In this document: in pieces, positions 1-35,744 of the stretch
How the letters are laid out: the number at the start of each line of letters is the position of its first letter
Position numbering within the stretch: position 1 is the first letter of the stretch
NCBI RefSeq assembly: GCF_016107705.1
Contig: NZ_JAEHGC010000027.1
Span: 1-35,744 of the forward strand
Length of the DNA stretch: 35,744 bases
DNA from: Neobacillus cucumis
Lineage (GTDB): Bacteria > Bacillota > Bacilli > Bacillales_B > DSM-18226
Reading direction: 5' to 3'
The notes under the pieces: model-generated
The model's database searches: none
Told to the model about the DNA's origin: nothing
The model's input: only the letters and a program-made list of their open reading frames with translations
Position numbers and translations under genes: made by a program

Positions 1-162
1 AGGGAACACGTTATTATATAGGTAAGTTTTTAAAATTTATACAAATGATTGAAAGTGTTTTTGACCAAGGTAGTAATTTTTCCAAGGTACTTTGAACGGG
101 GCAGTTTGGTGGAATATAGACATCACATATCTTCTTCCCACAAAAGAGGCTTTTTTATTAGT

Positions 163-191
163 ACAATCCCCATGCAGTATCCATATAAATA
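163..191 (+). promoter_or_regulatory. possible late-sporulation promoter for the CotB-like gene
   Basis: An ACA at 163-165 is followed after 16 bases by CATA at 182-185. This resembles the sparse sigma-K pattern (AC, then CATA with a downstream TA), though the trailing TA is one base out of register. A start near 195 would give a leader of about 30 bases before the GAGAGGGG ribosome site at 211. The match is weak and rests partly on the expected mother-cell timing of coat genes. Confidence 0.28.
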
Positions 192-226
192 AAAAAAAGC
201 TTGTTTCATGGAGAGGGGAAAATCTA

Positions 227-637
227 TTGGTGTTTTTAGGCAGGATGAAGTCATTTATAGGTAAAATGGTCAAAGTTGATCAAGGTTTTCAAGAAGCAGG
301 GGTTGGAAGGTTGTTAGATGTTTCTGATGATCATCTTGTCCTACTCACGGAAGAAGATGGGGTTGTTTACTATAATAACAATCACATAGAAAGTGTGACA
401 GAGAATACCAAGGAATTCAATCTCGTATCTCCAGAAGATATTGGGTACAATAAAGCTAATAATTTACTAAATCTGTTAGAAACGCAAATACTCAAATGGG
501 TCAAAATAAACAGTGATGGACCAGTAAAAATAGAAGGAGTTTTATATGATGTAAATAATGATATTATTTCATTGATTTACGATAAAGAGATTGTTTACGT
601 TTCCTTCAACCATCTCCATCATATTAGCATAGGCTAG
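227..637 (+). CDS. short CotB-like spore coat protein
   Basis: A 136-residue protein resembling the N-terminal repeat units of Bacillus CotB, an outer spore-coat protein. Two repeat-like units are visible. The first has KMVKVDQG, then a GRLLDVSDDHLVLLTEEDGV stretch and YYNNNHIESVTE. The second has KWVKINSDGPVKIEGVL and ends in FNHLHHISIG. This matches the CotB layout of 'V..GGPE...G.L......YY..HIKSI'. It lacks the long Ser/Lys/Arg-rich tail of B. subtilis CotB, so it is a minimal CotB. An upstream ATG at 92 is open, but the best ribosome site, GAGAGGGG at 211-218, lies 8 bases before TTG 227 (GTG 230 and ATG 245 are alternatives). The family call is by motif; the coat role is inferred. Confidence 0.68.
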   Translation: MVFLGRMKSFIGKMVKVDQGFQEAGVGRLLDVSDDHLVLLTEEDGVVYYNNNHIESVTENTKEFNLVSPEDIGYNKANNLLNLLETQILKWVKINSDGPVKIEGVLYDVNNDIISLIYDKEIVYVSFNHLHHISIG

Positions 638-1045
638 AATTTTGAAAAAATAAAAAATGAAGGCGATTTTTCTGGGGGTATGGTGTTATTTTTGTTGTGG
701 TAGTCTTTAATAAGCTGTAAAGGAATTGCACAAGATCTATCAATTTATTATTGGATTTTCACTATATTCCTTTATTTTCTCGCTTTTTTTTAAATCCCTT
801 TAAATCAACATTCTTATTAAAACAGTCAAAATAAAACATTTTGTTGAACGAATGGGTACAAGAGTTGTAGAACTAGCTGGCATTGTGGCAGCTTTTCTTA
901 ATGCTTTAAAGGGATTGTTTCCCATGGTTTAATTGCGGGTTACCCCCAACCACAAGAACCATCCCCATGGTCCCCCGGTGAGATATAAGCCTATTAAATC
1001 TTTATTTGGGTTATAAGCAACACAATCATTTTTTAAAGCCTTAAA
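638..1045. other. 408-base intergenic stretch with gene debris
   Basis: No convincing gene. A short open stretch on the plus strand from about 804 to 932 contains MGTRVVELAGIVAAF (from ATG 852) but has no ribosome site. It reads like the C-terminal scrap of a membrane protein. A REP-like palindrome sits at 938-985. Confidence 0.4.
938..985. repeat. REP-like imperfect palindrome
   Basis: Contains AAGAACCATCCCC (954-966), which recurs with one change at 5584-5596, and GTCCCCCGGTGAG (970-982), which recurs exactly at 23412-23424. The core ACCATCCCCATGGT can fold on itself. Dispersed intergenic elements of this kind are common in Bacillaceae. No transposase is seen in the window. Confidence 0.5.
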
Positions 1046-1609
1046 TTAAACGGCTTTCTTATCTTGAAGTTGTTTATTGCTTCTTAAAACAGTGATAAAA
1101 CCTTCTAATATGTCATGACTTACCGTAAACCCTTTACGCTTATAGAATTCCAAGGCATTTTCATTCCCGTTTGAGACGTAGATAAAATAATCTTCTATAT
1201 CATCAAATGTATTTAACCACTCCATTGACATATTGAAAAGTTTAGATCCAATTCCGTATTGTCTGTACCCTTCCTTAATGTAAAATTGGGATAAGCAACC
1301 TACGTTTTTTCCTTTAACAGATGAAAGATCAAAAAAAGTCGCAAAATCATTTGAATACGCTTCTTTAGGAGAGATATTTGAATACACATAAGCCACTGCT
1401 TCTTCATTTTTATCCATATCTTTCACTACCACAATATAATTATGTAATGCGCTTTTAATTGATGGTACCATCCGTGTGTCAAAATTCATGCTGTTAAACA
1501 ACTCTGGTTTAATTTGAGCTTTTGACTTTTGAAAGGCCATGAGTTCATTGCACAAATCACGACAACATTCTATTTTTTCTTCTGAAATAACTTCATATTG
1601 TAAGTTCAT
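1046..1609 (-). CDS. GNAT-family N-acetyltransferase
   Basis: A 187-residue protein with GNAT architecture. The acetyl-CoA binding core is visible as FYIKEGYRQYGIGSKLFNMS (Q/RxxGxG/A type: RQYGIG) at about residues 110-128. It is followed by the conserved C-terminal strand-helix NGNENALEFYKRKGF, where N, A, FY and GF are family hallmarks. The enzyme should transfer an acetyl group from acetyl-CoA to an amine; the substrate cannot be told. The start is supported by AAGGAG about 7 bases upstream. It stands alone on the minus strand between noncoding stretches, with no operon partner. Confidence 0.85.
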   Translation of the reverse strand: MNLQYEVISEEKIECCRDLCNELMAFQKSKAQIKPELFNSMNFDTRMVPSIKSALHNYIVVVKDMDKNEEAVAYVYSNISPKEAYSNDFATFFDLSSVKGKNVGCLSQFYIKEGYRQYGIGSKLFNMSMEWLNTFDDIEDYFIYVSNGNENALEFYKRKGFTVSHDILEGFITVLRSNKQLQDKKAV

Positions 1610-1926
1610 AATTCCACTCCTTATATAGCACTATTCCGAAATCCCATACCAGTTACCTTCATCTAATTATTATAGAGACTTCTTTTCATCAATATCAACT
1701 TTGGAGTGTGTGTTAAATCCAAAAAACATTCCTGCTTATTCAATTAAAGGGCCCGATTGATGAATTGCCCATTAAAAGACATATTACAAATCCTCGCACA
1801 GTGTTGGTGTCCCCCGGCACAGTACAACGTTAAATCATGAGGGCCAGACATTGTAGCCTCAAGGACAAAGAAAAAATAGTTTGACATTTAAGTCAAACCG
1901 TTAAAATTGTATTTGTTTTTGTGTGC
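1610..1926. other. 317-base intergenic stretch with a REP-like fragment
   Basis: No gene seen. GTGTCCCCCGGCAC near 1807-1820 shares the GTCCCCCGG core with the elements at 970 and 23412, so this is probably a decayed copy of the same repeat. The rest has no recognisable structure apart from the acetyltransferase ribosome site. Confidence 0.4.
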
Positions 1927-2130
1927 CTAAAACTCAGTCCTGTAGCGCGGTACTGCTCTATCACTAGGTACGGCCCTTTCACCCATTATCTCCCTCAAGT
2001 CCTCTAAAGTATGTTCAAGGCTATCAATCCGAACCATTTGCATTTCGATTGTTTTTTCGGTATCTACAACCTCCCAAATAGGAAGTACTTGTTGAGTTTC
2101 TTGTTTTGGGTAAGCTATAATTAGCACCAT
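1927..2130 (-). CDS. small hypothetical protein with a coiled-coil stretch
   Basis: A 67-residue reading frame I do not recognise. Its middle (EKTIEMQMVRIDSLEHTLED, continuing LREIMGE) has heptad-like spacing of I/M/L residues and should form an amphipathic helix or coiled coil. The tail is basic and proline-containing (RAVPSDRAVPRYRTEF). AAGAAGG lies only one base before the ATG; GTG 2127 would be better spaced. It has no neighbours on its strand. It may be a real small protein or chance; the protein-like composition favours real. Confidence 0.42.
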   Translation of the reverse strand: MVLIIAYPKQETQQVLPIWEVVDTEKTIEMQMVRIDSLEHTLEDLREIMGERAVPSDRAVPRYRTEF

Positions 2131-2294
2131 ACCTTCTTAGAGTAGCTAAGGAAAAATAGTAAAAGATATTTCATAAATAAGAACATAGTTTATAAAATAG
2201 TAATTTAGACCTCAATTAAATACATATTAATTTACTAATAATGGATAAAAAATGATAAAATAGTAACTATTGTATGATATTGGAGGATTTTGTC

Positions 2295-3051
2295 ATGATT
2301 TATTTTTTTATTTTAATTTTTTTTGCATTGGTAGTAACAAATTCTGCTTCTTTTAAAGGAAAGATTGGAGAAAAGAGGGTCAAAAACACAATTAAGAAAT
2401 TAAACCCCACACTATACGTTTCCATTCATGATCTTTACATACCAATAGAGAATGGGAAAAAAACAAGTCAAGTTGATCACCTAGTTCTTTCTCATAAAGG
2501 TATATATGTAATTGAAACAAAGAATTTATAAAGGCTGGATTACTGGGTCAGAACAAAGCCAATACTGGAATCAAACAAACTACAAAAGAAAAGATAAATT
2601 TAATAACCCTATTTGGCAAAATTACGGTCATATCCAAGCTTTAAAGAGTTATTTGGGAGATTTAGTAGAAAATGTTCCATTTTTCTCGATTATTGTTTTC
2701 GGAGATCAATCAGAATTAAAGTTTAAATCTGAATTCAAAAATGCATCTGTCATAAAAAGAAACAAGTTAATAGGGCTAATAAATGGGAGCACCAATTCAA
2801 ACATTCTTAGTCATCAACAATTAAGGAAAATCCAGCATAAAATTGAACCATTAGTAAACATATCAAATGTAGAAAAAAATAAAGTGGCTAAAAATCATCG
2901 TAGTGAAATCCGATCCACTTTATCACAAAAAAAACAAAGCATTAAGAATAATATTTGCCCCAGATGTGGCAATCCAATGGTTAAAAGGAAAGGAAAATAT
3001 GGTGAATTCAAAGGGTGCAGTAAATATCCAAAATGTAAATTCACAGCATAA
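2295..3051 (+). pseudogene. NERD-domain protein with C-terminal topoisomerase-type zinc finger, frameshifted
   Basis: The first part (2295-2531) starts with a hydrophobic N-terminal segment. It continues into a NERD domain: GKIGEKRV, an SQVDHLVLSHKGIYVIETKN block with the nuclease-like D...E.K residues, then a stop at 2529-2531. The second part continues in another frame as YKGWITGSE, the normal continuation of the NERD motif. It ends in a four-cysteine finger, CPRCGNPMVKRKG...FKGCSKYPKCKF, like the C-terminal fingers of topoisomerase I. Removing one T from the TTT at 2525-2527 restores a single protein of about 251 residues. GGAGG at 2282-2286 supports ATG 2295 as the start. The gene is disrupted, unless this is a sequencing error. 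NERD proteins are predicted nucleases, and the finger suggests nucleic-acid binding. Confidence 0.82.
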
Positions 3052-3077
3052 AAAGGCAGGCTTTCCCTGCCTTTTTA
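3051..3077 (+). terminator. rho-independent terminator after the NERD gene
   Basis: A perfect 10-base stem (AAAAGGCAGG at 3051-3060 with CCTGCCTTTT at 3066-3075), a five-base loop and a T-run. It overlaps the stop codon of the NERD gene and can act on both strands. Confidence 0.88.
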
Positions 3078-3103
3078 GATGAAGATAATTCTAATGTGTA
3101 GGT

Positions 3104-3418
3104 ATGTCCGTATTGACTGAACGATATTCAGGATCGCCCGAAACAATGTTTGAATTCGATATCAGGAGATTTAATCTTGCCGATAAACCGATGAATTATT
3201 TAAAGAGTATTGAAGCTGGCGAACTTTCGGATGCTTATTGGAACAATATTTTGGTAACGAACTTAGATACCTCCGTTACCAGTAGTCCCTATTTCAATTT
3301 GTTTATAATGGCACAAATTTATGATAAAGATAATAGGTCTAAAATCTGCTCTTATGAACAAATTTCAAAGAAAAGGCATCCGAATGGGCTCATTCGGATG
3401 CCTTTTCCTACACTCTGA
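3104..3418 (+). pseudogene. remnant resembling an internal piece of a DUF262 (GmrSD-like) protein
   Basis: A 104-codon open frame containing LTERYSGSPETMFEFDIRRF, a LSDAYWNNILVTNLDTSVTS block and SPYFNLFIMAQIYDKDN. From memory this matches the segment just before the HNH motif of one DUF262/GmrSD-type subfamily. In intact members this block is followed by a GFLS... stretch and a D-(V/I)-HH-(I/V/L)-FP motif, both absent here. The N-terminal DUF262 part (DGQQR) is also missing, and no good ribosome site precedes ATG 3104. The last 15 or so codons are encoded by the terminator hairpin at 3371-3406, so the frame ends by chance. It is best read as a truncated fragment, unrelated in sequence to the intact DUF262 gene at 5858-7678. 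Confidence 0.55.
3371..3408. terminator. strong bidirectional terminator
   Basis: A perfect 16-base stem (3371-3386 pairing with 3391-3406) with a GGCT loop, an A-run on the left and TTTT on the right. It lies inside the end of the open frame at 3104-3418, which marks that frame as a remnant. Confidence 0.85.
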
Positions 3419-3459
3419 CAGGCTCTAAAATAAGAATCTGTCTATATTTATTCTTATAA

Positions 3460-3663
3460 TTAAGAAGCTTTTCGTACGTTAGCTGCTTGTGCTCCACGTT
3501 GACCTTGCTCAACGTCAAAAGTAACTGATTGACCTTCTTCTAATGTTTTATACCCTTCGCCTTGGATAGCTGAGAAATGAACGAATACGTCTTCTCCACC
3601 TTCACGTTCGATGAATCCGAAGCCTTTTTCGCCGTTAAACCATTTTACTTTACCTTTTTCCAT
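3460..3663 (-). CDS. cold-shock protein (CspB/CspA family), copy 1
   Basis: A 67-residue single cold-shock domain: a five-strand OB-fold that binds single-stranded RNA and DNA and acts as an RNA chaperone after cold shock and in stationary phase. RNP1 (KGFGFIER) and RNP2 (VFVHFSAI) are intact, and length is normal. The sequence is nearly identical to the second copy at 4063-4263, differing mainly near QSVTF/QEVTF, GQRGAQ/GNRGPQ and one extra C-terminal Ser. AGGAGG lies upstream of the ATG, and a long conserved leader precedes it. Downstream, a weak hairpin (ATAAGAAT at 3430-3437 with ATTCTTAT at 3448-3455) may end transcription. Confidence 0.96.
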
Positions 3664-3777
3664 TTGTGTTGCCTCCTAGTGTGTTAACACACACAATGTT
3701 ACTATCCCTGCTCTCAGTGATCATCAAGACGAAAAGTTTTAACTAATACTATCCTTTTCACCGAACAAAAATAATTC
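3664..3777 (-). promoter_or_regulatory. conserved 5' leader of cold-shock gene copy 1
   Basis: About 114 bases of untranslated leader between the predicted start and the ATG. On the minus strand it has TTCGTCTTGA.GATC, then ACTGAGAGCA.GGATAGTA, then a GTGTGTTAACACAC hairpin just before AGGAGG. The same blocks in the same order precede the second copy (4264-4378). The ribosome site abuts the hairpin, which fits a temperature- or translation-controlled leader of the kind known for csp mRNAs. The mechanism here is inferred. Confidence 0.65.
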
Positions 3778-3783
3778 TTTCTT

Positions 3784-3812
3784 ATAATAGCATTTTTTGG
3801 AATTAATTGCAA
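3784..3812 (-). promoter_or_regulatory. sigma-A promoter of cold-shock gene copy 1
   Basis: On the minus strand, TTGCAA (3812-3807), a 17-base spacer and TATTAT (3789-3784). Spacing is ideal with one or two mismatches per box. Confidence 0.65.
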
Positions 3813-3977
3813 GCGTAATATAACCTTCTTCTTTTAGGTGTACTTGCATCCTCACCATATTTAATAAACATAAATGCCAAAAATAAGAGTGACTTTATAA
3901 GCCACTTTCATTAAATTAGGATTATCCTTAATTGTATGCTACACTTTGTTTACCATTTGATTTACTGTTTTCATGTT

Positions 3978-4014
3978 CCCTACTCATTCGTGAGTGGGGT
4001 TCTTTGTTTTTTAT
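3978..4014 (+). terminator. orphan plus-strand terminator with UUCG loop
   Basis: CCCTACTCA (3978-3986) pairs with TGAGTGGGG (3991-3999) around a TTCG tetraloop, followed by a T-rich run to 4014. It points along the plus strand, yet no plus-strand gene precedes it here; both csp genes run the other way. It may end a small RNA or be left over from a lost gene. Confidence 0.6.
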
Positions 4015-4018
4015 TGCA

Positions 4019-4049
4019 TAAAAAAACAGACTCTATTTTTAGAGTCTGT
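4019..4049 (-). terminator. terminator after cold-shock gene copy 2
   Basis: A perfect 10-base stem (ACAGACTCTA at 4026-4035 with TAGAGTCTGT at 4040-4049) and an AAAA loop in the transcript. It is followed on the minus strand by a T-run, 14 bases past the csp stop codon. Confidence 0.82.
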
Positions 4050-4062
4050 CTATTGGTTTTAA

Positions 4063-4263
4063 TTAAGCTTTACGAACATTAGCTGCTTGTGGTCCACGGT
4101 TTCCTTGTTCAACGTCAAAAGTCACTTCTTGACCTTCTTCTAATGATTTGTAGCCTTCGCCTTGGATTGCTGAGAAATGGACGAATACGTCTTCTCCACC
4201 TTCACGTTCGATGAATCCGAAGCCCTTTTCGCCATTAAACCATTTTACCTTACCTTTTTCCAT
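4063..4263 (-). CDS. cold-shock protein (CspB/CspA family), copy 2
   Basis: A 66-residue cold-shock domain protein with intact RNP1 (KGFGFIER) and RNP2 (VFVHFSAI). The first 39 residues are identical to copy 1; differences lie in the last third. It acts as a single-strand nucleic-acid binding RNA chaperone. It is about 400 bases upstream of copy 1, on the same strand but with its own promoter, leader and terminator, so the two are separate units. AGGAGG precedes the ATG. Conservation extends well into the leader, pointing to a recent tandem duplication or gene conversion covering both control region and gene. Confidence 0.96.
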
Positions 4264-4378
4264 TTGTTTTGCCTCCTAGTGTGTAAATACACACAGTGTA
4301 ATACTATCCTTGCTCTCAGTGATCTTCAAGACGAAAGTTAAACTTATACAAATCCTTTACACCGAACAAAGATAATTC
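4264..4378 (-). promoter_or_regulatory. conserved 5' leader of cold-shock gene copy 2
   Basis: About 115 bases with the same ordered blocks as the leader of copy 1: TTCGTCTTGAAGATC, ACTGAGAGCAAGGATAGTA and a GTGTGTATTTACACAC hairpin immediately before the ribosome site. The hairpin stem is kept although its loop bases differ from copy 1 (TTAA against ATTT), which suggests selection on structure. Confidence 0.62.
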
Positions 4379-4384
4379 GATTAA

Positions 4385-4413
4385 ATTTTGCCATATTTGG
4401 TAAATAATTTCAA
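4385..4413 (-). promoter_or_regulatory. probable promoter of cold-shock gene copy 2
   Basis: On the minus strand, TTGAAA (4413-4408), 17 bases, then CAAAAT (4390-4385). It lies at the same distance from the leader as the stronger TTGCAA/TATTAT promoter of copy 1. The -10 box is poor. Confidence 0.42.
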
Positions 4414-4450
4414 ATAGGAAATTCCACAGCTCGTAAAAACTGTTTTGTTC

Positions 4451-4651
4451 TTACGATTTCTTTAATATAATGATTGCAGTATATTTTGTATCTGGATAAA
4501 CCCCATACTCAGTATGCGTGCTTATAGCAAGTGGAACAGAATTGTATTTAACATCTATAAGCTTTCCTTCCTCTAACGAGCCAAGAAAATCATTAACTAC
4601 CCGAGTAAATTCGGCGAAGTCCGTACTTTCAAAACCTTTTGCCTCATACAT
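4451..4651 (-). CDS. Cse60-like small sporulation protein (DUF2758 type)
   Basis: A 66-residue protein with a helical front half (FAEFTRVVNDFLGSLEEGK) and a beta-rich back half with LIDVKYNS and YTAIIILKK. This layout, an amphipathic helix followed by 'VDIKY' and a final 'A(M/I)I(I/L)Y' strand, resembles the small Bacillus Cse60/DUF2758 family, whose founder is expressed in sporulation under sigma-E. The ribosome site GGGAGGG sits about 8 bases before the ATG. It stands alone upstream of the csp pair. The family match is from memory and the molecular function is unknown. Confidence 0.58.
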   Translation of the reverse strand: MYEAKGFESTDFAEFTRVVNDFLGSLEEGKLIDVKYNSVPLAISTHTEYGVYPDTKYTAIIILKKS

Positions 4652-5153
4652 AAATTTATCCCTCCCTTCATCTTATCTTTCTACACAAAAGGCATATTCT
4701 CCTGTAAGAACTCCAATTATATAACTTCCTTTCACCCGTCTTATTTGTTTGTAATATTATGTACTTTTGTTTTTCAGCTATTCTGCCACGACGGTAAATA
4801 AAAGATAAATTATCTTTCAAGGCATTTCCTCTGATAATTATCCTATTCATTTATCAATTTATTTTGCAGCTTCCCCGTTTTCAGAACAAACCCTTGTCCT
4901 ATTAATAAACAAGAAGATATTAAACAAGCCTTTAAGTATTTTAAAAGATTTAATACTTACATATCAAATAACAAATAAATATTTATTCGAAAAGCCCCGC
5001 TTCCGAACGCGGGCTTTTCTTGCTGGTTTATTAGAATATACCTATTAGCTCATTATTTAGTTAATTTTTTGTAATTATTTATACATATAGTCATAGTTTT
5101 TATGGTAATAAAATGAAAAAATAGTATAATTGTTTTCTGGGGAGGTGATTAAA
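4652..5153. other. 500-base intergenic stretch
   Basis: No convincing gene. A 60-codon minus-strand frame at 4668-4850 has protein-unlike composition and no ribosome site. The stretch holds an orphan hairpin at 4990-5018 and the AT-rich upstream region of the next gene. Confidence 0.4.
4990..5018. terminator. orphan bidirectional terminator hairpin
   Basis: AAAAGCCCCGC (4990-5000) pairs with GCGGGCTTTT (5009-5018), with one bulged C and an eight-base loop. No gene ends nearby on either strand. Confidence 0.65.
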
Positions 5154-5426
5154 TTGAAAAAATGGTTTTTGGGATTACTTATTTTATGTGTACTTAACTT
5201 TTCAAGTGTCACAAATGCATTCGCCCACTCCGGAAGGACAGATAGACTAGGTGGCCATTTTAAGCGTGCAAATTGTACATATATGTTTCATCATCCAACT
5301 TCAACTGTTTCAGGTAAGTCTAAAGCAACTATTGTTTCTCTAATTAAAAAGTATAATAGTAATAATAAATGTACGAGAAGCCTTACCACTAAAAAAGTTG
5401 ATTGGAATACTGTAAGGCATAAATAA
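5154..5426 (+). CDS. small secreted protein with HSGRTD...GGH motif (YHYH-like)
   Basis: A 90-residue protein from TTG 5154, chosen because GGAGG at 5141-5145 lies 8 bases upstream; this gives a clean signal peptide: KKW, then a hydrophobic core (FLGLLILCVL) and cleavage after NAFA. The mature protein begins HSGRTDRLGGH, the same opening as small exported 'YHYH' proteins of Firmicutes, where His and Cys residues are thought to bind metal. Here the usual YHYH end is replaced by CTYMFHHP and a Lys-rich tail with a second Cys (NKCTRS), so it is a divergent member. It is monocistronic with its own terminator. The function is unknown; extracellular location is well supported. Confidence 0.72.
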   Translation: MKKWFLGLLILCVLNFSSVTNAFAHSGRTDRLGGHFKRANCTYMFHHPTSTVSGKSKATIVSLIKKYNSNNKCTRSLTTKKVDWNTVRHK

Positions 5427-5455
5427 TGAGATGAATATTTTTGAATTTGAAGCTA

Positions 5456-5497
5456 AAAAAAAGTTCCCAATATTAATAAAAATGGGAACTTTTTTTC
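5456..5497. terminator. terminator after the small secreted protein
   Basis: A-run plus AGTTCCCA pairs with TGGGAACT and a run of seven T's (5483-5497). The stem is perfect, with an AT-rich 13-base loop. Confidence 0.86.
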
Positions 5498-5540
5498 CTT
5501 TTTTATATGGATTTAACAATATGTCTCTATTTTTAAAATC

Positions 5541-5600
5541 CATGGCAACGGTTCATGTGGCCATTTTAAATTTAAAAAGCCATAAGAACCGTCCCCTAGG
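5541..5600. repeat. REP-like inverted repeat
   Basis: AACGGTTCATGTGGC (5547-5561) forms an imperfect inverted repeat with GCCATAAGAACCGT (5579-5592) around an AT-rich loop. AAGAACCGTCCCC (5584-5596) matches 954-966 with one change, tying it to the element at 938-985. Confidence 0.5.
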
Positions 5601-5857
5601 TCCTACTTAATATATATTCGTTTCAAAAGGGGCAATCCTAAAATGATTTAATAAAAATATGTCTATAGACCGAATATTTTTAATTTATTTTAATTCCAAG
5701 TGTGTTTAAGAGATCCGTTGGTTAGCTTTTTTAGATAGGAAGAAACTATAAATCCACCAATTACGGACAGTAATTTCTTTTAATTTTGTCTCTAAGAGTT
5801 TAAATGACCAATAAACCATAATCTTTATCTGTCACACTATATCTGTAACAGTTACTT

Positions 5858-7678
5858 CTAGTTAAGCGGTCTGCCAAAAGCAGCAATAACATCATCTCCA
5901 CTTAAATTGGAAATTGGTTTTAACATCGCTGTGCTGATAAGATCTATTAAGGACTTAGCACGTTTAATGAAATAATCATCAAAATTATTCGTATGTAAAT
6001 CTTGAACATCAATCATATGTGATGCTACATAGCTATCAAGATTTACACTATCTACATGATTATTTACTTTAATTCTCTTCAAATATTCACTTGGTGCATT
6101 TCCTCCAATTATTCGGTTTGTCCTAGCAAATAAGGGAGTTTTGTTTATAATGGAATTCCATTTTGTTTTATTGATATTTATCGATTCACAATATGCACGT
6201 GGGAAAATATGGTGAATGTCTGTATTTTCATCCAAGAAAACAGTAAAATCCATTGGGCTTCCACTTATAAAATCTAAGCATCCCGCTTTTAATATTAATG
6301 CCATTACTCCTTTATACGCAGCACTCAACCGTGATTGAAGTGTTAATAATCTTGTCGGCTGGAAATACGCTCTCTGAACGGTATCTGGCTCGCTCCCTCC
6401 GTTAATCCATTCCATCATTCCCCCAACATCGTTTGCATATCTTGTTTCATTCGCTCCACCGTACATTTCACCAAACACACCACACCAATACCATGAAGAA
6501 ATTTTCCCTTTGATAATGCTGTCTTGTGTTTTCGACTTTAAGATTGTGAATATTACTGCCATAGGAATTAACTGCGTACTATATGGTAAGTCTCTCGCGG
6601 AGAAAATCCGTTGTTCTTTTAAAAAACTAGCTGCTTGAATAAATCCTTCAGTTAGCTCATCAGCATATTGTTTATATTTTGATAAGGTAAGTTTTAATAC
6701 ATCTCGCTTTTTACAGCTAATTGCTTCCCCACCGTTGATTTTTATATAGTATCTGTCTAATAAAGTAATTGCAGTTAAAAAATCCGTTGATGAGACAACA
6801 GATAAAATAGCTTCTTTCTGGTTTGAAAAAGATAAAGCGGATTTCTCAATTAAATTTTTATATCTTCTTTCCCAATCTTTTCGTAGCTCAAAATTATCAG
6901 CTGCAAAGGTAGCTGTGATTAATTCAAATACAGTTAATGAAACTCCACCCGTATTAACATTTTCAAATACCTGGCAGACAGCTTCCTTAGGGGTATCTTT
7001 ATTCAATGAAATCACTGGAACTTTAAAGCTTTGAATAGGAACCAAAACCTCAGCAAAAAACTGAGCGTATTTTTGCAATATTACTGGGTCGTAATTATAG
7101 TATTTTTGGTAATCATTCATCCACATTTGACTTGCAATCGGATCAAAAACAATATTTAAAGGGAACATATGATTTGCACATTCTTGATCCCTTGTACTTA
7201 AATCAAGTTCTACATCTCTTCCAAAATTCGAACGAACGATTTTATCTTCAGGTACTGAGATAATTGCATCCACTCGATCAATTGTACTATTCAAACTGTG
7301 TTCTATATCTAAATAGTAGAATCTTTTGATTTCCTTATTCTTATCCGTTTTAGTCAATACGGCTTGTTTCGAAAACATGGCGTTGAAAATTGAAGTCATT
7401 CTTTGTTGACCATCAAGAACTAAAATCTCAGGGGCAGTTGAAGCTGTTGCACCAGTAAATGGGCGATATTTAAAGAGAATATTTCCCCCTTCGCTGTATT
7501 CCAAAAACATTAATGCTCCAACTGGATAAGAGTTAGATATACTGGCAATTAAAGCTTTAATTCGATTGTCATCCCAAACCCAACCACGTTGAAAATCTGG
7601 CAACTGAATTTTCCCCTGCTCTATTTCACGCAAAATTTCAGACACTGGTGTATCATTTGATTTAAACGTACTTCCCAT
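5858..7678 (-). CDS. DUF262 + HNH protein, GmrSD-like (type IV restriction type)
   Basis: A 606-residue single-chain protein. The N-terminal DUF262 (ParB/Srx-like) domain has LPDFQRGWVW at about 26-35 and the diagnostic DGQQR at 89-93, with FENVNTGG near 238. The C-terminal part has an HNH/DUF1524-type motif, DIHHIFPRAY at about 487-496, followed by Asn-rich N.I.GG (521-526). GmrS and GmrD together cut DNA carrying modified (glucosylated hydroxymethyl) cytosine; in fused proteins DUF262 uses NTP to drive the HNH nuclease. Substrate here is unknown. A GGGGGGA ribosome site precedes ATG 7678. It is transcribed alone, toward the debris at 3-5 kb, and lies directly downstream of the PLD-helicase unit on the same strand. 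A defence role is inferred from family and context. Confidence 0.82.
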   Translation of the reverse strand: MGSTFKSNDTPVSEILREIEQGKIQLPDFQRGWVWDDNRIKALIASISNSYPVGALMFLEYSEGGNILFKYRPFTGATASTAPEILVLDGQQRMTSIFNAMFSKQAVLTKTDKNKEIKRFYYLDIEHSLNSTIDRVDAIISVPEDKIVRSNFGRDVELDLSTRDQECANHMFPLNIVFDPIASQMWMNDYQKYYNYDPVILQKYAQFFAEVLVPIQSFKVPVISLNKDTPKEAVCQVFENVNTGGVSLTVFELITATFAADNFELRKDWERRYKNLIEKSALSFSNQKEAILSVVSSTDFLTAITLLDRYYIKINGGEAISCKKRDVLKLTLSKYKQYADELTEGFIQAASFLKEQRIFSARDLPYSTQLIPMAVIFTILKSKTQDSIIKGKISSWYWCGVFGEMYGGANETRYANDVGGMMEWINGGSEPDTVQRAYFQPTRLLTLQSRLSAAYKGVMALILKAGCLDFISGSPMDFTVFLDENTDIHHIFPRAYCESININKTKWNSIINKTPLFARTNRIIGGNAPSEYLKRIKVNNHVDSVNLDSYVASHMIDVQDLHTNNFDDYFIKRAKSLIDLISTAMLKPISNLSGDDVIAAFGRPLN

Positions 7679-8105
7679 ATACTAAAATCCCCCCTGCAAT
7701 AATCAAACTATTTTTTCCAATAATACAATTTTTTCATATAATTAGTTTACATTCAATGTATTACCAAAAAAATTAGTTAAACTATTATTTATCAATTGAA
7801 AATGGACCGTTAATTGAAAAAAGCATTTGGACATGTTTGCTGTCAAAAAGAGGATATTTGAGCTCCGACCATAAAAAAAGAAAATACATAGTTTAGCAAT
7901 AGAAACTGCACTTGAAAATGGGTGTGTAAACTTATTGATATATTTTGAAGAAAGTGCATATTTATAACAAAAAGTTGATGGAAACCATGAAACTGACAGT
8001 AAAAAAATTTTTTGAGCAAAGCCTGAACAATGGGGAAATTTTACAGGAGGTATAAGGCACTTTCTTTCAGGGACAAATCAAAGGAGTAAAATAAATTACC
8101 ATCAA
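7679..8105. other. 427-base intergenic stretch
   Basis: AT-rich and without a credible gene. A 23-codon plus-strand frame from ATG 7987 (MKLTVKKFFEQS...) ends at TAA 8056-8058. It faintly recalls the N-terminus of PucR-type regulators but is too short to call. The promoter of the DUF262 gene should lie near 7680-7780. Confidence 0.35.
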
Positions 8106-8108
8106 AAA

Positions 8109-8138
8109 TAAAAAAGACCCATACCTTTAATGGGTCTG
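8109..8138 (-). terminator. terminator of the MazG-like/PLD-helicase operon
   Basis: On the minus strand, AGACCCAT and ATGGGTCT form an eight-base stem around TAAAGGT, followed by TTTTTTA. The left arm overlaps the helicase stop codon at 8127-8129. Confidence 0.85.
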
Positions 8139-10553
8139 GGAATTTGCCTTCCTCTCAAAATGATAATGAAGGCGATATTCACAAATTTCTTTTGTCAAAA
8201 GATAAAGTATTTCCTGGTCCTCTTCGACAACATCAAAATTTAATATAAATTGGTCATTTTCATAATATATTAACCCCTTCGAACTGCCGCTCCATTTCGT
8301 CATCGGCATCGTGGCAATCAATTTGCAGATACCTTTTTCATCGTAAACCCAGAGTTTCTGTGCACCCTTATCGGAAAAATCTATCCGTTTCCTGTGCTCC
8401 TTCTCCATAAGGTAATGATGAAAAAATGGTGCAACCTCCTTAGAACTAATAGGTTTATACCAATCTGAAAGACCTCTCTCCAACATCCCGAGCAGAACAA
8501 CCATTTTATAACTCTTAGCCATTCCGGTTTTTTCAGCCTCAACAAGCCAGTTTCCATAACGGTTAAAGACCTCAGTCTCCCGTTCTGTTAATTCTTCCGC
8601 CCAGTGTAAAAATCCAACATAGGAGTTAAACTCTTGCCGATATTGTGACGAGTCGGAAGCTCCCTTTAGATGTAATTCCAAATACGTTGGTCTTCTCCCG
8701 AATTCACGCTTTAAATCAAAATAATCATTCAGCAGCTTTTCTCTTCTTGGCTGTCTTTTACGTGTCATTTCTCGAAGAAGTTCAATGACTGCCACATCTA
8801 AATCCATTTCACAAAACTCTGGCAGACTTGGCTGAATTCTACGTACCTTTCCATCATTAGGCTGGGTATCAAATAAACTCAATTTGATATCTGCATTTCG
8901 GTAATTACCAATGAGGTCGACAATTACACAGGTTTCTTTCCCAGGATGAAGGCGAAGGCCGCGGCCAATTTGCTGTGTAAAAACAGTCAATGATTCGGTC
9001 GGGCGAACAAATAATAATGTATCAACCGACGGGATATCGACACCTTCATTAAACAAATCAACCGTAAAAATCACATCGAGGTCACCTCTAGAAAGCTGCT
9101 GGATAGCCTCTTTTCTTCCAACATGAATCTGTTGAGAGTGTAAACTAACCGTCCGATAACCATTCTGATTAAAATAATCAGATAAAAAATTAGCCTGTTT
9201 GATAGATGAACAGAATCCTATAGTACGGGTTTGCTTTTTATCTTTCCATGCCAGAAGGATCTTTTCTGCATTGTCATCTTTCAATTGAGCCTGGAGTAGT
9301 TCTTCTTCATCATATCGATTTCCCAGCCAAGTAATTTGACTATAATCCGTATCATCATAGACACCAAAATACTTAAACGGAGATAGCCATTTTCGCTGAA
9401 TTGCCTCTAAAAAGTCGAGTCGAAAAGCAACGTTACCATTACAAATTGCGTAAACGTCCTTATTATCATTTCGGTCTGGGGTAGCCGTAATACCGAGTAA
9501 AAAGCTTGGTTGGAAATATTCTAGTGCCCTTTTATAAGAATCAGCTGCAGCATGATGAAATTCATCGACAATAATAAGATCAAATTCATCCGGACGAAAT
9601 TGCTCAAAATGGACTTTCATGCTCAGTGTATAAATAGAAGCAATGATGATATCCGCTTGCCCTTCTTTTTCTTTACCGTTATATACACCAAAGCTTTTAT
9701 TCGGCATAATCCTTTGAAAGGAATCTCTAGCTTGATGTAATATCTCTTCCCTATGAGCAACAAAGAGGACCCGGTTAAAGTTTTTTGCAAAAAATCCTGC
9801 CAAATAGGTTTTTCCTAATCCTGTTGCCATTACAACTAGTGCACTGTTGTAATCTTCTTCTAGCGTTCTATTTAATTCCTCTAATGCTTCTACTTGTGCA
9901 AATCGTGGTTTGATTTCACCATATTCAATGGGTGTTTCTTTTATCATTTCTTGAAAAGAAGGTTCATCCTTTTGAGTGGGCAGCATTAAATCTAATTCTT
10001 CCATTTTCGACCATGTTTTTGCCAAGTTTGGATTTTTCTTATGATACTCTTCGTATTTCTCTTTATAGTCCTTCAATGTCTCCTTATTTAAAGAGATGGT
10101 TTGATCTGCATAGAAGGCATTTAGAAACTGGTCAAGCGCCTCAGCAAAAACTTTCTGATCATTGCTGACGGAAAGATTCCATTCAACCCCCTGGTTAAGT
10201 GCAGATCTTGATAAATTGGAAGACCCAATAAAAAGGCATTCCTGTTCCTTGTCTTGAAATAGATAGGCCTTCGGGTGAAACGATATACCGTTACTCTTCC
10301 ATAGACGAATTTGGATTCGATCATCAATAGCAAGTAGGGCCTCTAGCCCTTCAGGTTGAGTTACAAATAAATAATCACCTGTACATATTTTTATATCTGC
10401 TCCTCTTTCTGCTGCAGTCTTAAGTGCATTCTTTAAATAGTCCACACCCGACTTCATTACAAAGGCGGTTAATATACAAATAGAAGAAGCCTTCTCTATT
10501 TGAACTAACAGATGCTTCCCTAATTCTTTGGTGATTAATTCAACCTTACTCAT
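8127..10553 (-). CDS. PLD-domain superfamily 2 helicase (DEAD/DEAH type, DUF3427-like C-terminus), shorter paralogue
   Basis: 808 residues from the ATG at 10553 (GAGG 6 bases upstream); a TTG 12 bases earlier is an alternative. Order: a PLD-like nuclease domain with HPKAYLF (H93, K95) and GSSNLS (110-115); a linker; helicase motif I ATGLGKT (243-249), motif II DEFHH (330-334), motif III ITATPDR (355-361), motif VI QQIGRGLR (527-534). The C-terminus beyond about 550 has DUF3427-like features (NDYFDLKREFGRRPTYLELH). There is a single HxK half-site, so a complete PLD active site would need a dimer. The start overlaps the MazG-like gene by 8 bases, so translation is coupled. It is probably an ATP-driven nucleic-acid translocase with a nuclease, likely in defence. 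It is clearly related to the 937-residue protein at 11440. Confidence 0.85.
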   Translation of the reverse strand: MSKVELITKELGKHLLVQIEKASSICILTAFVMKSGVDYLKNALKTAAERGADIKICTGDYLFVTQPEGLEALLAIDDRIQIRLWKSNGISFHPKAYLFQDKEQECLFIGSSNLSRSALNQGVEWNLSVSNDQKVFAEALDQFLNAFYADQTISLNKETLKDYKEKYEEYHKKNPNLAKTWSKMEELDLMLPTQKDEPSFQEMIKETPIEYGEIKPRFAQVEALEELNRTLEEDYNSALVVMATGLGKTYLAGFFAKNFNRVLFVAHREEILHQARDSFQRIMPNKSFGVYNGKEKEGQADIIIASIYTLSMKVHFEQFRPDEFDLIIVDEFHHAAADSYKRALEYFQPSFLLGITATPDRNDNKDVYAICNGNVAFRLDFLEAIQRKWLSPFKYFGVYDDTDYSQITWLGNRYDEEELLQAQLKDDNAEKILLAWKDKKQTRTIGFCSSIKQANFLSDYFNQNGYRTVSLHSQQIHVGRKEAIQQLSRGDLDVIFTVDLFNEGVDIPSVDTLLFVRPTESLTVFTQQIGRGLRLHPGKETCVIVDLIGNYRNADIKLSLFDTQPNDGKVRRIQPSLPEFCEMDLDVAVIELLREMTRKRQPRREKLLNDYFDLKREFGRRPTYLELHLKGASDSSQYRQEFNSYVGFLHWAEELTERETEVFNRYGNWLVEAEKTGMAKSYKMVVLLGMLERGLSDWYKPISSKEVAPFFHHYLMEKEHRKRIDFSDKGAQKLWVYDEKGICKLIATMPMTKWSGSSKGLIYYENDQFILNFDVVEEDQEILYLLTKEICEYRLHYHFERKANSQTH

Positions 10554-10872
10554 CTTCAACCTCAATCAAAAAGATTTTTTCTTTAAACCCTCCTCTTTTC
10601 TCTGCCTTCTTTTGGCGGACTTCTTCGATTATTTCAATAGATGCACCGTGATATTCAGCAAGAGCATGGATAATTTCCAATAGGTCGGCAAGTTCTTCTA
10701 TTGCATCCTCATTGTTTTCAGTATTCATGTATTCTTCAAGTTCTTCAAAACTTTTCTTGCGAAGTTCTGTTATGTATTCATCGTTATTTAATGTTTTTGT
10801 AGAAAAAGTTTTACCTGTAATTCCTATAATTCCTGGAATTCCATCTCGAACGAGTTTGTTGTAAATAGGCAT
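10546..10872 (-). CDS. MazG-like nucleotide pyrophosphohydrolase (phosphoribosyl-ATP pyrophosphatase-like)
   Basis: A 108-residue all-alpha NTP-PPase fold protein. It opens with YNKLVRDGIP, typical of the stand-alone bacterial group related to phosphoribosyl-ATP pyrophosphohydrolase (HisE-like). The metal-binding acids are present as EELEE (43-47) and EELADLLE (59-66), the E..E...E..D pattern that holds Mg. Family members hydrolyse NTP or dNTP to NMP and pyrophosphate, removing abnormal or excess nucleotides. ATG 10872 is chosen because GGAGG lies 8 bases before it; an upstream TTG is possible. The stop overlaps the next gene (PLD-helicase) by 8 bases, so the two are one operon and probably made in fixed ratio. 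The upstream region (10888-11021) is shared with the divergent Nudix gene. Confidence 0.85.
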   Translation of the reverse strand: MPIYNKLVRDGIPGIIGITGKTFSTKTLNNDEYITELRKKSFEELEEYMNTENNEDAIEELADLLEIIHALAEYHGASIEIIEEVRQKKAEKRGGFKEKIFLIEVEDE

Positions 10873-10980
10873 CAGTGGTTCCTCCAAATTAATAATGCTT
10901 TAATTATAACAAATAGGAAGCATGCTCCTAAAGATTTTTCAAAACCTTATGTATTTAACGTGAGAATCTGCACTTATTAA

Positions 10981-10989
10981 TGGTATGAT
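10981..10989 (+). promoter_or_regulatory. extended -10 promoter for the Nudix gene
   Basis: TGG-TATGAT is an extended -10 element with one mismatch to TGnTATAAT. No good -35 box precedes it. A start near 10996 gives a leader of about 26 bases, ending with GGAGG at 11011-11015. Confidence 0.5.
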
Positions 10990-11021
10990 AATTACTGAAT
11001 TAAACATATTGGAGGATAACA

Positions 11022-11420
11022 TTGAAAAAGTTAGTAAACGTAGTTGCTGCCATAATAGAAAATGAACAAAAAGAAATCTTATGTGCTCTTAGATCACTAG
11101 AAATGACTATCTCCAACATGTGGGAGTTTCCTGGTGGAAAAGTGGAAGAGAACGAGGATTTATTCACTGCTTTAGAAAGAGAAATTTATGAAGAGTTAGG
11201 TTGCAGGATTGAAACAAAGAAAGAAGTATTCAATGAGAATATTCATGAATATGAAACTTTTATCATTAATTTAATATCCATAAAGTGTAAGGTAATCGAA
11301 GGAACACCTACAAAAAGTGAGCATTCCAAATTAATATGGCTTAAAAGAGAGAATTTAGATTCGTTAAAGTGGGCACCAGCTGACATTCCCGCTGTTCAAC
11401 AATTAATCCACGAAAAATAG
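11022..11420 (+). CDS. Nudix hydrolase, (deoxy)nucleoside triphosphate pyrophosphohydrolase
   Basis: 132 residues starting at TTG 11022, six bases after GGAGG. The Nudix box is complete: G39 x5 E45 x7 REIYEELG (53-60), the GX5EX7REUXEEXGU signature that binds Mg for hydrolysis. WEFPGGK before it and WAPADIPAV near the end are typical of the MutT/CTP pyrophosphohydrolase group, which removes oxidised or unwanted (d)NTPs. It is transcribed away from the MazG-like gene across a 150-base shared control region. It is convergent with the large PLD-helicase, sharing a terminator. Being wedged between two PLD-helicases, with a second NTP pyrophosphatase next door, suggests it belongs to that system and is not plain housekeeping MutT. 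Confidence 0.88.
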   Translation: MKKLVNVVAAIIENEQKEILCALRSLEMTISNMWEFPGGKVEENEDLFTALEREIYEELGCRIETKKEVFNENIHEYETFIINLISIKCKVIEGTPTKSEHSKLIWLKRENLDSLKWAPADIPAVQQLIHEK

Positions 11421-11453
11421 TCTTCTCAAAAAGAGAAGACTATACTTTTTTTG
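11418..11453. terminator. bidirectional terminator between Nudix and PLD-helicase genes
   Basis: TAGTCTTCTC (11418-11427) pairs with GAGAAGACTA (11433-11442) around AAAAA, followed by a run of seven T's; A-rich sequence on the other side serves the minus strand. It contains the stop codons of both convergent genes (TAG 11418-11420 and CTA 11440-11442), an unusually tight arrangement. Confidence 0.85.
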
Positions 11454-14253
11454 TAAATTCTGTATATAGTGTGGATGATATTTCATGTTCAAGTTTAATT
11501 TTTATAGTAATAGGTTTTTCGCCTTCATAATCGACCGTATCACCTTTACCAATGTAAATAAAAGGTTCATTTTTCCCATCGATTTCCCTGTACTTTCTAA
11601 CAAACAAATGAAGGTTGATCCCTCTTTGCTTATTAAAAATAATGTTTTTTCCTCTCTCGGAATTTTGCGTCGTGCTGTTTTGAGACTGCCACTGAAAATA
11701 TCGTTCGTTGATAAATTTATCCTTGTAATTAATGCTTTCTTTAACGTCTTCTTCTTTATGTAAATCAATAAACAAGAAATATTCATTCCCATTTGCTAAC
11801 AGTCCCGATCCCCTAAATGAACTATGGATTTTACGATAGTTGGAGAGTAAAGCAGCATCCATCATTTGATATTGATGATAAAGCTTAAAGTGTGGAACAC
11901 CATAATATTCCCCTTTAAATTCTTTTACATAACGAAAAGTTCCGTAAGTAATAATATCTTCAATATATTTTCTACATATCTTATCAGATAATAGTTTACT
12001 AAAAATCGACCTTTTTACTAATTTACCATCTTCATAATTAAATAATTTCAGTTTGGTTTTCAACTGACCGCTATCATAATAATTCTGATTAAGGCACTCA
12101 AAAGCATGTAAAATACTATCATCATCAACATTGGTTATCATCTTTAAAATTTGATGTTTTGCAATTTCAAGATTAATTTCATCGTGATCAAGTAAATAAC
12201 GGATAATTACAAACTCATAAACCCTTAAAAGTGGCAGCATACTTGATAATTCTTTTAGAGCCCTTTCAAATGTATCATTTAATAAAAGTTCCTTTAAATT
12301 TTCATCTTTTTCTAATTTGGCAATGAATTGTAAATACGTTTTTTCACGATCAATAAATTTAACAGGATCAGGTGCACCATCATATTTAAGAAAGTCTAAT
12401 AAGAAATAAGGAATTCGTCCCTGATTTAGCTTTTTAAACTCAAAATATTCTTCTTTTAGATACTTCATTGAATTAAAGTTTTCCTTATCAATTTGAGCTA
12501 GGATCCTTTCTTGAGATATCTTATCCATTTGGATGTGAGTACAGCCAGGAATATTTGCAAAATCAGTCGCAACAGCAACCTTTAAGCTTTCTTTATCATA
12601 AAAACGACTTCCATTAAGAGCAAGTGCAATAAGAAAAGTTTTATTATGATTTCCAATAAAATCAAGGACTGTTAAGAATGTTTTATCCCCGTGCTTACGC
12701 AACCCTCTACCTAGTTGCTGTATAAACACAATCGGAGAATTGGTTGGCCTCAACATTAATACCGTATTAATGGAAGGTATATCGATACCTTCATTAAAGA
12801 TATCAACAGTAAATATAAATTGTAGTTCATCATTGTCGCTTTCTAATTTACGAATATATTTCTCCCTATTTTCTGGGGAGTCACCTCCGTGTAAACAAAC
12901 ACTTTGATATCCTCTTTTTGTAAATTCACTCGCCATATATTGAGCATGATCAATGCTAGCGCAGAATCCAAGTCCCTTTCTTTTGTCACCGTCATGTCCA
13001 TAAAAGTCCATTTTCTCAATAATAAAGTCTACTCGTTCATTGACCTTTAATCTTTTTGTTATCTCAGCAATGTCATCAATACTAACATCTCTCAAATCAA
13101 TTCCTTCGAAGTCTGTGATCCCAAAGTAATGAAAAGGAATAACCAACTCATCTTCCAACGCTTCAAGTAAACGTACTTCTATAGCAACATTATTGTCAAA
13201 AAGATCAAAAACATTGTAACCGTCACTGCGCTCTGGTGTAGCAGTCATTCCTAAAGTAAATTTAGGCTCAAAATAATTTAGAATGGATTGGTACGTAGGA
13301 CTAGTTGCATGGTGAGCCTCATCTATGATCAGATAGTCGAATTCATTTTTATTAAATTCATGAAAACATTTCGAAATCGTTTGGATAGTGGAAAAAACAT
13401 AATCAACATTTTTTTGTTTATGGTTACCAGTTAATAAACCAAACGTAAGTTCTTCATTTGGAAGAAGAAGTTCAAAGGTTTCTTTTGCCTTTTTTAATAT
13501 CTCCTCTCGGTGTACAATGAAAAGGAGTTTTTTTGGTTTATAACTTTTCACATCGAAGGCAGACATGTATGTTTTTCCTGTACCTGTGGCAGCTATAACG
13601 AGAGCTTTTTTCTCCCCAAAACTCCTCAATCTGTCCAAGTTCTCAGTGGCTCGTTTTTGCATTCTATTTGGGACAATATATTGTTTATTTTCATATATTA
13701 GCTGGCGATTCATTTGAAGACCTTTAAAGCTATTTAGAAACTGTTGGTATCTAGTAATAAAGCTCTCATCTGCATTTTCGCTAATGTTCCATAAGTAATC
13801 GTACTCCTTTAATACATCTTGTATGAAATCGGCATCATTCTTGGTGATTATCTCAACATTCCACTCAATGTTACTCTTAAGAGCACTTTGGGTGATATTC
13901 GATGAACCAATAATTACTTTATAGCAATCCCTGTATTCAAAAATATAGGCTTTGGTATGAAACCCTATTTCTTTATCAGTTACAAAAACCTTTAATTCAA
14001 TATTAGAAAAGTGTCTGATTTTCTCTAATGCCTTTGCATCAGTAAAATTAAGATAGGTTGATGTAATAATCTTCCCTTGAATTCCTTTTTTTTCTGCTTC
14101 TTTCAATGGATCAAGTAGTAGCTGAAGACCACTAAAATTAATAAAAGCTACACTAAAATAAAATCGTTCACATTGGTTCATCGATTTTACTAATTCTCTT
14201 AATAAATTTCCTTTATCTGAATTAACAATCAGTTTTTTTTCTACTGCTTCCAT
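11440..14253 (-). CDS. PLD-domain superfamily 2 helicase with DUF3427 C-terminus, longer paralogue
   Basis: 937 residues. PLD-like nuclease domain (about 1-150) with FHTKAYIFE (H99, K101) and GSSNITQSA (116-124). Helicase core: motif I AATGTGKT (221-228), motif II DEAHH (311-315), motif III MTATPERSDG (336-345), a FTVDIFNEGIDIPSI block and motif VI QQLGRGLR. The long C-terminal part, ending near GKGDTVDYEGEKPITIKIKL, fits DUF3427, which is usual in this helicase group. AGGAGC about 6 bases before the ATG fixes the start. It is probably an ATP-dependent translocase or remodeller coupled to a nuclease; only one HxK half-site is present, as in its paralogue at 8127-10553. It is monocistronic on the minus strand, ending head-on against the Nudix gene. 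A defence role is inferred. Confidence 0.87.
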   Translation of the reverse strand: MEAVEKKLIVNSDKGNLLRELVKSMNQCERFYFSVAFINFSGLQLLLDPLKEAEKKGIQGKIITSTYLNFTDAKALEKIRHFSNIELKVFVTDKEIGFHTKAYIFEYRDCYKVIIGSSNITQSALKSNIEWNVEIITKNDADFIQDVLKEYDYLWNISENADESFITRYQQFLNSFKGLQMNRQLIYENKQYIVPNRMQKRATENLDRLRSFGEKKALVIAATGTGKTYMSAFDVKSYKPKKLLFIVHREEILKKAKETFELLLPNEELTFGLLTGNHKQKNVDYVFSTIQTISKCFHEFNKNEFDYLIIDEAHHATSPTYQSILNYFEPKFTLGMTATPERSDGYNVFDLFDNNVAIEVRLLEALEDELVIPFHYFGITDFEGIDLRDVSIDDIAEITKRLKVNERVDFIIEKMDFYGHDGDKRKGLGFCASIDHAQYMASEFTKRGYQSVCLHGGDSPENREKYIRKLESDNDELQFIFTVDIFNEGIDIPSINTVLMLRPTNSPIVFIQQLGRGLRKHGDKTFLTVLDFIGNHNKTFLIALALNGSRFYDKESLKVAVATDFANIPGCTHIQMDKISQERILAQIDKENFNSMKYLKEEYFEFKKLNQGRIPYFLLDFLKYDGAPDPVKFIDREKTYLQFIAKLEKDENLKELLLNDTFERALKELSSMLPLLRVYEFVIIRYLLDHDEINLEIAKHQILKMITNVDDDSILHAFECLNQNYYDSGQLKTKLKLFNYEDGKLVKRSIFSKLLSDKICRKYIEDIITYGTFRYVKEFKGEYYGVPHFKLYHQYQMMDAALLSNYRKIHSSFRGSGLLANGNEYFLFIDLHKEEDVKESINYKDKFINERYFQWQSQNSTTQNSERGKNIIFNKQRGINLHLFVRKYREIDGKNEPFIYIGKGDTVDYEGEKPITIKIKLEHEISSTLYTEFTKKV

Positions 14254-14607
14254 TTGGCTGCTCCTACCTAAAAATCAAATTTCTAGTATATTTAGATACA
14301 ATTTTTATACTGTGTTCGAATGATATAATAAATTAAAGTAATAGAACTAGAAACGTTAAAGTATCCTTAACTACATTAATTCCGAATACTATTTACCTAA
14401 TTTGGTTCCAAATTGGTTAACAAAAATATTTTTTCAATATTATTTTGTTCTTTATTATCCAATATTTCACCATAGCATAAGCATTTTGTTTATGATGCAA
14501 GAACAAAAAACACCTATCTTTCATCCTAAAAATATGCAAGGATAAAACAATCCCAAAACAAAATTTGACTTGTCTAAATCTCATAGAGAAAAAATGGTAA
14601 AACCAAT
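14254..14607. other. 354-base intergenic stretch
   Basis: Very AT-rich. It should hold the promoter of the large PLD-helicase, but no box pair stands out. A 75-codon minus-strand frame here (14417-14644) is Cys/Phe-rich and overlaps the end of the next gene; I regard it as chance. No repeat or terminator seen. Confidence 0.4.
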
Positions 14608-16551
14608 TTAATAATTTTCTTTTTCCTCCGCTACAGTCCCCCAAGCTTTGATAAACTCATTTTTCTCATACACTTTACTGCTTTTTCTAAAACGTTCCTT
14701 TAAGTATTCTGCAAGCTTTAGATCTGTACAGTAGACATAACAACCCTTTTGTCCTCTTGTCATCAACGTCCGATACGTATTCCGAATAATTTCATCGGCT
14801 AGCTTATTAGCTTTTTCCGGTTCACTCTTTAACATCTTTTTCAGGCCTTTTAATGAATTATCTGTTTTTGCACGTTTGGTATAGTCAGTTACCACCTGAC
14901 CATTTTCATACCTTAAATCATCGCCTATGATGACACCCACATAATCAAACTCAAGCCCCTGACACGTATGGATGCACCCTGCTTCACTGCAAGAGTTTTC
15001 ATCAATTGCCCATGTAGCAGAACTCCCCAAATTCCAGCTCATCTTAAAATCAAATTCTAGAAGATTTATATCAAAATAATCTGGATTACTTTGGCCGACT
15101 TTATCCCAGTTCCAGCAATATCCCGCCACCACACGAGACTTGTTATTAACTTTATTTTGTTTTTCTATTTCATTTCTGAGGTCATTTGGATTATCAAATA
15201 CCCTGAAATCATATTGCCCACCAATGAAATCAGCATTTGCTGTTTCTCTAATCTGTAGAACATCATCAATCCAAGCTAAATATCCATCAGAACCATTACA
15301 ACGAAACTGTGATTCTAAATTCATTACCGTGAGATTAGCACCAAATTCCGAAGCAAATTTTTGAATGTCCCCGATACTTCCCGCATCCTTTAGAGTTACA
15401 CGCTGCCGCTCATCAATAAAAAAGATGGAAAACTTTGAGGCATGGATAATTTCCTGTGTTTGATTTTCTCCCAAGTGTGAAAACATACCCGATTTTTCAT
15501 TCAAGCGATGGGCTTCATCGACAATGAGGGCATCAAACTCATCTTGTGGTGCATCAATATAGCTTCCAGACCCCTTAAATAAATTATCAATATGCCCTTT
15601 GCGAAAATCCTGTTTTAACTTAGCTGCGTAGATATTTCTTGGGGCAGCATTTTTGGTTACATATTGACAAACCATACTTTGCTTGGTTAATTCAACTAGT
15701 AAATTTATGGCTAAAACTGATTTTCCGGTTCCTGGTCCTCCCTTTACAATCAAAACTTGTTTGGTCTTTGTACGTAATGCTTCCTTTGCAAGATAAATAG
15801 CTTGTTCGTAAACAACCTTCTGGTCATCAATCATGACAAACTCTGGGTTCCCTTTTAACATTTTTAACAATGAATCCTGCAATGATTTAGATGGTCGAAT
15901 TTTTCCTTTTTCAATTTTGTATAGATTTTCTTTATTGTCTCCATATTGTATATGTTTTTTAATAAAATCTCGAAGCTTTCCTGCTTGTCCCTTAATAAAA
16001 ACCGGTGCTTGCTCTATGTAATAGTGATAAACCTTGTCGGTCAGCTGATCTTGATCACCTTGATAGATATAATTATGTAAATACGCACATGGATATAAGT
16101 TGATATCATCATTTTGTGCGTTTTCATTGTAATCACTTATTAAGGAAGCATAAGACCATGCCTGATAGGACGGGTGTGTGGTTTCAACCAAGCCCTTATT
16201 TATGACCGTTTTAACGATAGCCTCTTTTCCCCGAATCACTTCAACAGACTTCCACTGCTTAAGCTCAACAATCACAACGGAGTTTTTTTCTTTTCGTTTT
16301 CCAGAAATTAAGAAATCAACTCGTTTGGAAGTGTAGGGAATTTTAAATTCAATCGCGATTCCAGCATCTTTTGGAATCTCGTTATCCATTAAAACACGAT
16401 ACATATATTGCATAGAATTATCCCAAGCCCGCACTTCACGCTCATTGATTCGACCAATCTTTGAGTTATAATTTCTGCAAATATTATTTACAAGGTCGTC
16501 GTCATATACATCTTTAAGAAATTCGGCCTTTGTTGCTTCATAAACAATCAC
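14608..16551 (-). CDS. DUF2075 helicase with N-terminal PD-(D/E)XK nuclease-like domain
   Basis: 647 residues. The N-terminal 125 or so residues carry a restriction-endonuclease-like pattern: E68, VDF (D79) and VELKQW (E96, K98), i.e. E...D...ExK. The helicase part has Walker A GGPGTGKS (271-278), motif II DEAH (345-348), FIDERQRV (375-382), ESQFRC and, near the end, HTCQGLEFDYVGVIIGDDL and RTLMTRGQKGCY, all typical of DUF2075/COG3410 superfamily 1-like proteins. It is likely an ATP-powered DNA or RNA unwinding nuclease. The start is GTG 16551 with a poor ribosome site; the family often begins close to this point. It is the first gene of the minus-strand run entering the helicase block. Families like this recur beside restriction and defence genes. 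Confidence 0.82.
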   Translation of the reverse strand: MIVYEATKAEFLKDVYDDDLVNNICRNYNSKIGRINEREVRAWDNSMQYMYRVLMDNEIPKDAGIAIEFKIPYTSKRVDFLISGKRKEKNSVVIVELKQWKSVEVIRGKEAIVKTVINKGLVETTHPSYQAWSYASLISDYNENAQNDDINLYPCAYLHNYIYQGDQDQLTDKVYHYYIEQAPVFIKGQAGKLRDFIKKHIQYGDNKENLYKIEKGKIRPSKSLQDSLLKMLKGNPEFVMIDDQKVVYEQAIYLAKEALRTKTKQVLIVKGGPGTGKSVLAINLLVELTKQSMVCQYVTKNAAPRNIYAAKLKQDFRKGHIDNLFKGSGSYIDAPQDEFDALIVDEAHRLNEKSGMFSHLGENQTQEIIHASKFSIFFIDERQRVTLKDAGSIGDIQKFASEFGANLTVMNLESQFRCNGSDGYLAWIDDVLQIRETANADFIGGQYDFRVFDNPNDLRNEIEKQNKVNNKSRVVAGYCWNWDKVGQSNPDYFDINLLEFDFKMSWNLGSSATWAIDENSCSEAGCIHTCQGLEFDYVGVIIGDDLRYENGQVVTDYTKRAKTDNSLKGLKKMLKSEPEKANKLADEIIRNTYRTLMTRGQKGCYVYCTDLKLAEYLKERFRKSSKVYEKNEFIKAWGTVAEEKENY

Positions 16552-16848
16552 TTATTAATCAGTCCCCAAATCATTTTCTAAACATTCTAATAGTAATTAT
16601 TTAACTTTTTTGGGGATTTATCAAGTAATTCTATACTCTCTTAATACCATTGCTTAACAACATCTAAGAAAAGTAAAGGGCATCATCCTATTTACTAAAT
16701 AATACTTTGCACTTGTTAGCCACAAATTTAATTATTTTAATGGTGTTATATGTATTGAATCCTATGTTTCGATGGTGTCCCAATAATTACAGAATAAATT
16801 AAAGGCATCAAAACTCTCACCTCCTGGACTGCCAAGAATTTCACTTAC
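16552..16848. other. 297-base intergenic stretch, nothing recognised
   Basis: AT-rich; presumably includes the DUF2075 promoter. No gene, repeat or clear promoter identified. Confidence 0.35.
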
Positions 16849-16881
16849 AATAAAAATAGCGTGCCTCAATAAAAGGCATAC
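16849..16881 (-). terminator. weak terminator after the decayed MFS gene
   Basis: On the minus strand, GTATGCC (16881-16875) pairs with GGCACGC (16865-16859), with one mismatch and a GU pair, followed by TATTTTTATTG. Its position just past the transporter remnant suggests it once ended that transcript. Confidence 0.5.
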
Positions 16882-16955
16882 ATTATTATAAGATCTTTTA
16901 TTAATTCATTACACCTCAACCAGTTTCCCGCTTGTATCATGTTCTGATGAATGGT

Positions 16956-17520
16956 TTACTTTAAATCGTCCTGCAACAAATTCGGCAAGGAGGTATCCAC
17001 AACCATCGCAAAACCTAATATATAAAATCCATTGACCAAATTACCTTCATGTGCGACCGCTCCGACAACTATAGGGACCAATGATTTCCCTGAAATTCCC
17101 GCATAGATTGATGAGCTCATTGACCGTCCCGCTGCTTGATTCTGCGGTACAATTGACATGGTCCATGCCCACCATCGTCACATGACGTCGTCCGATACCC
17201 GCAACGCATAGCACAATGAGGTTGTCGACAATACTTAATCCAATAAAATGTTCAAATATGAAAGCTAATCCTCCGATTAGTAATGGGATTGCTACAAATA
17301 AGCTCGGTTCCCGCCGCGGTGATCAGACCAACTCGTACTGATGTACATTCCGATGGCGGAAAGGATAAATGGAATCGCAGAATCTATGCCAATGGCCAGA
17401 ATCCCCATACGGCTTAACTGTTTCATCAGACTCGGCATCCACAGTCCGAAACTATACAGCCCCGTGATACAAAGGATGTAAATGATCGAACAAGCGATAG
17501 GGACGATTCTTTTGGTCTGA
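16956..17520 (-). pseudogene. decayed MFS transporter (C-terminal half)
   Basis: Reading the minus strand from about 17518, one frame gives TKRIVPIACSIIYILCITGL, then LYSFGLWMPSLMKQLS and a transmembrane stretch to SWSDHRGGNRAYL with a stop. Another frame continues as VAIPLLIGGLAFIF, then EHFIGLSIVDNLIVLCVAG. A third gives MSIVPQNQAAGRSMSSSIYA, then GNLVNGFYILGFAMV. Together they trace consecutive helices of a major-facilitator permease; WSD.RG.R matches the loop 'motif A' region. At least two frameshifts and a missing N-terminal half show the gene is dead. GC content is visibly higher than in the flanks, so it may come from a different source. Confidence 0.75.
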
Positions 17521-17700
17521 AGTAGATTAACCTAACATCCGCGTTGACCTGGACAAACCGCCACTGTTGAACCTTTATCATTTGCTTAAGTTAACTGAAT
17601 AACCGAATCACTTATTAAAATTGTACTAAACATGATATTTTATTTGGCACACTATTAAACATCTAAATATAATTTAACCTGTGACACTTTTTTACAAAAA

Positions 17701-17751
17701 GGAAATTCCAGACACCTCCAATTTACTGGTTGGTATCTGGCACTGGTTTCC
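17701..17751. repeat. imperfect inverted repeat (REP-like)
   Basis: GGAAATTCCAGACACCTCC (17701-17719) faces GGTATCTGGCACTGGTTTCC (17732-17751) as an imperfect inverted repeat with a 12-base loop. TCTGGCAC-type cores of this kind are scattered in Bacillus intergenic DNA. It lies just past the replication-module operon and might also attenuate its transcription. Confidence 0.45.
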
Positions 17752-17767
17752 TTATTTATTAAAATTT

Positions 17768-18193
17768 TCACCTCTCCCTTTTAAAATACCCCGCAATAGC
17801 AGGAAAACTCTCAATTCCCTTCTTCATATCCCGAAACGAAATCACCTCCTTGCCTCTAGTAAGCTGGAAATCTAGCGAATATTCGTGACAATTCAATGGA
17901 GTTTGATGAAACGTTTGCATATAGAATTCGATTGCTTTTTCTTCGTTTTCCGCAAAGATAAAGACAAAATCCTTCTGGTTCATCTTCAATGAGTAGATGT
18001 CCATTTTATGGATTCCCAAGTAATTATGTTGAATCAATTTCGCTACCTTCTGTTGATCTACTTGATTGAGATCTATTTTTGAAATGTCATCTTTTAACGA
18101 AATTTTCTGCTCTTCTAGTAAATAGTAGATGCAATAGGCCAAAGAGGATTCATCATAATGGAAGCAATCCTGATACAATTCTTCCACAATCAT
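17768..18193 (-). CDS. hypothetical protein of the replication module
   Basis: A 141-residue protein I do not recognise. It is soluble, mixed alpha/beta and slightly acidic, with helix-rich segments (LYQDCFHYDESSLAYCIYYL) and a central strand-rich part (MNQKDFVFIFAENEEKAIEF). There is no signal peptide or membrane helix. GAGGTG lies 7 bases before the ATG. It is the last gene of a three-gene minus-strand operon after the DnaD-like and DnaB-like genes, 54 bases past the helicase, so a role in the same replication process is likely but unproven. Confidence 0.7.
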   Translation of the reverse strand: MIVEELYQDCFHYDESSLAYCIYYLLEEQKISLKDDISKIDLNQVDQQKVAKLIQHNYLGIHKMDIYSLKMNQKDFVFIFAENEEKAIEFYMQTFHQTPLNCHEYSLDFQLTRGKEVISFRDMKKGIESFPAIAGYFKRER

Positions 18194-18247
18194 TAGGTAA
18201 CACCTCGATATAAGATTTTTTTATCCTAGGCTCCGTGTCTAATTGGA

Positions 18248-19489
18248 TTACTTTTGCTCCTCAATCTTTCCCGTATGCTCGTTGTAATTCACTGAGACGG
18301 TTCCAACTGGGCCATTTCGGTTTTTTGAGACAATGATTTCAAGGGAACGATCCTCAGATTCCTTGTCATAATAGGCTTCGCGATACAAGAACAGAATCAC
18401 ATCGGCATCCTGTTCCACACTGCCTGACTCCCGAATATCAGACATCATCGGCCGCTTATTGGCTCTTGATTCGACCGATCGATTTAACTGCGCCAAACAA
18501 ATGACGGGGCAATTAAAATCCTTCGCCATCGTTTTAAGAGATTTGGATATTTCCGTTACTTGTAAATGGGAATTCCCGCCGTAAAATTGACCAGAATGGA
18601 TAAGCGTTAAGTAATCGATAAAAAGAATCGGTTTCTTGTAAGGAAATTGATTGATCATTTTTCGCGTTTTCGCTCTCATTTGGGAAATGGTTTGTCCAGC
18701 CCCATCAAAAATTTGCATATGGGTTTCAGTAAGGTCCCCAATGACATCCGACCATTTATTCTTTTGACTAGGATTGAGCATTCTTTTCGGATCCCGCATT
18801 TTGGCACGGTTAAAGCCTCCAGTTGATGCGATTAATCGGGAGGTGATCAGCCTTTCGGGCATTTCTAAGGAAAATACGAGAGGCAAATATCCAGCCCATC
18901 CCGACATTTTTGCAAAATGAAGCATCACATCGGTTTTTCCCATCGAGGGTCTTGCCGCTAGAATCGTCACTTCCCCGTCCTGAAAACCTCCAGTCACTTC
19001 GTCCAGCTTTTTGATTCCCGTTGTGGCTGTTTTCAATGTTGGTTGATCTTCCCAGGGTGCCTCATAAATGATTGACATCGCTTGTTGTAAGGACGTGTGG
19101 TCGTCCAATTTCATTTGGTTAATCTTATCCAATTCGCCGATTACTTTCGCAATTTCCCAATCGTTCGTGGCTGCAACCGTTAAGATGTTTCTCTTTTCCC
19201 GTTCCTTCCACTGATCAAGAATGAGCTTCTCCGTACGGTCAAATTTCTCTATATCCGCAAACGATAACAGCTCCGAAAGGTAAGACATTCCACCTACAGA
19301 ATCGAGGTCAGATAAGGTGGTCAAGGAAATTAAATCAATATTCTTGCCAGCACGCTTAAACTCTACCATCCTTCGCATTAATTCTTTATGCTGTATACTT
19401 TCTAGCTGTTCAGGCTGTATCACCGTATCCTTGAGTAAGTATTCCGCCTTCATTAAGCTTCCTAAAAACACCTTCTCTGCCATACTCAT
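18248..19489 (-). CDS. DnaB-like replicative helicase
   Basis: 413 residues from ATG 19489, which shares its A with the TGA of the upstream gene (TGATG), with AGGTG 7 bases before; ATG 19483 is an alternative. A short DnaB N-terminal domain (about 1-100, including VGGMSYLSEL) precedes a RecA-like core: Walker A ARPSMGKT, FSLEMP, FIDYLTLI (Walker B), CLAQLNRSVESR.NKRPM, then SDIRESGSVEQDADVILFLY. These are hallmark DnaB/F4 hexameric 5'-3' helicase motifs. It is shorter than the usual 440-450-residue chromosomal DnaB, as in phage or element helicases. Coupling to a DnaD-like loader suggests an autonomous replication unit. Confidence 0.9.
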   Translation of the reverse strand: MSMAEKVFLGSLMKAEYLLKDTVIQPEQLESIQHKELMRRMVEFKRAGKNIDLISLTTLSDLDSVGGMSYLSELLSFADIEKFDRTEKLILDQWKEREKRNILTVAATNDWEIAKVIGELDKINQMKLDDHTSLQQAMSIIYEAPWEDQPTLKTATTGIKKLDEVTGGFQDGEVTILAARPSMGKTDVMLHFAKMSGWAGYLPLVFSLEMPERLITSRLIASTGGFNRAKMRDPKRMLNPSQKNKWSDVIGDLTETHMQIFDGAGQTISQMRAKTRKMINQFPYKKPILFIDYLTLIHSGQFYGGNSHLQVTEISKSLKTMAKDFNCPVICLAQLNRSVESRANKRPMMSDIRESGSVEQDADVILFLYREAYYDKESEDRSLEIIVSKNRNGPVGTVSVNYNEHTGKIEEQK

Positions 19490-20469
19490 CACTCTTCACC
19501 TGCCGTCAGGTCGAGTTCAAATCCTCTTGGAATATCTCTTCCGGTTGGAGATGATTCAGTTGATTTCCTATGCTTTGGTGCAGGTTTTTGCTTTTCCTGA
19601 TCGATTTCAACTTCTTCTAGGGTCAGTAAAGATTCATTTTCCCAGTTCTTCAGAATCGCAACAATATAGTTCAACTTCCGCTTGTTATTCGCACAGGCAA
19701 TATTCATTGCTTTTAAAATCATCTCTTTTGGCTGTAAAAAGCTAGAATCATCTAACCACGACAGCAACTGTTCTTTTGCATTCACGTTCGAAAAACCAAA
19801 ACCATTAGCGTCCCAAAACTCAATAATTTCTTTCACATCTTTTGATTTTTGATTCCTTTGTAAGGGATTTTCTATGTCTGGATTATTTTCTAGATTGTGA
19901 TCGAAAGCTGTTTGTTTTTCTTTTTGCCCAGGTATCGAATGACGATGCAGGAACGTTTCGTCCATTTCTTTATATTCAGTTTTGTATGTATCCTTTTCAT
20001 CTAAATCCCTATCAAAACTATCTTCTTCATACAGGTTCTCGTTAACAGCACTTTCGTTTATCTCCGAAGCTATAGAATCTATTTCTGCTTCGACGTGTTT
20101 CCTTTCATTAAGCTCTACTTCCTTCTTTTGCATATTTGGCGCTAATTCCAGTGCTTCTAACCGTTCATAATCAATGGTGTACCACTTGGTTTGATCCATT
20201 TTTGTTTTATTCCAGTTCCCTGAAAGCAAGAATCCTTGATCCGCTAGCGAGCGAAATACCCGTTTGATCGTACTAAGTGACCAAAATGAAAATTGTTCCT
20301 TCCAATAATTAAAGGTATTGTAAATCCATTTACGGCCTTCAATGATATGGGTGCTTTTATTCACCCAGTAATGTACCTGCTGCAGGACGATTGCTTCATT
20401 TAAACCAATCCTATTCGCTAATGATGGGATCACGATCATTGGATTTTCGTACACTAATAAATTACTCAT
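19489..20469 (-). CDS. DnaD-domain replication initiation/helicase loader protein
   Basis: 326 residues in three parts. An N-terminal winged-helix domain (about 1-110) has NRIGLNEAIVLQQVHYWV and a TIKRVFRSLADQGFL recognition-helix-like segment. A charged, low-complexity Glu/Asp-rich linker follows (about 115-210). The C-terminal DnaD/DnaB2-like domain has EIIEFWDANGFGFSNVNAKE, then YIVAILKNWE. This matches phage and element replisome organisers that melt an origin and load the helicase. GGGAGG supports the start. It overlaps the DnaB-like gene by one base. The N-terminal opening resembles proteins of integrated phages and plasmids more than chromosomal DnaD. Confidence 0.85.
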   Translation of the reverse strand: MSNLLVYENPMIVIPSLANRIGLNEAIVLQQVHYWVNKSTHIIEGRKWIYNTFNYWKEQFSFWSLSTIKRVFRSLADQGFLLSGNWNKTKMDQTKWYTIDYERLEALELAPNMQKKEVELNERKHVEAEIDSIASEINESAVNENLYEEDSFDRDLDEKDTYKTEYKEMDETFLHRHSIPGQKEKQTAFDHNLENNPDIENPLQRNQKSKDVKEIIEFWDANGFGFSNVNAKEQLLSWLDDSSFLQPKEMILKAMNIACANNKRKLNYIVAILKNWENESLLTLEEVEIDQEKQKPAPKHRKSTESSPTGRDIPRGFELDLTAGEE

Positions 20470-20536
20470 CTCTTTTTACCTCCCTTTTCGAATGGCCTAA
20501 CGATAAAACCATTTGCTTCCGTTCTTGTTTCATCGA

Positions 20537-20839
20537 TTGGTTCATTGATCTTTCACTAGCTATATAAAGAAAAATGACAAATAGGGACAGGGTAAAATAA
20601 TAAAATTTTTATAAATATGGCAATTAGGTGAACAAATGAATGAGGAAGGATTTTGGTTTTTAAGGGGGTTTTAAAAATTTTTTTGATTGGGAATACAACT
20701 GGAACGATCTGTGTTGTTGTCTTTCGATAATCTCTGTAGTAATCTCTGGTATTGCTTGGTTCAGACTTGTTTCTTCCATCATGTCAATCTGAAAGTTTTA
20801 ATTGGTTCAGGTTGACCTCTGATTTGGTTCAATCTGAAA
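20537..20839. repeat. short direct repeats upstream of the DnaD-like gene
   Basis: TTGGTTCA occurs at 20537-20544, 20756-20763, 20802-20809 and 20824-20831. TCAATCTGAAA occurs at 20784-20794 and 20829-20839, 45 bases apart. All lie in the 600-base gap upstream of the replication module. They resemble spaced binding sites: iterons or an operator. Confidence 0.5.
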
Positions 20840-20896
20840 TAAACTTGGATTCATTTTGAGTAGTAGAAAATTCCATTTTAATTTCTAATTTTCTGT

Positions 20897-20934
20897 AAAA
20901 AAAATTAGCTGCCAAATAGGACAACTAATTTTTA
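20897..20934. terminator. possible hairpin terminator in the gap
   Basis: AAAATTAG (20901-20908) pairs with CTAATTTT (20925-20932) with A- and T-runs on the two sides. It belongs to no visible gene. Confidence 0.38.
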
Positions 20935-21086
20935 AGGGTTTTTATATTGTATTTTATTGACAGGAAATTTCAAACAAAAAACGGACCAATGATTATAGGT
21001 AAACACACATTTTTGTTGAACAAGTTAATAGGTGAATAACCAATGAATAGGATGATGTGAAAATAAATTGTAAGGGAGTGCATTTT

Positions 21087-21575
21087 ATGTATCCAAATCA
21101 TATACATCTGTACTATAACATTCCAAATAGTCAAGATGCTTATTTATCTGCAACTCCTATTCAAGCAGATTACTATTCGACCCTTGATCCAAGACAATTT
21201 GGCAGCTTTCAGCCACCGACTGCTCCGCCACCTGGTCATCATGCTCCAGGAGCCGGACCACCACCTAGTCATCATGCCCCAGGAGGCGGACCATCACCTG
21301 GTCATCATCCCCCAGAAGAGGGACCACCAACATTGCCACCGCCATCTGTTGTTCCTCAACAGACGCACCAAGCAGGAGCATATGCAGTAGACCCAGGCAG
21401 TATGGTCAGTTGTTTACACAGATACACGTATGTATGGCTAAGAGGTCGTGAGCAATTTTGGTTCTATCCAACATTTATTGGTCGAAACTCTGTTTCTGGG
21501 TATCGCTGGACTGGACATAGATGGGTTAATTACGGTATTAGCCTAAGACAAATTCAATCGTTTACTTGCGTTTAA
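21087..21575 (+). CDS. Pro/His-rich protein with conserved C-terminal domain (spore-surface type)
   Basis: 162 residues from ATG 21087 (GGGAG 8 bases upstream); an upstream start at 21057 lacks support. The N-terminus is Tyr/Asn-rich. The middle (about 47-95) is a low-complexity run of PPPGHHAPG-like units repeated three to four times. The C-terminal part has CLHRYTYVWLRGREQFWFYP, then GRNSVSGYRWTGHRWVNYGI and a final Cys. From memory this C-terminus recurs in Bacillaceae proteins of unknown role that are often seen with spore coat genes. There is no signal peptide. His-rich repeats may bind metal; repeat number could vary between strains. It is a single gene with its own terminator. Confidence 0.72.
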   Translation: MYPNHIHLYYNIPNSQDAYLSATPIQADYYSTLDPRQFGSFQPPTAPPPGHHAPGAGPPPSHHAPGGGPSPGHHPPEEGPPTLPPPSVVPQQTHQAGAYAVDPGSMVSCLHRYTYVWLRGREQFWFYPTFIGRNSVSGYRWTGHRWVNYGISLRQIQSFTCV

Positions 21576-21590
21576 TCAGTTACTATAAAT

Positions 21591-21625
21591 CCAGCTGCCA
21601 TCATGGCAGCTGTTTACATATTTTA
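21591..21625. terminator. hairpin after the Pro/His-rich gene
   Basis: CAGCTGCCA (21592-21600) and TGGCAGCTG (21604-21612) form a perfect nine-base stem, followed by a T-rich tail. The loop is only three bases. Confidence 0.7.
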
Positions 21626-21709
21626 AGGATTTCAAACCATGCTATAGACTGGATATTTCAAACAAAAGAATTCATCCTGTTAATTTAAGGTGTGATACAT
21701 CACAAATAG

Positions 21710-22159
21710 TTAAATCATATTTAATTCTAGAAATTCATCCGTTTCCCTAAAACCAAACTTCTTATACACTGGTCTCCCCAATTTTGAAGCCCCAAGCCAT
21801 ATTTTTGAAATACCTGAACTCTTAACTTCCACAACTAATTTCGTTAACAGCTTGGTTGCAATTCCTTGCCCGCGATAATTTTCATTCGTATACATATTTG
21901 CGATATACGCCTTTTTACCGGTCTTATTGGTGTAACTAGGTGGAAATTCATAAAAAATCACGGCACCACATCCTATAATTTCTTCATGATCTTCCACTAG
22001 CCATTGAACTAAAGTTCCATCGCTTAGTTTATTTTTAAAGAAAACATATAGTTCCCGATCAATTTCTATATTCGGTTCAATACCCTCATCAACTAATTGC
22101 TTTTTTCTTAACTCCACTAATTGATCAATATCATTGATATTTGCTTTACGATATTTCAA
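21710..22159 (-). CDS. GNAT-family N-acetyltransferase
   Basis: 149 residues. Motif A is clear: ANMYTNENYRGQGIATKLL, where RGQGIA binds the acetyl-CoA pyrophosphate. It is followed by KIWLGASKLGRPVYKKFGF, where G..Y.K.GF is the usual motif B ending. The central strand (EEIIGCGAVIFYEFPPS) and N-terminal KYRKANINDIDQLVELRK are typical of the small GNAT group. The substrate is unknown. It is a monocistronic minus-strand gene with a weak ribosome site, and is unrelated beyond fold to the acetyltransferase at 1046-1609. Confidence 0.9.
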   Translation of the reverse strand: MKYRKANINDIDQLVELRKKQLVDEGIEPNIEIDRELYVFFKNKLSDGTLVQWLVEDHEEIIGCGAVIFYEFPPSYTNKTGKKAYIANMYTNENYRGQGIATKLLTKLVVEVKSSGISKIWLGASKLGRPVYKKFGFRETDEFLELNMI

Positions 22160-22303
22160 CTTTTCACAACTCCGTTATAAAATATAATAGAAAGGTTCTA
22201 AATTTATTAAAACTAATAACTCCAATCATTGTAAGTGAAAAATAGATTATTTTCCTTAAAAAGGGCACTTTAAAACTACATGATACATGGAGGTTAATTT
22301 CTT

Positions 22304-23320
22304 ATGAATTCTGAACATAATATTCGTCTTACTTCTGCTGAAATTGCTCAGCTTTGGACTGGATACATGAATAATAGTATGTCTAAGTGTGTATTGAAGT
22401 ATTTTAGAGAAAAGACTCAAGATGAAGAAATTCGAACAGTTATAAATTTGGCAATTTCAATAGCAGATAAGATGTTACAAAACATTACAGAAATTTATGT
22501 TAAAGAAAGTCATCCCATTCCCGTTGCTTTTAATGAAAGTGAGGATGTTAATATAAATGCACCTGCATTATATTCTGATACCTTCTTTTTGAATTTTGTT
22601 CACAATATGTCAAGACATGGCTTAACTGCATATGGTGCAGCTTTATCTGGTTGTGTACGCTCCGATGTATTAGAACTTTTTTCAAGTGCCGTAGACCTCA
22701 CTAGGGAATTATACTTTAAATCCTTAAACGTCTCATTAGAAAAAGGATTATATTCTAGGGCGGCTTATATCCCAATCCCAGAAAAAGTGGAATTTATTGA
22801 GAAACAAGGATATTTAACTGGTTGGTTTGGAGAACGTCGCCCAATCAATTCTCTCGAAATCATGCACTTTTATGAAAATATGCAAAGAAATGCGCTTGGT
22901 AAAGCGTTACTATTGGGCTTTGCTGAAGTTGCTGGATCAAAAGAAGTTCAAAATTATATGGTTAGAGGAGCAAATATCGCTAATAAAGTAGTGGAGATTA
23001 TGGCACATATTTTAGCAGAAGAAAATATATCTGAATCACCTACATATGATTCAGAAGTTCTTAAATCTACAACTCCACCATTTTCAGAAAAGTTAATGAT
23101 GTTCCAAGTAACCATGCTTACAGGAATGTCACTTGGCTATTATGGAACAGCAGTAGGTACGGTTGCTAGACGTGACTTGGGTGCAAAATTTTTACGGATA
23201 TTTCTTGAAGCAGTTCAATATGCGGAAGATGGAGCGAACATTATGATTGAACATGGTTGGATGGAAAAGCCCCCTGCATCCATTGATGAAATTGAAATCG
23301 CTAAAACCAAAAAGAAATAA
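22304..23320 (+). CDS. DUF3231 protein, copy 1
   Basis: 338 residues, all-helical, made of two related halves of about 165 residues: each begins with a 'LTSAEIA.LW' or 'P.F.E.L.M' helix, and the first contains NINAPALYSDTFFLNF. This is the DUF3231 family of Bacillaceae, thought to form four-helix, ferritin-like bundles and often linked with spores (similar in concept to CotF-type coat proteins). No metal ligands can be assigned by eye. GGAGG lies 10 bases before the ATG. A clear paralogue lies at 33681-34688, sharing motifs such as DVN.NAP.LYSDT, YGTA/GT.MA and YAEDGANIMI. It is monocistronic. Confidence 0.85.
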   Translation: MNSEHNIRLTSAEIAQLWTGYMNNSMSKCVLKYFREKTQDEEIRTVINLAISIADKMLQNITEIYVKESHPIPVAFNESEDVNINAPALYSDTFFLNFVHNMSRHGLTAYGAALSGCVRSDVLELFSSAVDLTRELYFKSLNVSLEKGLYSRAAYIPIPEKVEFIEKQGYLTGWFGERRPINSLEIMHFYENMQRNALGKALLLGFAEVAGSKEVQNYMVRGANIANKVVEIMAHILAEENISESPTYDSEVLKSTTPPFSEKLMMFQVTMLTGMSLGYYGTAVGTVARRDLGAKFLRIFLEAVQYAEDGANIMIEHGWMEKPPASIDEIEIAKTKKK

Positions 23321-23404
23321 TGTATGATAAGGAAAATAAAATACATATGTTGAATCACTATATATTCCCAAATAGAGATAATAAGTTAAGAAAAATTGAA
23401 AATT

Positions 23405-23456
23405 GGGGTCAGTCCCCCGGTGAGGTAACGTTTTACTCCACCAGGGGACTGATCCC
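23405..23456. repeat. REP-like inverted repeat
   Basis: GGGGTCAGTCCCCCGGTGA (23405-23423) faces TCCACCAGGGGACTGATCCC (23437-23456), a long imperfect inverted repeat with a 13-base loop. GTCCCCCGGTGAG is identical to 970-982. It could also stop transcription from the DUF3231 gene. Confidence 0.6.
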
Positions 23457-23572
23457 TCGAATACACCAGACCTTGCACGGAGGTCTCAAGCAGTTTTGAA
23501 GTTAGCGGGAAGGTATCTCTTTTTGTTCCATCTAGTTTTATATAATGGCTTAATGTCTTGATTTCTAACTAA

Positions 23573-24142
23573 TCAGTAAGCTAGGGACTTCCATTCATTG
23601 TAAAGAGACCAACTAAAAATTTCTACATATTCTAAAAATTCATCTAAAAAACCGATCTTTCTTAAATCCTTTAGCAATCTTACGGGGGCATTCGTTTTTC
23701 TACTAAATGCTCTTTTGTGGTCAATTACTTTTATTTCCCCTAATTCATTGATGAAAATATGACGAATCTGGGTGTCAAGTCTAGTAAAACCAATTCTCTT
23801 GAATTCATCCAGCATAAATAAAAGTTTTTGGGCGGTTGATTCAGATAGCTCTTTTTCACTTTTCAGATAATGTCTGAGAGATGGTCCGTTAATAAACTCT
23901 ATCACAATATAGTTTCTACCATACTCATAGAGCGTCGGAATAACGGAAGACGATTTCCCTGCCTGATAGGCTAATAATTCATTTTGAAATGTTTCTTCCT
24001 TCTCAAAGATTTTGATACATTTCTCAGGTGATATTTGAAAAATAGACCCGTCACTCCCCTTCCCAATTTTTTTATATCCGACTAAATCCTCAATAGAAAC
24101 CCACCCGTTATTTCTAGACACAATATCCTTAAAATTATTCAA
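23573..24142 (-). CDS. small protein kinase-like protein
   Basis: 189 residues starting at TTG 24142, with GAGAGG 7 bases upstream. It is a compact kinase-like fold: glycine loop IGKGSDGSIFQ, the catalytic Lys in CIKIFEK, an E in the next helix (FQNELLAYQ), hinge IVIEFINGPSL, and a catalytic-loop variant RLDTQIRHIFIN with a metal-binding variant VIDHKRAF in place of HRD and DFG. This RIO/Bud32-like minimal set matches the small predicted Ser/Thr kinases of Bacillus. Targets are unknown. It lies downstream of the polysaccharide operon on the same strand (120-base gap), so it may be co-transcribed or independent. Confidence 0.78.
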   Translation of the reverse strand: MNNFKDIVSRNNGWVSIEDLVGYKKIGKGSDGSIFQISPEKCIKIFEKEETFQNELLAYQAGKSSSVIPTLYEYGRNYIVIEFINGPSLRHYLKSEKELSESTAQKLLFMLDEFKRIGFTRLDTQIRHIFINELGEIKVIDHKRAFSRKTNAPVRLLKDLRKIGFLDEFLEYVEIFSWSLYNEWKSLAY

Positions 24143-24262
24143 ATTTTATCCTCTCCAGTTACAAGTATCTTCACCTATCCTTACATCCAGCATCTTCAAT
24201 TACCATTATGACGAATCCACACGTTTTCATTGATAAACTCCTTTAGAGTATTATTTGGGCAA

Positions 24263-25333
24263 TTAAATTAATCCAAGTTCTTCTCCCCAAACCACTACTT
24301 TCTCAAGATATCTTTTTAAAAGCGCACTCTTTTGTCCGTTTAGTGCTCTTTGCAAATGTTTTGCCAGTTTTTTTTCTAATGTTCTTTGCAAATAAGCCTT
24401 TTTTAACAGGTTTAATGGATCTTCTTTAAAGGTGATTCCATGCTTTTTCATTTCCTCAGCATATAATCGCACGCAACGAGTTCGGATTTGTTCTTCATTC
24501 TTTTGCCAATCCGAGCGAAAATCAATTAATATTTCAACAAGAATCACTAGATCATACCAACATGACCCGTACTTTACTGACTCCCAATCTATTAATTGAA
24601 TATCCCATTCACCGTCATCACTCGCATTTTTGCAGCAAATATTATGGACATGGAGATCACCATGAATAAGACACTGTCCAGCTTCGATTAATTCCGGGAA
24701 GAATAAAGGTCCCTTTTTCAGGATTTTTCGGATGGCTTTATATTTAGGTTCAACCAATTCTTTTAAATTGGGGTCTTTCATTGCTTCATCTAGGTACTGT
24801 CTTGTTTTCTCCATATATTCCATTCCCTTTTTTCTCACCTCTGGTGAATCAAATTGGGGCAGAGAGGTATCAAAAAGGTGTGCATGCTGTGAAAATCGAT
24901 TTCCAAAGGATTGGGCATGAAATTTTGCGATAGTTGGAATAATTCGTCCCAAATGTTGTGGAACAAGTTTTATTTGTCCCCTTAGCGGTTTTACATATTC
25001 TGTAACCATCCAAATTTCTTGCGTATCTTCATTTGGTTCAAGCCAATACAATTTCGGCATATATTCATGGTAAACAGAATAAGCCCTCGCATACATATTA
25101 ATCTCTAGCATTTGATTTTCTTTTAACGGCACTTTGAAAATTTTTAGAACAATTGGAAAGTACTCTGATCCATCTGTCATGACTAGCTTCCAAATACTTG
25201 TCTTTTCCCGTGAATTTTTTAGGACTTCAATTTGATCCCCTATTAAATGGACATATTTACCAAATACTTTTGATAATTTTTTATCCCAATTTAATTGTTG
25301 CCAATGGCTAACAATTTCTTCTAAATGGTTCAA
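24263..25333 (-). CDS. CotS-like phosphotransferase (aminoglycoside phosphotransferase fold)
   Basis: 356 residues from TTG 25333, chosen because GGGGGA lies about 10 bases before it and an open frame further up would overlap the previous gene by 65 bases. APH-type kinase fold: PIVLKIFKV (ATP-lysine), TEYVKPL hinge, catalytic LIHGDLHVHN (HGD..N) and metal-binding LIDWES. Fold relatives include CotS and YutH of the Bacillus spore coat and choline or sugar kinases. Here it is the last gene of a sugar-modifying operon, so it probably phosphorylates a sugar or acts as a CotS-type coat protein. The order glycosyltransferase then CotS-like kinase recalls the cotSA-cotS pair of B. subtilis. Confidence 0.78.
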   Translation of the reverse strand: MNHLEEIVSHWQQLNWDKKLSKVFGKYVHLIGDQIEVLKNSREKTSIWKLVMTDGSEYFPIVLKIFKVPLKENQMLEINMYARAYSVYHEYMPKLYWLEPNEDTQEIWMVTEYVKPLRGQIKLVPQHLGRIIPTIAKFHAQSFGNRFSQHAHLFDTSLPQFDSPEVRKKGMEYMEKTRQYLDEAMKDPNLKELVEPKYKAIRKILKKGPLFFPELIEAGQCLIHGDLHVHNICCKNASDDGEWDIQLIDWESVKYGSCWYDLVILVEILIDFRSDWQKNEEQIRTRCVRLYAEEMKKHGITFKEDPLNLLKKAYLQRTLEKKLAKHLQRALNGQKSALLKRYLEKVVVWGEELGLI

Positions 25334-25364
25334 TGGAAAGTTTCCCCCTATAACGATTAGAATT

Positions 25365-26543
25365 TTATCGCCTTCCCCATAGGTTTCGAATATGAGAAAT
25401 AAAACTACGAATAAAAGGAAGAGGGTCATACAAGGAAAAAAGAGCCTCTACCTTTTTTCCGGACAGACTTTGCATCCATTCAAAGAACGTTATCTTCCCA
25501 CTTCTTTTTTCTTGACGGAAGGATAAAAAGTCACGGACGAAATAAACCCACTTAATCCCTTCTTTTTGTTTTAAAACAGGAGAAGGGTTTTGGCCGGTAA
25601 GCGATAAATAGTACAAGTGGGCCAAATTAACACCTACAGAACTCGATAATGCTTGGGTTAGACCAATTCTTGGATTAATTTCGATAAATTTTAATTGGCC
25701 ATCTCTGTGATCTCTTTTAAATTCCGCAATCGCTAAACCTTTAAACTGTATTTTTTGGAGAAAAGGTATAGCTGTCTGAATGACTTCTTCGTTTCGTTTA
25801 CTTAGAACAAGAGCGGAGGATCCATAGTGTGGAGGAAATTGGTGTAATTTTTGATTCATCCATAATCCAATTAAGTTCATCTGATCATCAAAAAACGTTT
25901 TAATAGAATAGATGGTATCGTCCTCTCCAGGAATGATTTCCTGAATCATTAACTCTCCAAAGGAACGGTAAAAAAGATACTCCTCCCATAATTGGGAGGC
26001 ATGTTCGACAACTATCGCTTTTTTATATAATCGGTTATCAATTTGTGAACGAAAGTGGGAAGAATGAACGGGCTTTAATATACAAGGGAAAGTAATTTGG
26101 TCGATGATTTGCTTAAGTTGCTTTTCATCCTTTATAGAGAAGGTTTTAGGACAGGGAAGGTTTGATTGGACGGCTAGTTCATATGTTAATCGTTTATCTA
26201 GAACTGCTTCAACTAGTGAATGTTCTGGCAGCAGAAATTTATAGTTTTGTGCTAAGACGTATCTATTTTTAGAAATAAAATAGACAAAATCGTCGGATCC
26301 AGCATACAAGAGCGCTTTTTTGCCCAGATTTCGTGACAAATTCGCTAAAAATTTTAGCAGATCATCTTCCTCCGAAACAGGACTTGGACATATACCACAG
26401 CTGGCATATCGCGTTTTACCAATTTTATATTTTCCCTCCGTATCATACGCATAAACCCGAATTCCTTGTTTTGCAAGGCTCCGAACGATACCAATACCCG
26501 TTGCACTCAAATCTAATACAACAGCAGGAATGTCATTTCGCAT
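25365..26543 (-). CDS. ATP-grasp ligase
   Basis: 392 residues from ATG 26543, set by GGAG 8 bases before; an ATG at 26561 overlaps the previous stop but has no ribosome site. The N-terminal Rossmann-like part (VVLDLSATGIGIVRSLAKQG) precedes an ATP-grasp core: FPCILKPVHSSHFR (ATP lysine), MIQEIIPGEDDTIYS, and FIEINPRIGLTQ (metal-binding E and N). The family ligates a carboxylate to an amine or thiol using ATP (D-Asp ligase or carboxylate-amine ligase type). Flanked by a glycosyltransferase and a kinase, it likely adds an amino acid or other carboxylate to a surface glycan. The exact substrate is unknown. Confidence 0.8.
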   Translation of the reverse strand: MRNDIPAVVLDLSATGIGIVRSLAKQGIRVYAYDTEGKYKIGKTRYASCGICPSPVSEEDDLLKFLANLSRNLGKKALLYAGSDDFVYFISKNRYVLAQNYKFLLPEHSLVEAVLDKRLTYELAVQSNLPCPKTFSIKDEKQLKQIIDQITFPCILKPVHSSHFRSQIDNRLYKKAIVVEHASQLWEEYLFYRSFGELMIQEIIPGEDDTIYSIKTFFDDQMNLIGLWMNQKLHQFPPHYGSSALVLSKRNEEVIQTAIPFLQKIQFKGLAIAEFKRDHRDGQLKFIEINPRIGLTQALSSSVGVNLAHLYYLSLTGQNPSPVLKQKEGIKWVYFVRDFLSFRQEKRSGKITFFEWMQSLSGKKVEALFSLYDPLPFIRSFISHIRNLWGRR

Positions 26544-26557
26544 GGATTCTTCTCCTT

Positions 26558-27862
26558 TCATAATAATGACTGGTAGATTTTATCTATTTCTTTAACCATA
26601 TTCGTGACCGTCAAATGTTCATCAGCAAAATTCTTGGCTTGCTTAGAAAGTGTTATTCTTAACAATTGATTTTGCACGAGCAATAACAATTTTTCGGCTA
26701 GCTGCTTAGGATTAGCAGGTTCAATAATAAGTCCGGTATCATTGTCTTGAATGATTTCCGGGATTCCCCCCACATTTGTTGCCAGAATAGCTTGCCCAGC
26801 AAACATTGCCTCAATAATCGAGATTGGTAGTGTATCACTAATGGTTGGCTGAACAAATATATCAGATTGCCTAAGCAATTTTGGTATATCGTTTCTGCTC
26901 CCTAAAAAAGAAACATTCTTTAATTTAAGCTCCCGAATTTGCTTTTCAAGCTCCTCTCGCATCTCTCCATCACCAACAACCCACACCTCTACATTATATA
27001 AATCGTCTTTAAGAAGAGATAGCGCTTCGAATAAATACTTATGCCCTTTACGCGGGCGAAGGCGTGAAACACAGGTTATAATTATTTTGTTTTGTTCATT
27101 CTGAGATTTCTTAACCTCAAAATCGATTCCTGTGTAAACCGTGCTCATGCGTTTGTCTTTGGCCCCTAATGTTTTTAAGATCGGGCGAAAGGCATCACAA
27201 AGAATAATCAGTTGATCTGCATTCTTAATAGCTTGTCCGTCAATAGTGGAAAAGTATTGTTCTTCGATTGACCCCTTTTCGATTAAATTGAACTTCAGTT
27301 TAGTATGAGTCATAAATCCATGCGGGGTAAATAGAATCGGTTTTTGAGAAGCCCCTTTTATTGTTCCTACCACATTGCAAGTGAACCGATCTTGTGCGTG
27401 AATGATATCATATTTACTCAGATTCAAATCCATTAACATCATTTTATAAATAGAAAGATTGCTTATATTAGAAAGAATGCCTTTGCTAACATAGCCGTAG
27501 CGTTCTTGAAAAAATTGTTTGAAATACCTTTTCACTTCGGAATATATTTCCTTCGTTGATTCCTTTGGAAACAGGTCTGGCGAAAAAACGTCAACTTCAT
27601 GCCCAATCCTTTCCAATCCTGCTTTAAGTGTGGCAATATAGTTCTGCAAACCTCCAATCACGTGATAGTCCCAAAAGGTCGTAATGAGAATTCGAAGCTT
27701 TTTGTTTTCCTTTTTTCCTTCGGGTGCCTTGTCTTTTTTTATTATTGGTTCATACACAAAATTTGAAGCTACACCGTAATATTGATCCATGGCTTTGATT
27801 AGATATGGGAAATGAGCAGGCAATGGGGGCAAATCACTCACTTTAGCTTTGCTCACTTCCAT
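26558..27862 (-). CDS. family 4 glycosyltransferase (CotSA-like)
   Basis: 434 residues with GT-B fold: N-terminal acceptor domain with FWDYHVIGGLQNYIATLKAG (the GG..N loop) and a C-terminal donor domain with VSRLRPRKGHKYLFEAL, VVGDGEMRE, SFLGSRNDIPKLLRQSDIFV, and SDTLPISIIEAMFAG followed by GGIPEII, the EX7E-type retaining signature. It transfers a sugar from an NDP-sugar to an acceptor. The first 50 or so residues form a Pro/Lys-rich extension unlike most GT4 enzymes. It overlaps the deacetylase gene by 10 bases, and its TGA nearly abuts the next ribosome site. In context it builds a glycan, possibly on the spore surface. Confidence 0.85.
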   Translation of the reverse strand: MEVSKAKVSDLPPLPAHFPYLIKAMDQYYGVASNFVYEPIIKKDKAPEGKKENKKLRILITTFWDYHVIGGLQNYIATLKAGLERIGHEVDVFSPDLFPKESTKEIYSEVKRYFKQFFQERYGYVSKGILSNISNLSIYKMMLMDLNLSKYDIIHAQDRFTCNVVGTIKGASQKPILFTPHGFMTHTKLKFNLIEKGSIEEQYFSTIDGQAIKNADQLIILCDAFRPILKTLGAKDKRMSTVYTGIDFEVKKSQNEQNKIIITCVSRLRPRKGHKYLFEALSLLKDDLYNVEVWVVGDGEMREELEKQIRELKLKNVSFLGSRNDIPKLLRQSDIFVQPTISDTLPISIIEAMFAGQAILATNVGGIPEIIQDNDTGLIIEPANPKQLAEKLLLLVQNQLLRITLSKQAKNFADEHLTVTNMVKEIDKIYQSLL

Positions 27863-28509
27863 ACCCTCCTAATGATTTCAAACGCTTCTGCGTATTCTAC
27901 ACCCACGGTCATTCCTCGTACTCGAGATAAATATTTTACACCTTCATATGAGCGCGGATGAGGAAATGGTCTCATTTCTATGTCATAATGCTCTAGAGAT
28001 TTAATTTTTTCTTCAATTGTGTCTGTTATATCGACAAAATAATTTGGTTTAAATTCTTTGTCATTGGTATGCTGACTCCATTCACTCGAGGACACGGTTT
28101 CAAAACATAGAATTTCCACTGGCCTTTTTCCAGGCAGTGGCCGTGCTGCCGTTAATACCGCTTGAAACAAAATTTGATGGTCACGATTGGTGTCACCATA
28201 ATGATGGGTAAATATAATTGATGGATCATACTTATCCAATAAGGCTTCAATCGATTTATTGATTTCATGAAGAGGTTTGGTTTCTAATAATAGATTAGGA
28301 AACTCCAAAAAAATTACCTCTTCCACCCCCATTTGTTTGTTGGCTTTTAACATAAGAGGTTTGATGTGATGTTCCTCTTCCTTTCGTCCTTTTGCGGCAA
28401 TGACGGAAATGACTCTGTACCCATTATTTACTAGTTTTTTTATCGTTCCGCCGCTTCCAAGAATTTCATCATCGGGGTGAGCGGCAATCACTAGTACATT
28501 CTTACTCAT
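27853..28509 (-). CDS. PIG-L family (LmbE-like) de-N-acetylase
   Basis: 218 residues from ATG 28509. AHPDDEILG (10-18) is the zinc site (H, DD) of the PIG-L/LmbE fold; HHYGDTNRDH supplies further ligands. The family removes acetyl groups from N-acetyl-sugars (BshB in bacillithiol synthesis, PIG-L on GPI, polysaccharide modifiers). It resembles the BshB type, but the neighbours do not include bshA or bshC; they point to surface-sugar chemistry. Start is ambiguous: GGAG suits ATG 28509 only with a long (12-base) spacing, and TTG 28521 and ATG 28518 are alternatives. First gene of the four-gene operon. Confidence 0.85.
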   Translation of the reverse strand: MSKNVLVIAAHPDDEILGSGGTIKKLVNNGYRVISVIAAKGRKEEEHHIKPLMLKANKQMGVEEVIFLEFPNLLLETKPLHEINKSIEALLDKYDPSIIFTHHYGDTNRDHQILFQAVLTAARPLPGKRPVEILCFETVSSSEWSQHTNDKEFKPNYFVDITDTIEEKIKSLEHYDIEMRPFPHPRSYEGVKYLSRVRGMTVGVEYAEAFEIIRRVWK

Positions 28510-28544
28510 AAAACACATCAACTCCAGAAAAAATTCTTTCTAGA

Positions 28545-28572
28545 AGTATATGGAAATAATCACCTTAATGAC
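28545..28572 (-). promoter_or_regulatory. possible sigma-E/K promoter of the glycan operon
   Basis: On the minus strand, GTCATTA (28572-28566), a 13-base spacer and CATATACT (28552-28545). CATATACT differs from the sigma-E -10 consensus CATACAnT by one base, and the -35 is weak. It would start transcription about 30 bases before the gene. It fits mother-cell expression but needs testing. Confidence 0.4.
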
Positions 28573-28967
28573 ATGGACAAACAGTCAAAAATGACAAAAA
28601 AGAATCTTGTTTTCACTTATCTTTCCCTTAGTACAGGAATGCTGCTTTTATCTTTAGTAAACTCCTTCCAAAAACTGTATGGATACATATAAAAAATGAT
28701 GAAATCATTTTGATTCCATCCATTTGTTTCCTGTATTTTTTTGTGATTTTTTTTTTGAAAAATAATGTTTATTTTGTTGTTAGATAGTGAGATGCATTTA
28801 CATTAAAAAAGACTCCATTATATAAAAAGACTGCCATCATTTCGCAGCCAGCTCATTAAAGAAGCACCTCATTCGTTCAGGAAAATGGCGATGCATTATT
28901 CTTTATCATTTTAGTTAGAAACCATATTCCAACCAGATCAGATCCATAAATCGGTATTTTATTTAAA
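28573..28967. other. intergenic stretch between divergent genes
   Basis: About 395 bases of AT-rich DNA with T-runs and A-runs. AAAAAGACT occurs twice (near 28806 and 28822). I see no gene. Confidence 0.35.
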
Positions 28968-28985
28968 CTAACCCCTATAGGTTAG
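28968..28985. promoter_or_regulatory. imperfect palindrome, candidate operator
   Basis: CTAACC-CCTATA-GGTTAG has perfect six-base arms around a central CCTATAGG palindrome. It lies just upstream of the predicted aminotransferase -35, a usual site for activators including LysR-type regulators. Confidence 0.4.
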
Positions 28986-28991
28986 GATAAA

Positions 28992-29020
28992 TTGATCCTT
29001 TTAAATATACCAATTATTTG
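28992..29020 (+). promoter_or_regulatory. possible promoter of the aminotransferase gene
   Basis: TTGATC (28992-28997), 17 bases, then TATTTG (29015-29020). Both boxes are imperfect, which would fit activator dependence. Leader of about 40 bases. Confidence 0.35.
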
Positions 29021-29067
29021 CTACTATTACTCCATAAAATACTCTGATTTAAAAAGGAAGGATACAT

Positions 29068-30219
29068 ATGAGATATAACCCAAACTATGCACCAGGACCA
29101 ACGGACGTACGTGAGAATGTACGCTTGGCGTTAGCTAAAAAGACAAATAACCCTGATTTTGATCAAGAATTCATCCAGTATTACCATGAGGTATGCCAAA
29201 AGATGGGCCAGGTCATGGGTACTACAAATGAAGTACTGCTGCTTGCTGGAGAAGGGATTCTAGCTTTGGAAGCTGCCTGTGCGAGCTTAACAGAACCTGG
29301 TGACCGTGTCCTCGTACTCGATAACGGGATCTATGGTGAAGGTTTTCAATATTTTGTCAGAATGTATGGAGGAGAACCTGTTGTATTAAGTTTTGACTAT
29401 CATAAAGACATACCTGTTGAAGAATTACGCAACTATTTAGAAAAAGATCATGACTTCAAATATGCAACATTTGTTCATTGTGATACACCAACGTCCATCT
29501 TAAATGATGTTAGTCAAATCTCTCCCGTACTAAAAGAATATGGCATTCTAACAGTGGTTGATTCAGTAGCTGGTATGGTTGGTGAACCCATCGATGTCGA
29601 CCAAAATCAAATTGATATTTGCTGTGGAGGTACGCAAAAGGCTATCTCAGCACCTGTTGGCTTAGCGATCGTTTCCGTTAGTGAGGACGCTAAAAAAGCA
29701 ATGAATAACCGTGTAACGCCAATTGCTTCATTTTATGCAAGCCTACAAATTTTCGAGGGATATCTTGAAAAAGGAACCTTGCCTTATACGATGCCTGCTG
29801 GAAATATTGAAGCTTTAGATGTGGCCTTGGACAATATTTTAAAAGAAGGACAATTGGCGGTTTATGAGCGACATGCGAAAATTGCGAACGCAGTAAGGAA
29901 ATCTATTCAAGAATTTGGACTAACCTTATTCTTAGAATCAGGGTGCTCCAATACGGTAACGGCCATCGTCATTCCAGCAGAAATTGGCTCATTACGATTG
30001 CAACAGCATATCAAGGAAACATACAATTTATTCATCGCTACTTCTTTGGCGCAATATGAAGATGTCATCTTACGTATTGGTCATATGGGCGAAAATGCCT
30101 TCATGGAAAAAGTCCTATCTGTATTAACTGTGATCGATCATGGCTTACGGGATTTAGGATTCAAAGGAAAGGGTAATCTTGGACAACTATTCCTAGATGC
30201 CTATAGAGGAGAAAATTAA
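29068..30219 (+). CDS. class V aminotransferase (alanine-glyoxylate / pyridoxamine-pyruvate type)
   Basis: 383 residues of the fold-type I PLP family. The PLP-binding lysine is K191 in GGTQKAIS, and D165 in VVDSVAGM contacts the cofactor ring nitrogen. LLLAGEGILALEAACAS and VHCDTPTS are the usual phosphate-cup and substrate-side segments. The family transfers an amino group between small 2-oxo acids (alanine, serine, glyoxylate or pyridoxamine with pyruvate). The substrate cannot be settled by eye. GGAAGG precedes the ATG. It is a single gene with its own terminator; the LysR gene and AbrB-type membrane protein next door may form a small metabolic locus with it. Confidence 0.85.
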   Translation: MRYNPNYAPGPTDVRENVRLALAKKTNNPDFDQEFIQYYHEVCQKMGQVMGTTNEVLLLAGEGILALEAACASLTEPGDRVLVLDNGIYGEGFQYFVRMYGGEPVVLSFDYHKDIPVEELRNYLEKDHDFKYATFVHCDTPTSILNDVSQISPVLKEYGILTVVDSVAGMVGEPIDVDQNQIDICCGGTQKAISAPVGLAIVSVSEDAKKAMNNRVTPIASFYASLQIFEGYLEKGTLPYTMPAGNIEALDVALDNILKEGQLAVYERHAKIANAVRKSIQEFGLTLFLESGCSNTVTAIVIPAEIGSLRLQQHIKETYNLFIATSLAQYEDVILRIGHMGENAFMEKVLSVLTVIDHGLRDLGFKGKGNLGQLFLDAYRGEN

Positions 30220-30244
30220 GGAATCGTTTTTGGTTAACCGCTAA

Positions 30245-30276
30245 AGAACCCACTCTTTTTGGAGTGGGTTTCATTC
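30245..30276 (+). terminator. terminator after the aminotransferase
   Basis: AACCCACTC (30247-30255) pairs with GAGTGGGTT (30262-30270), six-base loop, followed by TCATTCATC. The T-run is short. Confidence 0.75.
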
Positions 30277-30426
30277 ATCATTAGGGATTTTAAAAATATT
30301 TCCGTATTGCCCGCATCGTAAAAGAAAGCAGGTATAAATATTTGTGTCAGCTAATGCAAACGGTGTTACATGAATATTGTTATACAGCTCCCCAGGTAGC
30401 TCCGTTTTTGACCAGCTGATTCCACC

Positions 30427-31299
30427 CTAGGTAATCGATTGCAGGTCAATCCCCTCTACAAATTCGACGAAGGCCTTTACCACGTTGAATTCTAAAGATT
30501 CTTCATGGTAGAACATCCATGTCTTTCGGATGATTTTTTCTCCCTCCTTGTTTTTAATTTCAATTTTGTTGATATGAACAAGATCATCAATATTCATGCT
30601 TGGCATAATTGCGTAGCCCAAGCCATAACCGACCATCTTTTTGCAAGTATCTGCTTTATCCACATTAATACTAACGAGTGGAGGCTGTGAATAATTTTCA
30701 GCCCACCAATTATCAATTACAGCTTTTAATAATGGATCCGTTTCATAGTCAATTCTTGGTAAACTGGGCAGTCGGTTCATGTCTATTTCTTCTTTTGAAG
30801 CAATACAAATGCTTTCTTCGAAGAGAAACTTTTTTTGATCCTTCCAGCCATATTCCCCTTTTAAAAAGCCAACATGAACATCATGATTGTACATTAAATG
30901 GGCAATATCGTTGCTGGAACCAGTTACTACTTTAAACTCGACATCAGGGTATTGATCTTTAAAAAGTTTTAATAATCCGGGAAGTTTATAATCCGTAAAA
31001 AACGTTGAAGCACCCAGCCTTAATGTACCTGATATTTTTTTCTCCATATTCAGGACTGTTTCTTTCATCCTTTGGATTCGCAATAACATTTCATGTGCAT
31101 TTTTTGCAAGATATTCCCCTTGTGGAGTAAATTCGACTCCGCGCCAGTTTCGATTCACGATCTTTACTTCAAAGTAGTTTTCCATTGTTTTCAACCGATT
31201 GGTTAATGCTGGCTGCGAAATATGCAGTATTTTAGCAGTATTGGTTATATTTTTTTCTTGATAAAGGGTTTGCAAAACCATCCAGTCTCTTTCATCCAT
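30427..31299 (-). CDS. LysR-type transcriptional regulator
   Basis: 290 residues from ATG 31299 (AAGG 8 bases upstream). The N-terminal winged helix-turn-helix is typical: TLYQEKNITNTAKILHISQP, ALTNRLKTMENYFEVKIVNR, and TPQGEYLAKNA. The C-terminal part is the periplasmic-binding-like effector domain (LRLGASTFFTDYKLPGLLKL). LysR proteins usually control a divergent neighbour; here that is the AbrB-type membrane protein at 31441, with 141 bases between. The aminotransferase converges on it from the other side. The inducer is unknown. Confidence 0.9.
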   Translation of the reverse strand: MDERDWMVLQTLYQEKNITNTAKILHISQPALTNRLKTMENYFEVKIVNRNWRGVEFTPQGEYLAKNAHEMLLRIQRMKETVLNMEKKISGTLRLGASTFFTDYKLPGLLKLFKDQYPDVEFKVVTGSSNDIAHLMYNHDVHVGFLKGEYGWKDQKKFLFEESICIASKEEIDMNRLPSLPRIDYETDPLLKAVIDNWWAENYSQPPLVSINVDKADTCKKMVGYGLGYAIMPSMNIDDLVHINKIEIKNKEGEKIIRKTWMFYHEESLEFNVVKAFVEFVEGIDLQSIT

Positions 31300-31393
31300 C
31301 GAAATCACCTTGTATCCCTTAAGAAATAACTTTTGATTATGGTTTCCAATATTAATTCCATATTTTATTTATTGCTTTGATTATACTATATTT

Positions 31394-31407
31394 AGATTAC
31401 GAAATCT
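31394..31407. promoter_or_regulatory. candidate LysR operator
   Basis: AGATT-ACGA-AATCT, a perfect five-base inverted repeat in the divergent promoter region between the regulator and the membrane protein. It sits near a TATACT (31383-31388). The pattern is suggestive only. Confidence 0.35.
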
Positions 31408-31440
31408 TCATTGGATGTTTTGAAGCAAGGAGGCTAGATT

Positions 31441-32580
31441 ATGAATGGAAAAAACACCTTTTTACTCAGTGTTTGTTTTATATTGATAAGTAGTTTAGGA
31501 GGATTCTTGATCTCATTGACGGGCCTATCCATAGGATGGATGATCGGCACATTTTTAGCAGCTGCTTTCCTTTCCTTTTGGAGGCCATCCTTTTTAAAGG
31601 GTAAGGAGAATCAAAAAGGAATGCCAAAATACTGGTTATTTATGGGGCAGTTTATTTTAGGCATTCATTTGGGGCAGAAAATCAACTTGACTTTTTTGCA
31701 TGTTTTTAAAGAAAATTGGCTTGCCATCATTCTTATGCTTCTTCTTTCGATTATTTTTTCCCTACTTTCCGGTCTCGTACTCTGGAAATATAGTAATACG
31801 GATATGATGACTAGCTTTTTCGGAACGGCTCCTGGTGGATTATCCGCCATGCCTGGGATTGCTGAAGAGGCAGGGGCAAATACGGCTGTCGTCAGCATTA
31901 TTCAAACCATGCGCGTGTTTTTAGTGATCCTAATGATTCCGTTGATTACTTCTATTTCGGCTTCACACAGTGGAAATTCGGCGAATCATGCTTCCCTTCC
32001 GGTTCTGGCAGACCCGGGATTTAAAATCGAGATGTTACTTTGGACTTTTGTCTTTATGGGATTTGCCTATGCGGGCTACTGGTTGATCAAATTTTTACGG
32101 TTTCCTGCTCCCTGGCTGATTGGAAGCATGGTGGGGGTTGCCATTGGCCAATCTCTTGCTTCGTTCATGATTGGCAGTGACATCGTTTCGTGGTGGCCTC
32201 ATGAAGTAATCATTTTATCGCAGATCATGATTGCAGCAAGCATTGGCTCCCGTTTTCAGAAAAGCATGTTTATCGGGTTAAAACGGACGATCATCGTATC
32301 TTTCTTAAGTACGGTCGGTCTCATTTTCTCGATGTTTATGTGTGCGGTTTTAGTGGCTAAAATAACAGGGATTTCACTAATCACCTCTATCCTTGCATTC
32401 GCACCAGGCGGGATTGCTGAAATGACGACAACTTCTGTCGTCCTCCATGGTGACTCGACCTTTGTCGTAGCCGTACAGGTTCTTCGAATCCTAATTATAT
32501 GTGTGATCTTGCCTCAATTTTTTAGATTGTTAAATTATCTTGAGCAGAAAAAGCACTTTTTATCTAATACATCCGTTTAA
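31441..32580 (+). CDS. AbrB-family membrane transporter-like protein (PF05145 type)
   Basis: 379 residues, about ten predicted membrane helices. Two related halves are visible: each has an APGG(L/I)(S/A)(A/E)M motif, TAPGGLSAMPGIAEEAGAN in the first and FAPGGIAEMTTTSVVLHGD in the second, with ..QTMRV and VQVLRI following. This is the AbrB duplication family, misnamed 'ammonia monooxygenase' in databases and unrelated to the AbrB DNA-binding protein. It is thought to be a permease or exporter. GGAGG lies 7 bases before the ATG. Divergent from a LysR gene that probably controls it. Confidence 0.85.
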   Translation: MNGKNTFLLSVCFILISSLGGFLISLTGLSIGWMIGTFLAAAFLSFWRPSFLKGKENQKGMPKYWLFMGQFILGIHLGQKINLTFLHVFKENWLAIILMLLLSIIFSLLSGLVLWKYSNTDMMTSFFGTAPGGLSAMPGIAEEAGANTAVVSIIQTMRVFLVILMIPLITSISASHSGNSANHASLPVLADPGFKIEMLLWTFVFMGFAYAGYWLIKFLRFPAPWLIGSMVGVAIGQSLASFMIGSDIVSWWPHEVIILSQIMIAASIGSRFQKSMFIGLKRTIIVSFLSTVGLIFSMFMCAVLVAKITGISLITSILAFAPGGIAEMTTTSVVLHGDSTFVVAVQVLRILIICVILPQFFRLLNYLEQKKHFLSNTSV

Positions 32581-32842
32581 TTTTTTCACGTTAAATGATT
32601 GTGGTTCAGATAATAAAAGTTTGGAATTTTAATATAAGATCTATTATCACAAAAAGGAGCAGCAATACTTTGTGGATTCGAACGAATGTAGAAAGCTTCG
32701 TATCTGCTCCAACGTCACCTATGCGTGCCAACGTATTTGGGATTTACACTGCTGGTGTGCCACAAGAGGGTAACTCGATATTCCATTATCAGTTGTTACC
32801 AAGCTCACCCATCTTTCCATCAGCACCCATTTAAAGGAATAG
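32581..32842. other. intergenic stretch, no gene supported
   Basis: A 79-codon plus-strand frame at 32595-32834 is open, but has no ribosome site and protein-unlike composition, so I do not call it. GCACCCATT at 32823-32831 recurs at 33555 and 35733. Confidence 0.35.
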
Positions 32843-32877
32843 AAACGGTAGCGTAAATTTGCTGCCGTTTTTGTTAT
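32843..32877 (+). terminator. terminator before the YolD-like gene
   Basis: AAACGGTAGC (32843-32852) pairs with GCTGCCGTTT (32861-32870), one GU pair, eight-base loop, then TTGTTATTT. It can serve both the plus strand and the converging YolD gene. Confidence 0.8.
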
Positions 32878-33216
32878 TTAATCAACGACCTTCACTCCGA
32901 CTACACTATCGAACGCCACCCGCTCAAACTCACCGGCTTTTGCTTCTATCCGCAGCTCATGCGTTATTGGATCGACGTAATGAACACGGCCAGTTATCAC
33001 TGAAGTAAATCCGTCATTCCATACCGTCAGCTTTACCGCATGATTGTATTCTGTTGCATACTGTATTCGCAGGTCGAACTCCTCCGCTTGATCCTCGTCT
33101 ATGATTGGCTTATTAATGCGTTCCTGGTCTCGCCATAGATCCCGCTGCCCCTTTATTAGCTCGGGATGTCCAAACGCGAATTGCCATTTCATAACGCCTC
33201 GATCACGAATTGTCAT
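32878..33216 (-). CDS. YolD-like protein, SOS-controlled
   Basis: 112 residues from ATG 33216 (AGGTGG upstream); a GTG at 33225 is an alternative. It starts MTIRDRGVMKW, the YolD family hallmark, followed by LWRDQERINKPIIDEDQAEE and a beta-rich part (SVITGRVHYVDPITHELRIE). YolD proteins usually sit next to a UvrX-type Y-family DNA polymerase and belong to the DNA-damage response. No polymerase gene is visible within the window, so this is an orphan. A LexA box lies between the -35 and -10 of its promoter. Confidence 0.86.
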   Translation of the reverse strand: MTIRDRGVMKWQFAFGHPELIKGQRDLWRDQERINKPIIDEDQAEEFDLRIQYATEYNHAVKLTVWNDGFTSVITGRVHYVDPITHELRIEAKAGEFERVAFDSVVGVKVVD

Positions 33217-33234
33217 AATAACCACCTCGGTATT

Positions 33235-33263
33235 ATTATACGCGAACAGATGTTCCGTATGAA
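33235..33263 (-). promoter_or_regulatory. promoter of the YolD gene
   Basis: On the minus strand, TTCATA (33263-33258), 17-base spacer and a perfect TATAAT (33240-33235). The LexA box occupies most of the spacer. Confidence 0.65.
33243..33256. promoter_or_regulatory. LexA (DinR) operator
   Basis: CGAAC-AGAT-GTTCC matches the Bacillus LexA box CGAAC-N4-GTTCG at 9 of 10 fixed positions. Placed between -35 and -10, it should block transcription until DNA damage removes LexA. Confidence 0.75.
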
Positions 33264-33680
33264 TAGAAAAATAAAAGAGCTGCTTAATACAGCTCTAATT
33301 ACAAAGAAATTACCATCCTCGATTTCTCAACAAAATGCAATACAGCGCTGAAGGAATTCTAAACACCCTTCCCTTCGAAAACGATGTCAATTCTCAAATT
33401 CTGCCAAACACACTAAACGACAATTCGTTTCGCTGGGACTTTGCGGAAAACAATTGCAGTGCAATAGTTGTAGCTTCCTGCAGATATAAGAAAACTTGGT
33501 TTATAGTTGTAAATACTTAAAGGGCCGTCTGAAGTGATTCCATCTTCAACTCTTGCACCCATTCGTTTAAGTGAAACTCTTCACAAAATATCTGGAAGGA
33601 AATTGCTTAAGTCCTAATGTAATAAAATAAGCCCTATCTGTTTTTATGCAGAAGGACTTGAATATGGATTATAATTGATT
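33264..33680. other. 417-base intergenic stretch
   Basis: No supported gene. A small hairpin AGAGCTGcttaataCAGCTCT lies near 33274-33294. GCACCCATT is at 33555-33563. Short open frames here look like chance. Confidence 0.35.
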
Positions 33681-34688
33681 CTATTTTTTTATTAATTCAT
33701 CCCTATCAGGAGCTATAGGAGGTTGTTCTAGCCATCCATTTTTAATCATTATATTAGCCCCATCTTCAGCATACAAAGCTATTTCAGCAGTAAGCCTTAC
33801 ATAATTCAGACCTATATCCCTTCTAGGACTCATTGCCATACCTGTACCATAAAAACCAATACTTAGGGCAATAAGGGATGTAGTGTAGTACATCATAAGT
33901 CTATCTGAAAAAGTATGAGTTGTAGACTCTGTTACATCTGAATCCCATGACATAGGTACTGGAAGGTAATCCCCTCTAAGGATAGCTCCAAAAACATCAC
34001 AATGCTTTTTTGCAATTTCTACACCTCTAAATAAAAACTTGGCTACCTCTTTTGACTTTGCAACTTGACTAAATCCTATTAAGGTTGTAACTCCAAAAGC
34101 ATTTCTTTGAAAATTAACATAGAGGTTTGATATTTCTGTACCAACTAATGGTCTCTTTTCTCCAAAAAACCCTTTAAGAAAACTTTGTTTTTTAACAAAA
34201 TCAATATCATCTGGTACAGGTAAATAAGGAGACCTGATATAAAGACCTTTAGATAATAAAAGCTCTTTTACCTCCCTAAGAAAATTTATTAATTGTGAAA
34301 TACACTCACTAAAATGACTGTAAACATCTGCCCTAACTGATACTGACAGATTCATACTGTATCCTTGCAGAGCAATTTGTGATGCTTGGTGGAGGTAATT
34401 CAAAAAATATGTGTCTGAATACAACCTAGGAGCATTTACATTTACATCCTCATTAAGTTTAAATCCATAAGGTATTGGGTACTTTTCTTTGTTAAAAATC
34501 TCAGTTAGTGTTTTAAGATTTCCTTGAGCGATCCCAAAAGCATGTTTGACTAGTGCTTTAATCTCTTCATCCTCAACTATGGTTAAAAAGTATTTAAACT
34601 TACAAGCTATGGCAGTATCATTAATATAGGATGCCCAAAGAGCTGTTATCTCTGCTGATGTAAGCTTAACCTGATTGCCTTTCTCCAT
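33681..34688 (-). CDS. DUF3231 protein, copy 2
   Basis: 335 residues, the paralogue of the gene at 22304-23320, with the same helical two-half layout and shared motifs: LTSAEITALW, NVNAPRLYSDTYFLNYLH, FLKGFFGEKRPLVGTEI, YGTGMAMSPRRD and YAEDGANIMIKNGWLEQPP. The paralogues are clearly different in sequence through the halves, so duplication is old. Thought to be a ferritin-like bundle, possibly a spore-associated protein. GGAGG lies 7 bases before the ATG. It is monocistronic, with no visible terminator directly after it. Confidence 0.85.
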   Translation of the reverse strand: MEKGNQVKLTSAEITALWASYINDTAIACKFKYFLTIVEDEEIKALVKHAFGIAQGNLKTLTEIFNKEKYPIPYGFKLNEDVNVNAPRLYSDTYFLNYLHQASQIALQGYSMNLSVSVRADVYSHFSECISQLINFLREVKELLLSKGLYIRSPYLPVPDDIDFVKKQSFLKGFFGEKRPLVGTEISNLYVNFQRNAFGVTTLIGFSQVAKSKEVAKFLFRGVEIAKKHCDVFGAILRGDYLPVPMSWDSDVTESTTHTFSDRLMMYYTTSLIALSIGFYGTGMAMSPRRDIGLNYVRLTAEIALYAEDGANIMIKNGWLEQPPIAPDRDELIKK

Positions 34689-35016
34689 AAATAAACCTCC
34701 ATCTAACCAAACAAACCTTTGTTGTACAATATTCCCCTATTTTTCAAACAATATGTAAATGTAGTTTCAATAAAAAAGCCTTACATTTTAAACTTTGTTC
34801 AGCAATCGGGCAAAATAGTGGAGAAATCTCAGCATCCGCCCATATATTGGAAAATGAAAAAGAATAGTTCGCATACTGGAATTTTGATTTGGACTACGAC
34901 CAAAGTCGTATAACGATTTAGTTCATAGCCTGATGTACTATTCTAACCCAAACTTTATAATGATTAATGAATAAAGGTTTGTTAAATATTACGATACAAA
35001 GAGGAGTAATTTTCAA
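34689..35016. other. 328-base intergenic stretch
   Basis: No gene. TACGACcaaaGTCGTA at 34895-34910 is a perfect six-base inverted repeat, meaning unknown. A 64-codon plus-strand frame at 34719 looks like chance. Confidence 0.35.
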
Positions 35017-35322
35017 ATGAAAAATAAGGGATTCAAAATATTGATTCATGCTAGTACTTGGTTTGCACCTATACTAGTTCCCATTATCACATATTTTATT
35101 ATTTCAGATCGAGAAATTAAAAGCTTATCCTTACAGGCTTTGGTATTTCATATTGTAATTGGTATTTTAATCTCAGTGTCTGCTTTTTTTTCTTGGATAT
35201 TAATCGGGATTCCATTCCTCATTATTTTTGGACTCATTGCTATAATAGCTCCGATTGTTGGAATTGTTAAAGCAATTAATGACCGTCCTTTTCGATATCC
35301 TATTATTGGATCATGGTTTTGA
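35017..35322 (+). CDS. DUF4870-type small membrane protein
   Basis: 101 residues with three hydrophobic helices (about 12-29, 43-63 and 64-86). WFAPILVPIITYFI, then the middle QALVFHIVIGI and a final NDRPFRYPIIG match the DUF4870 pattern (a 'P(L)(I)P' opening helix and a 'YRYP' end). The function of the family is unknown; it is an inner-membrane protein. GAGGAG lies 10 bases before the ATG. It is followed by a gene-free stretch and then a strong terminator. Confidence 0.72.
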   Translation: MKNKGFKILIHASTWFAPILVPIITYFIISDREIKSLSLQALVFHIVIGILISVSAFFSWILIGIPFLIIFGLIAIIAPIVGIVKAINDRPFRYPIIGSWF

Positions 35323-35515
35323 TTAAATCTTAACAAATCTAATCGTTTTAATGATGATGAATAGTGGTATTTAAATCACTTAATCTTTATAAACTCCATG
35401 CCATGGTAATTCATAAGTATTTTAGCTCTGTACGGATACTTGAAAAGAATAGATATGAGAGTGCATTGCTTCAATAACGGTCTTCCATAAAAGTGCGTCA
35501 CCCTGTAGTAATGAT

Positions 35516-35561
35516 AAAAGTCCAAATTCTCAATTTTAATGTTGAGAATTTGGGCTTTTTG
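35516..35561. terminator. strong bidirectional terminator
   Basis: AAAAGTCCAAATTCTCAA (35516-35533) pairs with TTGAGAATTTGGGCTTTTT (35542-35560), nearly perfect over 17 bases with one GU pair. It ends the DUF4870 transcript at a distance of almost 200 bases. Confidence 0.85.
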
Positions 35562-35744
35562 TATTTATTTAAAGTGCAAAATAGCACTTAAAATAAGTGC
35601 AGATTACCTCCTAAAGTGACACCAATTATTTACCAAACAATTTCATTAAATTCGGGTATTATTGTACAACTAACACTTAGTTAGCACAATAAGAAAACGG
35701 GATAGCCGCAGCCATCCCATTCCTTAGCTCTAGCACCCATTAGT
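35562..35744. other. window edge, no gene
   Basis: Contains a small hairpin (GCACTTAAAATAAGTGC, about 35585-35601) and ends with AGCTCTAGCACCCATTAGT, whose GCACCCATT core also occurs at 32823 and 33555. Confidence 0.35.

Follow-up and report, generated by a model that had tools for sequence, protein, structure and literature searches.

In the stretch of Neobacillus cucumis DNA analysed here (the window, 35,744 nt in full), an 8.4-kb block is best read as a defence island whose two nucleases are each accompanied by a nucleotide pyrophosphohydrolase, and the pairing of each nuclease with a hydrolase was observed across many related genomes. As our leading explanation, held tentatively, we propose that the hydrolases prevent modified dNTPs from entering host DNA and would thus protect cells carrying a restriction enzyme that has no methylase. 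The six genes picked out by an earlier, sequence-only reading have intact open frames and domains by Pfam, and the island and its flank hold the following features:

5858-7678, minus strand: DUF262/GmrSD_N protein (Pfam PF03235, E 2.4e-32)
8127-10565, minus strand: PLD and SF2 helicase protein without DUF3427, SauUSI-related (Pfam; likely start 10553, 808 aa)
10546-10887, minus strand: MazG-like all-alpha NTP pyrophosphatase (likely start 10872, 108 aa)
11022-11420, plus strand: NudG-like Nudix hydrolase, 132 aa (Pfam NUDIX)
11417-11443, no strand: predicted bidirectional terminator hairpin between the Nudix and SauUSI-like genes
11440-14253, minus strand: SauUSI-like putative type IV restriction enzyme, 937 aa (PLD nuclease N-terminal, SF2 helicase, DUF3427 C-terminal)
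14608-16551, minus strand: Schlafen group 3 (DUF2075) helicase, extended at its N-terminal side (PF09848, E 6e-106)

Nucleases and hydrolases of the island

The product of 11440-14253 is, judging from its domains, a full-length SauUSI-type (type IV, modified-cytosine) restriction enzyme. Pfam detected PLDc_2, ResIII, Helicase_C and DUF3427 (E 5.5e-63), that is, the PLD nuclease, SF2 helicase and DUF3427 that mark the SauUSI type when combined in a single chain, and the PADLOC type IV restriction model PDLC03658 scored 573 bits (residues 5-903 on profile positions 29-914 of 953). The domain order is the same as in SauUSI and the profile match is nearly full length; an HxK and GSSN motif, Walker A and DEAH are recognisable in the translation. 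The genes look like defence genes, as suggested earlier, and one helicase appears to be of a known kind, a SauUSI-type type IV restriction enzyme. SauUSI itself cuts m5C and hm5C DNA, is described in a review as a single polypeptide, and was active in E. coli when cloned alone (PMC3874153). Because it was active alone in E. coli, a Nudix partner is dispensable for cutting and, in that host, for survival. E. coli, the host of the clone, has a NudG. One S. aureus record places a gene for a (deoxy)nucleoside triphosphate pyrophosphohydrolase immediately 5' of a SauUSI-like gene, which is probably SauUSI itself, whereas the Nudix gene of the window is downstream and convergent; the S. aureus Nudix matches PDB chain 5x1x as printed, in a comparison by eye.

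Both helicases had been credited with DUF3427-like tails. The PLD and SF2 helicase parts were confirmed in both, and the tail in 11440-14253, whereas Pfam found no DUF3427 in 8127-10565, for which reason we call the latter only a SauUSI-related PLD-helicase. Its match to the PADLOC mREase_IV model PDLC03659 was partial (295 bits), and its AF2 model had low overall confidence (pLDDT 71.4, pTM 0.37), with SauUSI (7clg) as the top Foldseek match over the whole chain (E 3.3e-30).

The Nudix protein is, by sequence comparison, nearer to NudG than to MutT, with 40% identity to the former and 30% to the latter. The best-scoring solved chains were 5x1x (113.9 bits), NudG 2rrk (62.3), 3gwy (60.7) and MutT 1mut (41.1), and near the C-terminus the window protein and NudG share an Asp (PAD motif) where MutT has Asn (PAN). 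It did not reach the NCBIfam NudG equivalog cut-off (88.6 bits against 156) and is not filed as NudG; the PADLOC model PDC-S07 matched it at 159 bits. The Nudix box is intact in the window protein and in 86 of 88 SauUSI-linked Nudix proteins. Of these 88, pattern matching put 80 on the NudG side, and visual inspection added 4. The best-scoring characterised relatives, E. coli NudG/Orf135 and B. fragilis Q5LBB1, share this box with the window protein; no annotated restriction gene lies beside E. coli nudG, whereas the window Nudix gene adjoins a SauUSI-like gene. Q5LBB1 (3gwy) has a kcat/Km of 4.8e6 with 5-Me-dCTP and 4.4e6 with 5-MeOH-dCTP (PMC5158307), and Orf135 and RS21-C6/DCTPP1 are on record as specific 5-methyl-dCTP hydrolases (PMC10742078). 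Both the Nudix and the MazG-like enzyme of the window are predicted to break down abnormal DNA precursors.

The MazG-like protein scored 21 bits against Pfam PF12643, below the gathering cut-off of 27. The pattern EE..E(12)E..D (E43, E44, E47, E60, D63) is invariant in 29 MazG-like sequences, and the window protein carries EExxE(12-28)ExxD, the MazG metal-binding motif. The AF2 model (pLDDT 88.6) had E. coli MazG as its top Foldseek match, with a probability of 0.99 but an E of 0.063. Sequence comparison did not place the protein detectably close to RS21-C6/DCTPP1 or mycobacterial MazG, and fold comparison did not separate the RS21-C6/DCTPP1, HisE and MazG subfamilies. A scan of the fetched loci for an RS21-C6-like motif gave one match, in the MazG-like copy beside SauUSI on an L. 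plantarum plasmid (L298). RS21-C6/DCTPP1, itself described as MazG-like (PMC4491611), and mycobacterial MazG act on modified dCTP and belong to the same broad enzyme class as the window protein.

The other two proteins are neighbours. A GmrSD type IV enzyme combines DUF262 with DUF1524 (HNH-type); the 5858-7678 protein contains GmrSD_N, with a weak HNH_4 match (E 0.011) at an HHIFP motif, and is possibly a single-chain GmrSD; a relative, 73% identical, adjoins the Nudix-SauUSI-MazG locus L092, and the protein stands outside both pairs. The presence of the DUF2075 helicase was confirmed, with its family now assigned to PF09848, the Schlafen group 3 helicases. Relatives 28-86% identical lie within 2.5 kb of SauUSI-like genes at five loci (L069, L071, L103, L106, L120), and the helicase is an occasional island neighbour of the pairs. 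PADLOC models matched the window as single proteins, i.e. mREase_IV, PDC-S07 and weaker or partial others.

Pairing in related genomes

In the window, the Nudix and SauUSI-like genes lie on opposite strands and converge, with 19 nt between their stop codons, and the hairpin at 11417-11443 is perfect, with an 11-pair stem that contains both stop codons. Over 60 further convergent pairs, the length of the longest perfect stem averaged 9.6, compared with 4.3 in shuffles, and was at least 8 in 42 of the 60. Across two samples, a Nudix gene was located within 250 nt of the SauUSI-like gene in 88 of 105 cases (median gap 19 nt), as against 8 Nudix matches farther out in the same loci, and 17 of the 105 were without an adjacent Nudix. 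In the family sample, ten SauUSI-like genes had no adjacent Nudix, and for five of them a Nudix lay at a greater distance on the same contig. At the genome level, 193 related genomes gave 76/6/40/71 (both, SauUSI-like only, Nudix only, neither) among the matches listed (Fisher p 8e-17, kinship ignored), or 79/7/37/70 with four unlisted-match genomes added; SauUSI-like genomes without a Nudix at E<=1e-20 were 6 of 82 among the matches listed and 7 of 86 with the additions.

The translational coupling proposed for the second pair is real, as the likely helicase ATG (10553) and the MazG TAA (10546) overlap as ATGAGTAA. Elsewhere, a MazG-like gene was found less than 500 nt from the PLD-helicase at 51 of 57 places. 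Both pairs thus occur beyond chance, which agrees with the suggestion that the hydrolases are tied to the nucleases and not accidental neighbours.

It might be argued that antimutator housekeeping genes came to lie in defence islands by chance. Islands do shuffle genes, and this Nudix is also met on its own next to metabolic genes: of 129 Nudix places, 57 were away from a SauUSI-like gene, among the matches listed, and of 20 such loci fetched, one adjoins McrBC, with ordinary metabolic genes as the neighbours identified in the others. However, the 19-nt median gap, the shared hairpin and the MazG overlap argue against such hitch-hiking. In addition, the Nudix-SauUSI pair takes three arrangements with 23 arrangement changes on the tree, and at L109 and L111 the helicases are 83% identical while the Nudix proteins are 52% identical and lie on opposite sides. 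Partners of the SauUSI-like lineage have therefore been swapped with the linkage kept through the change, that is, different Nudix lineages were repeatedly re-paired with one nuclease lineage. No such pairing was seen with C5-methylases: neither Nudix nor MazG lay within 1000 nt of the 102 listed C5-methylase places, in a control that used the Nudix and MazG lists with each hydrolase taken as 330 nt (an earlier version covered 122 places and a hand-picked part of these lists). Considering the tight linkage, the re-pairing and the C5-methylase control, we judge chance association to be unlikely, and indeed quite improbable.

The MazG-like family also accompanies nucleases that are absent from the window. 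In a sample of 32 of the 67 MazG places that were not beside a listed PLD-helicase, 12 adjoined McrBC-like, 12 HNH and 1 Mrr nucleases, and in the class sample 16 of 20 McrC-like loci yielded no MazG. At least one McrBC-like/MazG locus, L150, adjoins a C5-methylase frame, so that its nuclease partner may be methylation-blocked; some McrBC-like pairs may therefore be methylase-linked.

A single system uniting the two helicases and the two hydrolases with the DUF2075 protein, in the order helicase-MazG-Nudix-helicase-DUF2075, had been suggested, and parts of this order do recur: helicase-MazG-Nudix-SauUSI is found again in L021 and L266, and Nudix, SauUSI-like, MazG-like and DUF2075 genes stand in a row on the L. 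plantarum plasmid (L298). The two helicases also co-occur somewhat (OR 1.99, p 0.04, kinship ignored, among the matches listed). Nevertheless, the order does not hold generally, and a DUF2075 gene lies close by in some cases only. A SauUSI-like gene was present in 31 of 57 PLD-helicase genomes and in none of the other 26, among the matches listed, and lay within 2.5 kb at no fewer than 8 PLD-helicase loci, many of which had only about 1.5 kb of flank. Since the two pairs are often apart in other genomes, we reject a five-gene system as very improbable; across the 193 related genomes, MazG with PLD-helicase and Nudix with SauUSI behave as separable modules.

Among plasmid-collection records, 21 had a match and 16 were examined, with a Nudix in H. 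canadensis, two lactobacilli and S. aureus. In 12 of 13 examined records outside Bacilli, profiles derived from Bacillus relatives picked up neither hydrolase, namely in Fusobacterium, two Clostridia, a second Hymenobacter, two Pseudoalteromonas, Arthrobacter, Rhodobacter, Neotabrizicola, Aeromonas, Polaromonas and Spiroplasma.

In these counts, each distinct helicase sequence entered once. Length filters removed PLD-helicase pieces not exceeding 600 aa and SauUSI-like genes not exceeding 850 aa, and three SauUSI-like genes truncated at the edge of a locus were also dropped. Where one gene was split, the 57 PLD-helicase places include a single fragment of it; they also exclude a few rows that were fragments (G012, G076, G151), and the 118 MazG places exclude the 19 weakest rows (<90 bits). 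SauUSI-like places numbered at least 83 in at least 82 genomes, with G047, G075, G147 and perhaps G144 holding one more. The fetched loci were hand-picked and non-random: 40 places from 78 class genomes with DUF3427, the 20 McrC-like places, the 20 Nudix places away from SauUSI and the 32 of 67 MazG places.

Methylases, modified nucleotides and proposed self-protection

Type IV enzymes carry no methylase, and host safety is usually explained by the absence of modified bases; fewer C5-methylases are expected of a 5mC cutter, without being defining. In SauUSI-like genomes, C5-methylases were indeed rarer (OR 0.30, p 7e-5 among the matches listed; OR 0.34-0.35, p 7e-4 with four genomes added; Fisher, kinship ignored in both). 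No deficit of N4/N6 methylases was found in these genomes (OR 1.2-1.6, not significant, kinship ignored), the N6 set being 90 genomes with a best E of 1e-50 or better, chosen by eye. Genomes with a PLD-helicase of the 8127-10565 type showed no C5-methylase deficit (OR 0.73, p 0.34, kinship ignored).

We suggest the following scheme. SauUSI-type enzymes would cut DNA containing 5-methyl- or 5-hydroxymethyl-cytosine with no methylase to mark self, so that the sole protection would be host DNA free of the modified base. Phage enzymes or the salvage of degraded modified DNA may supply 5-methyl-dCTP or 5-hydroxymethyl-dCTP, and the Nudix would cleave them to the monophosphate form ahead of their use by the host polymerase, keeping the chromosome from becoming a target. 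The pyrophosphohydrolase would thus be to a type IV enzyme what the methylase is to a type II enzyme. The MazG-like enzyme could guard the PLD-helicase, as well as McrBC-like, HNH and Mrr nucleases, in the same way, though not necessarily against the same nucleotide, given that genomes with the PLD-helicase do not avoid C5-methylases.

The same linkage and substrate evidence would also fit a two-sided attack, in which the hydrolases would deprive a phage of its modified dNTP pool and the nucleases would cut phage DNA already modified; conversion of the pool to 5hmdCTP in T-even infection has been considered a possible object of monitoring (PMC12707154). We regard this as rather unlikely: if modified dCTP were removed, phage DNA would be unmodified and left uncut by the type IV partner, so that by this reasoning the two activities partly cancel. 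The earlier idea that phage-modified nucleotides are removed survives as one of two readings, with host-DNA protection preferred. A further proposal is that the hydrolases act as sensors, signal removers or dNTP depleters in abortive infection, unrelated to modified cytosine. A report quoted in PMC10783111 has a phage MazG lowering (p)ppGpp, and MazG is a predicted defence domain in DefensePredictor (PMC13092281). However, the partners belong to several unrelated folds of restriction-type nuclease and are not signalling enzymes, and the Nudix is NudG-like, which makes this proposal improbable. Depletion of dNTPs and signalling, both raised earlier, drew no support from the comparisons made here.

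In print, we found only the Nudix-SauUSI adjacency previously remarked, as a figure legend: for Streptococcus, MutT homologues are labelled as neighbours of SauUSI homologues (PMC7641849, Fig. 9 legend). That legend reports the same adjacency, with no survey, substrate or mechanism attached to the label, and the main text does not mention MazG. Beyond this legend, no link of Nudix or MazG to type IV restriction was found in the literature as available to us, and the main text of an McrBC census contained none of six hydrolase-type terms (PMC11090510).

Going beyond protection of the host in this island, nucleotide-pool policing might replace self-marking as a general solution to the self/non-self problem, with two unrelated folds, Nudix and MazG, recruited repeatedly as guards, a possibility that we advance with more reserve. 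With the same reserve, SauUSI, its PLD-helicase cousin, McrBC-like, Mrr and HNH enzymes, several of them unrelated, could all be guarded nucleases. If hydrolases do protect the host in this way, the self-protection of a whole restriction class would become testable with two-gene constructs, and the long-known bacterial 5-methyl-dCTPases, which prefer 5-methyl- and 5-hydroxymethyl-dCTP, would gain a natural role. In addition, PDC-S07, a PADLOC single-gene candidate matched by the window Nudix, is suggested to be the partner of a known enzyme.

Two gene pairs in the window

The window, whose DNA is of the low-G+C Bacillus type, carries six intact genes between 5.8 and 16.6 kb, among them:

8127-10565, minus strand: PLD-helicase, with PLD and helicase parts
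10546-10887, minus strand: MazG-like gene
11022-11420, plus strand: Nudix gene
11440-14253, minus strand: SauUSI-like gene, with PLDc_2, superfamily 2 helicase and DUF3427 domains

The protein encoded at 11440-14253 is assigned to the SauUSI type because of its domain set and a match to the PADLOC type IV model (953 positions, 573 bits) that covers almost its whole length. The sequence-only reading had given DUF3427-like tails to both helicases, which holds for this protein; no DUF3427 was found by Pfam in the 8127-10565 protein, which is 91% identical to a PLD-helicase from Bacillus sp. UNC438CL73TsuS30. The MazG-like and PLD-helicase genes overlap at ATGAGTAA. The Nudix gene is oriented towards the SauUSI-like gene, and the stop codons of both lie in the 11-pair stem of a hairpin at 11417-11443, with T runs after the hairpin on each strand.

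These genes and a DUF2075 gene had been proposed to form a single five-gene system, which a neighborhood survey of 193 genomes from the window's family did not bear out, revealing instead two pairs, MazG with PLD-helicase and Nudix with SauUSI-like. Relatives of the PLD-helicase (E<=1e-60) were found in 111 of the 193 genomes, and their matches split by identity to the window protein into a PLD-helicase class (at least 58%) and a SauUSI-like class (31-44%). MazG lies within 100 nt of 46 of the 49 PLD-helicase genes that exceed 600 aa, the other three being at a contig end, lacking the N-terminal part, or having MazG at 236 nt; a count by coordinates puts MazG no more than 500 nt from 51 of 57 PLD-helicase places. 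In the same sample, Nudix is 200 nt or less from 55 of 65 SauUSI-like genes, lying downstream and convergent at 44 and upstream in tandem at 11, and MazG is that close to six. Five of the ten without adjacent Nudix have one farther along the contig, at 1.6-1.7 kb (loci L050 and L069) or at 4-11 kb from the matched part (three others). Of 250 genomes sampled from the class, 78 carry DUF3427, and 33 of 40 loci chosen from these 78 have Nudix within 250 nt. Over both samples, Nudix lies within 250 nt of 88 of 105 SauUSI-like genes at a median gap of 19 nt, and four of the 88 pairs have a third arrangement, in tandem with Nudix downstream; eight further Nudix matches lie farther out in the same loci.

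Other observations concern the rest of the window. A DnaB-like helicase, a DnaD-domain protein and a 141-aa protein are encoded at 17768-20469, which may be a mobile element or a common integration site, because relatives of these proteins sit in the PLD-helicase locus set and adjoin MazG-HNH in locus L162. A protein with a NERD (nuclease-related) domain and a topoisomerase-type zinc ribbon (2274-3051) is apparently split into overlapping frames (2274-2531 and 2512-3051). Two near-identical proteins of 66-67 aa, named cold-shock-like from sequence, lie in tandem on the minus strand (3460-3663 and 4063-4263), and the proteins at 22304-23320 (DUF3231 by Pfam) and 33681-34688 have a related look.

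Persistence of the Nudix link

The link between Nudix and SauUSI-like genes survives REARRANGEMENT. On a tree of 105 helicases, made by a quick method that gave long-branch warnings and with 17 partnerless genes scored as a state, the arrangement needs 23 changes; the well-supported branches force at least seven for the upstream state and at least 10 for the convergent state. The helicases of L109 and L111 are 83% identical and their Nudix proteins 52%, on opposite sides and strands. The helicases of L070, L074 and L085 are 37-38% identical to that of the window and the Nudix proteins 79-82%, and their hairpins have the window's stem sequence. Over 60 convergent pairs, the longest perfect stem averages 9.6, versus 4.3 in shuffles, and reaches at least 8 in 42.

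Hydrolases beside other nucleases

Both hydrolases are also found beside nucleases other than the SauUSI-like protein and the PLD-helicase. MazG matches of at least 90 bits define 118 places in the 193 genomes, 51 of which adjoin a PLD-helicase among the matches listed; 32 of the remaining 67 were fetched, with domain names assigned from representatives. Twelve lie less than 500 nt from a DUF2357+PDDEXK_7 (McrC-like) or MrcB_N+AAA_5 (McrB-like) gene, eight of them within 300 nt and L156, L158, L159 and L313 (the last assigned from its sequence start) at about 370-470 nt by coordinates. Another twelve have a member of one HNH nuclease family at 300 nt or less; in L309 it is only a fragment, and in L310 a PF10117 McrC is also nearby. 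Single places adjoin Mrr (Mrr_N, Mrr_cat), an HNH_3 protein, a Schlafen g3 helicase and a PLD-helicase remnant, and no such neighbor was found at four, one of them at a contig end. Beside McrBC-like genes, the MazG proteins of L157 (5407-6321), L158 (5464-6321) and L159 (5479-6321) are extended at the N-terminus by about 170-200 aa, a region for which no Pfam match was found in L157. Among a further 20 McrC-like loci of the class, MazG is just upstream of McrB in four and not in 16, and in L143 Nudix lies about 84 nt from an McrBC-like pair.

In L150 the open frame just upstream of the McrBC-like pair is, by coordinates, a C5-methylase, and some partners of this kind may therefore belong with a methylase rather than to type IV. 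As a control, the 102 C5-methylase places among the matches listed were compared with the 129 Nudix and 118 MazG places, and every one was more than 1000 nt from all of them. Among the matches listed, 57 of the 129 Nudix places are away from any SauUSI-like gene; in 20 such loci fetched, identified neighbors include glutamine synthetase, peroxiredoxin and dihydrodipicolinate synthase, with PLD or helicase genes nearby in L124 and L132.

The HNH family often adjoining MazG-like genes comprises 330-aa proteins (L145 6360-7364 and relatives). A mobilizable Lactiplantibacillus plantarum plasmid (NZ_CP028230.1, L298) carries ingredients like those of the window, with consecutive Nudix, SauUSI-like, MazG-like and GIY-YIG Schlafen g3 helicase genes; its MazG-like protein carries an RS21-C6-like motif.

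Predicted target, substrate and role

If SauUSI-like enzymes cut 5mC, C5-methylases would be expected to be absent from their host genomes. With the 193 genomes treated as independent and kinship ignored in all odds ratios (OR), a C5-methylase was present in 34 of 82 genomes with a SauUSI-like gene among the matches listed versus 78 of 111 others (OR 0.30, p 7e-5), or in 38 of 86 versus 74 of 107 (OR 0.35, p 7e-4) when four genomes with a probable match outside those listed are added. No deficit was observed for N6_N4_Mtase (OR 1.35; 1.18 with the four) or strong N6_Mtase matches (OR 1.64; 1.51). PLD-helicase genomes likewise had no C5-methylase deficit (OR 0.73, p 0.34, 193 genomes), and therefore the target of this enzyme is probably not 5mC at large.

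The nearest solved chain to the window Nudix is 5x1x, titled 'Mutator mutT protein'; its sequence as printed agrees with that of the Nudix encoded directly upstream of a SauUSI-like gene in a record from S. aureus. Escherichia coli NudG (62 bits) and Bacteroides fragilis Q5LBB1 (61 bits) follow, with MutT at 41. Near the C-terminus, six of seven aligned proteins have Asp, MutT alone having Asn, and 80 of the 88 linked Nudix proteins share the Asp by pattern and four more by eye. For Q5LBB1, kcat/Km (per M per s) is 4.8e6 with 5-Me-dCTP and 4.4e6 with 5-MeOH-dCTP (PMC5158307), and SauUSI cuts DNA at the two matching bases (PMC3874153). Orf135, a Nudix protein by a reference title, and RS21-C6/DCTPP1 are named as specific 5-methyl-dCTP hydrolases (PMC10742078), and DCTPP1 is MazG-like (PMC4491611); the two enzyme classes are thus those of the window's hydrolases. 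For the window MazG-like protein, a motif invariant among relatives and a best Foldseek match to E. coli MazG support the enzyme class only, other comparisons being at noise level.

A figure legend places MutT homologs beside SauUSI homologs in Streptococcus (PMC7641849), beyond which no mention of this adjacency was found in the portions of the literature consulted. DefensePredictor lists MazG among predicted, unvalidated defense domains (PMC13092281), and PADLOC carries the Nudix family as the single-gene candidate PDC-S07. In view of this prior art, we call the pairs a putative form of type IV restriction in which a partner acts on the nucleotide pool. A modified-cytosine cutter without a methylase would be tolerable only while host DNA stays free of that base, and hydrolases destroying modified dCTP would keep it out. 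The same facts are compatible with hydrolases that starve phage of modified dNTP, which we rank second because phage DNA would then be safe from the partner nuclease. Against a protective role count the activity of cloned SauUSI by itself (PMC3874153), the stand-apart Nudix places (57 of 129), the L150 C5-methylase frame, and the 13 records examined from outside Bacilli, in 12 of which neither Nudix nor MazG was found. Kinases of phage origin that act on 5-methyl-dCMP and 5-hydroxymethyl-dCMP have been recorded (PMC10742078). Protection of host DNA by the hydrolases would matter most in cells that outlive infection by a phage carrying enzymes for base modification, or in those that recycle degraded DNA.
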